The notes under the pieces: generated by a model
Databases searched by the model: none
What the model was told of the DNA's origin: nothing
Seen by the model: only the letters and a program-made list of their open reading frames with translations
Translations under genes and position numbers: made by a program
Assembly (NCBI RefSeq): GCF_030463535.1
Contig: NC_132892.1
Span: forward strand, 32,095,436-32,159,435
Origin: Salminus brasiliensis
Lineage: Eukaryota; Chordata; Actinopteri; Characiformes; Bryconidae
Direction: 5' to 3'
DNA: 64,000 nucleotides
In this document: positions 1-64,000 of the stretch, piece by piece
Layout of the letters: the number at the start of each line of letters is the position of its first letter
How positions within the stretch are numbered: the stretch's first letter is position 1

Positions 1-97
1 GGATAATGAAATAGGTAAAATTCAATGATGTGTCATTTAGTGGTTTGATATCTGTGTGGTTGGTCTGCACAGTCACTTCTGTTGCGACTGAAGAGAG

Positions 98-116
98 ATG
101 AGCTCCTTTCTGCCAT
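98..116 (+). pseudogene. Duplicate first coding exon of an aGPCR paralogue
   Basis: ATG plus five codons and one base, matching the first coding exon of gene 1 at 5798-5816 and followed by the same intron start. The donor reads GC (GCAAGT) where the gene 1 copy has GTGAGT, and the TATA-like stretch of the gene 1 copy is altered here (about 44-51). Spliced to 9231 it would keep frame (MSSFLPW then LSVVLI). It may be an alternative first exon with a GC-AG intron or the leftover of a lost paralogue. The double weakening favours decay. Confidence 0.6.
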
Positions 117-162
117 GCAAGTGTCTTTATTCTCACGATCCCACTTCTGACATGCTTTCAAA

Positions 163-330
163 GGGGAGTAGTGGCTCAGCAGTTAGAGCACTGGGCTACT
201 GATAACAGGGTTGTGGGTTGGATGCAAGCTGCCACTGTTGGGACCTTGAGCAAGGCCCTTCCCTCTTTCTGCTCGATGGGGCTGGAGTTGGCTGCCCACC
301 ACTCTAAATATGTGTGTGTGCCAAAATGTA
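163..330 (+). mobile_element. tRNA-derived SINE
   Basis: It has a tRNA-like head with an A-box-like stretch (TGGCTCAGCAGTTAGAGC) and a B-box-like stretch (GGGTTGTGGGTTGGATGC). The body, with 'CACTGTTGGGACCTTGAGCA', is shared with copies at 5017, 33125 and, reversed, 1325. Confidence 0.7.
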
Positions 331-683
331 ATTGTTTTTTTTTTTTTGGATTGGTTAAACAAAAGAAGTCCCATTGTGGATTTAGAAGCTACTAGAAGAT
401 GACTCTGGCAGATATTACCGTCACTGGGTTTCATGACACTTTCTGGGATGAAATGGGATAGCAGGTTTTAAAGCTCAGGTTGTTTCTGGTATTTCAGTGA
501 CATCATGATGAAGGTGACTGCAATGCTAGATAAACTCAGCATGGCTAAAAAGAGGTCTTAACAGTGTGGGACCACTGTAAACAATAGCATTTACATTTCA
601 GCCCCAACAAAGACTAAGACAAGTCAATAATTTAGCACCTTTTAACCTGGGCAGCAAATACGGGTAATGTTCTGGTTCTAGAG

Positions 684-1160
684 GGAACATGCACTATATG
701 TAGTTTGTGGACACCCCACCTTGTCCCAAAAGTGTTGGATGGAGCACCTGTTACAGGATGGGGGTGGGTGTGGACCCAAGAGCAGAGCTCCTGGTTTGTT
801 TGTTTATTTATTTATTTTAAGACAGCTAGATAGCTAGATAGATAGCTAGATAGATAGATAGATAGATAGCTTTACCACTGTACTACAGCGGAGGTGGAGT
901 AAAACCAATGCCCTTGGCTCAGCTCACACTTAAACATAGTCTCAGAGCTTTTATGCAGAGCCCAGCAGGTGTGTCTCATCAGCTGTAATTAGTGCTGGGC
1001 CTTCTGGGAAATGGAGTTTTCAGAGCTGCTCCCAGCTGCTTTCATACTACACTGCCCTGGCCCCCTGCTGGTGACATCATTCCACTGCTCCACAGCTTAA
1101 TGCTGGGGGGGCGTCATACCCCTTTAGCTTATGCCTGGCATTAGGCAGCATGGTGCCAAT
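684..1160. repeat. Fragments of a short inverted-repeat DNA element, with a GATA microsatellite
   Basis: The stretch near 700-750 (chance of 'GTGGACACC' then 'CCAAAAGTGTTGGATGGAGC') and the stretch 1045-1160 ('CCACTGCTCCACAGCTTAATGCTGGGGGG', split here as a motif ending in 'CCTGGCATTAGGCAGCATGG') match the dispersed family best preserved at 55535-56070. A (GATA/GCTA)n microsatellite lies at about 823-868. Confidence 0.5.
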
Positions 1161-1324
1161 TGGTTGATTGACCGTAATTCTCTACATGCACAGACAAGCT
1201 ATGTGTGTGTGAGTGTGTGTATTAGAATGGCTGTCCACAAACATATGAACAAATAATGTAACTAGTCACACTACTTCTATTACCAGAAAATAGCCCCACC
1301 AGTTTGTACAGAGGCCCCAGTAGT

Positions 1325-1455
1325 TACTGAGTAATAAGGCTGGCAGTGTTAAGAGGTTAAGGGCCTTGCTCAAGGGTTACAGTGGCAGCTTTCTACAATC
1401 CACAACCTTGTCATCAACAGCCTGGTGCTCTAACCACCGAGTCACGACTGCCTCT
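1325..1455 (-). mobile_element. tRNA-derived SINE, reverse orientation
   Basis: Reverse complement of the SINE head and body seen at 163-330: the A-box-like part is near 1420-1450 and the 'GCAAGGCCC'-type body near 1360-1372. Confidence 0.6.
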
Positions 1456-2044
1456 AGAAAAAGCCAGCGTTACACCAAAACAGTGAGTGAGAAATTCAAC
1501 ACTGGACAATTTGCTGTGTAGCCTGAAATGCTCCTGGATACAACTTATCAACAGTCTTAATGTAGTTGACCGGTTCTTGTAAATGATTAGTTTTTTGAAA
1601 ACCAGCCAGAGGCTTGAACTTCCCCGTTTTGAGGTAGTGATGCAGGATGTAAGTTGCCATGGCAATGATTTGACATTTATCTCTTGTTGAGATTACAGTG
1701 GAAAGGAAGGGTAGATGTTAAGTTCGAGGTTTCTGTGAAAAGTGTCTGGAGTTTGTCAGCAGTAGATGGTGTTGGCTTTAGGTGATGGTTCTTATCTGTG
1801 GGTCAAGTTTCTGCAAATGTTGCAACACCTTTCTAACTGGCTTAATTTTCAGAAACATCAAATATATTAAGGTTTATATTTTAAAAAAATCATCAGTTTC
1901 TATACCAACACACTGGAGAATTTCATAAGACATAAGTAATAAGTCATTCGGATTTCATCTTGAATGAATAAGTACTGAAAGGATAGTGGAAGAGAAGAGT
2001 TTTAAGGATTCAATCATTTCTGAATCTGACCCAATGGTGTGGAG

Positions 2045-2275
2045 CATAGATTTGATCTGATGTGTTTGATCTGTTGTGATGTTCCAGACTTAACATCTTT
2101 CATTGTTTCAACGTCTCTTTTTTGGGCTAAATAAAGTCCCTGATGGGCCAACCCATTTAGCCCCCCCCAAAAAAACAATGTCCATATGATATCTGGTGGG
2201 TGGGCAGACTTGATATAGTAGATTTGATCTGGTTGCTTGATATATGATGTTCCAATCCAAAGTTTAGATCTTATT
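2045..2275. repeat. Outlying units of the GATCTGAT/TGATGTTCCAGAC minisatellite
   Basis: Contains 'TTTGATCTG' and 'TGATGTTCCAGACTT' units related to the arrays at 7195-7590 and 8285-8830, interrupted by other sequence. Otherwise nothing recognisable between 1460 and 2330. Confidence 0.45.
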
Positions 2276-2329
2276 GTTTACTGTTTGGTGTTCAGGATAT
2301 TTATAGGTTTTATGTAAATTTTGGATCAT

Positions 2330-3305
<976 letters not shown>

Positions 3306-3504
3306 TTTTAAATTAAACTTTATGACTATAAAATACATTGCAATTACTAAAAAAACCCACATTGCATTCAACTTATTTCGGCATGGTTTGTGCAGTTAAG
3401 CATAGTTACGCCAAGCTGTTAGCTTAGCTAAAGCTCCTGAAAGGGACAACTGTTCATTCAGTGCTTCGTCTGAAATCAAGGCTATTAAAAAGAGTCAATC
3501 CCAA

Positions 3505-3865
3505 TTTTGTTGGAGCAAAAGTACTGGATGGAGCACCCCCTTCATTATTCAAGAGAACACAGTTCTTCCACTGCTCCACAGCAATGCTGGGAGGCTTTTT
3601 ACCCCTCTACGAGCCCATGCCTGCAAAAAGGCTCAGGATCTGCATGTTGCACCATGCAGAACAGTGAGGAAGCTTTTCCATGTGCTGTTCTGAGACAATA
3701 TTGAATAATGAACTGCATCGGGCTTTAAAGGCCAATGAAAACCTGGGTTTGAACTAGAGAAGCTACGGTTAGGGATGTAGAGCAGCATACAGCAGCACTA
3801 TATGTGTCCAAATGTTTGGATGAGCAGGTGTCCCAATACTTTTGTCCATATAGTGTACATTCATG
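3505..3865. mobile_element. Non-autonomous inverted-repeat DNA element
   Basis: Contains the family core 'GAGAACACAGTTCTTCCACT' and ends with 'GTGTCCCAATACTTTTGTCC'. It is the same family as 15420-15805, 30793-31110 and 55535-56070. No coding capacity. Confidence 0.6.
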
Positions 3866-3902
3866 GATAATAGTAATATAATAAATGTATTACTTTACCA
3901 TA

Positions 3903-3904
3903 TT

Positions 3905-3966
<62 letters not shown>
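3903..3966. repeat. (TA)n microsatellite
   Basis: Near-perfect TA repeat of about 60 bases. Confidence 0.95.
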
Positions 3967-3969
<3 letters not shown>

Positions 3970-4160
3970 TGTATCACAAAAGGGAGTACACCCCTCACAT
4001 TTCTGCAGATATTTAAGTATATCTTTTCATGGGACAACACTGACAAAATGACACTTTGACACAATGAAAAGTAGTCTGTGTGTAGCTTATATAACAGTAT
4101 TATTTATTACATTATTAAAAACTAATACATGGGAAAAATGATCATAGAGAGTTGCACAGT
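3967..4160. mobile_element. Tc1/mariner-like terminal fragment
   Basis: Begins with 'CAGTGTATCACAAAAGGGAG' and 'TACACCCCTCACATTTCTGC', which I recognise as a common teleost Tc1/mariner-type terminal sequence. No transposase follows. From about 4160 to 5015 I see no gene or recognisable element. Confidence 0.5.
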
Positions 4161-5016
4161 ACTGTTGGCCTTTTGTATCTCTTGCACAATGTAAGCTTTA
4201 TGTTGTGCAAATCCTTCTTGATAGACTTGATAGATGTCGCAATCAAGCGTCTGCTTGTAAGATGAGTGGGCCTTCAGACGGTCTGACCCACACTACCTAC
4301 TTCCTGTTTTTGATAACTTCGAAATCTCTTGCCTTACCTTTTAGCAAACCCCTCTTTATGGATCTTTATTAAATTCAACAGCAGGAAAATAACAGAAGAA
4401 ATGTCAGCAAGACAAATCAAGCCACGGTTAACCAGACAGCCGAACACACCATACAGCCTTAATAACGACTCAAACACCTGAGAGAATGAGGCAGAGGGTT
4501 TGGAAACAGAGATTGAGTCTCTGCTTTTAACCCATGGCATCTGTGGAATCTGTGGCAGTGAACACATACCCAGAACAGTGGGCAGCCACCACAGCTTCCA
4601 GGCAGCAGCTGGGGGGTTGGGTGCTAAGGTCCCTTTCACACAAAACTATGATTTTATTTGGACCAAAAAAAATTTATGACATTTTTAACATAGTTGAACT
4701 CAGTTCACAACTCTCGTTAATGACCACTCTTTCAGTTTCTGGGAAGAACTGGGAAGCTATAGTTTCCACTTTACATGAACATGAACAGACACTTTACAGA
4801 GATCCTAGCCATTTTGTTAAAGTTCTCACCATAATTTCTTCATACTTTCTTTAACCTCTGCATTTTTACAGTCAGCACATTGCTGCTCACTGCTCCTCAT
4901 ATAAGCTTTGTGTTCTGCCATGAACAACATTAGCCACTCTGCCACAGTCTTGATGCTAATTTGTTCACACTGTCTGAAACTATGTTTAACTGCCGCTTTA
5001 GTGAAGCAGCTTTGTT

Positions 5017-5218
5017 ATGGGGCAGTGGTGGCTCAGTGGTTAGAGCTCTGGACTATTGATGACAGGGTTGTGGGTTGGATACCCGGGCTTGGCTTGAAGC
5101 TACCACTGTTGGGCCCTTGGCTGCCCAATGCTTGGCCATTGTGTGTGTTTGATTAGTGTGTATGTGTGTGTTCACTGCACGGATGGGTGCAGTCTTGCTG
5201 ACAAAGTCAACAAAAGCA

Positions 5219-5262
<44 letters not shown>
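5017..5262 (+). mobile_element. tRNA-derived SINE followed by (TA)n
   Basis: SINE head 'GTGGCTCAGTGGTTAGAGC' and B-box-like 'GGGTTGTGGGTTGGATACC' at 5024-5082, with body to about 5170. A (TA)n tract occupies 5219-5262. Confidence 0.7.
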
Positions 5263-5264
<2 letters not shown>

Positions 5265-5299
5265 GTAGCCTGTCAACCTGGGCCTTCAGGTCCAATTGG

Positions 5300-5517
5300 A
5301 AACCAAAGGTCTACTACAGTGGTAAGGTGCTTTATAAGGTTCTTTGTGGTTCCATAGAGTAACAATTTGTAACATGAACATTTACACTGGTACAGAACCT
5401 TGTCTCACACATTACCTTTACAAAATAGTTCTTAAAGGAACTAAAAGTGGTTCTTCTATGGAATCACCATAGCACCATGGGACCTTTTGTAGGACCTATT
5501 TTTTAAGAGTGTAGTGA
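5300..5517. mobile_element. MITE of the 'GGTTCTTT...AAGAGTGTA' type
   Basis: A stretch of repeated GGTTCTTT/AGAACC words ends in 'TTTTTTAAGAGTGTA'. The same family is seen at 8205-8280, 46180-46980, 48178-48566 and 49716-49910. Confidence 0.45.
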
Positions 5518-5740
5518 TCAATCTGGGCCATTGCAGCTTGAACGGTCAAAATATATGTCAGGAGGTTCAATATTACTTCATTAGAACTGATTCTAAAGTG
5601 ATCTGCTAAAAATGCTACATAATGCATTTGTTCAGTCACTGTTTGTTTAAATTCACATGGTAGAATTGAGTCCCTCCCCCAAAACTGAACATCGTCATTG
5701 GGTAGGAGCATCATGTGCATCAGGATGTGTCATTTAGTGG

Positions 5741-5748
5741 TATAATAT
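5741..5748 (+). promoter_or_regulatory. TATA-like element upstream of gene 1
   Basis: TATAATAT lies 50 bases upstream of the gene 1 ATG, within a block conserved in the duplicate at 30-100, where it reads TTTGATAT. The spacing would imply a 5' UTR of roughly 20-30 nt if it works as a TATA box. Prediction only. Confidence 0.35.
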
Positions 5749-5797
5749 CTGTGTGGTTGGTCTGCACAGTCACTTCTGTTGCGAAGAGTGAAGAGAG

Positions 5798-8010
5798 ATG
5801 AGCTCCTTTCTATCATGTGAGTGTCTTTATTCTCATCATTTAACCCCTGAAGCACCACTAGAGGAAAGCTAATGGTGATGTTTACTCAGTTACAGGCACT
5901 CCAGTAAAGGCTGGGGTGCTTGGACTATCCTGATTGTTTTCAGATAGTTTTACTTCTATTCTTTTCTAGGGTTTCATCATTCATGTTTGGTTGGTGACAT
6001 TTCTATCTTTTTGATTAATCACCCCATTCACTTTAGGGCTCTAGCATTTCATTAAGGACTAGAAGTGTGATAAAACACTTCAGTTCCTGGGCTGGGGGAT
6101 GCTGGATGTACTAAGAAGTTCCAACGCAGTTCTAGAAGTTTTGCAACTTTTTGCAAAGTGTCAGTAATAAAACGTCTGTTAAAGACATATATGAAGTACT
6201 TGCATTTTTAGATTCTGGCTCATATTAGTGTCATTAGCTATCATAACACTTTCTGGTGTGAAATTGCGTAGCAGATTTTGAACCTCAGGTCGTTTCTGGT
6301 ATTTCAGTGATGTCACGATGACAGCTTGACAAGTGAGGGTGATTGCAAAGCTAGATAAACTCAGTGTTGCCCAAAAGATGTCTTAACAGTGTGGGACCAC
6401 GGCAAACAAAGCCTACAGCAAGCTATAATATTAACACAGTATTGACAAAAGTATTGGGACACAGGCTTATTCATTGTTGTTTGTTTAATCAAGGGTATTT
6501 TGTTGGAGTAACTGCCTCTACTGTCTACTGGTAAGAATGCTTTCTAAAGTTTTGTAGCATTGCTGTTGGATGTTGAAGGATGATCACCACCCCACCTCAT
6601 CCCCAAATCCTCAACTTATTCATCCATCATTCCAGAGAACTCAGTTCTTCCACTGCTCCACAGCTCAATGCAGTGTAGGTCAATGTAGGTTCATGTTTAT
6701 CTGCTCCAGAAGGTCCCATTCTATGTGTCCAAATATTTGTGGTTGTTTCAACTTGACAGCAAATCAGGTAACAATCGATCAGGGAATCAATAAACACTGG
6801 TAAAGCTAAAAACACAAACTGAGGTGTTTAAAACGAATTCTTCAGACTCAGGATTGATTTATATGTCAATAAAATAAAAGGTTAATGATGATTAGCGCCA
6901 CAATAAAAAAGGCCAAGACAATCAAGCATTACTCTTGTAACCTTGTGATTTTAATACCAATCCTGATAGCAGTGTTGCTGTCGAGATTCCATGATATCTG
7001 GCACAGGGGGCTTATATATTTAAATATATATTCTTCTGCTCCAGAGAGTCCTATTGTATTGGCAATACTTTTCTACAGGGACTAGACAAGCTCTGTGTAG
7101 GTTCCAAAAATTGCATCTAGCCCAGGTCTGGGCCATAATTCCAAGTAGTTTGTGGGCCACACAAATTCAAATCTACCAGACTCTTGATCTAATAGGTTGG
7201 AGTGATGTTCTAGACTCTTTTGGGCATTATCTGATTGGTTGAAGAGATGTTCCAGGTTCTGTAGATTTGATCTGATTGGTTGGTGAGATGTTCCAGACTC
7301 TGGTAAATTTGATCTGGTTGGTTGGAGTGATGATCCAGGCTCTTTCTGACATAATCTGATTGGTTGTTCTGGGTTCTGGTAAATTTGATCTGGCTCTTTT
7401 GGTTAGTATGATGTTCCAGTAAATTTGATCTGATTGGGTAGTGTGATGTTTCAGACTTTTTGTTTGGAGTGATGTTCCAAATTCTTTTGGGCATGATTTG
7501 ATTGGTTATTGTGATGTTCCAGACTCTTTTGGACATGATCTGATTGGTTGGAGTGATGTTCCAGACTCCAGATTCCACAAATTGCACCAGTTTCAGGCCA
7601 CATTATTGTTGCTATCAGGGCTGACAGTCAAGACGTTAGCACCTAGATGGTAATTTTAGCACCAGCAAAGACCAAACCAGTCAAGATTTTAAAGTAAGAT
7701 TAAATCAAGACTGTAAACTAATATAGCAGCTGTGAGTGTGGCTACATGTCATAGCAATAACCATTTTATTACTGCCCTGTAATGTTTGGGAACAGCTACA
7801 TTAGCCTTTCATGACAACTGATGTAAACCTATAGAAACATTTAGAAGGGCTGAGTGATCTTGAAAGAGGCTGCTTTTGTAATGGCTGTCACAAAGACAAA
7901 CTCAAAGGATCACTCTTCCTGTCCTGACCCACCCTGAGACTAGAGCTTCCTCTTCCTGAGCTTAGTGAGGTAGTGACTCTGGGAGGTGAGTTAACAATAA
8001 TTTGACATTA

Positions 8011-8051
<41 letters not shown>

Positions 8052-11000
8052 CTTCTCCCCCTCTCTGATTACAGTGGAAAGGAAGGGTAGATGTTAGGTC
8101 TGAGGTTTCTGTAAAAAGTGGTGGTGATGATCTGTTGAAGACGTGTCTGTATTTTGCCACCCTTACCAACTGCTTTTTTTCTTTATCTTTATTCTAAGTT
8201 TTGTTACACTCTTAAAAATAAAAGGTGCAAATGGACCAAAATCCAAAAACACTTTGCAGTGAACTTTTTTATTGAAAAAAAATAAATCTGATTGGTTGGA
8301 GTGATGTTCTAGACTCTTTTGGGCATGATCTGATTGGTTAAAGTAATGTTCCAGACTGGTAGATTTGATCTGACTGGTTCGAGTGATGTTCTAGACTATT
8401 TTGGGCATGATCTGATTGGTTGAAGTGATGTTCTAGACTGTGGTAGATTTGATCTGATCGGTTGGTGAGATGTTCCAGACTCTGGTAGATTTGATCTGAT
8501 TGGTTGAAGTGATGTTCCAGACTCTGGTAGATTTGATCTGTTTGGTTGAAGAGATGTTCCGGGTTCTGTTAGATTTTATCTGGCTCTTTTGGAAATGATC
8601 TGATTGGTTAGTTTGATGTTCCACACTCTAGTAAATTTGATATGATTGGGTGGTGTGATGTTTCAGACTCTGATTTTATCTGATTAGTAAGAAGTTCCAG
8701 ACTCTGTTAGACTGAATATGATTGGTTAGTGTGATGTTCCAGACTCTTTTGGGCATGATCTGATTGGTAGGAGTGATGTTGCAGACTCCAGATTTTATAT
8801 AATTGGTAGGGGTGATACAGGGGTGGTACATTGTAAAAAAGTGTTTTGTCCCTTCAAAAAAAAAAACATCTTGTGGTAACAAGCAATAAACTAGGTTGAA
8901 CTGGTCTAGAACATCAACTGCTTTCATTTTCAGAATAATTAAATATGGGGTTATATATATATATATTTTATATATATTTTTTATATTAGGTTTCTATTTT
9001 ATAATGTATATATTTAAATTATCTTTATTGAAAATCAAGATTTATTCAGACTTTCAGGTCTAAAAAGATTGAGGGTTATAGGGATTCACAAGAATCTTAC
9101 TGAATGGTGTAGGAGCTTAGATTCTGGAAGATTGGAACTGACTGGTTGGTGTGATGTTTAGGGCAAATATATCTGAAACATCATATACCTGATATTCCAA
9201 GTCCCAGTAATTCTTGTTCTTCTCTTCTAGGGCTCAGTGTGGTTCTGATAACAACAGTCACAAACAGCAGTACTACAGTTTACAGTAAGTAAAGCCTACA
9301 GCCAAGCACACAATATAAATATCTCTTAATTATTGATAAGTAACAATACAAAAGTAACAATTACATTTGATCAGATAGAGAATTATCTAGATGGCACAGA
9401 TTTAAGTCTGAACTGGGTCACATGACTGTTACGATATGTGCCAGTTTTACAAGGCTATCTGGCCTGTGCAATTACTTACAACTCTTAAGATAACAACATT
9501 TTCCTCATTAACCTTTAGACATAGACTAAAAATAAGCACAGACTAAAGATACTATAAAACCTTTAATTAGTTTATTTAATCAGCTCTGCTGGAGCTCATT
9601 TAGTAATGTTTTTGAGGCTCAACTCTATATGTGTTGTTGACCAAACTGAGATATTGAGATACAGAAGTAGAAAAAAAACCCTTTTTACTAAGTTGAGTTC
9701 ATTTGAAACACAATCTGTAATCAGTTACTGTATAATTTATCAGCAGGAGGAAATTTAGTGACCAAAAAAAACTGTGAAAATAAGCCCCTCCCACAAATAA
9801 GCCCAGAATCGGAGCTGGGTGTGGACTGAAGTTTGAGTTTTGTTTGTTTCAACAGTACAATCCTGTAACAGTGAGATTTTATTCTTCATTTTTAGACAAT
9901 TTCACTGTCCGCAGCGCAGCTAAAGAAGACCCATGTACATTTCCTTTCATTTATAAGGGGAATTCTTACAGTTCATGTATTAGTTTGGAACACCACACCA
10001 TGTGGTGCAGCACAACTGCTAACTACGACAAAGACAGACAATGGAGGGATTGCTTTTATTATGGTAATAAATAAATAAAAAGGTGTCTTCTGAACCTTTG
10101 CCAGATTAATGGATGAGTGAATCTGCAAATTAAACATTTCTCTTCATGATTTTTGTTCTCAGATGTTTGCCAATCTTACAAGACTCTGTCTGACCCCTGG
10201 AGGAACACTGGCTTTAAGTCAAACTCTTTCCCTGGTTGGCCAATGAATGACCATAATATCCAGCAGGGGTGGTACCGCTTCATTGGTATTGGTGGAGATG
10301 TCTTAAACGACTTCTGTGTTACCAATTCTAGTGGCTCCAACATGATCCTATCATTGGGACCGTGCAGTGGTCTGTCCACAATGTCCTCAGACAGTTATGC
10401 AGAAACATGTCACTTAGGCATTAGTTACAGTTTTGGATGCATTTATGCTCAAAGGCTCCTGAAGCGTGCTTTTTGTGGAGAATTCTACCTTTACTATCTG
10501 GATTCATTCAATGGATGTTTCTCTACGCGTGAGTAGCAAATCCACCTTTTCACTGTGGGTTTTATAGGACAATGGAGAAGTAGCACTTACTGGACATTTT
10601 TTTAAATGTCTGCAGGTCATTCCTACTGCAGTGCGTCTTCCTGCGGGCCCAATGCTTACTGTAATGCTTCTGATGGCAGCTGTGTGTGTGACTCTGGATT
10701 TTCCATACCCGATGGCTTCCTGCCCACTGGAGACTCCTACGGATGTTCACGTGCTAACGGTAAAGAGAACTTCTTATCTTACTGCTGCCCAGAAACAATG
10801 TGAAACGTGACCCACTCTAAAATTCGTACTATGAAGAATGAATAAATGTGAATGGGTTCCCAACCCTGGTCCTGGAGAACCCCCTGCCCTGAGGATTTAG
10901 TGGATTCCACACCCCCTTCAACACAGGAAGGGCTTGTTAATGAGCTAATTAGCTGGATCAGGTGTGTTGGGAGTCGAGTAAATACTAAAATATGGAGGGC

Positions 11001-14000
11001 AGGGGCTTCACCGGCACCAAGGATGGAAACCAATGGCTTAGAGGCATTCCATGTCCATGTCCTTCACTAAGTAAACAGTAAAAAGGTGCATGAAGCTGTC
11101 CAGTATTGTAGGAACTGACTGTACAATACTGTTTTGGCTTGTGAACACTACACAATATACAGTAGTAGTGTAGCTCATCTTAACGTTGCTCTTATATTGA
11201 ACTCACAGGTCTGAATATTACAGTTTCTGGAGATTGCAAGGTCTGAAGGGACATGACTCATATCATGAGAATCACAGTATTTCTAAAATTCTTAATAACC
11301 ATAACTGAGCAAACTCAGCAAACTCAAAAATGTCTAATATAGCTTTTATATTCTTTTTCCAGACTAATGCTACACTAGATTGTACAAACAACCTCTTGAG
11401 CAAGATTGAAAACATCACAACTCAAGTGTTTCCACAGAATGTGAGTAGAAAGTTGGGCCTGGTGGTAGTTTAGCAGGAACTATTACTCATATCAGACTCA
11501 TAACACCATAATCGTAACCTTACAGAAGAAGGAGAAACCCTTCTTGACATTCAATGGAAAAGGATTTTGTCAAAAATGGAGATACAGGAGTGTTATATAC
11601 ACTATTACACTAGATAACTGTCAGTAGAACCACAGTATTCCAGTTCATCCATTCCAGCTTCTCTCTGATCATCACTGAATAGGTAGTGAAGGACACTTTG
11701 GAGTTCCTTACCGACAAAAGCCTGCTTGTTGGAGAAGCGAGTCAAGAAGAACGTATATCCTCTTTCAATGCCCTGCTAAGAGCCAGTGAGAAAGTGGTGT
11801 CTACTTTGGTGATGAAAACAGAGACCAACTACTCTGTTAGCTTCTCCCTTCAAACTACAGGTAACTCATCAGACCTAACCTTAACCTTACCTATTAATCA
11901 AGCCTAAATCCAAACTCAACCCCTTACCTAAACCTCAAATCTATCCGAAGCCTAATCCTAAAAGGGTAAAGGTAAGGTTAAGGTTAGTGTTAAGACATTC
12001 AGTCATTTACATACAGCTTAGAGTTCAAGTTGAATGTTAGTTGAATGTCAGGGGAGCATCTATGAGGTATTTACAGTGGACCATCCGAGTAAAGTATTAT
12101 CTATTAACCTGAACAGATTATCAACAGCATGAATCTGTGGATTTAGCTTTCTCTCATCTGTAGTTTTATCACTACATGTCTTTTTATGGCATGGCTAGAA
12201 TGTAGCTGTGAACCCATTTACCCATCTTATGTTTTTCTATTAGAGGTTCGTGTTTTTGTAGTTGGACCAAACTGTAACTTGAAGAAAAACCCTCAGCTCG
12301 TAACAGCGGATGCTCAAATGGACATAGATCTTATTGGGATTTCTAAAAATGACCTGAATGGAGGTAAGATCACAGTTAGTTCTTAACATGTTTAAAATCT
12401 TGCTTTATATATACTTGCTCATATACATACATACATATTCATACATATATTCCATAAATGAGCGGTCCTATCTCAGCATCAGCTTCATTCGGAATTTTCT
12501 TGTCTGGAATCGCCTTGTCTCAAAACCAATCAGAGTCCAATGCATCTGTCTGAGGTAGCGGCTATTAGAAACCGAACGTTGAATAATGATCAGGCTTAAA
12601 GGTGTCTTGGACTCGGCTACAGCGGTTTTGACTACAACACTAGTCAGTACCCACCAAAAGTGCCCCTAAGGAACATCCAGGTGGCAGGGTCATGCTCAAC
12701 CAATGCTCATTGACGTGATCCATGGAGGTCCCATCTCAAAACTTACAGGACTTAATGTCTTAGCGCCAGAAACTTTTGGGCAAACATCTTCGGAGGTCCT
12801 GTGGAGTCTCAAATTGTCAGATCTTGCTCAATATTAGGTGGTACTAATGTTATGGCTGATCGGTGTAAGTGCATGATGATATGTGTTACACAGATATAAA
12901 TGGGATCTACTTACTGTGTGATTTTTAATGCACTTCAGGACATGCAGCTGTGACCTTCATGAGCTACACCAACATTTCCAATTCCAGCCTCTTCAGTGCA
13001 ACTACTGACACAATGGCGCTTCTGAGGTCTGCTGTGGTTTCAGCCACGCTCTCCAAAACCAACTACACAAAGCTCACCAAACCAGTCAACTTCACCCTGA
13101 AGCACACAGCTGTGAGTTCCCATCCTTTCCATGTTGATCACTAGAACTGATAGCAACCCTTAGATCTGGATAAATCTTGTAATTGTTCACTGATTGCTGG
13201 TACTGAAAACACATGTATTTCTTAATGTGTTATGCATAGAAAGACTGATAGGTTGGGCCTGACATTGAAATAGCTGTGTTTGTGATGAGCTGGTCTTGAC
13301 AAAAGTCTCAGCCCAGCATAGCAGTAATCATGTCCTGCAAAACCTGGGGCACCTGGATCATTGAAGAAAGTGCAGTTTATCGAAAGGGCTGTTGGTCTAC
13401 CAGGGTTTTTCAACGGTTGTCATTTTTGTTGATTGTTTTGAAAACCCCTGGTTGTCCATTGACATTTTCTTTATGCAAATCTAGTCTTGTTGAAATTCTG
13501 CACAAATGCTGAGTAGGGCCTCCTTGTGTTCTTAGAACAGCCTCAATTTATTGTGGGATTTATTGTTCTGCAAGATGTTGGAAACATTCTTTTGAGATTC
13601 TGGTCCACCTTGACATGAATGCATCACAAGTCCAGCAGATTTTCCAGGGGAACTACCATTCTCTGAATCTCCACAGTCTACCACATTCTGATACTGGATT
13701 CAGATCTGGTGTGGAAAAGGCCCACCATTGTCATGTCCATCAATTTGAAAGACTTTTGCCTTGTGACATGTTGCATCATCATGCTGGACGTAGCCGTTTG
13801 AAAAGTGCAGTATTCCAGTAGCTCACAAAATATCAGGGACACCTTTGGGGACACCTTTGAGAACACCTTTGTTGGGAGGACATATAAATACCCATGACAT
13901 TTGCACCACCCGCCTAATATTGAGTTGGTCCCCCTTGTGCCACCACAACAGATCTGACCATTCGAGGCATGGGCTCCACAAGACCTCTGAAGATGTCCGG

Positions 14001-14823
14001 TGGTATCTGGCACTGAGAGATTAGCAGCAGATCCTGTAGGTTGTGAGGTAGAACCTCCATGGATAGCATCAATGAGACTTTGAGAACTGACTGCTCACTT
14101 GCTGCCTAATATGTCCACCCCTTGGCAGGAGCCACTGTAGATGAAGCTAATCAATGTTTTCCATTCTACCTGTGAGTGGTATTAATGTTATGGCTAATTG
14201 CTGTTTCCCTTTGACTAGGAATTGAATTCTAGTGGTACGCTCTCCTGTGTATATTGGAAGGAAAAGGAATGGGTGGTAGATGGCTGTACATATACAAAGG
14301 TCAACAGCAGTCATGCTGTGTGCTCCTGTACTCACCTGTCAACGTTTGCTCTCATCATGCAGACCAACCCCCAGGAGGTAAGCAGAGGTGATTTAGCCTG
14401 GCCTGGTTGTGAGATACAAGTCTTCGCAAAACAGCCCAAGTCAACAAGAACCTGTATGGTCATTTATCACAGTGTGAAGAGACTGATGATGTATTGGAGC
14501 TGATCAACATGGTGGCCTTAACAGTGGGGCTGGTGTGCCTGGTTTTGGCTCTGTTGACCTTCTTTTTCTGTCGTCGGAACCCAAGAGTGACCAAAACGGC
14601 TCGGATCAACCTGTGTATAAGTCTGCTGTCGGCTCACCTCCTCTTCCTGCTCACACAAGAATTCCTGCAGTACATACAGCCTCACCAGGTGAGTGTCATT
14701 ACCTACCTACTACCAACACACAACCTCAAAAAAAGGGGGGGGGTCATTACCTACACCCAGCCTCACCAGGTGAGTGTCTTTACCTACACATGCTTATTTT
14801 TAGAGCTAATGTTTGATTCACTG

Positions 14824-14877
<54 letters not shown>

Positions 14878-17800
14878 GTGGTGTGTGCAGTGCTGGCAGG
14901 TGTTCTGCACTTCCTCTTCCTCTCTGCTTTTGTGTGGATGTCCATTGAGGCTGTGCTGCTCTTCATCTCTGTGAAGAACCTCTCACGCCTCAGTAAGAAG
15001 GAGGTGCTCGGCTGGAAGCCCTTGACTGCGGCTGGGTATACGATAGCTCTGGTGGTGGTGGGCGTGTCTGCCGGAGTGGCATCTGGTGGATATGGCAGTA
15101 AACAGTGAGTGTGAAGGAGCTTCAGTGGCGGTGGGGGTTTGGGTTCAGCTGTGAGCATCTACAGATCACCTTTTTGTAAATTCGGTGTGTTTTTTGTCTG
15201 TAGATGCTGGCTTAAGAAGGAGAAATACTACACCTGGAGCTTTCTGGGTCCTGTTTGTTTCATGCTGGCAGTAAGTGCAACCCACTGGGACCTGGTGGTT
15301 TTACAGTAGCTGCTAAATATGGACATAGTTTTTAGAGATTGATTATCTTAGATTAAGGATATGACCACATAAATCAGAGCATTTAGTAAAACACACCATA
15401 GTATATAACACAACACAGTCTGTAGAGACGCACTGCCAATAGAATAGGACCCTCTGGAGCAGATAAACATGAACTTATTGCCACCATGCTGCCTAATGCC
15501 AGGCGTGGGCTAGAGGAGGGTATAAAAACCCCCAGCATTGAGGAGCTGTGGAGCAGTGGAAGAACTGTGTTCTCTGGAATGATGGTGGTGGAGCTCCATC
15601 CATTACTTTTGGGATAAGTTGGTATGGCCTTACTAACTCTTGCTGTTGCTAAATGCAATCAAATCCTCACAGCAATGCTCCATAATCTAGTAGAAAGCCT
15701 TCTCTGGACAGTAGAGGCAGTTAGTTGCTCCAACAAAAGTAGGATAAACTAATTTTAATACCTTTTGCATAAGCAGATGTCCCAATAATTTTGTCCAGAG
15801 TTGTCCAGCTTCAGAAATAAACTTGAATTGATAGTCTTTTGGTTTTCAGTCCAACGTCATCCTCTTCAGTTTGATTGCTAACAGCCTCAGATCCTCTCTG
15901 ACACGTCTGAACAGTCAAGTTTCCCAGATAAAGCAAACCAGGTAGGACACACACACACACACACACACACACACTTTGACTATACATAAACATCAGACTT
16001 TACTGAACTGTTGACCTAACTGAGAACAGAACTGGAAAATGTGGGTTAAGAGAATGTTCGATTGAGGTTCCTCTACAGCCCAGGTCATTATATCTGGACC
16101 TTCAAGCCAGTTCTAGTATAGGATTTTATCATTGACTGGCCATCATCAATGTTTGGCCATGTAGGGTCACGCCTACTAAGGATCACAAAGTTCAGGTCCA
16201 GAATTGAAGACCTCTTCTTTACCAACCATCTATATAAACTCAAATCTCTCAACTGGACTATTGTTGGGGTAAGGGTTAAGATACCCAGACAATATTCTCG
16301 TGTTGGGCTCACATGGGTGGAACGTGGGCTAGGTGGGATCCAGGTGGGATCCAGGTGGGCATGGTGTCTGAGTGGGTTGGTATATGTGTTTTTACTGGGA
16401 CCCAGCTGAGCTTTCCGAAATGGCCCCATCGTTACAGCCCACTTTTTCTCTCACATGGGGCCCATGTTTAACTCCTACTGGTCCTATCACTGACCCAGGT
16501 GGGCATCCATATGTGGAGCCAACATGGAACCTGAGGATAAATCTTTCTGGTTCCCAGTTGGGTTCCCCATGCAGGCCCCACATAGACGTCTTAGCTGTGG
16601 TATCTGCACTTGATTATTTTGTAAAGCTTTGAAAACTCTCACACTTTCTTTCTTTTCAGAATCGTCGTCTTTAAAACCGTGGTCCAGTTCTTCATCCTCG
16701 GTTGCCCCTGGATTCTGGGTTTTTTCACCGACTGCAGTAAAGTCCTGTTAATACTCTTCGTATTCCTCAACTCCCAGCAGGGCACCTTCATCTTCCTCAT
16801 CCACTGTGTCCTTAATAAGGAGGTCAGTCACTACTGTACTGCTACACTGACAATGGCTTCTGTTCAGCCCAAATTACTGTTTGGTAGTTTATTGGGTTGA
16901 AAACATCAGTTCAGCATAACTGAAAATTTGGTGAAACTGTTTTTTGGAAGGTTGTTGTCATGGTTCTTCAGATGGTTGCTATGGTGTTGCTAGGTTGTTG
17001 CTGTGGAGTTGTTTGGTGGCACTATGGTGAGGCTGATCAATTGATCAAAAATTAATTGAAACCGACATTCAGAACCTCTAACGGACTTGTGGACCGTCCC
17101 CTTAAAAACATACTACCACCCCTGTGGTCACATGACTCTGTCCTGTCTGGTCTGTGGCATGGTAGCAACATGGAGGGGAAATCAATAACTGAGCAGCTCA
17201 AGCAGCTTATATAATTGATCATTAATTGTAAATGTTGAAAAAAAAACCAGCACTATGCCATGGTGTTGTTAGGTGGTTAACATGGTATTACAGTTGGCTG
17301 CCATGGTGTCAGGTGGTTGATATGGTATTACAGTTGGCCTGCATGGTGTTAGGTGGTTGACATGGAATTACAATTGGCTGCCATGGTGTTTGATATGGTA
17401 TTAAAGGTGGCTTCTATTGTGTTAGGTGGTTGATATGGTATTACAGTTGGCTGCAATGGTGTAAGGTGGTTGACATGGTATTACAGTTGGCTGCTATGGT
17501 GTTGTTAGGTGGTTGATATGGTATTACAGTTGGCTGCTATGGTGTTGTTAGGTGGTTGTTAATGTTGTGACCAAAGCATTGCTTGATGGTTACTATGGTG
17601 TTGCTACATTGTGGTTAGTAGGTTGGTGTTGCTAGGTGGATGCTACAGTGGATACCTAATGCCTAAGTGGTTGTAATGAGGTTGCTATAGTGTTCTTAGG
17701 TGGATGTTATGGTTTTGCTAGGTGTTGTTGTAACATCGCAGTGAAGTTGCTATGTGGTTGCCATAGCATCCCCATCCCAGGTGGTGATTTGCTAATATGG

Positions 17801-18089
17801 TTGCTATGGTGTAGCTCAGTAGTTGCTATAGAAACTAAATATAGAAGTATCTGGGTGCATCCTATTCAAGTAAAGTGTCTCAGAAGGGGCAGGGGTTATT
17901 CAGTGGACACACCTATGACTGCTCGTTTGATCTGACCTTAGCCTGGACTGCACACTCTGTCTGACACTCCTCTATGTCTGTTTCTAGGTGAGGCAGGAGT
18001 ACCGGAAGCTGCTGTGTGATTACCAGCCTGGTCTCAGCGCCACCACCATGACTGAGGTCCAGAACCCAAGAGAAGGAAACGCCAGTTAA
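5798..18089 (+). CDS. Gene 1: adhesion GPCR, FN2-D8C-EGF-GAIN-7TM (ADGRE/CD97-like), 785 aa
   Basis: Exons: 5798-5816, 9231-9284, 9896-10063, 10163-10528, 10616-10759, 11209-11240, 11363-11440, 11683-11860, 12244-12363, 12939-13111, 14219-14377, 14473-14688, 14878-15104, 15204-15270, 15850-15941, 16660-16822, 17988-18089. All have GT-AG borders and join in frame (2358 nt). Signal peptide about 1-24 (MSSFLSW+LSVVLITTV); FN2 about 25-80 (CTFPFIYKGNSY, WCSTTANYD); D8C-like 81-202 (DPWRNTGF, GWYRFIGIGGD); EGF-like 203-250, six Cys; GAIN 261-497 with intact GPS, His-Leu/Ser-Thr at 483-486; 7TM about 498-750 (LHFLFLSAFVWM, GTFIFLIHCVLNKEV). A plasma-membrane receptor predicted to self-cleave and use a tethered agonist starting at Ser485; ligand unknown. 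The 7TM resembles the ADGRE group, though FN2+D8C is not the mammalian ADGRE ectodomain. The EGF donor could instead be at 10750, also phase 1. Confidence 0.88.
7195..7590. repeat. Minisatellite, about 45-bp degenerate unit
   Basis: Repeated 'GATCTGATTGGTTGGAGTGA' plus 'TGTTCCAGACTCT...TTTTGGGCA' units inside gene 1 intron 1. They produce a fortuitous Asn/Gln/Ser-rich minus-strand ORF that is not a gene. Confidence 0.85.
7985..8130. repeat. (CT)n tract and duplicated intronic segment
   Basis: (CT)n at about 8011-8048. The following 'GATTACAGTGGAAAGGAAGG' block also occurs at 1690 and marks the far end of the upstream duplication. Confidence 0.7.
8285..8830. repeat. Second array of the same minisatellite
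   Basis: Same 'GATCTGATTGGTTG...TGATGTTCCAGACT' unit as 7195-7590, separated by about 700 bases of other sequence. The AT-rich stretch 8940-9030 follows, with nothing coding. Confidence 0.85.
12640..12870. mobile_element. DNA-transposon fragment with a 'TTATGGCTGATCGGTGTA' end
   Basis: In gene 1 intron 9. It ends in 'TAATGTTATGGCTGATCGG', matching a widespread teleost terminal sequence, and its interior is the reverse complement of that at 13895-14205. No coding capacity. Confidence 0.55.
13225..14205. mobile_element. Intronic DNA-transposon fragments
   Basis: The part from about 13895 carries 'GGGCTCCACAAGACCTCTGA' and 'TTAGCAGCAGATCC', also found at 37690-37870 and reversed at 12640-12870, and it ends near 'TTAATGTTATGGCTAAT'. 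13300-13850 looks like a separate dispersed element. No reading frame resembles a transposase. All lie in the intron before the GPS exon of gene 1. Confidence 0.5.
14677..14787 (+). repeat. 81-bp-offset duplication of a splice donor
   Basis: 'CAGCCTCACCAG|GTGAGT' occurs at 14677-14694 (the end of a gene 1 exon) and again at 14758-14775. The offset of 81 nt is 27 codons and the intervening sequence is open, so using the second donor would add 27 residues in frame to the first extracellular loop. Confidence 0.85.
14822..14875 (+). repeat. (CT)n microsatellite acting as polypyrimidine tract
   Basis: About 54 bases of CT repeat run directly into the acceptor TCTCAAG at 14871-14877, so the microsatellite is the polypyrimidine tract of the TM3 exon of gene 1. 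Confidence 0.9.
15420..15805. mobile_element. Non-autonomous inverted-repeat DNA element
   Basis: Carries the family marks 'AATAGAATAGGACCCTCTGG', 'GGCGTGGGCTAGAGG', 'GAACTGTGTTCTCTGGAATG' and ends near 'CCCAATAATTTTGTCC'. It sits in the intron before the TM5 exon of gene 1. Confidence 0.65.
15946..15974. repeat. (CA)n microsatellite
   Basis: CA repeat just downstream of the donor at 15942. Confidence 0.9.
16290..16590. repeat. Dispersed element with inverted halves
   Basis: 'CTCACATGGGTGGAACGTGG' and 'CAGGTGGGCATGG' words, related to 31650-31815 and 44350-44920. It lies in the gene 1-specific intron between 15941 and 16660. Confidence 0.5.
16960..17835. repeat. Minisatellite in the last intron of gene 1
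   Basis: Degenerate tandem units of about 43-45 bp, typified by 'TGGTATTACAGTTGGCTGC' and 'ATGGTGTTGTTAGGTGGTTG', with looser GTTGCTATGGTGTTGCTAGG units on either side. Confidence 0.85.
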
Positions 18090-19030
18090 GCTAATGGTCA
18101 TCGTTAAAGTCATGAGAATATTCCAGTGTCCAGGATAAACGGTGTCGCCCTTCACTTTCGTCCTCAGGAAACTTTTATCTCCAGTTTTTCAGCAGGTTTT
18201 TTAAACGATCGTCTCGGCTGTGGTTGGAGTTTTAGTTTAAAACACCTTAGATATTCTTTAGTCTTTTAAGGGGGAATCCCTCAGTTCAGTTTGGCTTTCT
18301 GAGTGGTGAAGGAAACCAGATGTAAACTTCCATGAAGCTCCGTCACAGAATGTTATTACAGTAGTAATAGTGGTTATGAATACACTGCCTTATGCCTGGG
18401 ACACTGTTTTACAATATACTTGCCCTTTAGAATTCAGAGTACATAACGCATAGTGCATTTTAGGATGTTCTTGTTTATTTGATTACATCGTCCTGGTTCA
18501 ATAATATCTCCTGCTCCTCATAAAATACTGTAAATAACAATAGTACACTTCAGTATGAAATTGTAGAAAAAAGGTACAATTTTTTTAACCTGAATTTTTT
18601 TTTATTTTTTAAAAAGGACAAGTTACTAAGCAGCAAATTGTCTAGTAAATTTTACATAAGAATTGATGGACTCTATAATTAAGTGCTTACTTAAAATTAT
18701 CCTTTTCCCTTAATTGTATTCATTGATAAAAACTTTGAAATCACTTTTTAACGTAAGTTTTTCTTTTTTTACAGTAAACTAGTTATGTTTATTTGTATTT
18801 TAGTGACCACTGTGTTTTTATAATGTCGAATTAATCTTTATTGTAGTCTTTATATTTGTAAAGTCCTTCCTTTTATATATTTACACTGGATAGATTATAC
18901 TGTGTTGCAAAAAAAGTAAATACGGCATTTTTTTTTTTTACCCATTTACCCCTTTTATACCAATACCCTGAAAATGGTGTTATTAATCTCTGACTGTTGT
19001 ACCATTATAATAAATGTGTTTTAAGAATAA
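18090..19030 (+). other. Gene 1 3' UTR with polyadenylation signal
   Basis: A non-coding, increasingly A/T-rich stretch after the stop. The best poly(A) signal is AATAAA at 19009-19014. No other gene is seen here. Confidence 0.6.
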
Positions 19031-19130
19031 TACTTGTATTGATGTTTGTGTTTTATTGTAAGTTAATTCATTCTAGATGTTATGTTATGAAATTCCTAGT
19101 TTCTGTAATACATTCCACTGCACATTTGTT
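18725..19130. repeat. 3' UTR segment duplicated downstream (copy 1)
   Basis: Matches 20370-20765, including 'TTTGTATTTTAGTGACCAC', 'GTAAAGTCCTTCCTTTTATA' and the AATAAA region. The downstream copy has its own AATAAA at 20664-20669. Confidence 0.85.
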
Positions 19131-19904
19131 ACCACAAATTAAAAAGCAAAAAGCAAAAGCATATTAAAAGTTCTCAATATGAAGTAACACTTTTTTGTTG
19201 AAATGGATTATAAAACATGAATAAATACTGCTGTCTTGTTGGTGCACCTTTTGCTGAGTAATACCTGAACTCTTGATAATGACCAATTTAATCGTTTAAT
19301 AAACAACCCAGGGCCTAATCTTTACAGCTGAGTTTCTTTTGCTTAAATAGGTAAAGAAATTTAAATGGTTTGGTGCAGTTTGTGCCCTGTCCACAAATCA
19401 CAGTAGACTCTTAAATACAAGTGCCAAATGGACACAAAAAGGTGTTCTTAAAGTGATAACATAGAACAAATTAATAAAAGTAATAAAGGCAAGAATGTAA
19501 GATGCATTACTGTATATAATGTGTGTTGATGGCACAAAGGGCACTCTGCTAGAACAGCTTGATCCATTACTTCCATCCATTGAAATATGCCTGGATCAGT
19601 TTGGGACATTCCCAATTAAACCCTGAAGTGGTAAATTAAGTTTGTGTTTTTATAGAATCATTTCTTTCACTAAATAACCCTGAAAGAACTGGAGCTATGA
19701 AGCTAACAAAGCTAACAAACACTAGAACTGTGTCCGAAACTGCCCTATTAGCAAATCTAGACCACTAAATAGAGCACTGTTATAGTACATTATGTATACT
19801 TGGCTGACTAAATTGGAACACCAATGGGAATTTACTATTGAAAAGCCTTTTAGTCTAAAATTAAAGCAGCATTATGCAACAATTTTAGGCATTTTAGAAA
19901 TTCT

Positions 19905-20110
19905 GTCTCAGCATTGAGCTGTGGAGCAGTGGAAGAACTGTGTTCTCTGGAAAGATGGATGTTGCTTCATTTAATACTTTTGGGATGAGTTGTGGAGTTG
20001 TGGATGATACGGTGGGGTGGTGATTATCCAACTCACAGCAATGCTCCTTCAGAATGTACTAGAAAATCTCTGGACAGTAGAGACAGTTACTCCAACAAAA
20101 GCAGGATCAA
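19905..20110. mobile_element. Fragment of the inverted-repeat DNA element family
   Basis: 'GAGCTGTGGAGCAGTGGAAG' and 'GAACTGTGTTCTCTGGAA' core, as at 15420 and 55535. Adjoining 19150-19900 shows nothing recognisable. Confidence 0.55.
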
Positions 20111-20224
20111 CTCTTTTTTCAACTCTTGATTTCCGAAGAAACAATGACAACCTTCACCCAGTACCCTACTATTAGTCAAATTGTGTCTTTTTGCCCATGA
20201 ATGTGGTTTTGCACTCTTCTACAA

Positions 20225-20890
20225 CTGACTGGTGTGCTCGCTTATTTAGGCCTGCAGCAACCCAGACCAGGGAATACCAGGAAACACGGTGGTGACAACT
20301 TTGTGATAATCTATTGTTTTGCTGCCCACACTGTCACTACTGTTCCCTTAATTTTATTTATTAATGAGCTTGAATTTCTAAATGAAACTTAGAAATCACT
20401 TTTTTTTTTACAATAAATTAGTTCATATTTGTTTGTATTTTAGTGACCACCGGGTTTTATAATGTTGATTTATTCTCTTTTTGTAGTCTTTATATTTGTA
20501 AAGTTCTTCCTTTTATATATTTACACTGGATAAATTATACTGTGTTGCAAAAAAGTAAATATTTTTTATTTTTATTTTTTACCCATTTACTCATTTTTCT
20601 CAGTTGACAACCTTTTCAATATCTGAAAATGGTGTTATTAATCTCTGACTGCTGTACCATTATAATAAATGTGTTTTAAGAATAATACTTGTATTGACGG
20701 TTGTGTTTCATTGTAAATTAATTCATTCTAGATGTTATGTTATGAGGTTCACAGTTTCTGCAATACATTCCACAATTCACTTATTTATGCATGCAGCAAC
20801 CCAGACCAGGGAATACCAGGAAACATGGTGGTGACAACATTGTGATAACCTATTGTCCTGTGATAACCTAGTGTCGCTACTGTTACGGGA
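20225..20890. repeat. Duplicated 3' segment (copy 2) and a second short duplication
   Basis: 20370-20765 repeats 18725-19130. 'CAGCAACCCAGACCAGGGAA' with following sequence occurs at 20255 and again at 20793, which shows a further tandem duplication of about 540 bp. Confidence 0.8.
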
Positions 20891-21560
20891 CAGTCAGGGA
20901 GCGGACCCAAGTGTAGAGAGGAAAGCCTGTGAAGGCAGGCCTTAATGTGTAACTATGGGTGCTTGTATGTACTTGTAACCCTGGCAAGGGAGGTCCAACA
21001 CAACCCAGCAAGCACAGGTAATTGGTGGAATTATACCCCTTAAAACAACAAAATTAAAAAGGCAGAAAACCCAAACAAAGCTAGTGTAGCTCAGACTTAG
21101 GATAGTCAGCAACTGAACAACTAAACAACTCTGGGGAGGGAACTAACTGAAGTGGCTCTTAAAACAAAGGAACTGAGGTTCAATGTTTCACTTAAACTCT
21201 TTAGCTGTGCTCTAAAGCTTCTTTCTTTTACAACCATGTTATCTTGTTTTGGAACTTTTCTCAATTTCTTCTTTCATTCCTGTTTTCAAACTACTTCCTT
21301 TTCAGCTTGCTTTCTTTTGTCTTTTCAAACAGCTCTATTTTCTTTCACTTCTTTGTACCATACCAGTCAACCCTCTACAAAGGTGTGACAGAAGTGCCGT
21401 ATGTCACATCCTTAAACTCTGTGACCACCAGGTGTGTCTGGTTTGCAATTATTACCCCCAGGATCTCTGGAGACTGGAGTTCCCTTGGCTAACTGTTCCT
21501 CGCTGCTGTCGCCCTCTGCTGGTAGGTGGAAAGTCCTCCTTATGAGCAAAAAGGCAATAT
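20880..21560. mobile_element. Probable mobile element of unknown class
   Basis: Starts with 'TGTTACGGGACAGTCAGGGA' next to 'GCGGACCCAAGTG', a motif I associate with dispersed teleost elements. The short frames at 21152-21545 have no recognisable domain. An (ATTT)n tract follows at about 21945-21977. 21560-22420 otherwise shows nothing. Confidence 0.35.
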
Positions 21561-21942
21561 TAGCTAATAATGAGGTTGTGAAACAGTGCAAACAGCACAA
21601 CCTTTGGACAACATCTTAGCAACATTGCAAGACAGTAGACAACATTGTGGCAGGCCAAGTTCAATGGTCATAATGTTTTGACATGACTGATATAACTGTG
21701 TATTTATGTTTGCTCTTTCTGCTATTTCTATTTGCATACATGGCTCCTATAGTGAAGGAGCAGTTGATATGCACCCATTGCTGACATGTGTTTACATACA
21801 GTTTGCATAAAATCCATGGAAAAGGACTCTGCAGGACTGAAATGTCTAGCATTATCTAGAGCAGTGGTCATGGCTGTATTTCATAGACGTGACTAAAGGA
21901 ACCTTCAACACAACGCTAAAGGTAAGATGATTTATGCTCCAT

Positions 21943-21978
<36 letters not shown>

Positions 21979-22427
21979 GAAATTTTATCTCTAATTTTAT
22001 CTCTTCCCTCCAATCAGAGACAAATCTAATCTAAACACAAACTAATCTAAACATCTCGATGCAAACGATGCAAATTTCACCAGTGAGCAGCATCAAGCTG
22101 AGGCTCGTGATGTGTTGGGGTTTTGTAGCTTGCATGGTTGGCCAAGACCTCCTCTTAGTCTTTGAGTCATCTTCTCCTGTTTCTGAAATTCAGCTCCTGA
22201 AAAACAACCCTTGGGTTTTCCCCCTTTGACCAAAATAATGGCTCAAGCTTAACCATCTTTTAGTCAGGCTGACCTCACCTCACTCTTAGCTAAACAAGAT
22301 TCATAACAGGTGTAAGATCTCCTCATTTCTAACAAACTCTCTTCTACATCTCAGAAATCCATCAGCAGTCTATCAGAGCAGAAGAAAAGATCAGAAAAAG
22401 CATTTTCTTTGGACAAACTTAAGAGGG

Positions 22428-25400
22428 ATGGGCTCCTTTTTGCCAAGTGAGTGTCTAAATTCTCATCATTCAACTACTGAGTAACATATGGAACTGTAGT
22501 GAAACTGCATCCATCAAATGGCCCAATCTTGTCTTTGGTGGCCAATGAGGTTACAAAACTGGTCATCCAGGCTGAAACACACACTATAATGATACACTAG
22601 CTGATTAACCAGTTTTGACCAGCAAAGTGTATATTTTTATTGGAATTTGATGGACCAACTTGACCAAGCTGACCGTCAAGGTGGTCATACTGGTGAGGGT
22701 AAAGCTGGTTGGCCAGCTACATAACTACTAACCAGTAAGTGAACAGACAGCCAAAGAGCTCTCTGGGGTCTTTAGAAAGAAGACTGTAGATGCAGATGGG
22801 TCTGGGAAAAGGGGTTTAAAAAGGAGTAGCCAATCAGAACAATCAGAAATCAGTCCACACATCCACAGTCGATGAATAAGTACAGGTTTTTGTTACCTTA
22901 CGTAAGTAGAAATGTTGGTTCTCTAAACTTTACTGGAGTAATTATTTATTTTACAGCGACTAATTATTTATTTTACAGCAACTTTTTACTTCTACTTCTT
23001 ACATTTTTACCCAATTATCTGAACTTTCTCCTCCTTACATTTTAAAAACATGTTAATGCTCAGTAGAGCACAGAGACACTCCTTTAATAGAGCTGATATT
23101 ACTGAAATGCTTCATTTTCAATGGGCAGATCTGCAGCTGAAACAGGAGCCTAGTGCAGCCCAACATTTTTAACATCAACATTTTAATAAAACATTCTCCT
23201 CATTATGGCTTTTAGAGAAATGGGTTTTGGGGGAGGGGGGAGGGGTTAGTGCACTATAGACCCTTGTGGCACGGCCTAAGCTTTCAGGCCTTTGTTTTCT
23301 TTCCATTACTTTTACTTTTCTACTTGAAGTAGTTTTTTTTTCTTTTAAACCCTAGTATCTCCACTTCTACCTGAGGAATGAATGTCAATACTTCTCACAC
23401 CTATGGCGTCTACCATCAGAATCAGACCAAAGAAGTTTTAAAAGGGAAGTGTAAAAAAAAACGCACATTAGGGCAAGACTAATGCTTACCTGCAAAGACC
23501 AGGGTTCTGGAACAGTGAGCTTTGGACAGCTACATCTACATCATGCTGTACTTTAGCACTGAACAACAGAGTTTGATAGACATCATCCAATACTGGCAGT
23601 AGTTAACTCAGCTACAATCCAGAGCCATAAACATTTTCATAACTTAGAATTTTCTATTAAATAGTGTAGTTAACAGAGTTGATGTTTGGGTTAATAGAAC
23701 AGTGTCACAGCACACAGACCTTTCAGGTGATTAATGTAATTGATCACAATTTGCTGTTTGTTTTGCCCTGAAATGTTTGCACACTGTTTGCATACTGCAT
23801 ACTGTTGCATACTCTGTAGTCATTAGGCAAAATAGGTTTCTTCCTCAATACACTGTTTGTATTTTACACAGCAGGTACCATGATACAGTTTAGCTAATCA
23901 TTGACACATTTAAAAAAATACATAATTACAAATTATTTTTTAATCCCAAATTAGCTCCAACAAGTTTCAACAGCTTATGTAAATGCACACTTATAGGTTT
24001 GTCTCATGTAATTACACCAGTGTATCTTAATAACTGTAACAGCTATGGACTATTAATGTGTAACTAGGAAATGGAAGCCTCATCATACCATCCAGGCCCT
24101 GACTAGTCAAGGCCATCCCTCAAAACTCAGAACTAGAGTCAGGACTAGAAGTAAGGGAAGCTAGAGAGATGCCAACAAGCACATTGAAGGAGCTACAGAG
24201 TTCAGTAGCCAAGACTAAAGTTATAGTACATTATTCAACAGCAAACAACTAGCCCTTTTGGATAGTTACTGCAGGAAAGTCATATGTAAGCATGCCTGGA
24301 GTTTTTGATTTTCTGGAACAGTCTGCCGAGGCATCATTTGTAATCCAGACATCTGCTGAGGGGTTAAACACTTTTGTAAGACACTGTACATATTACTGTA
24401 ATGACTTTACCAAGTGTTTTGACTGGCAATTACATAGATAAAGAGTGGTCTCTGACTTTTGCACATTTAAAAAAAAAATCTAATTATATATTATTTTTAA
24501 TCCCAAATTAGCTCCAACAAGTTTCCAATTAAACATCAGGTGGTATGTACATGTTGCATGGCATGATACATCTGGAAACAAAAATAGTCCAAAACTTACA
24601 AAGCAGCAAATGAAAGGCTGCCGGGGGCACTGCAGACTACAACAACCTTCTACAGATAAATATACGAAAAATGTTCTCTGACCTTCACTGAGATTCAATC
24701 AAATTGATCAAAACAAAGGGCTAAAAAGAAAACACATTAATTATGGAGTAAAAGTACAGTACTGATAATATGCAGTCAGTTCAATTCAAATGTGTTTATC
24801 CAAGTACAGCTGTAGCCACTTTAAACCAGTGCAAACCAGTTGTATGGTGTTTTCTTCCTCATAATGCTCATTTAGTTGTTCTGTTATGAATGATGTCAGA
24901 TGGATGTGGAGATGTGAGAACCTATTGATTCTTATTCTCTCCTCTAGGGGTCAGTGTGCTCCTGCTAACAACAACCATAAGCCATGTCACTGCAGTTTAC
25001 TGTAAGTAAAAAAAAAGCCTGAAGCCATGCACAAACAAGTAATAGCAGATGACAGATAAATGACATGATGTTTGTAATATTTGCCAGTTATAAAAGACTC
25101 TACATGACACATGCAGTATTTTACATCTCTTACAAAATGACATTTTCAGCATTTCATAGAGTAATATTTGAAGATCAATAAATTTCAAGCTTTTTAAAAA
25201 ACCTTTGAGAACACTAACTTTTAAGAAGTTTTGTGAGGGAATTGCTAATTAATATTTTCCTGGACAAAATTGTAAATGATTTTAAAAGGTGAGCTTGGGA
25301 GTTTAATTGGTATCTGCATCAGTTGTGGTTTATGTATCAGAAGTGCCAGAACTTGTGGTGCATTTCTTGTTTTTGAATGGAGACGTTAGTCTTTGTGCTG

Positions 25401-28400
25401 TGTTCCTAACCTGTGCTCATTTACAATGGATTTATTTTAAATAAAAAAAATAATAATATATGTTATATTCATATTTATTATAGAAATCTAATGTTGATAC
25501 GCATGTGCTGTCACTTTTGTATATAGAGTTGTGTTCAATTGTAGTATATGTTCTTACTTTAACACATTTGGGCACTTAGGCACATGCTGTAGCTATGACA
25601 TAGATGTTTCCTATTTAATGTCCAGATCTAAATCAAGAATATTAGCCACTGTTTGAAAATCTTGGTCTACAAACGTCACCCAACAAAGCCCAAGCTGTTA
25701 TTGTAGCAAACCGTTACCCTTGATTTTGTAGAAACCATTGGATGAGCAGGTGTCCACCACATTTCGGAAATATAGCGAATCTAAATAATACATTTAGTAA
25801 AAGCTAGATTTGCTACAGGGAATGTAAAAATGTAGAAAAGTGCTTAAGAAGAGCTTTGAGGTTTGAGAAATACCAATATAACAAACACTCTAAAAGAGGC
25901 ACCCAGTGCTCTCCATGTATTGATTGATTGCTTTGAACAGCTTGTTGTAACTGTACAAACATTTCTAACATTATTTTATTCTTCATTTTCAGTCAATTTT
26001 ACCAGCAATGGCACGGCTAAAGGAGCTCCATGTGTACTGCCTTATATTTATAATAAGAATTCTTACAATTCCTGTATTACTCTAAACCACCACACCCTGT
26101 GGTGCAGCACAACTAGTAACTACGATACAGATCTTCAGTGGGGAGAATGCCTTAGTTACGGTAGTGTCTACTGAATCTTCTGCTAAATCTTTGCAAGAAT
26201 ATCTACACATTCATACCATTCAAAAACCACACTTCATTTATTTGTTTACAAGTAAAAACATCCATATTGTTCAAAAGGAACACCTGTGGATTGTTTCTTT
26301 CTTGTGATAATTGCTGTCATTCTACATTGGTTTAGTTGGTTTTACTAAGCCAGTTTTAAGCTTTTATTTCTTTTTCAAATACATTTACACTGTAAGCCCA
26401 GATACGTTACCTAACTTTGACTCTCTGAAGTAAATTTACTTAAGTTTAAGTTTAAGTTCAATATACTTATGAAACTAAACTCTGTGTGTTAGATCAACTC
26501 AAATACATTAATTTAGAACAACTCATAAAATCCTAATGATTGAATAAAATATTTGTAAGTAACTCAACTCTAAAAGAAACGTAACCTCAACTGAAGATGA
26601 ATGATTGTGTATTTTCTAATAATGCTTAGTCTTCCTTAATTGAATATTATTAATCTGCCAAAACACTGACCATATAGAGCCAGCATATATATACTCATGA
26701 GAAGGTAGCCCCAGAGAAATGACCACAAACTTAGTATAAGGAAGGGGGAAAGACACATCAAGTATGCAAAAAGATGGTGGCAGGAGCCAACATGAAAAGG
26801 TAGCACTGCATAAACATAAGGTACACCTTAAAGGTCCCTATATTTACTTGAAAAAGAAACATTTACTGTAATATAACTTAGGTAATATGAAAGACTGACC
26901 CACATCATTAATTGAATTAAAAATAATATTCTGTAACAAGAATGGCTCATTCTGTATGTTAAATGTCTCTAATAAGAGGATCCTGCACATTAATAATATA
27001 GGAACAACAGTGTAACAACTGGTGATGCAGTCATTGTTACAGATGAGTTATAATAGTACAGCTTGTGTAAATGCACACTTGTAGGTTTGGCTCATGTAAT
27101 TACACAAAGTTATCTTAATAACTGTAACATCTATGGACTATTAATGTGTAACTAGGAAATGGAAGCCTCATCATACCATCCAGGCCCTGACTAGTCAAGG
27201 CCCTCCCTCAAAACTCAGAACTAGAGTCAGGACTAGAAGTGAGGGAAGCTAGAGAGATGCCAACAATTACTTTGAAGAAGCTAGAGAGTTCAGTAGCTAA
27301 GACTAGAGTTCTAGACTAGAGTACACTAGTCAACAGCAAACAACTAGCCCTTCTGGATAGTTACTGCAGGAAAGTAACATCTGAGCATGTCTGGAGTCTG
27401 CAGAGTAATCCAGACAGATCTGCTGACTTTTAAGGGGCTAAACACTTTTGTAAGACACTGTACATCTTATTTTAATGAATTCACTGAGTGTTTTGACTGG
27501 CAGTTACATAAATAAAGAGTGGTCTCTGACTTTTGCACAGTACTGTATGCAACTACACATCAAATGTTTAAAACACCATTTTTATTAAATCCTTTTGTTC
27601 TCAGATGTTTGCCTACTCCATGACACAGTGTCTGACCCATGGAGGAACATTGGCTTTAACCCCACAACTTTCTCTGGCTGGCCAATGAATGACGTTAGTC
27701 TCAAGGAGGGGTGGTACCGCTTCACTGGTGTTGGTGGAGATGTCTTAAGCAATGCATGCTTAAACAATTCACGTGGCTCCAACAGGATGTTCTCATTTGG
27801 ATCATGTAGTGACCCATACACAATCTCCTCAGATCATTACTTACAAAATTGTGACTTTGGCATAAGCGGCAGCTCTGGATGCATTGCTACTAACCGTTCC
27901 CTAAACCGTATATTTTGTGGAAGATACTACCTCTACTATCTCTATCCCATAGATCAATGCTTCTCTACACGTGAGTAGCAACACTCAGACCGTCTACAAA
28001 TACACCTTTTAATGTGAGTTCTTTGGAGAATAAAGAGAAAACACTGCATGAACATTGTATGTCTGCAGGTCATTCCTCCTGCAATGCCTCTTCATGTGGG
28101 CCCAATGCTCACTGTAATCCTTCTGATGGCAGCTGTGAGTGTGACTCTGGATTCTCCATACCTGACAGATTTCTGCCCACTGGAAGCTCATATGGGTGCC
28201 AAGGTGCTGATTGCATTTAATAAAGACAAGCTAGTGAATGCCTGAAAACACTGAATACATTGTACTCTTCAATCACTATGTCAATCATTAAAAAATCTGT
28301 ATTTAAAATTGTATTTAAACATTTTTATTTCATTTAAATTGTAAGTATGATATTCTGCTTCCTAATATATGACTTATATATTATATGCATATATGGTTAA

Positions 28401-31400
28401 TGTGTTACCACAGTGCACAATTTTACACTTGTAAAATGTTTTTGTTGGGTTCCAAAAGCTTAATCTTTCATGTCTTCAAATCATTTATTAAACTATATGA
28501 TAATAATAATAAAATCACTTCAGCAAGAAGAGTGGTCAAATATCCAACCAGGATTTTGCTAGAAGCTTGTTGATGAATACAGATGGGTTATACTAGTACA
28601 GCTTGTGTAAATGCACAATTGTACGTTTGGCTCATGTAATTACACCAGTGTATCCTAATAACTGTAACAGCTATGGACTATTAATGTGTAACTAGGAAAT
28701 AGAAGCCTCATCATACCATTCAGGCCCTGCCTAGTAAAGGCCATACCTCAAAACTCAGAACTAGAGTCAGGACTAGAAGTGAAGGAAGCTAGAAAGATGC
28801 CAACAATCACTTTGAAGGAGCTACAGAGTTCAGTAGCCAAGACTAAAGATATAGTAAACTAGTCAACAGCAAACAACTAGCCCTTTTGGATAGTTACTGC
28901 AGAAAAGTCACATCGAAGTGTCTAGAGTTTCTGATTTTCTGGAACAGTCTCCCAAAAGATATAAAATATAAAATAAAAATCACTTCAACAAAAAGAATGG
29001 TCAAATATCCAACCAGGATTTTGCTAGAAGCTTGTTGATGGATACTTAAAGGTTTTTGTACAATTTAATCGAATATTGTATGCTGTATGCATCTTGTATG
29101 TATCTTGACCCTTAGAGGATTTCAATTTCTGACATTTGAAATATAATTAAAACATATCATTTTTATTCCTCTATAGAAATCTTTACTTCTGCTGGGACAA
29201 CAGTAACATCACCTTCAAATCTATCAGGTAATTTTCATGTTTCTATAATTGTTTTTTTATAGCCTCATTATTGCAAAGAAGATTGTTTTTTTAATGCTGC
29301 ATTCTTGGATTTGATTAGTTGTTTCATAAAAAACAACAAAGTTGATGCACTTGTTAAAGTTCTTTAAGGAGCATTTTTAATGCAATGTGGTTTTACCTGT
29401 GGTATTTTCTTGTTGTTGAGAACTTCTGTGACAACAGATATATTAACTATTACTATGTTCTTTTATAGAGATACGTTAATACATAATTCCTTGAAATTTT
29501 ACGTATGCTGTTTTACTTGCCAGTAATATATATAGGATTTAAAGAGGCAAAAAAAGTGTTTCAGCAAATTAATATTAAATAAAATCACCTTCCCCTCATC
29601 AGAGGGAAATAACGTCTTTATACGCCAAGTGATATAAATACAGTATTCAGATCAAAAAAGGTTTATGAAAACTCATTCATAAGGAGAGAGTGTGTTTATA
29701 GTTTTACACTTTTTTTATATTTTTACTGTTAATATTTTAGAATTATTTAACTATAAGTGCTGCTTATGAGAAGTGTTTGATTATGATTTTGCATTCATTG
29801 CTTTCCTCTATAGAAATCACAACCTCTGCTGGAACAGTTTTATCATTGTCTGTTGTAACAGGTTATTTTCATGTTTCTTACTGAGATTAAACTATTTAAT
29901 CCTCATAAAATCACAGAATACTTTTTAATACTGTATTGTTTGATTAAATTATTAATTTCTAAGAATGTATTAAAGCATACAAATACGTGCACATTTACCT
30001 TTACCTTTACCTTTATATCATTTGCCTCTCATTTGGTTTCACTTGTGGTATTTTATTGTAGAATCAGAAGACAAAGCAAAGGCTGCTATTCTTTCAATTA
30101 GCTAAAATGTACTTTCTCTTTTTCACTCACTTGTAGTATCTGAAAAATGGGATAGAATATTTTTATGGATGTTGGTAAGAATACATCTAAAGGACACAGT
30201 TCTTGTTCTCTCAGCAACCCAAACACATATGGGCCCACCATGAATTGTCTCAGCTCTCTGGCAAGTCACTCCTTATTCAGAAGCCCTCTGAAGGTTTGCT
30301 GAGAGGTTTACTGAGATAAGCCGTAAAATGAACATCCATGGCTCATGGTTTCATGGTGTAAAATTGGTATATTTGTAATATTTTGTAGTGCTGTTCTCAT
30401 TATGAACTCTCTCTTTACAGATCTGAATCTCACTGCTTTTGAAGCTTGTAAGGTCTGCAGAATCATAACCTTAAGAAGAACATTGACTCTTAATAATAAC
30501 CGTAGCTAATTGTGGAAATATCTGAAATGTCTAATACAGCTTTCCTGTCCCAGGCTGATGCTACACCAGATGGTATAAACGACCTCTTGAGCCAGATTGA
30601 CAAAATTACTACTCAACTGTTACCACAAAATGTAAGGAATGAAAGAAAAGTTGGATCTGATGTTCAGTTAGCACTATTAGCAAGTGCACTATATGTCTAA
30701 ATGTTTGTTGACCCCTTCTTATGAACGTATTCAGCTATTTTAAGCCACACCCATTGCTGAGACAGATGTGCAAATGCACACATTTCTTGTCTAGTCCTTG
30801 TAGAAAAGTATTGCTAATAGAATAGGACCCTCTGGTGCATAGAAACATGAACCAATTGGCATCATGTCTAATGCCAGGTGTGGGCTAGAGGGGTGTAAAG
30901 GGGATGATGATGTGGGGTGGTGATCATCCAATATTCTGACCTCACTAAGTCTCTTGCTTCTGAATGCAATTAAATCCCTACTGCAAAATCTAGTAGAAAG
31001 CCTTCTTCCCTGGACGGTAGTGACAGTTACTCTTTAAACTCTTTTTAATAGTCCTTATTTTAGAAGAAACAACAAATGAGCAGGTGTCCCAATACTTTTG
31101 TCCATATATACACACATGTTTACTCATGTGTTTGTCATGTTATATTCTATTCCTGTACCAGTGCATCCATTCCAGCTTCTCTCTGATTATCACTGAACAG
31201 GTAGTGAAGGACATTTTGGAGTTCCTGACCTCTCAACACAACAGCCTGCTTGTTGGAGAAGCGAGTCAAGAAGAACGTGTATCCTCTTTCAATGCCCTGC
31301 TAAGAGCCAGTGAGAAAGTGGTGTCTACTTTGGTGATGAAAACAGAGACCAACTACTCTGTTAGCTTCTCCCTTCAAACTATAGGTAACTAATCAGACGA

Positions 31401-34400
31401 CAGGAAAATGGCTGTAGAGATGATATATGAGCATGCAATACACGTACACACCACATTGGATGTGACCCCACCTTCTGTTTTTCTATTAGCGATTCAGGTT
31501 TTTGTAGTTGGACCAAACTGTACCTTGGAGAACATCCCTCTGCTCAACACAGCAGATGCTCAAATGGACATCGATCTCATTGGGGTTTCTAAAAACGACA
31601 TGAACAGAGGTACAGTAAAATTACTGTTGGTGAATTTTACAAGCCAACATGCTTAAGTGGGACTCATGGTGGGTTCCAGGTGGTCATGGGCTCTAAATGG
31701 GTTTGTACATGTGCTGTTACTGAAGCCCAGTTGGGTTTTACAAATAGGCCCCATGATTACACTCCACCATTATCTCACATCTAGAGTCCCATCCAGACCC
31801 TGTGGATGGAGCCATAAATGATAGAATGTCCCTAATAAATATATGTATACTCATGCCATATATAGAGTGCAATAAACAACTTCAGTGTCTACTTAATCTG
31901 TGCTCCAGGACATGCTGCTGTAAGCTTCATGAGCTATGCCAACATGTTCAACGCCAGCTTCTTCAGTACAACTGCTGACTCACCGAGTCTTATGATGTCA
32001 TCTGTGGTTTCAGCCACGCTTCCAAAAACCACCAACACAAGCCTCACAGAACCAATCAACTTTACCCTGAAGCACAGTGGGCACATTGCTGTGAGTATTC
32101 CCCTTCTATTGAGATTTACTGATCTAAGCCAAGTCAGCCAAGATGCCTACTTAGCCCATAATGAAGACCTTGAGGTTATCAAGCCACCAAAAACTCCCTG
32201 CAAAATCTTCTGCATTTTGATCTTCTCAACTGATGCAGTGCTGGCTTAGAGCATGTTAAGCATCGCAGGAGTCAACAGACCCCTGAGAATAATATGTTCT
32301 GCTTAAACACAGCGGTAAAAACAAAGGATCAAAACTGGCTTAAAACAGACGACCTGGATTGAATCTGGACAGCCCTCATTTAAATATTATCTTTGCTAAA
32401 AGTTCCATCACCTGCTTTCATAATCTCTTCTGCGTCTTGCTTCGGCTAGGAGTTAGACCCAGAAGGTAGACTGTCCTGCATGAACTGGAAAGACATTAAA
32501 TGGGTGGCAGATGTTTGCAGTATCATTTCAACTAACAGCACTCACACCGTGTGCTCCTGTCATCACCCTGGAACCTTCGCACTCATCATGCAAATCAAGT
32601 GTTCGTCAAAGGTGAGAGTCTGGAGCATATAAAGGGGGGGGGGGGGTTCTTCACATCCACAGATATCTAAAAATGGTTCTTTATGGAACACCAAAGAGGA
32701 CCCTCTGAAGTCCTAAGAACCCTTTGAAGTACCATTATGTTTAATAATGTACCTTAGCTACCGTAGGTCTTCACCATGTCACATCTAATGATGTTCTAAA
32801 CTACAGAGCATGTGTAACAACACTGCAAAAAAAAAAGTCTTAGCAAGTGTGATCCTCTTAAACGTAATCTAAATATACCCTGTTTCTCTTTTTTTGTAAT
32901 TATAGGTTAATTCTAGAGTTATCATAATGTAATTACAGAGACTATAAACTTATTATAAGCTTACTTAACTTAATCCTCACTAAATTTAACTGGTTACGTT
33001 ATTTTATCTACTAAAGTGTAATTATTTCTTTGGCAGACAATTTTGCTTACTTTAAGACATAACTGACAATTAAGCTAAACGATCAACTAGATCAACTTAG
33101 CCCCAAGTTTGGCGTAGTTTCTTTATATGGGGCAGTGGTGGCTCAGCGGTTAGAGCGCCGGGAGTTGGCAGCCCACCGCTCTGGGTGTGTGTGTGTGTAC
33201 TCACTGCCCCTAACACATGTGTGCGTGTGAGTGTGTGTTTACTACCAGATGGGTTAAATGCGGAGGACACATTTTGCTGTACAGTCCACACTGTACAGTG
33301 ACAAATACGTGCACCTTTACCTTTAGTGGATAAAAACACATTCAGTAGATAAACATTCCTAAATCCAGTGAAGATAAGTCAGAAATACATAGAATAATCC
33401 TATAATATTTCTCAACAATCTAAAAATAGGGAATATCAGATATTTAGACCACATTTAAGAGGAATCTTGCTTGCTAGGATATCATTTTTCTTGCAGTGAA
33501 TTAGTCATATATATTTATCACTAAACTGCATATAGTGATGTGTATCAGACAGTAAATTTAGTGGAAATGTCCTCTCTTAACGTTCAGGTCCCCCAGGACT
33601 ACCTGTACACATTGAACGTGGTGGCCATGGCTGTTGGGCTGGGTTTCCTTGTCTTGACCCTGTTGACCTTTGCTCTTTGTCGACAACACCTGAAAGTGAA
33701 CAGCGTGGCTCAAGTCAACCTCACCTTAAGCCTTCTGCTGGCCCACCTTCTCTTCCTGCTCACACAAAAGTTCCTGCAGAAAATACGAGAAAGTCTGGTG
33801 AGTGTTCACTCCTACATACCCTACCCTACTGACCCAACAGGTCATTATCCTCATCAGGAGTGCAGTGAGGGTTGCTTTTGAGGTGCTTATGTCCGAATAG
33901 CAAGCTATATGTGCTATTGCAGCATGCTTACAACCCTGTTATGTCACCATGTAGACGTACAAGCAGCAAAACAGCCAGCCTGAATTTACTGCCTCAGGGC
34001 TGGCCCAAGCCTTTATGGGGCCCTAAGCAGATTTTCATTTGGGGCCTCCCATGCCACCACCTCAGCACCAGATGCTTCATCATTTCATAGGTGGAGAGAC
34101 ATTGTGCAATACACTAAAGCTCCCAGGCCTTTATCAACCACCTAAGAGGTGCATATCTGCATTTGTGCTACAATGGCAGCAGCCAACAGCAGGAAGTGAT
34201 TAACCTAGTATTGTTGTGCCAAATATGACAATAAATTAATATAAAAATGGCTTTTGCCGGTGTAATACCATCTCCTTTTATTATATATACAAAGTCATTT
34301 TTAAAATATATACATTTTTATCATGATATCTTGGTGCTCTTGGGGGCCCCCTGGTGGCTCCTGGTTATATGAGTTTGCTGTCTGCATCCAGATTCCTTTA

Positions 34401-35913
34401 CTGTGTTCAAATCCAGACTAAGAACAATGTCTAGTTAAAGGAACAGTTGACCCCATCCTGGCTACAATGACTCTTATTGGTGTAGTGTGAGGTTCAAGAT
34501 CTAACCCCAGTTTTAGATACTAGCCTATTTATCTGACCTTGTCTCTCTGTCTCGTTGTTCCAGATGATCTGCACCGTGCTGGCAGGTGTTCTGCACTTCC
34601 TCTTCCTCTCTGCTTTTGTGTGGATGCTCATCGATGCTGTTCTGCTCTTCATCTCTGCCAAGAACCTCATGAAGATCCAATCCAGCAAGAAGGAGGATAT
34701 ACTGGGCTGGAGATGTCTGATTGTGATTGGATATGTAATTCCGCTGCTTCTGGTGGGGGTGTCCGCTGGGTTGGTGCCTGATGGATACGGCACTGAACAG
34801 TAAGTTCCATCTGTTTCGGTGGACCTTAGCTTACATGACTTTTCAGCACTGGAGTTGGGCAAGGGGATCAACAGGGATTCTGTAGCATCTCCAGCACCCC
34901 TAATTCTACACTGTAATATAGAAATTGTTGACCACTCGAAATGAAATTCAGATTTGTTTTAATCTCAACAAATGCATTGGTCATCATTCTTAAGAGATTT
35001 TCTTTGTTTAGTTAAATTAGATATGCTTGTTCATACAGTATTGGTTTTTGAAGAACTTCTTGTTAAGATAGCTACAAATGTCACAGTCAGCAAATGATTG
35101 GAGATTGTTGGTGAGAAATCCTAACTTTTTTCATTGCCCTTACTAAACTTCCTTTATTCAGCCAAGTGAATTTGTTCACTAAACTAAAACATTGAAGAAA
35201 TGCCAATGAATTGTTTTATATTTACCAAATATATCTAGTTTATTTAATACTTTATTTTATGTTGTGTCAGCTACATTGTGAGCCCAGAGAAGTTGACAGT
35301 ATAATCAGTGGCAATGCAGGAGCGAACACTGCAATACTCAGCTAGCATAGTCACACTCAATAGAACAACAGCCTACAACACCATTATAGTCAAACATTAT
35401 ATCAAATATAACTGAATACCTAACTGGGGTAGCATGTGGGGAATGACTACACACTGGCAGTGCATAAAGGTGGACAGGGGCATGGCCAATATGTAAAAAG
35501 ATAATGCCAGGAGACAGGAAAGTTTCAAGAGCTGGCTGTATGCCTTGGTAAGCATCTCCAACAGCTTAATCAAAATTCAGCGATCAGGTAACACAGAGAA
35601 TTTTGTTGGCACAATATCCAAGTGTTTTTACTTATTCTCATAAAGAAATTGAGATTTTCGTATCCTTAGTGATTCAAAATCCCAAATTAGGTGTAGGAGT
35701 AGAAACCCTGTAAGCCTGTTTGCACTACCCACACCATCTACTGTCATAGTTGTAGGTGCAAATATGTAGTGCTGTGAAATAGCTAATATAATTGTTTGGA
35801 TATTGTATAATAATAATATAGATCATTTTCTTTTTTTTTCAGATGCTGGATTAAGATGAACAATGGCTTTTTGTGGAGTTTTTTGGGTCCTGTGTGTTTC
35901 ATTCTTGCAGTAA

Positions 35914-35983
<70 letters not shown>

Positions 35984-36834
35984 TTATTGTTTAATTTTTT
36001 GTATGCTTTTGTTGCTAAGAATGGTCAAGCCATGGCCTGTTTTTATCATCAAATTCTATTCATTTTGAATATATTTTCTAATCCATGCATACATATCATG
36101 TCCTCATATGCTTGCTTTTTAATTTAGGCATAAATATAAAGACTGTACTACACTACATATTACAACAGTTTCTCTGTTTTTATCTCTGCAGTCTAACCTG
36201 ATTCTCTTTGGTGCCATCCTCATCATGGTCACCTTCACTCTGAGAAGCCTGAACAATGAGATCTTACTGAGAACAAATACTCAAATACTGGCTGATAAGA
36301 AGGTCATTAAAAGCGTGATGTTTAAAACCGGGGTCCAGTTCTTCATCCTCGGTTGCCCCTGGATACTGGGTTTCTTCACCTGCAACAGTGAAGTGCTGGA
36401 GATTCTCTTCTTGGTCTTCAACTCCCAGCAGGGCACCTTCATCTTCCTCATCCACTGCGTCCTCAACAAAGAGGTCAGTCTTCGAGTTCTTAGATCTAAG
36501 CTGCATTCTCTGAGGAGGTGGTATGAAAAAAATGGGACATTGAGATAAGGTGGAATAATGGGGTGTTGAGGAGATGGAGAGGGGGAATAGAGTGTTGAGG
36601 ACATGGGGGTGGAGTAATGAGGTGTTGAGAAGATATTTCCTAATCTTATTGTTTCATATCACAAACAAACATCCTGCTGATTTCAGGGGTTTAGTTCAGC
36701 TCTGTCTGAAATGTTCTCATGATAATTACCTTCTGATCTTTTTCCAGGTCAGAGAGCAGTGCAGGAAGTGGTCAAGCGCTTTCTTCTCATCTAAAAAGCC
36801 CCTACATTCCCCACCAACAATGATGTCCAGATGA
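22428..36834 (+). CDS. Gene 2: adhesion GPCR, FN2-D8C-EGF-stalk-GAIN-7TM, 826 aa
   Basis: Exons: 22428-22446, 24948-25001, 25993-26160, 27605-27970, 28069-28203, 29177-29227, 29814-29861, 30421-30452, 30554-30631, 31201-31384, 31490-31609, 31909-32090, 32450-32611, 33588-33797, 34564-34799, 35843-35909, 36192-36473, 36748-36834; in frame, 2481 nt. Signal peptide 1-24 (MGSFLPR+VSVLLLTTT), FN2 25-80, D8C-like 81-202 (seven Cys), EGF 203-247, two Ser/Thr-rich stalk exons 248-280, GAIN 292-533, 7TM about 534-790. Membrane receptor, ligand unknown. Oddities: the GPS reads His-Pro/Gly-Thr at 518-521, so autoproteolysis is unlikely; TM5-TM6 are in one exon where gene 1 has two; the EGF donor (AAG|GTGCTG) is weak, and reading through adds GADCI then a stop with AATAAA overlapping it. 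AATAAA at 36994-36999. Confidence 0.88.
22748..22890 (+). mobile_element. Tc1-like transposase N-terminal relic
   Basis: Translates in pieces like the DNA-binding start of a Tc1-like transposase (SGVFRKKTVDADGSGK-type), with frame breaks. The same region is better preserved at 60510-60700. It lies in gene 2 intron 1. Confidence 0.5.
23990..24470. mobile_element. Dispersed repeat, copy 1 of 3
   Basis: Carries 'TTAATGTGTAACTAGGAAAT', 'CCAGGCCCTGACTAGTCAAG' and ends with 'AGAGTGGTCTCTGACTTTTG', a Tc1-like terminal motif. Copies at 27060 and 28590 lie in other introns of the same gene. Confidence 0.75.
27060..27548. mobile_element. Dispersed repeat, copy 2 of 3
   Basis: Nearly the same as 23990-24470. 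It ends with 'GTGGTCTCTGACTTTTGCAC' and lies between the FN2 and D8C exons of gene 2. The preceding 26180-27050 is A/T-rich with nothing recognisable. Confidence 0.75.
28513..29040. mobile_element. Dispersed repeat, copy 3 of 3, flanked by long direct repeats
   Basis: The element at about 28590-28960 is flanked by direct repeats of about 60 bp ('GGTCAAATATCCAACCAGGA' at 28533 and 28998), much longer than a normal target-site duplication. It lies between the EGF and stalk exons of gene 2. Confidence 0.7.
29160..29250 (+). repeat. Duplicated stalk exon of gene 2, copy 1
   Basis: Exon 29177-29227 plus flanking intron matches 29797-29885: 'CTCTATAGAAATC' before, 'TTTTCATGTTTCT' after. It encodes a Ser/Thr-rich stretch (EIFTSAGTTVTSPSNLS), phase 1-1, 17 codons. 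Confidence 0.85.
29797..29885 (+). repeat. Duplicated stalk exon of gene 2, copy 2
   Basis: Exon 29814-29861 (EITTSAGTVLSLSVVT), phase 1-1, 16 codons. The donor is weaker (ACAG|GTTATT) than in copy 1 (TCAG|GTAATT), so this copy may be skipped in some transcripts. Confidence 0.75.
30793..31110. mobile_element. Non-autonomous inverted-repeat DNA element
   Basis: Shares 'AATAGAATAGGACCCTCTGG' and 'CAGGTGTCCCAATACTTTTG' with the 15420 and 55535 copies. It sits in the gene 2 intron before exon 31201. Confidence 0.65.
31650..31815. repeat. Fragment of the 'ATGGGTGG.ACATGG' element
   Basis: Related to 16290-16590 and 44350-44920 ('GGTGGTCATGGGCTC', 'GTTTGTACATGTG', 'GGCCCCATGATTACA'). Confidence 0.4.
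33125..33340 (+). mobile_element. tRNA-derived SINE
   Basis: Head 'GTGGCTCAGCGGTTAGAGC', then a deleted middle, then 'GGCAGCCCACCGCTC' and a GT-rich tail ending 'CACTGTACAGTGACAAATAC'. It is in the gene 2 intron after the GPS exon. Confidence 0.7.
35915..35978. repeat. (TA)n microsatellite beginning inside a donor site
   Basis: The donor GTAAGT at 35910-35915 of the 67-nt exon of gene 2 runs straight into about 32 TA units. Length changes here would alter sequence from intron position +6 onward. Confidence 0.9.
36526..36640. repeat. Short array of the 'GTGGAGTAATGGGGTGTTGA' minisatellite
   Basis: Same unit as in the last intron of gene 3 (52840-53570), at the same place relative to the gene, so it predates the gene 2/gene 3 duplication or was converted. 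Confidence 0.75.
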
Positions 36835-37590
36835 AACAAAGAGAAGCTAAGATTTAACAAAGCGACCATTATTATGATCTCTGTTATAACATGTGATTTA
36901 ATGTAGTGATTTTAGCTGCAGGGTGAAAACAGCCCTTTCTATGCTATCCAGCAAGAAACACTGTGTGCATTCATACTTAAAAAAAATAACAAAAATAAAT
37001 GGACACTTCTGCTGTAAAGTTTTTCAGTGCATGTTTTCTTGGTTCGGCTTGTTTTCTTGGTGGGGTCCAGCGCTGGTGAGCTAGGGCAGCACACTACATC
37101 GTGTTTTTAGCATTATCACAGGTTTTAATTGATGATGGACATGTAAATAAAAGGGCCTGATGAACAAATGCAAAAATAAGAGAGCTTAGTGCTGGGGGGC
37201 TTTATACCCTTCTAGCCCACACCTGGCATTAGGCATAGGTTGATGTTGATGATCTGCTCCAGAGAGTCCTAGTCTATTCTCTACAGGGCTTAGACCAGCT
37301 CTGTGTGTGTGTGTGTGTGTGTGTGTGCATTTGCACATCTGTCTTCAAACATTTGGACAATGGTTATTCATCTGATGTATCAGTATATGCGAACATTTCG
37401 TAGTGTGGAGAGAAGGTTTAGCATGGACAGATCTTCTCTCACGTCATAATGTCATTCTGGAATTTGACTGAAATCTGCTAAACAGATTTAGAACAATCCT
37501 GAACCCTGATTTTAATAAACTGCAACCTCCGCTCCCAGCATGGTTTTCTACGTTTACACTCAGCTGATTCTCTTTGATGTCTGTTTCCAG

Positions 37591-37617
37591 GTTAGTCAGA
37601 AGTATAGGAAGCTTTAG
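37591..37617 (+). pseudogene. Orphan terminal aGPCR exon
   Basis: After an acceptor 'GATGTCTGTTTCCAG' the sequence reads VSQKYRKL then TAG. The gene 1 terminal exon at 17988 begins VRQEYRKLLCDY after 'TATGTCTGTTTCTAG', so the resemblance covers both intron end and coding start. It lies 750 bp beyond the gene 2 stop and is closer to the gene 1 type of tail than to that of gene 2 (VREQCRKW). It is best read as the remnant of a lost paralogue. It could be used as an alternative last exon of gene 2, because the phase (0) fits. Confidence 0.6.
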
Positions 37618-37689
37618 TGTAGTTTTTAGACACCACCCATCCCTGCCTCTGTGAATGGTGTCCAAACCACATTCAAATGCCCCTTCCAG

Positions 37690-38192
37690 CTGATGTGTTA
37701 CGATGCTACTGTTTCTGTCAAATATGCTAATATTGAGCCACCACAGCTGAACATTCAAGTCATGAGCTCCACAAGACCTCTGAAGGTGCCCTGTGGTATC
37801 TGACGCCAAGACGTTAGCAGCAGATCCCTTAAGTCCTGTAAGTTGTGAGGTGAAGTGAGACTTCCATAAGCATCTTAAGCTCCTTTGGTAGGTACAGCAG
37901 AAGTTCTACCAGTAGACTCTAAGGCTGCGACACTTTTGCCTCAACCAATCACCAGCTTCCACCTGACTTTAAAGATCTTGTTGCCTTCAGATGCGAATGT
38001 TAAATTTGTTCCCTCCTTTTTTCTGAAACATTGCTGTGAGGATAAGATTGTTTTCAGCATCAAGAGCATTAGTGAGTCCAGGATATTGGATGATGATCAC
38101 CACCCTATCTTATCATTCACAACTCCCCAACACTTGCCAAACATATTGGATGGAGCTCCACCATCCATTATTCCAGAGAACACAGTTCTTTA
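37690..38192. mobile_element. Transposon fragments
   Basis: 37740-37870 shares 'GAGCTCCACAAGACCTCTGA' with 13975. 38060-38192 carries the 'CCAGAGAACACAGTTCTT' core of the inverted-repeat family. 36840-37590 is gene 2 3' UTR plus another partial copy (37190-37400). Confidence 0.5.
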
Positions 38193-38207
38193 AAAGATGG
38201 TTTAGTG

Positions 38208-38443
38208 GTAAATCAGGGCTTAATGATGGTAAATCAGGTGAGCTGCTGCTGCTGCTGCTGCTGCTGCTGATGGAGTTGAACACATCCTCCAAGCTGTGCT
38301 GGCTGGACTGGGGGGCGTCCAGGAGAACCCTGGAGGAACCGAGCTCTGTTCTTCAGACTAGCTCACCGACAAGATCTCACTACTTTCTTTCTTCAGAATG
38401 AGAAGCTCTTGTTTCTCCTTTTTACTGGATTTATCTTCACCTG
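38208..38443. repeat. Direct repeat upstream of gene 3 exon 1, with (CTG)n
   Basis: Matches 39785-40015 almost base for base ('GAGTTGAACACATCCTCCA', 'GGACTGGGGGGCGTCCAGGA'), including an internal CTG tract of different length in the two copies. Not a gene by itself. Confidence 0.9.
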
Positions 38444-38796
38444 ATTTATCTGTTCTGATGGGATCTGGAGCTTCTGCAGTAAAACTCTCTCACAGCTGAT
38501 ATATTTATTTTATATACCAATTTATTTAAAATGGTCCGTCATATTCAAACAACCTGTACGGTAATTTAAGTTTTAGAGGACTGAGCCATGAACTTTGAAC
38601 TTTGCATACACCTGAGGTTTTGGTGTTCATGGAACGGTACAGTGTGTTTTATAGCCTCTGGACATGCTCAGTCCAGGAAATTCAAATGAAAGGGAGGCTT
38701 CCAGAATATTAAAATCCATCATAAAACTTCAGCATTCAACCATTCAACACATTACTCTGTTCCTGTTTCCTGCAGAGGATAAATCAGAAGAAGAAC

Positions 38797-41700
38797 ATGA
38801 GTGTCAACAGCTACCTTTTCATATGTGAGTAACAAAACACGTTTATGTCTTTTAACAAAAGTGGGGAAGTGGGAGCTTTAGTCTTAACGTTACTGTACGT
38901 AGTTACTGTTTGTTAGATGTGTGGGTCCTACATTTGTAAAGTGATATTTGTGGAAATTGCTCAGTCTGATGTTCCATTTCTGCAGTTGTTTCACAATCAG
39001 TTCATCGTACTTGAGGTAGTACCTAGTTCTAAGGTACTCAGTTGATGAAATTTGTACCTTAAGCAATATTTTCTAACTGAGCCCCTTAAACAGCCTATAG
39101 TCCACCGGTGGGCCGAAAGTGTTATTACAAGCTTCTTCTGACCAGAGAATAGCCTCACCAGTCTGTACACATGTTTCTGTAGATACTGAGTAATACACCT
39201 TAGTGTGTGATAAGCCTTGGAGCGTTAGTAGTGGTGCTTTTACTTTTACTTCTGTTTATATTTGAATAATAAAAAATTTAAACTGAGTTTTTAATTTAAT
39301 CAATTTCATGACCTGGTTGGTGATTGCATCTCTCACTTTCAAGCTTTAGTGTTTTAATATAGAAGATACGAGCCTACCAAACTTCAGCTCAGATGCTGCT
39401 CTGGTAATGTATTTCCACATTAGAAGCTCTGTACTGTTGATTTTTTAGGGTTGTTTTGATTCTTATTTGTAAGGTTTTATGTACAAACATACAGGACAAG
39501 ACTATTTTCCAATCTTTCTGTGTCCACTACAACTAAACAGACGGCTTTGGTAACTTGGTGATTGGTTACACTGTACTGTACCTTGTTCAAAAACACACTA
39601 AATGACATTTATTTCTTCAGTAAATCACTGACATAAGAATAAATACTAATAATATCACTCCAACAGAAAGTGGTGGTGGTGGTTCTCCATCACTGTGTTC
39701 ATCATTAGAACATCTCCAAAGTTCTCTTCTCTCATGGAGTCTAGTATTATTTAGAGTTCTCCTCAGATCAACACCTGGTTTGATGGTAAATCAGGGCTTA
39801 ATAATGGTAAATCAGGTGAGCTGCTGCTGCTGCTGCTGCTGATGGAGTTGAACACATCCTCCACGCTGTGCTGGCTGGACTGGGGGGCGTCCAGGAGAAA
39901 CCTGGAGGAACCGAGCTCTGTTCTTCAGACTAGCTTACCGACAAGATCTCACTACTTTCTTTCTTCAGAATGAGAAGCTCTTGTTTCTCCTGTTTACTGG
40001 ATTTATCTTCACCTGCATTTACAAGGGGTTGTTTTTTTAAGCTTAGCTTCCTTGTATGGAAACTTTTTAGAGACGCACAGATTATTTGCATAAAACCTCA
40101 AAATCTCATTTGCATGATAAAAGAAGGATCACGTGTTATCGTTTGAAAACCCTAACAACATTGTGTTTAATCTTTTATTTCTTAGCACTATTCTATATGC
40201 AGTACTTCTTCTCTACAGGGACTAAATAAGCTGTGTGTGTGTGCATTTGCACATCTGTGTCAGCAATGGGTGCAACTTAAAGTAGCTGAATGCATTCATT
40301 AGAAGGGTTGTCCAGAATTATTGGGACATATAGAAATATCACACAGGTTCTACTCTGAACCTGCTGTTATGTAATGTAGCTGTTATGTGCTTACTTATTA
40401 TATCTGGTTCAATGCATTTCATTTTTGTTAATAGATGCACTCAAAGTTATCTCTCCACCAGGTGTTGCTGTGCTCGCGCTAACAAGTGGCGTCAGACCGG
40501 CATTATACTGTGAGTACAGTCTAAAACTTTGTATACACTATTGAAGACTTTTAAGACTGGCTTGGTGTATCTAGTTGGTAGATTGTATCCACACACTCCA
40601 CCTTTACCTTTATTACAGCTCCTATTCTTCTCAGAAGTCCTACTTTCAGTGTTTATGTCAGTGTTAAAAGTCTGAGCATCCAATTTATCCCACATTCAAA
40701 GATGCTCAAATCTGAACTCTAGGTTAAGCTCTTTTGTTTGATTTTGTTTGATTTGTTTGAGTCCTCCTAAACACCAATAATTCTGATGTCTGGAACCTGT
40801 GTTTGAAACTAGGTTAGTCCAGCAGTTCTACTGTTTAATTTGGTCATGAAACAATCATTTATTATACATTTTCAGCCAAAACAGCCTTTAATGACATGTT
40901 ATTCAAGTTTTAACAGAGAGCTACGATAATGTTGAGGTCTGGAGTCTGGGGTGGTTGCTCAAGCAGCTTTTTTCATTAATTTGATAAAATGTTTGTTTTG
41001 TTTCTTGAGGGCTACTTTATTGGTTAGTTCTTGATACATTGGGGAAAAGCCTTAATTTGCATATATTGTAAGTCATTAGTTAAGAAAAATAAAATATGGA
41101 ATTTGCACTCTCTTTAACATTACATGTTCTACAATGAAGCACTAAGAGTCTAAACTCTATTCTCCACCAGTGTAGAACCATTTTTGTCTGAGCTTCTTGT
41201 CTGCTTTGTCCCAGTAAGAAAGTGTAGAACCTTTTTTATAAGCCTGCAGAAAATAGATATAAGGGGTGTCAGTAGTTTTTCATTATAGACAAGAACTGTT
41301 TAAACAATCAACCCATTCTTTTTTTAGTAATCTTAGTTCTATAACAAAAAAACAACAACATAAGATTAGATTGAATAAATAAATTCCCAAATATCCACAA
41401 AGCTACAGTCCAGACCCACAGCATTGACTCGTGGACACCATCCTCCACTGGTAGATCATGTTGCTTGATTCAAGCATTATTTCTTTAAAAAGAAATATCT
41501 GTTATTTGTTTAAACAGAAACATGTTTTTTCCTTGCCACTGTTGCCACTAGTTTGCCCTAAAGAGGCTCGGTCCCGGATCTCTGTAAATCAATGCTTTCT
41601 GTTCATGTGGCTGAGAATAAGGTGGTTTCTATGGCCTTTATGTGGGTTGCATAGGACAAATGTGCATTATAAGCACCATTAGAGCGTAAAAATTAGTTCT

Positions 41701-44700
41701 TTGAATTGAACCAGTTTGGTTATCCAGCACACCTTTACATGAATGTTCTTTTAATAATCATTTCAGTAACTTAACATTTAACATTTAAACATTTAACATT
41801 TATTGTTATAGAATTGAAAAGTTCTGGAGTGCTTAAAGGTTTTTTAATTGTATAAAAATTAGAATAACGCAGGATAAGTCACTTAAAACAAGTAAAAATG
41901 AAAAGTTAATATAAGTTAATAAATCTTACGATATTACTACAATAATCTCAACATGAGATCTTAGATATTTACATTTCATTCTTCTGCAGTGTAATCTTGG
42001 TGGTCTGCTAGATCTTGCACAATTCTTGGGGTGCCATTATCTCTCCATGTCTGAATAATTTTCCGAACTCCAGTTCTAGAAACTCCAGTTTTTTCACGTA
42101 CTTTACCTTGACTGTGCCCTTACTTTCGCAGGCGGGTTGATTTATACTAATCCTCTCATTTCCAAACTTACCGGCCTTTTGATTGGACTATGAATACATG
42201 AAGGGTGGTCTCAGACTTGTGCAGAGTGCTGTAGAAAAGCACATTCCAGTCAAGATTTCACTTCTACTGCTTTCCTTCTGTCCAGACAACATCACAACTA
42301 AAGGAGCTCAGTGTGCTTTTCCATTCTTTTACAATGGAACTACTTACACTGACTGTGTCAATGCACCCGGCGGCTCTAAACCATGGTGCAGCACTGCTGA
42401 GAACTGTACCAGAGAGGAACAATGGGGAGAATGCCTTGATTATGGTAGGATTCTTTTTTTTATCTTTTATACACACAAAAGTTTTTACAAAAGTGCTTTG
42501 CTATTTACCCAAGAAAAACCTCAGCTAGTTTGAATAGTTTGAATAATAATTCAAAGATCCTCTATTCTTAGACTCTACTAAACACAAGACAGTAAGGTGG
42601 CTATATTACATAGTACATATTACTTAGTGCTATTCGCCCAAGTATTCTTGGAAGAGGTGGGTCTTCAGTCTGCGTTTAAAACACACATTAGTTGTAAAAA
42701 GCCTAAAGAAATAAAACTGAATTGAATTGAACTGAGTTGAATACACTGATGCTTAGCACTGAGAGGTTCATATATTTGAAGGGATCAATGCTTTCTGTTC
42801 GTGTGTCTAAAAGTAAGATGGTTTCTATGGCCTTTATGTGGGTTGCATTGGACGAATGTGCGTTATAAGCGCCATTAGTGCATAAAAATGAGTTGTTTGA
42901 ATTTAACCAGTTTGGTTCTCCAGCGCACCTTTACATGAATGTTCTTTTAATAATCATTTCAATAACTTAACATTTAACATTTAAACATTTAACATTTTAA
43001 CATTTAAAGAATCGAAAAGTTCTGGAGTGCTTAAAGTTTTTTTAATTGTAAAAAAAAATGTATAAACATCAAATTACAGAAACTTAAACAGTAAGTATGT
43101 GACTTTGGTTGGGGTGAAGAATGCTCAGATGTGGTTTTACAAGCTTATTTACCACCCTGTTATTTTACCTCACCATGAAACACACTGGTATTTCTTTTAT
43201 GAAGGGCTCGAAAAAAGGAAAAAGGCTTTACTTTCCATCAATATGATGACCCACAGCAGCAAAGCATAGTAAAGCTTAGCCTAGCCTAGCCTAGCCTAAC
43301 TCTACCGCACTGTTCCAAGACATTAGTCTTACAAAACAGTGTGATTGTCTTCACTGGATCCCCTTGGCTGCCTGAAGAGATTGTACCTGGTTAGCATTTT
43401 TTTGCCTAGCTTTAGCTTTTAGCCTTTCAACCGCTCCATCAGCTGCTGACACGGTTCTTTTGACTCACATTCGCTCAACGCAACCCTTCAGAGGACTTCA
43501 GATTTGCCTCTAAGCAGTGCTTCCCCCAGTCGGTTTGCCTTTTTAGGCCTGCTTTCACTCTCCCAAACTTGCTGTTGTGTTTAGCTTCTTGTCAGCTAGT
43601 GGGTTGGGTGTACGCAAATTTTTGAGAGTCTGAATATAATCAGCCAAGATTGTTATGTAACCGTTCTGGGGTTTTGCTTCAAACCACTCTCCATGACTGG
43701 GATTTACCTTAAAGCTAGAATATGTGAAGGTTTCTTGTAGTACCTTCTGACATCGAGAACCCTGCCCTTCAAAGGCAAAACCTTATCTGTTGGTGTGCAG
43801 TGAAGAGTGAACCGTGAATATCACAAAAACCCACTCTTGACCCCCTTCTGATTCAGTCCTCTTGTTCTCAGATGTTTGCCTGTCTCATTGGACTCTTTCT
43901 GACCCATGGAGGAACACTGATTTTAACATCACCTCTTTCCCTGGCTGGCCAATGAATGACCTATACTTGCAAGAGGGGTGGTACAAATTTACTGGTATTA
44001 GTGGAGACCACATGGTCTACAACTGCTTGACTCTCAGTGAATTATTGAATAATCCCATTGGAAGCTCAAGCGTCAGTTCTGCAGACTTCTCCTTCTACAC
44101 ATGTGAGATGGTGATCGACAGTCCAAAGAATCTAGACTGTGGTAGAGGGCTGGTCCTCTACTATCTCGTTCCAACCAATGGGATGTACCTCACACGTAAG
44201 TATATTTACAATCATTCACATACTCAGCAATTGTCTGAAGCTCTTATCCAGAGTGACTTATATGTGAATCATAAGTTAGAGTAGAGTCTTACCCAAAACC
44301 TTTAGACCTTTCAAAAGTCTAAAGAACCATGACTTGACTTCTAGACAACGTGCTCATGAGGGGCACATGGGTGGAACATGGGCCAGGTGGTTTCCATGTG
44401 GGAGTGGGTTTGTGCAGTGTTCAACCTAGATAAAACCAATGTTTTACCCCTCCTGGTCCCAGCACTGACCCTGGTAGGCCTGTTACAGTATAGTAGTGCC
44501 ACTAGGTGGCACTCTGACAATGTAAGCCGAAAAATTCATGTCCAGGGGTGGGGAGAGAGTAAATTCAACAGTGAGATGACACATGCATACTGTCCTAGGC
44601 TTAAGTACTGTTATGCCAATAAATTACATTCTGATTCACTGACACTAGAACCTTGTAAGACCACCTCAAACAGGCAAACACAGAACCTATAGATAAAAGC

Positions 44701-47700
44701 TTTCTTGTTCCCAGTTGGGCTACCCAATCAAGCCCAGCATTGGACATGTTATCTGGTTTAAAGGTTTTTCACATTTGCACACTTTTTTTACGTACATGTG
44801 AGACTAAGGTGGGCTATAACGATTGGGCCCATTTGGGAAGCCCAGCTTGGTCCCAGTACCAACACATGCCACATGGAAACCACCTAGCCCATGTTCCATT
44901 CTTGTGAGCCCCATATAAGCATGATGTCTGGGAGTCAAGTCGTGGTACTTTAGACCTTTGAAAGGTTCGTTGCTCTCACACATCGATATTCCAGAGCTTT
45001 TGGGTTCTTTATGGATCCAAATGTGGAACCATTTGAAACATTCACTTTTAAGAGGGTAGAAATCAGCTGCCTAAGACAGCTTGACAAACACAGGTAAACA
45101 CAGGTAAATCCTTTGCTCAGGAAGGTAAATCAAGTATGGTTTGTTTAGGTAAGTGTCCTTCTTTCCTCCACAGGTCATTCCATCTGCAATGCGTCTTCCT
45201 GTGGTCCCAGTGCTCAGTGCAATCCTCATGGTGGCTGTGATTGTGTCCCTGGAAATTTAACACCAGTTGGCTTCCTGAAATCAAGGCAGTCTTATACGTG
45301 CACAGGTGCTGTAGATATTAAGAAACACACTGAGAAATGAACAGAAAGAACACTAGAATATATAATAATGCTGTCCATATAGTTTTCCAAAAAGTACACA
45401 TTGGTGGGGGGGTGGGGGGGGGCAACCACTATGATCTGAAGATCGCTAGTTCAAATCCTAGGTCATGCTGCGTGCTATCAGAAGCCAGAGTCTGAAAGAG
45501 CACACTTAGCCTTGCTGGGGTGTGTTGAGAGAAGCTTGCCTTCACCTTCAACATGAACCAATTTTTTATCAAAATTCTTTTCAGATTTTATTCCACCGGT
45601 AAGAGAAGACTGCAAGGTGTGTATGACGTACTGCAAAATCCTTCAAAATGACCGGCAACCACGGTTCATTACCCATACTCAAACTTATCCATTTTCTAGG
45701 ATCATTGCTCAGAAGAATGTGCATTGGATCTCCTCAGGCAGATTCAGGACAGGCCTGATCAAGTGATGTCAAAGGACGTAAGGAACCCTTGGCCTAGAGC
45801 TAAATGTGTACTTGAGTGTTGAGTCGTCTGAAGCTTATTTGTTGGGATTTGGCTGTGACATGTACTTCTCTTATGATTGGTCAGGTTGTGGCGGAGTATT
45901 TAAAGGAGGAAATGAATTGCGTGAGGGTTCTAGAGCATGGCTCTCCTCAGAAGATGCTGTTCCATGGGAACCTTATTCTGAAAAGCACTAAGAAACTAGT
46001 GTCTGGACTGGTGAAGTTTACATTCACATATTACCCAATCAGCATCGCCTTCAACTCATTGGGTAAATGGGTTCACAGCTATCAAATCACTTGTTACAGA
46101 TTTTCATTGAAGGGCAGCATGGCTGTGTGGTGAAGTGTGTTTTCTCTTAAGAGACTCATAGAGTAATAGGGATGTATTTCCACATTTAAAAACAAAAAAG
46201 TTTTCAAAGGAGATCCTCTGGAGTGGTACCACAGAAGAACCATTTTGTTCAATAGACATTCCTTCAGAGAAGTTAAGCAAGTGTGAAGAACCTTCTTGAA
46301 GTTAAAAGAACCATTTTTAATATTGAAAAAAACTAACATTTTGGTTTATTTGCCGATTCTTTACAAATTTAAAGTAAATGAAACAAACCTTAAAAATTAG
46401 GAACCATCTTTAAAGTTAAAGAACCATCTTTAATATTGAAAAAAAAAACATTTGGTTTATTTGGTGATTCTTTACAGACATTAAGTAAATGAAACAAACC
46501 TTAACATTTTTTTTTCGAAGGAGAGCCTCAAAAGTTGAAGAACCATTTGTAAAATTTGAAGAACCATGTGTAAAGTTAAAAGAACCATTTTTTATATTGA
46601 AAAAAAAAACATTTTGTATTTTTTTGATTCTGTACAAACATTAAGTAAATTAAATTAACCTTTAAAAAAGTTTTCGAAGGAGATCCTCTGGAGTGGTACC
46701 ACAGAAAAACTATTTTTGTTCAATAGATGTTCCTTCAGAGAAGTTAAGCAAGTGTGAAGAACCTTCTTGAAGTTGAACAACCATTTGAATTTTTTGCTTT
46801 GGTTTAATTGGCAATTCTTTACAGATGTTAAGTAAATGAAACAAACCTTAAAAATGAGGAACCATCTTTAAAGTTGAAAAAACGTTTTTAATATCGAAAA
46901 AAAAACATTTTTACAAATTCACAAATTTGTAAATTCTTAAATTTAAGCAAGTGTGAAGAAGCTTTTCAAAGTTGAAGAACCTTTACCAAAAAGTACACCT
47001 AACAGTTAATAAGTAAATAAGCAGTAAAACTGCCAATATGGAACCAAAACTATGAATCAAGTTCCCCTGACTCCTGACATTTTTTTGCTTTATCTATCAG
47101 AGGTTGAGGTCTTTGTGGTTGGACCTAATGCCTCTTTGACAGAAATCCCTCAACTCAACACAAGCAGTGCTTATTTGGATATTGACCTCATTGGAATTTC
47201 ACAGGACAACAATGGTATAGTAGAACCTCTTCTATTTCTGTTTGTCTTATATTAACACATATTAACATTAATATATTTAAAAAAAAATTCAAAATAGAGC
47301 ATTTGTATTTGTTAATATTTTATGTCTCTAGATTGCCTGACAGCAACCCCTCTTTCTTTGATAAACCATTTGTCATTGATACATTTCTTTCCTGGGTGTA
47401 AGAATGATGTTTAACATGAGTTCATAACTGCAAACTGGGCTGAAGTCGGAAACTGGAGAAATCCAGTTTTAAAATCTATTTGAAATGTGACAGATTCATG
47501 ACATTTAATATGCTACTAATGGCAGGTCAATTAGATCGGATACGTCTGATACCTCATTCCATTCTCCTCAAGCAAGAGTAGGTTTTTAATTTCTGACTTT
47601 TCGGTGCCACCTTTTCTTTGTGTATGTTTCTTATGCGACCGTCTTAACAGGACTGCAGCATTTCAAGACAGAACTCTTTAAACTGGCTGTTGTGTTTATT

Positions 47701-50700
47701 TGTGTGGATTTCTACATTTGCTCACAGCTACCATTTCGAAACTTAACCAGTCTGCCAGAAATCCCCCTGGCTGCAGAAAAGCTTCAGTCATTTTTTCATC
47801 CTTACCTTTTCTAACTTGTTCATATGTGTATTATAGGACATGCTGCTGTGGCACTTGTAAGCTACGCCTACTTGTCAAACATTCTGAATCCCAGCTTTTC
47901 CAACAAACGTGACGGCACAGACAAAATCATAGTGTCCACTGTAGCGTCAGTCATATTATTCAACATCAACAGTAAACAACTTTCCAAACCGTTCAACATC
48001 ACCTTGAAAAACACTACAGTGAGTGACTTATCTGAGTAATTCTCTTCTGGAATCTGAACTTGGGGATGTCCTGATCTATGTTTATCGTAAAATAATGAAC
48101 ATAAACCAGCCAGGGCTGAGTACAACAGGACGGCAGTCATTAATTTCATTGCCACAGGCTGGTTTGAAACAGACTTAAAATAAAAGGTGCTACAAAGGGG
48201 TTCTTTGAGTAATACATGTTTGACATATGATAATTATGAACATTTCAATTGGTAAAGAGACCTTTCTCAACTTCTTTACACCTTTAAAAGGGTCTTCACA
48301 TATAACTGATAGCCTAGAAAGCCAAATCATACACTCTTAAATGTGCCACAAAGGTTTTTAGGCAAAGGCCATCTAAGAACTACTTTTGTTTATGTAAAAC
48401 ACATGCATGTGTGAAAAACCTTTAACATAAAGGTTCTTTAGCAATTAAAAGGTTCTTCCAGTTGTTCAGTGTGTTTCATCTATTTTACACACTTGGAAAC
48501 CAAAAAATGGTTTTCCTCAGGCATCACCCATAGGACCCTTTGTATGATCTTTCTTTTTAATAGTGTATAATTTGGTTCTAATACTGTGGATGCATTATGA
48601 AAATAATCATCATTGGATCACCATCAAGAGTAAAGATGTAGTGGGGTGCATTTCCCCTCCTACATGGTTTTAGCATAAGCAAATTGACAAACATTTGGAG
48701 GAAAAGCTTCTTAAATTTAGAGTTTTTGTGTTATACTGTGAAATAGTTCCAAACGGCAGACTCTATACTAATCTGTTACCTTCTGAGAATGCTCATCACT
48801 GCTGGGAGCTGAGAAGAATATGTTCTGCCTGAACACAGCGGTAAAAACAAAGGATCAGAATCGATTAGGCTTAAAACAGACGACAACCAATCCATTAAAA
48901 AAATGCCTGTGTTAGATCTGGACATCCCTTCTTGTCGCTTATTATCTAAGACAAAAGTTGTACCACCTTCTTTCACATCCTCTTCTGTGTCTTGCTTTGG
49001 CTAGGAGTTAGACCCGGAAGGTAGACTGTCCTGTATGACCTGGAAAGACACTAAATGGGTGGCAGATGTTTGCAGTATCATTTCGACTAACCGCACTCAC
49101 ACCGTGTGCTCTTCTCATTACCCTGGAACCTTCGCACTCATCATGCAAATTAATTGTTCATCAAAGGTGAGAGTCTAGAGCATATAAAGGGGGGGGGGGT
49201 AAGTTTGTGTTAGGGACCAAGAGAGAGATTTCTGAGATCAACAGAAACTGAGATCTACTTTGTTTAGTGCTAGCATTAGATGAGTCCTGTCCAGGTTGAG
49301 ATATGTTCTATGTTCTACTGTAAAACAGTTCCACGTGTAGGTTCTGTTAACTTCTGAGAATGCTCCTTGCTGCTGGGAGCTGGGATTAATTTGTTCGGCT
49401 TGCACACAGTGGTAAAAACAAAGGATCAAGTGGGTAATGGTTGGGTTATGGACCAAAAGATATTTCTGAGATAAAACAGAAACTGAGATCTACTAAAGAG
49501 AAGAACAGAAAGAAAGCACATTGGCCAAATTGCAAGATCTCACTAGATGAGGAAAAGTGGAAGTTGAAGGAACGTTTAATTCCTGATGTTTGGGCAGCAT
49601 CAAAAATCTGTGTGGTGTTTGAGATTTCCTCATTAAGCTTTTTTTATGGTGGGTGTTTAGATGAGTTAAGACATTTATTTAGCAATGATAAGTTAGCAAT
49701 TATTTACTCTTTAAAATAAAAGGGCTACAAAGGGTTATCTGAGTGATACCATAGAAGAACCAGTTTTTGGACTTTTTGGAATATGTCTGTGAGCGTGAAG
49801 TAGGTTTAGTACCTTTATTTCAAATGAAGCTTATTTAAATCTTTAAAAGGTTTTTCACACCAACAGATAGATCCCTTTGTAGTACTTTTAATAGTAATAC
49901 TTTTTTGCAGTATTTATAAAAGTGTACTTAAACTACTAGAGGTTTTCACTGTATCACACTCAGTGTTCTTGTGTCACTAAAGATTAGATATTGTGTACAA
50001 CAAAGGCTTTAACTGCAAAAAATGATGTATTAGAAAGTGAAATTATCTTAATGTGGTCTAAATATCTACTATATCTCATTATGTTATATGATTTTTTATC
50101 TTTTTTACCTTTTTTAGTTGTTATCTATCTCCTAAATTGTAGATAAATAACAAGGAACCCCATATACCTGCCTCTTAAGTATCTGCCACTATTAATATCA
50201 CCACTATTACCTATCACTACTCCATCACTGCCATGACTGTATTAAGTTCTACCATGATTAATATATTATGATTATGATCAGAGCAGTTCAACAGTATTGA
50301 TGGTTTGGTGACTTTTATCAATAATTTATCAATAGTTCTGATCAGAGGAGTTTGGCTCAGGTCCCCCTTGTGAGTCTTGGTTCCTACCTTTTTTAGTTGT
50401 TATTTATCTACTAAATTGTCTTATTCTATTGGCAGATAATCTTTCTTATATCCTATAATTTATTTTTACCAACATTAAAATAAAAAATATCAGAAACTAC
50501 TACTACTATTTTTTTTTGCTGTGAAAAAGTCATATTTTCATCACCACACTGCATGAATTCATATAAATCAAACAGTAGATTCAGTAGAAATGTCCTCTTT
50601 CAACATATCAGGTTCCCAGTGACTATGCGGATATAATCAACGTGGTGGCCATGGCTGTTGGGCTGGGGTTCCTTGTCTTGACCCTGTTGACCTTTGCTCT

Positions 50701-53700
50701 TTGTCGACAACACCTGAAAGTGAACAGCGTGGCTCAAGTCAACCTAACCTTAAGCCTTCTGCTGGCCCACCTTCTCTTCCTGCTCACACAAAAGTTCCTG
50801 CAGAAAATACAAGCCAGTCGGGTGAGTGTTCACTCCTACATGCTATACTTTTTTACCTTAAGTAGCGGCACTGGGCAGCCAATGCGCTCTGAGAAAAGTG
50901 CTGGCTTCCCAGCACTGATGCATCAGCCAGCAGACACCCATATGATCTGCACCCAGCCCGACCTGCTGAAAGATTGTTCCCTGCGTCAGACCAGCTGCCA
51001 CCTACCAGCAGGCCCCGTCCCCACCACCACCCATGCCAGACCAGCTGCACACCCTCCTACCTGTTATACCTGCCTCTTAAGTATCTGCCACTATCAATAT
51101 CACCACTATTACCTATCACTACTCCATCACTGCCATGACTGTATTAAGTTCTACCATGATTAATAGATTATGATTATGATCAAAGCAGTTCAACAGTATA
51201 GATGGTTTGGTAACTTTTATTAATAATTTATAAACAGTTCTGATCAGGGGTGGATGGGTCGGGTCCCTCTTGTGAGTCTTGGTTCCTCCCAAGGTTTCTT
51301 CCTCCAGCTCTGAGGGAGTTTTTCCTTGCCACTGTCACCGTTGGCTTGTTCACTTGGGGTCTTGGACACCTTATGTCTTCTTATGTTATTTCTTTTTTTC
51401 TGTTTTTTTACTAATTACTGCTGCTTTGTGACAACAACAGTTGTAAATAGCTAAACCAATAAATTTGACTTGACTTTACTTGACCATACTAAGCTGTGAT
51501 GTGGGACAGAGGGAGGCCAATCATGTTCAACAAGGCCAGTTGTGCTCTCTCAGGCTCCAGCTGCTGATAACAGGCAGCATGACCCTGCTTAGCCATCTTA
51601 ACCAACTTGCTTGCCCATATAGAGTAGGTTAATGGACCAGTTTTTCAACCACTTTGACGAATAGAGACCAGTGTGGTCCATCTGAAACCAGCTGGATTGA
51701 TCTGCAGGGCAGTCTTAACTGAATAATCTGATGAGCCTGAAGTTGATTCTGATCTATTTATCTGACCTTGTCTCTCTGTCTCGTTGTTCCAGATGATCTG
51801 CACCGTGCTGGCAGGTGTTCTGCACTTCCTCTTCCTCTCTGCTTTTGTGTGGATGCTCATCGATGCTGTTCTGCTCTTCATCTCTGCCAAGAACCTCACG
51901 AAGATCCAATCCAGCAAGAAGGAGGTGCTGGGCTGGAGATGTCTGATTGTGATTGGATATGTTATTCCACTGCTTCTGGTGGGGGTGTCCGCTGGGTTGG
52001 TGCCTCATGGATACGGCTCTGAACAGTAAGTGCGGAGAAGAGGTGGGGTTTTATCAGTGGGGTGGGCTTAGATTAGATAGATTTTCAGAACTGGGGTTGG
52101 TCCATATGGCACCTCTAGCACCCCTACGTCCAGTGATTACGGTCAGAGGGAGCAAAGTCAAGTACTGTTGGGATGATGGTTCAGAATCAGACCAGTGCTG
52201 AGGAGCATGAGGATCTGAGGCACTAGCCTTACTGTCAGAGGGCCTGTATTTGACATGGACTATATATTGTACACTAATGAAGATGCATGTATGTAGTGTT
52301 GTGCAGTAGCTAATGTCCATTTTTCTGTTGATATTAAATAAGAATGAAATGTATGATTTATGCATCTCTTCTCAGATGCTGGATTAAGATGGATAAGGGC
52401 TTTTTGTGGAGTTTTTTGGGTCCCGTGAGTTTCATTCTTGCAGTAAGTGTTATCATCAAATGATTATTTTTGGGATCCTGAATGTCAAACAACATAATAA
52501 AGCAGTTTTATCAGTTTCACTCTGAATTTCTTTCTACAGTCAAACCTGATTCTCTACGGCGCCATCCTCATCATGGTGATCTTTACTCTGAAGAGTCTGA
52601 ACAATGAGATCTTACAGAGAAAAAATACTCTGGCTGATAGGAAACTCATTAAAAGCGTGATGTTTAAAACCGGGGTCCAGTTCTTCATCCTCGGTTGCCC
52701 CTGGATACTGGGTTTCTTCACCTGCAACAGTGACGTGCTGGAGATTCTCTTCTTGGTCTTCAACTCCCAGCAGGGCACCTTCATCTTCCTCATCCACTGC
52801 GTCCTCAACAAAGAGGTCAGTCTTCGAGTTCTTAAATTTAAGATGTTGAGTAAGAGGGCATTGGGAATATGGAGTGGTGGATGAATGGGGCATAAAGGAG
52901 ATGTGGGTGGAGTAATGGGACATTGAGGAGATAGGATGAAGAAATGGGGGGCTTAGGAGATGGGGTTGGGTAATGCGGCACAGAACAGGTGATGGTGGAG
53001 TAGTGGGGCATTGAGGAAATGGAGTGGAGTAGTGAGCGTTGAAGAGATAGGGTGTTGAGGACATTGGGTTGATTATTGAAAGTCGAGTGGGTTTTATTAA
53101 ACATTAAGGAGATAGGGTGGAGTAGTGGGGTGTTAAAGTGGGGTGTTAAGGAGATGGGGTGGAATAATGGGGTGATGAGAAATTGAGGTTGATGAATGCG
53201 ACATTGAGGAGATTGATAAAGTAATGGGCTGTAATGGGTCGTTGGAGATGATGGAGGAGTAGTGGGGTTTTAAGGAGATGAGGGTGGAGTAATTTGGTGT
53301 TAAAGGAGATGGAGAAGGGTAATGGGGGTTAAATTAGATGGGGGGAATAATGGAGCGTTAAAGGAGATGGGGTGGAGTAGTGGGGTGATGAGAATTTGGG
53401 GTTGATGAATGAGACAGTGAGGAGATTGGGTGGAGTAATGGGGCGTTGAGGAGATGATGGTGGAGTAGTGGGGTTTTAAGGGAATGAGAGTGGATAAATG
53501 GGGGGGTTAAAAGAGAAAGAGAGGGGCAATGGGGTGTGGGAGGTGAGGTTGGAGTACAGTGAGGAGAGGGAGGAGATGGTAATGGGGTTATTTTTTTATT
53601 ATATTATTTTATTTTTACAAACAAAAATCATGTTGATAATTATCTTCTTCCAGATCAGAGAGCAGTTCAGGAAGTGGTCAAGCACATTCTGCCCATCTAA

Positions 53701-53776
53701 AAAGCCCCACGCCATGAACAACGTCCAGAGAGAGCAAAGAGAAGCTGAACAGATACATACTGAAATTACAAAATGA
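38797..53776 (+). CDS. Gene 3: adhesion GPCR, FN2-D8C-EGF-GAIN-7TM, 781 aa
   Basis: Exons: 38797-38824, 40462-40509, 42286-42444, 43872-44195, 45174-45305, 45585-45616, 45700-45777, 45895-46072, 47101-47214, 47837-48018, 49005-49166, 50612-50821, 51793-52025, 52376-52442, 52540-52815, 53654-53776; in frame, 2346 nt. Signal peptide MSVNSYLFI+CVAVLALTSG; FN2 26-78 (CAFPFFYNGTTY, WGECLDY) with an extra Cys (ENCTREEQW); D8C-like 79-186 with only four Cys; EGF 187-230, six Cys; GAIN 242-479; 7TM about 480-740; tail ending HTEITK. The GPS has lost both a conserved Cys (Ser462) and the catalytic-type His (Tyr464) and reads Pro-Gly-Thr, so no self-cleavage is expected. GPS-7TM exons are nearly identical to gene 2, while the exon 45895-46072 is very unlike its gene 1/2 counterpart. 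AATAAA at 53888-53893. Confidence 0.87.
39785..40015. repeat. Direct repeat downstream of gene 3 exon 1
   Basis: Second copy of 38208-38443. The pair brackets the first coding exon of gene 3. Confidence 0.9.
41588..41853. repeat. Direct repeat before the FN2 exon of gene 3
   Basis: 'CAATGCTTTCTGTTCATGTG' to 'GAGTGCTTAAAGGTTTTTTA'. Repeated at 42784-43051 in the same orientation with scattered differences. Confidence 0.9.
42784..43051. repeat. Direct repeat after the FN2 exon of gene 3
   Basis: Second copy of 41588-41853. It follows a SINE/LINE-like tail ('AAATAAAACTGAATTGAATT' near 42709). 43060-43860 is intron with no recognisable element. Confidence 0.9.
44350..44920. mobile_element. Fold-back element in the D8C-EGF intron of gene 3
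   Basis: The left arm ('CATGGGTGGAACATGGGCCA', about 44367) is answered by an inverted right arm ('ACCTAGCCCATGTTCCATTC', about 44882), giving a large hairpin with a 400-bp unrelated centre. No transposase. Confidence 0.7.
46180..46985. repeat. Tandem array of AGAACC/GGTTCTT-rich units
   Basis: A block beginning 'GGAGATCCTCTGGAGTGGTA' occurs at about 46208 and 46679, and a partial block ('AACATTTGGTTTATTTGGTG'-type) recurs between. It is related to the MITE at 48178-48566 and lies in the GAIN intron of gene 3. Confidence 0.75.
48178..48566. mobile_element. MITE, 'AAAGGTGCTACAAAGGGGTT' family
   Basis: The left end is 'AAATAAAAGGTGCTACAAAG' and the right end is 'CTTTTTAATAGTGTATAA', with AGAACC/GGTTCTT words inside. 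A relative lies at 49716-49910. Confidence 0.55.
50150..50395. repeat. Direct repeat before the TM1-TM2 exon of gene 3
   Basis: 'TACCTGCCTCTTAAGTATCT' to 'GTGAGTCTTGGTTCCT', repeated at 51066-51290 in the same orientation. Confidence 0.9.
51060..51485. mobile_element. Retroelement-tail-like repeat after the TM1-TM2 exon of gene 3
   Basis: Contains the second copy of 50150-50395. It continues with 'TCTGAGGGAGTTTTTCCTTG' and 'CTGCTTTGTGACAACAAC' and ends 'AATAAATTTGACTTGACTT', the 3' end of a common teleost retroposon. The copy at 50150 is a truncated version. Confidence 0.65.
52836..53575. repeat. G-rich minisatellite in the last intron of gene 3
   Basis: About 34-bp degenerate units such as 'GTGGAGTAGTGGGGTGTTAA' and 'GGAGATGGGGTGGAGTAATG'. 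Runs of three or four G are frequent on the + strand. Confidence 0.9.
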
Positions 53777-54164
53777 CCATTATTATGATCTCTGCAATAA
53801 CATGTGGTTTAATGTAGAGTTTGATTTTAGCACCATATCATATTTTTCTTCATCCAGCAAGTAACACTGTGTGCATTAATACTGATAAATAAATAAATAC
53901 ATTTACTTTATGTAAAGTCTACAAAAGTCTATGGTGGCGTCCAGAGCCAGTGAAGTGGATTCCTTACTACACACTACATTGTGATTTCCAGTGCTAGGCC
54001 TCCAACTTCCCAACTCATCCAGAAAGCATTGGAAAGAGCTCCCTCCATCTTTCATATTTATGTGCTTCAGAGAGTCCTATTCTAGTGGCAGTACTTCTCT
54101 ACAGGGACTGGCCAAGCATGTATATGTGCATTTGCACATATGTGTCAGCAATGGATGAAACCGA

Positions 54165-54900
54165 TATATGAAATTTAAGCTGTTGAGTAAGAGGGCATTG
54201 TGAATATGGGGTGGAGGAATGGGGCATAAATGGAGTGGAGTAGTTAGTGTTGAAGAGATGGAGTGGAGTAATGAGGTGTTGTGGAGATTGGGATGAATAT
54301 TGAAACATTAAGGAGGTGGGGTGGAGTAGTGGGATGTTGAGAAGATGATTGTGGAGTAGTGGGGTGTTTGGGGGGTGCGGTGGAATAATGGGGTGATGAG
54401 AAAGTGGGTTTGAAGAATGAGACAATGGGGAGATAGGGTGGACTAATGGGGCGTTGAGAAGCTGATGGTGGAGTAGTGGAGTTTTGAGGAGATAGGGTGG
54501 AGTAATGGGGCGTTGAGAAGATGATGGTGGAGTAGTGGGGTTTTGAGGAGACAGGGTAAAGTAATAAGGTGTTAACCAAGATGGGGAGAGGTAATGGGGT
54601 AAAAGTAAATGGGGTAGAGTAATGGGGTGTTAAAGCAGGTGGGGTGGAGTAGTGGGATTTTGAGGAGATAGGGTGAAGTAATGGGGTGTTAAAGCAGGTG
54701 GGGTGGAGTAGTGGGATTTTGAGGAGATAGGGTGAAGTAATGGGGTGTTAAAGGAGATGGGGAGGGGTAATGGGGTGTTATAGAAGATGGGGTGGAGTAA
54801 TAAGGGTAAGGAAGGTTGGGTGGAGTAGTAAGGGGTTAAAAGGGGGTGGGGTGGAGTAGTGGGGTGTTAAAGAGATGGGGTGGAAGTAGTTTTCTACAGG
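54165..54900. repeat. Displaced copy of the same minisatellite, with its intron start
   Basis: 'AAATTTAAGCTGTTGAGTAA' followed by 'GAGGGCATTGTGAATATGG' repeats the opening of the array at 52836, so the segment is a duplicated piece of the last intron of gene 3, not an independent array. Confidence 0.85.
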
Positions 54901-54927
54901 CATTTGCACATCAGCAATGGATGAAAC

Positions 54928-54928
<1 letters not shown>

Positions 54929-54997
<69 letters not shown>
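54929..54997. repeat. (TA)n microsatellite
   Basis: Near-perfect TA repeat of about 68 bases. Confidence 0.95.
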
Positions 54998-54999
<2 letters not shown>

Positions 55000-55044
55000 G
55001 AATATTTATGTGTCATGTGTATAAGTGGACCCTAGAGGGCAGCA

Positions 55045-55215
55045 AAGGCTCGTTGGTTTGGTTACTGTTCTATTGACCATAGGGTTTTTAACCACCAGGT
55101 TCTAAGCTGTCACTGTTGGGCCAGGGGAGCTGTATGGCCGCCCCTGTGCTCTGTCCTCAGCCCTCTAAGCAGGGATATGTGAAGAGAAGAGCTTCACTGT
55201 ACTGTAAAAGTGAAC
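55045..55215 (+). mobile_element. Degenerate SINE
   Basis: Retains 'AAGCTGTCACTGTTGGGCC' and 'CACTGTACTGTAAAAGTGAA' from the body and tail of the SINE family. The head is decayed. Confidence 0.45.
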
Positions 55216-55534
55216 GTCATGATTGACGAGACATTGAAATGAACCGGACACTTCAACCTCCTCATCACACTGAAGCCGGGCTGAGCACCACAGGACGGCA
55301 GTCAGTAATGTCGTTGGTACAGGTTTGAAGCAGTTCTGGACAGCCGTCACATCAGCGAGATGTTGACAGCTTTGCAAATGTGTAAACTAATCATGCTGTT
55401 AGCTGGTAAACAGATATTTGACACCTGGTGATGTGTGGTGCACACGCATGCAAATGCAGACCTGACTGCAGTGTTTCTGAGAGAGCTTCTTATTGATGAT
55501 GAAACAGTCACAAGACATTAGAGAAGCCATGTAC

Positions 55535-56070
55535 ACAATATGTCCATATGTATGTAGACACCCTTTCTAATAATCTAATAATCAGCTCTAATGATCATGT
55601 GCGCAAATGCACCCACATAGCTTGTCTAGTCTATTTAGAGAGGAATTGCCAATAGAATAAGACTCTCTAGAGTAGATCAACATCATAAACCTATTGGCAC
55701 CATGCTGCCTAATGCCAGGCGTGGGCTAGAGGGGTATATATAAAGCCCCCCAGCATTGAGAAGCTGTGGAGCAGTGAAAGAACTGTGTTCTCTGGAATGA
55801 TGGATGGTGGAGCTCCATCCAGCACTTTTGGGATGAGTTAGGGGGTTTGAAATATCATCCAACCTTTTGTCGACCTTCTTGTCGCTGAATGCAATCAAAT
55901 CATCACAGCAATGGTCTTCCAAAATCTAGTAGAAAGTCTGCTTCCCTGGACATGAGAGACTTTGTTGGGCTCCAATAAAAGCAGGGTCAACTCTATTTCA
56001 TACCCTTGATTTTAGAAGAAGCACTGAATGTACAGGTGTCCCAATACTTTTGTCCACATAGTGTATCTTG
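55535..56070. mobile_element. Best-preserved non-autonomous inverted-repeat DNA element
   Basis: The left end 'ATGTCCATATGTATGTAGAC' and right end 'TGTCCCAATACTTTTGTCC' form imperfect inverted repeats around a 450-bp body with 'GGCGTGGGCTAGAGGGGTAT' and 'AGAACTGTGTTCTCTGGAAT'. No transposase frame. The family recurs about ten times in the window. Confidence 0.7.
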
Positions 56071-56183
56071 ATGAAGGCCTGTTAGTCTGTTTATCTTTGA
56101 GTTGGCGAAGGATTTTGGCTTGTTATATCAGCCTGTACCAAACATGAAATTTGAAACGGCTGATGAGGTAAAATTATGAGAGT

Positions 56184-57010
56184 GGCATGCAAAAGTTTGG
56201 ACACCCTAAACGTTTTGAACTCTCATACAACTTCTACCAAGGTCTCAGACCTTGATTAGCTTGTTAGGGCTATGTTGACTATGTTCACAGTCATTTTATT
56301 TTAGGAAATGGTCAGATGATGCAAATTTCAAAGCTTTATGCATATTCTGACTCCTCAAGCCTTTTTAAATATTTAAATAACCAATGCCCATGAAGCAGAA
56401 GGAAGGTCAGTAGAAGACAGCAGTGCCTTTTCAGGTGGCTGTTTCTTCAGTACGTAATATAATTAAGGAACGGCCGTTCTAATGGGGGCGATGCAGGTCA
56501 AGAAAACTGTCTATTAATCCTATCAAATACAAAAGACTCTTAGGAAGAGAAGCCGACTCTTGTGTGGTGAGAGCACCTCTCCAACTGTTAAAATGGTGCT
56601 TGTGTTGCAGCCAGTGGCACAGAGACAGAATGGATTCAGTTACCAAAATGAAACTGAAGATGGAAGGAGGATGGTTTCTGCAGCAGAATAAGGATCTTAA
56701 AACACACCTCAAAATCATCAGTGGATGACCTCACACATAGGAGTTGTCCTCTGCAATTGAACTGACCCCATTAATTCACTCAGTGAAACACACAGTGGTC
56801 AGGTTGATCATGCTCATAGACCAGCCAAACCACTAACCCCCATTGGAAGCATTGGAACCTTATGCTGGTCAAGAGCTAAGGATACTGACCATGCAGTCCA
56901 TGTTTTTGTTATTCTGCAACTGTAAAAGTAGAAAATCATTTTTAAAATCTTCCTCAAAATATTAAAGAATTGTTTTATTTTGAACTTTTAAGAAATAACC
57001 TCTTGCTCAG
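56184..57010 (+). mobile_element. Tc1-like transposase relic
   Basis: Starts at a TIR-like 'GCAAAAGTTTGGACACCC'. The interior translates piecewise into decayed transposase (QWHRDRMDSVTKMK, GGWFLQQNKDLKTH, the latter in the place of the usual 'QQDNDPKHT'), with stops and shifts. Inactive. Confidence 0.5.
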
Positions 57011-57304
57011 CTATTTACAGACATTTGACCAATGGTGTCAATAAATATATATATAATCCAGTCTTCTGGTGAAAAGGGAGGGTCCGTTCAGGAGAAAACA
57101 AATATTCAAAGGTGCTTCTACTCAAAGCAGAACTGTTCTGCTGCTTCCAGACCAACTTAAAAATGCAAATCACTTCCAAAGATCTTTAGGTATTAAAATC
57201 CAACCTCGTACATCCAAACATAGTCCACACACCACTCACATAACTCTGACCAGCTCTCTACAGGCAAGAGGTCAACACCTTCATTTAGAAGCAAAAATCA
57301 AACC

Positions 57305-60300
57305 ATGAAGAACCTTCTAATTAGTGAGTAACACTCCTTTACCTCAGATAGATAGGAGATGTGTGTGTTCTGTATATTAATCATGTTCTAGAAGACTAAG
57401 AGGTGTGGAAACCTTTTGGTGCTACGTAGCACCATTTGTTTTATATGTAGAACCGTCTACAAACATTTTCAACAACCTGAAGAACCTTTAAACCAGCTAA
57501 AAAAAGAGTTCCACTGTTCCTATGAGTCAAATTACCCCTTTTCCCGTATTACACAGAACCCTGTTTTGTTGCATAGCTACTAAACTAATTACTTAAACAT
57601 TGATATACTGTATATTTATAGAGTAGCAGATTGTTGGGACAAGGTCAGCTGGCCTTGCCAGCCATAGCCCAGACAAGCTAATTAAGGTGTCAGACTTTTT
57701 ACATTCACTCTCACATCAAAGAACACATCAATAATAATAACAATAATAATAATAATGTCCAATTGTTTGTGGAAACCAGTTATAATACATTAAGTCAGCT
57801 CCTTTATGTTGCACCCATTGCTGACACAGTGATAGCTATCAGCACCAGGGGAATAAATAAAATACAGGCTCACATGAAAAGAAAAAGTCAATGTAACAAC
57901 AAACATGAAACATTCAGTAATCTCATTTAGCCTTTGTACTGCTACTGGCGGCACCTGGTTCAACACCTCACACTATGATTACTAATGTTCTCTAATGGTT
58001 CTGTCCAACAGGTGGGGCTGTGTTCATACTAGTGCTACCTACGGTACTGACTACAGCAAATGCATCTGTAAATGCAACAGTAAACGAATCTACAAATACG
58101 ACTGTAAATGCACTTGAAAACGAGCTTGCAAACACAACTGTAAATTCCACTTACCTCCCCAGAGACACAAATAATTGTAAGTAACTGTAAGTCAAAACTT
58201 AAACAGGTTTAAATGAACAACAAACTTTATTTGTCATTTAAATTTAACATTGCTTAATATTAAAGGGTATATTTAACTCTGTAATGATGATTGCAAATAC
58301 AAACAAATACAAAATTGCACTGATCATTTCAATTAATTGAATATTTATTTCCTGAAGTCAAATTAGCATGTCATTTAAGCTATAACACACTTGAGGTTCA
58401 TGCTATAACATGAGATATGGTGTACTGCGGTGATAGGCACAAGGCCACAGGCCGAGTATATATCGGTACACCAATGCCAATATATCACATTATAGCACCA
58501 ATCTCTAGCCCCCACAGTTCTGTTACCAGGGTTAGCAGATTAAATAGTCCCATTCTATCAGTCACCCCCCCAGCTAACACAACACCAATGCTAACATCAA
58601 ACTGTGCTCTTCAGTCAGAACAGTATTCTCCCGCTCCGTATTCCAATTATCCGCTCCACCTTAAATGGATCACTTAAATTAAGACTCTTCCTCTGATTGG
58701 CTAATCTAATTCAGTGCCTTAAACCTCACAATACACCCCACCTACCTACCTACCTAGCAACACTTCTGATGATCACTGCTCTACTTAAGACCCAATGAAT
58801 CTGTGTTTAGGGCACTTATGTGCGGATTGGGACATCTCCAGCGAATCTCCAGCAGGTTTAGCTGGTTAGCTTTCGTTTGGTTTTGGTCATGATATTTGAA
58901 ACTGCAGTAAGGAATGAAACATAGCACATATTTTAATGTCAGATATGTTGGCTAATATGTTAAGAATGATAGAAGCTAACCTTTTTTAAGACTGGTGTTT
59001 TTGTCTTATAAGCTCTGACATTGTTGCTAGGGTACTTTTGTATGTGGAGGGTAATTCTCAAGTGGCACTCCTAGAACATCTCTCCACCAATATCAAATCA
59101 AATTGCGGTTGGAAATACCTGTGGTAAATAACATTTAATCATGATGACAATCACAAAATAAATAAATGCATTGTTAACTGAATGTAAAACTGTAATGACA
59201 TGCGTACAATCAAACACACACACACACTAAGCGTTCTATTAACTTACTGTTTGATGAGCAATGAATATCAGTCAGTGATGATATTTTTAGACAGCCAGCT
59301 TACTTCCTGTCCAATGGACAAAAGTTTTTCAGACATTTACAACATGAGTTCAATAAATACAGAACTGTAATACTGTCAATTTAATGACTGTAGTAGAGTG
59401 TTGTACTGGCTATATATTATTTATGTGCAATAGCTGTGTAGTTATTAGATTATCACATTGTTAGATTATTAAATGAATAATTCTCATGTTTTTACTATTA
59501 TAGATGAATTACAGTAGCACAGCTTTTGTTATAAGATAAGATAATCCTTTATTAGTCCCATAGTGGGGAAATTCTCAGTGTTGCGGCAGAAAAGGGATAG
59601 TAAAACACTCAGATGCAAAAATGTAGATAAACTACCACTTTATACATAATATAAATAATAGAAGTAGAAAAGCAATAACAATATTTTTTACAGATTATTT
59701 ACAGATAATTGCAAATGTCTCTTATTTGCAAATAAGGGGGTGTATTGCACATTGTATTTTTACATTAAAGGACCTCTATTCATATATTATCGCACCTGTA
59801 TCAAATTTAGTTTTGGCTAATGTAATCACACAAATGTCTTACTTGGTTACTAATACATATTACATATGTAATAAGATGATGGTAATTACATTTATTTGAA
59901 CTGCTGCATTTCCTGCGATATACTAAAGTTGATCTGCATGTATATTCACAATGTTTAAACTGTATAAAAATCTGCTAGTTACAGCTATTACAATAATTAT
60001 TAATGTGTAATTACACGGCTATTACAGACAATTATAATATATAATTGTAACAGACTATCAGCAGAGTAACATATCTAACATAGCCTGAGCAATGCTGTCA
60101 TGCAGGTCATGTGTTTTGTAAACATTGTCATGTAAAAAATCAGGACACCCCATTAAAACCTTTGTTTTTTTTAACATCTTCTAACATCTGGTGATCTGAT
60201 CTTCATGTGATCTGCACTGAGAGATGGAGGTAATCTAACTAAACCTTAGGAAACATTTTTAATCATCATTTATACAATGGAATTCATAGAAACGTAATTT

Positions 60301-62981
60301 TTCTGTGAGGAAAAAGTCCCCCCCTCCTCCCCCCAAACATTTATTACTTCTTTAAATGTGTAGAATCAGACTCAGCTGCAGAACATCAGCTGCAGATGAT
60401 CAGAACATGGTTGGAGAGGATTATTCTGGAAGAGTCTGTCTGATCTAAACCTCAGACGTTTAGTCTGGTCTGATCTTGATTGAAGTTGAAGTGAGAGGTG
60501 AAGATCAGATCATCATGGCCAGATCCAGAGAGCTCTCTGAGGCCTTCAGAAAGAAGGGTGGATATGTTGTAGATGAGTCTGGGAAGAGGTTTAAGAAGAT
60601 CTCAGAACAGTTAGAGATCAGCCACTGTTCCACCGTCTGCTAAATCATCTACAAGTGGAACAACTGATCAACATGGCCTTATCAGACCATCCTAGTAAGT
60701 TCATCTCAAGTGCAGACCAAGAATTAGTAAAGAGGTCTCCAACAAAACTAAAACATCATCATGCTAGCAAGTATTTCTTATCACAGTTGATGTGAACGTA
60801 CAGCATGGAAGGTGTGCAAGCATAAAACACTTGCTGTCAAAAAATGATCAGGGCAGAGAACATCTAGACCAGGATGAAGAATCTTGAGTCAGCTAGGATT
60901 TTCTCCTTGTACATCTCCTAGGAAAATCCGATGTCTTCTCTGATGGTAGATGCTGTCCACATTGTTTTTAAAAATATGTCTAAAAGGACAAGGAGACGTC
61001 CTAACTTTTTTACATGACTGAATTTCCTTGATGAGATCCAAACAATTCTGAGTTAGATTTTTCTGAGACGTTTCTGTGTATTCAGGGTAGAGTACACTGT
61101 AACAGTGTGTAGTTTTTAATGCTAACGTCTCCCCTGTTTCTGTTCAGACACGACTAAAGGGAATTCAAAAGGAGCTCCGTGTGTTTTTCCATTCTTTCAC
61201 AATGGAATTAATTATACTGACTGTGTTCGTTTTAATGTCTCTACACCCTGGAGCATCACTGATGATAATTATGATAGAGATGGAAGATGGTGCAGCACGA
61301 CTGAGAACTACACCAGAGATGGGAAATGGGGAGAATGCTTGGATTATGGTAGGATTCATTAAATGAAATAATACAATTTAATAACATAAAATGTTTTGTA
61401 TTTTTCAAATCTGTTTGTGTTGATGTAAAATATTAAATTCTTTGATTCTCAGATGTTTGTTGGAAACGTGATTATATATTTGGCACATGGAACGGCTCCA
61501 CCTCTTTTATTGTCCCACCACAGTGGTACCTTTCGGAATTGAAAGAGGGGTGGTACTACTGCTTAGATATTACTGATATTCTGCAGGTCTTCTACTGCTT
61601 AAACAACACTTTTAGTGATGGCAGTGGAGGTTCTGCAAACCTGTACATGTACTCATGTTACACAGTGACAGAGAGTTCACGGAGTGTAGACTGTCATTAC
61701 GGATGGAGGGTGAACTACATCATTCCAAACACAGGTATCTGTTCAGCAATTATGTGGCTTTGTCATGAGATTTGTTTGGACGTTACAGAGAAAATATGAG
61801 TATTAATAATGTGTTTGGTGAAAAGCATGAAAATGTCCATGTAATAATAATTAGATTACATACACCCATTAATTGAGTGAACTAATATTACCATGTTCAG
61901 TAAACACTGTCAACTTCAGTAACTGATATCTAAACTGTTACATACATCAACCTGGTCTAACTCATTCAAATTTCACATTTATTCATGTTTTTACAACTAG
62001 GGTTAGGGTTTAGACTTAGGGTTGAGGGTTAGGGTTTAGAGTTAGGGTTTAGGCTTAAGGTAGATTAAGGTTAGGATTTAGGGTTAGGGTTTAGGGGTTA
62101 GGGTTTAGGCTTAGGGTTTAGGCTTAGGGTTTAGGGTTTAAGGTTTAGGCTTAGGGTTAGGGTTTAGGTTTAGGCTTAGATTTTAGGGTTAGGGTTAGGC
62201 TTAGAGTTAGGATTAGGGTTAGGGTTTAGGGTTTAGGGTTAGAGTTAGGGTTTAGGGTTTAGGGTTGGGGTTTAGGGGTTGGGTTAGGGTTAAGGTTTAG
62301 GGGTTAGGGGTTAGGGTTAGGGTTAACTAACAGACACTATAGCTAAAACAAGCCAATTCATAAATCATATTATAATCAGATACATATGAAAATTGAGTGA
62401 TTAGAACCAGATATCAAATGTTTAACACAAATGAGAAATGTTATTATTGTTCATTTAACCTTCTGATTCACTGGATTACAGCAGTACAGTTTGTGGCATT
62501 ACACATGTTTAGTTGTAAGAAGAGAATCTGCAGTTAATAAAATACCATTACCCTCATTATTATGTGTATAAGTCACATAAGTCAAAGCTGAAGCAAACTA
62601 CTGTGCCACTGTAATTCATCTTAATAGATATGTATTTTCAAATTTCAATATATTATTTAGTTATATTATTATAGTTTTGTAATACCTGTATATTGTTACT
62701 GTCATGCAAAATTCATTCTCCAAAGAACTTTACAGAAGAAGAAAAAAAAACTTCTTAACTTTAAATGGAAGTTAAAATAAATTGTAATAATTTTGGAGCA
62801 TTTATATTGGTTCATTAGTCATAACATCATGAAAACAATTTTTTTCACAGGTCATTCCTCCTGTGGTGAATCTCTCTGTCGGAAAAACTGTAAAGATTAT
62901 ACTGGGTACTGTTGGTGTCAATCTAGACTCCCAATGCCACCATATGGATGTTTAGGTGCTGATTGTACTCAATACTCATAA
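57305..62981 (+). CDS. Gene 4: aGPCR-type ectodomain, N-rich stem-FN2-D8C-EGF (partial, or secreted 265 aa)
   Basis: Exons: 57305-57323, 58012-58176, 61148-61348, 61453-61734, 62851-62955 or, read through, 62851-62981. The first exon (MKNLLI, donor GTGAGT) and the second (GAVFILVLPTVLTTANAS) make a clear signal peptide. It is followed by eight Asn-headed tetrapeptides, FN2 62-128 (CVFPFFHNG, RWCSTTENY, KWGEC), D8C-like 129-222 (ELKEGWYYC; five Cys, and no 'DPWRN' motif) and EGF 223-257 with six Cys. Exon phases match genes 1-3. The usual donor (TTAG|GTGCTG) is weak; reading through gives GADCTQYS and a stop, for a 265-aa soluble protein. No GAIN or 7TM exon follows before 64000, so either the receptor continues outside the window or this is a secreted form. 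Confidence 0.72.
58059..58154 (+). repeat. Coding 12-nt minisatellite in gene 4
   Basis: Eight consecutive 12-nt units each start with an Asn codon: NASV, NATV, NEST, NTTV, NALE, NELA, NTTV, NSTY. Six of the eight are N-glycosylation sequons. The unit is absent from genes 1-3. Confidence 0.9.
59535..59640. mobile_element. Retroelement-end-like fragment
   Basis: 'AATCCTTTATTAGTCCCATA' then 'GTGGGGAAATTCTCAGTG', a motif common at the ends of teleost retroelements. The rest of 58180-60360 is A/T-rich intron with nothing recognisable. Confidence 0.4.
60510..60700 (+). mobile_element. Tc1-like transposase N-terminal fragment
   Basis: From the ATG at 60514 it reads MARSRELSEAFRKK, then FKKISEQLEISHCSTVC, stop, IIYKWNN. 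This is the helix-turn-helix start of a Tc1-like transposase with a stop and no catalytic part. It is in the gene 4 intron. Confidence 0.65.
61999..62334. repeat. Interstitial telomere-like repeat
   Basis: About 335 bases of mixed GGGTTA, GGGTTTA and GGCTTA units, G-rich on the + strand, inside the intron between the D8C and EGF exons of gene 4. The units are too degenerate for a recent telomere insertion. Confidence 0.92.
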
Positions 62982-63226
62982 TAGAACCAAATCTTTATAA
63001 TGTATATGTCTTTACATCTACACAATCTATTTTATGCAAAGCTTTGGGCACCCCTGGTACAATTACATGTGTTTGTGAATATTTCAGTGTAAAAATCCTC
63101 GTAAGAGATTTGTCCACTTGTCAAAAAAACTTTCATTTGACCAGGGGTACTCAAACTTTTGACTGTACATACCTCTGAAGTTATGTATAGCTTGTTCAGA
63201 CACTTTACATTAGGGATCACAAAGTA
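62982..63226. other. Downstream of gene 4: hairpin-like repeat only
   Basis: 'CTTTGGGCACCCCTGGTACA' (63042) faces an inverted 'GACCAGGGGTACTCAAAC' (63139), a short inverted-repeat element. No exon resembling the hinge or GAIN exons is seen. Confidence 0.5.

Positions 63227-64000
<774 letters not shown>

Follow-up and report, generated by a model that had tools for sequence, protein, structure and literature searches.

Self-cleavage of adhesion GPCRs (aGPCRs) requires an H-X-S/T triad, an aromatic residue that orients the His, and a Gly-Cys motif, according to the available sections of PMC13062082. Cleaved and uncleaved ADGRE paralogues are found in one animal, as EMR1 (F4/80) differs in this respect from the other ADGREs (PMC10055975, available in part), and ADGRF2 and ADGRF4 lack a consensus GPS and have no evidence of cleavage in the part of PMC9489211 at hand, with cleaved relatives in ADGRF1 and ADGRF5. 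Since such coexistence was already described in these two sources, the main inference of an earlier note on the DNA studied here, that one cluster holds cleaving and non-cleaving receptors, is not new. Whether aGPCR signalling needs the cut and shedding of the N-terminal part, or whether an intact tethered agonist suffices, is treated as an open question in the accessible portions of PMC13197933 and PMC13062082.

Here we report the sequences, exon structure, paralogues, and recombination of a gene row in a window of 64,000 nucleotides, which is the whole stretch of DNA that was analyzed. Our overall reading, which we consider probable and in which the cleavage states are predicted, is that this is an ADGRE-like tandem in which gene 1 cleaves itself, genes 2 and 3 stay uncleaved with the TFALIM sequence retained, and gene 2 is a recombinant. 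The new elements are the recombinant gene 2 and a stepwise series of losses.

The gene row and its family placement

Genes 1 to 4 lay on the forward strand of the window. The located exons of gene 1, which did not include its first and last coding exons, spanned positions 9896 to 16822 and encoded fn2 (Pfam match of 63.3 bits), an unassigned Cys-rich exon, an EGF-like exon, GAIN, a GPS with the triad HLS, and 7TM. The exons at 11363-11440, 11683-11860, 12244-12363, 12939-13111, 14219-14377, 14473-14688, 14878-15104, 15204-15270, 15850-15941, and 16660-16822 were open and had AG/GT borders. Gene 2 (25992-36834, with a stop codon at 36832-36834) contained fn2, a Cys-rich exon, an EGF-like exon, GAIN, a putatively non-catalytic GPS (HPG), and 7TM, and its 10 exons from 30554 to 36834 were open with AG/GT borders. 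Its TM6 exon (36192-36473) was undivided; the equivalent in gene 1 was two exons, those at 15850-15941 and 16660-16822. Gene 3 (42288-53773) contained fn2, a Cys-rich exon, an EGF-like exon, GAIN, a putatively non-catalytic GPS (YPG), 7TM, and a C-terminal tail, with nine exons from 45885 to 53773 that were open and had AG/GT borders. In the case of gene 4, the window held the 5' part (61150-62960, loci L048 and L049), with fn2 at 61150-61353 (59 bits), a Cys-rich exon at 61452-61739, and an EGF-like exon at 62847-62960; GAIN, GPS, and 7TM lay beyond the window end. In genes 4 and 5, the next along the row, the tethered agonist TFALIM also seems to be missing. The gene models were built without a located start codon or signal peptide, and without the exon that separates EGF from GAIN.

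Sequence comparison suggested that the row consists of tandem aGPCRs closest to the ADGRE (EMR/CD97) group. The GPS directly preceded a class B 7TM region; PF01825 scored above its cut-off in genes 1 to 3, the exon order agreed, and two exons of gene 2 matched 7tm_2 with 47 and 21.9 bits, both above the cut-off. One GAIN exon of gene 2 that was scanned alone matched no Pfam family, and the putative GAIN assignment came from position and from exon conservation among the paralogues. Among solved structures, the best relative of the one exon compared, the TM3 exon of gene 2, was ADGRE1 (9uco, E 1.2e-13), followed by ADGRE5. The EGF-like assignment referred to one exon that scored 16.3 bits, below the Pfam cut-off of 22.1, and fn2 was present instead of tandem EGF domains.

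Cleavage determinants in genes 1 to 3

The GPS exons of genes 1, 2, and 3 were at 14219-14377, 32450-32611, and 49005-49166, exactly the coordinates given in the earlier note, and each was preceded by AG and followed by GT. The gene 1 exon (SCVYWKEKEWVVDGC...CSCTHLSTFALIM) encoded HLS followed by TFALIM, and the triad codons CAC CTG TCA at 14333-14341 fell within the range of about 14323-14346 proposed for His-Leu-Ser-Thr. The gene 2 exon (SCMNWKDIKWVADVC...CSCHHPGTFALIM) encoded HPG before TFALIM, with the triad at 32564-32572, and the gene 3 exon (SCMTWKDTKWVADVC...CSSHYPGTFALIM) encoded YPG before TFALIM (49119-49127) and a change of CSC to CSS at 49113-49115. His-Pro-Gly-Thr in gene 2, and Tyr-Pro-Gly-Thr with loss of a GPS Cys in gene 3, were thus read as claimed. 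The H-X-S/T triad was present in gene 1 and absent in genes 2 and 3, and the Pfam GPS model (PF01825) matched all three exons above the cut-off of 22.5 bits, with scores of 46.8, 34.2, and 28.5 bits, respectively.

The HPGT sequence and the Asn at the aromatic position were also found in genes F and H, which belong to a sister cluster on the same contig, at a distance of about 1 Mb. Because HPGT recurs in these two genes of the same genome, it is not a base-calling slip; sequencing error was ruled out by the shared residues and by the two base changes that separate the Ser codon TCA of gene 1 from the Gly codon GGA of genes 2 and 3. Loss of the Cys was rejected as a mark of non-cleavage, since three sister genes (A, B, and C) lost the same Cys (TGT to AGT; TGT to TCT in gene 3) and kept HLS. 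Outside the family, 26 of the 28 GPS exons that were read had H-X-S/T (15 of the 56 Pfam GPS matches were left out). The claim that X must be Leu, Ile, or Met did not hold, as HTT, HAT, and HMT-type sites were found in the same genome.

The other two determinants followed a similar pattern. Gene 1 had a Tyr (14252-14254) in the C-x-[F/Y]-W motif, at the position matched to F803 of L1; the L1 F803Y receptor retains cleavage in the available part of PMC13062082, in keeping with a Tyr at this position in gene 1. It also kept the Gly (14282-14284) before Cys12.50, a residue whose role is taken from the same sections of that source. With the numbering transferred via the C-x-F/Y-W and G-C motifs, the aromatic residue 10.49 and the Gly before Cys12.50 were both gone from gene 2 (Asn at 32483, Val at 32513) and gene 3 (Thr at 49038, Val at 49068). 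In the genome as a whole, 10 of the 17 family GPS exons carried HLS, all 10 with Tyr at the aromatic site, and none of the remaining 7 had Phe or Tyr there, although several of the 17 are near-copies and are non-independent. The determinants tracked each other imperfectly: gene I had HLS with Glu in place of the Gly, and cassette G1 had QMT with the Gly kept.

Continued cutting of the gene 2 and gene 3 products, whether another protease carries it out or strain drives some residual cleavage, is very unlikely. Such cutting has precedents in the accessible sections of PMC13062082, namely, SEA domains that keep residual cleavage without a nucleophile, and CTF-size fragments seen in mouse brain for B1 and B3, in which the His is absent; in genes 2 and 3, however, the nucleophile, the aromatic residue, and the Gly were all gone, and in gene 3 the His was gone too.

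Additional features were recorded in the related genes. Gene E2 combined an HLS GPS with an unsplit TM6 exon. In the second cluster, locus G had two GAIN-GPS cassettes in series (QMT and HLS) ahead of a single 7TM, and the TM5 region of gene D was interrupted by an in-frame stop. On contig C3, a separate trio of genes (L008) had lost the Ser to Gly independently (HLG).

We also weighed the idea that genes 2 and 3 are in decay, with a GPS that drifted as the receptors ceased to matter. The further losses in gene 3 (the His and a Cys), the apparent loss of TFALIM in genes 4 and 5, and the stop in gene D would fit decay, as would the dN/dS of 0.60 (p 0.16) for the 7TM of genes 2 and 3, which therefore gave no demonstrated constraint there for that pair. 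Against it, the exons of genes 2 and 3 had canonical borders and no interruption all the way from GAIN to the tail, and TFALIM was intact in four of four HPG/YPG copies. In addition, GPS exon dN/dS was below 0.4 in the three of six HPG/YPG-type pairs that were computed, with values of 0.24 for genes 2 and 3, 0.37 for F and H, and 0.20 for gene 2 and F (one-sided Fisher p of 0.02, 0.018, and 5.9e-5, respectively). On balance, we judged decay unlikely.

Tree support for a single origin of the HPG type was weak. With the triad removed, the GPS exon gave 62/77, and the grouping of gene 3 with F and H had 70/80 in GAIN. A strict clade of genes 2, 3, F, and H in the 7TM tree was rejected (AU p 0.046); the best tree added gene 4 and E2, with support of 51/91. 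These weak supports and the borderline AU result leave some room for the HPG site having arisen repeatedly or spread by gene conversion rather than descending in one old lineage, as do the independent HLG loss and the clear recombination of the arrays seen in gene 2 and E2. We considered this somewhat unlikely, however, as the four copies share Pro-Gly, Asn or Thr at the aromatic position, the absence of Gly before the Cys, and the undivided TM6 exon.

Gene 2 as a recombinant

Gene 2 is a recombinant, with GAIN exons that grouped with gene 1 (support of 100/100) and a 7TM that grouped with gene 3 (100/98). The AU test rejected genes 2 and 3 as a pair in GAIN (p 0.00095) and genes 1 and 2 as a pair in 7TM (p 0.0011). 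The GAIN tree was built without gene 4 and without D, Dp, and gene 5, in which the GNb exon was missing; the 7TM tree left out gene 5, for which the stretch used had no TM3 exon, as well as Dp, E1, and G1, cassettes that have no 7TM; and the GPS tree was built without genes 4 and 5 and Dp. GAIN identity was 119/157 between genes 1 and 2 versus 63/154 between genes 2 and 3. For the 7TM, the earlier note's statement that the three genes are almost the same was right for genes 2 and 3 (239/262, 91%) but not for gene 1, which matched gene 2 at 154/253 and gene 3 at 160/253 (61-63%). Consistent values were obtained for dS, which was 0.21 in GAIN and 0.63 in 7TM for genes 1 and 2, and 1.24 in GAIN and 0.07 in 7TM for genes 2 and 3. 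Blastn blocks and the trees placed the switch at 32077-32283, just upstream of the GPS exon, with gene 1-like DNA to the left and gene 3-like DNA to the right.

Near-copies in tandem assemble poorly and the sequence came from one assembly, so that genes 1 and 3 might in principle have been fused artificially into gene 2. Such an artifact is extremely unlikely, as neither half was identical to its donor by the GAIN (gene 1) and 7TM (gene 3) counts given above, and the introns and 5' exons of gene 2 were distinct from those of both genes. A true recombinant is the reading we retain, and gene 2 would have originated when a gene 1-type N-terminal/GAIN half was joined to a gene 3-type GPS-7TM half in the intron before the GPS exon.

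Put tentatively, and with more doubt than confidence, self-cleavage might be an exchangeable module: through recombination in the introns around the GPS exon, an N-terminal/GAIN half would acquire a new GPS-7TM half of either the cleaving or the non-cleaving kind, as in gene 2 and E2, and splicing at locus G could choose a cleavable or an uncleavable receptor or make a two-GAIN receptor. Among the titles listed in a literature search, none concerned the gene row or recombination of cleaving and non-cleaving halves, within a coverage that most subscription journals fall outside.

Predicted receptors and comparison with known systems

From these data, we infer the cleavage state, surface expression, and signalling of genes 1 to 3 as follows. 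Gene 1 would undergo GPS autoproteolysis and be displayed on the cell surface in two parts, NTF and CTF. Genes 2 and 3 probably belong to a sub-lineage whose GPS-7TM half lacks the catalytic Ser, the His-orienting aromatic residue, and the Gly of Gly-Cys, and in gene 3 the His too, while TFALIM, as tethered agonist, and the complete 7TM remain. The products of genes 2 and 3 are predicted to stay as one chain with the TFALIM core because of the published H-X-S/T chemistry, a proposal of the earlier note that is strengthened by the losses of the aromatic residue and the Gly and by the occurrence of HPGT in genes F and H; a cluster with cleaving (HLS in gene 1) versus non-cleaving receptors (HPG and YPG in genes 2 and 3) is likewise predicted. 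Their products may stand at the surface as a single covalent chain, and, if they signal, TFALIM would be exposed without shedding of the N-terminal part. Cleavage serves EMR2 as a checkpoint on its way out of the ER (PMC12488864, available in part), and an ADGRE-like receptor that stays uncut might therefore be retained.

Paralogues of one animal that share a conserved TFALIM and differ in cutting chemistry provide ready-made test material, in which a comparison of halves can take the place of engineered point mutations. Gene 2 would be the most useful, with its gene 1-like GAIN half and gene 3-like GPS-7TM, and genes 4 and 5 would extend the set to receptors with 7TM exons and no recognizable tethered agonist.

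Among the known systems, the ADGRF receptors form a different aGPCR family from that of genes 2 and 3. ADGRF2, ADGRF4, ADGRF1, and ADGRF5 lie in one gene cluster, and we know of no recombinant like gene 2 in that family. The GAIN domains of ADGRB2 and ADGRB3 are uncleaved via a changed His, aromatic residue, or Gly; unlike genes 2 and 3, they retain the Ser nucleophile (PMC13062082, sections available). The zebrafish genes emrl1-emrl14 of aGPCR group II lie near CD97/EMR and expanded in fish, with no one-to-one orthologues in mammals; fn2 is absent from the domain list in the Figure 2 legend and GPS catalysis is undiscussed in sections 5 and 8 of PMC4335454; identity of our row with this emr-like family, drawn from its description, is a lead. 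Another parallel to genes 2 and 3 is ADGRE1 (EMR1, F4/80), which is uncleaved, has a non-canonical GPS, and has cleaved relatives (PMC10055975, in the part available). Unlike ADGRE1, the genes described here have an N-terminal part with fn2 and a Cys-rich exon, and the non-cleaving half occurs in several genes, one of which joins it to a cleaving-type GAIN.

Layout of the receptor genes

The forward strand of the window (G000:C15:32095436-32159435; C15 is contig NC_132892.1 of the 1.07-Gb genome) carried three tandem adhesion GPCR genes (g1 to g3) and the 5' start of a fourth (g4). Each gene contained an fn2 exon (Pfam scores of 63.3 bits in g1 and 59 bits in g4, the two scanned), a Cys-rich exon, and an EGF-like exon that fell below the Pfam cut-off. 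A Pfam scan of a single copy of the Cys-rich exon, which is presumably similar to the D8C region of uromodulin, gave no family. In g1 to g3, the EGF-like exon was followed inside the window by exons for the GAIN, a single exon for the GPS, and exons for the 7TM; in the corrected models, all exons from GAIN onward were open, with AG/GT borders. Start codons, signal peptides, and the exon between EGF and GAIN were not located in the g1 to g3 models, nor were the first GAIN exon of g3 and the last exon of g1.

GPS triads and cleavage determinants

An earlier note had claimed that the GPS cleavage site was kept in g1 and lost in g2 and g3. The GPS exons were indeed found where it had placed them (14219-14377, 32450-32611, and 49005-49166) and encoded HLS, HPG, and YPG, respectively, with TFALIM, the tethered agonist, after each triad. 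PMC13062082 gives the cleavage motif as H-X-S/T, with an aromatic residue at 10.49 that stacks on the His and a Gly that precedes Cys12.50; cleavage is retained in L1 F803Y (PMC13062082). With this numbering carried over via the C-x-F/Y-W and G-C motifs, a transfer of our own, g1 had Tyr at the aromatic place, Gly before the Cys, and HLS; g2 had Asn, Val, and HPG; and g3 had Thr, Val, and YPG. An extra Cys lay soon after TFALIM in g2 (IKCSSK, 32450-32611) and g3 (INCSSK, 49005-49166) and was absent from the aligned exons of g1 and of F and H, two genes of a second cluster about 1 Mb off (C15:33.00-33.18 Mb).

In chromosomal order, g1 (HLS and TFALIM), g2 (HPG and TFALIM), and g3 (YPG and TFALIM) were followed by g4 and g5. 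The putative GPS exons of g4 and g5 ended CWCYKNIPHGKTLEQF and CYCHYPEQGTVLEQV, respectively, and lacked both triad and TFALIM. They were identified through weak tblastn hits (E 2.5e-4 for g5 against g3 and 6.8e-9 for g4 against g5), and their borders are approximate. The TM1, TM3, TM5, and TM6 exons were open in g4; TM1 alone was found in g5 within the flanking stretch examined.

With the GPS of g2 as query, 15 family exons were recovered from C15; the flanking DNA contributed two more, g4 and g5, for a total of 17. HLS was encoded by 10 of the 17 (g1 and its family relatives A, B, C, D, Dp, E1, E2, G2, and I), HPG by three (g2, F, and H), YPG by g3, and QMT by G1; g4 and g5 had no recognisable triad. 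Tyr was at the aromatic place in 10/10 HLS exons and Phe or Tyr in 0/7 others, and Gly preceded the Cys in 9/10 versus 1/7, counts that are not independent because many of the 17 are near-copies. Outside the family, H-X-S/T was present in 26 of the 28 GPS exons read, with 15 further Pfam hits left out; the exceptions were HLG (locus L008) and HHN (locus L063). L008 was the middle member of a second tandem GPS trio, on C3 (L005, L008, and L007 at G000:C3:5005039, 5024701, and 5044292; HLS, HLG, and HLS), and its HLG is a Ser-to-Gly nucleophile loss of independent origin. At locus L065 (G000:C15:34307514), HLS was kept and CSC was changed to CSW, which is a third loss of this GPS Cys, after those in g3 and in A, B, and C, in a receptor with its triad kept.

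Doubled cassettes were seen in the second cluster. At locus G (L044-L045, G000:C15:33140024-33150352), fn2, Cys-rich, and EGF-like exons led two GAIN-GPS cassettes, QMTT and then HLST, followed by a single 7TM; between the cassettes lay a GAIN-like exon, and a phase-0 donor candidate came after the first GPS exon. The arrangement could reflect a GAIN in tandem, cassettes used as alternatives, or two separate genes. At locus E (L041 and L042, G000:C15:33111782-33120664), two cassettes, both HLST, were ahead of one 7TM with TM5 and TM6 of the undivided type, and the second cassette almost matched the one at locus G, which lies on the other strand. At locus D (L037 and L038, G000:C15:33072619-33080811), two copies of a GAIN-GPS stretch, spaced 1.66 kb apart, encoded the same GPS protein, the GNb exon was found in neither copy, and TM5 contained an in-frame stop; the locus is either pseudogene-like or misassembled.

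Origin of gene 2 and the HPG/YPG genes

Sequence comparisons indicated that g2 is a recombinant, with a g1-like GAIN and a g3-like GPS-7TM region. Over the last GAIN exons, g2 had blastn blocks with g1 (31158-31398, 93%; 31467-31612, 85%; 31903-32076, 80%) and none with g3. From 32283 on, the blocks with g3 (32283-32644, 82%; 33485-33817, 87%; 34525-34805, 97%; 36166-36503, 91%) took in introns adjoining the exons. The conserved g2 7TM exons also had g1 matches at 72 to 87% identity, and g3 was matched by short 5' blocks (78% over 169 bases and 80% over 86), so the contrast there was one of degree. GAIN protein identity of g2 was 119/157 to g1 and 63/154 to g3; for the 7TM, it was 154/253 and 239/262, respectively. 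The GAIN tree joined g1 and g2 (100/100) and g2+g3 was rejected (p 0.00095), while the 7TM tree joined g2 and g3 (100/98) and g1+g2 was rejected (p 0.0011). These affinities of the two halves fit an exchange in either direction. E2 may be another recombinant; it had an HLS GPS, TM1 and TM3 that resembled those of HLS genes, and TM5 and an undivided TM6 that resembled those of F.

Four genes, g2, g3, F, and H, shared Pro-Gly and an undivided TM6 exon, and all four had lost the Gly and the aromatic residue, which was replaced by Thr in g3 and by Asn in the other three. The TM6 region was split in g1 (two exons) and G2; only its second half was found in A, B, C, D, and I, which is compatible with a split without showing one. 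The HPG/YPG genes may form an old sub-lineage of single origin, with weak support in all three trees. The GPS exon tree without the triad columns gave 62/77, the GAIN tree grouped g3+F+H (70/80), and the 7TM tree grouped g2+g3+g4+E2+F+H (51/91); FastTree local supports for matching groups were 0.951 (GPS, F+H+g2 to g5), 0.908 (7TM), and 0.898 (GAIN). A narrower 7TM group, g2+g3+F+H, was rejected (p 0.046).

Nei-Gojobori counts, with one-sided Fisher p values from rounded counts, covered three of the six pairs among g2, g3, F, and H for the GPS exon and two for the 7TM. The non-catalytic GPS exon appeared constrained because dN/dS was 0.20 to 0.37 with p ≤ 0.02 in the computed pairs (g2-g3, 0.24, p 0.02; F-H, 0.37, p 0.018; g2-F, 0.20, p 5.9e-5). 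For the 7TM, F-H gave 0.29 (p 7.9e-7), and g2-g3, with few changes, was uninformative (0.60, p 0.16).

Predicted processing and known receptors

Most likely, the g1 product would cut itself in the ER and then be displayed as a two-part NTF-CTF receptor, and the g2 and g3 products would most likely be displayed uncut. If g2 and g3 signal, TFALIM would have to be exposed within the intact chain, as PMC13062082 and PMC13197933 argue for naturally uncleaved receptors. In EMR2, cleavage is described as a checkpoint that controls departure from the ER (PMC12488864), which calls easy surface display of g2 and g3 into question. An uncleavable GPR116 knock-in is described as resembling the knock-out (PMC9489211); thus, for other receptors, lost cutting is lost function.

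An uncleaved member next to cleaved ADGREs is already known from EMR1/F4-80 (PMC10055975), and an EMR-like expansion in fish is noted in PMC4335454. As far as our literature search shows, the recombinant gene, the HPG type common to two clusters, and the stepwise row are new.
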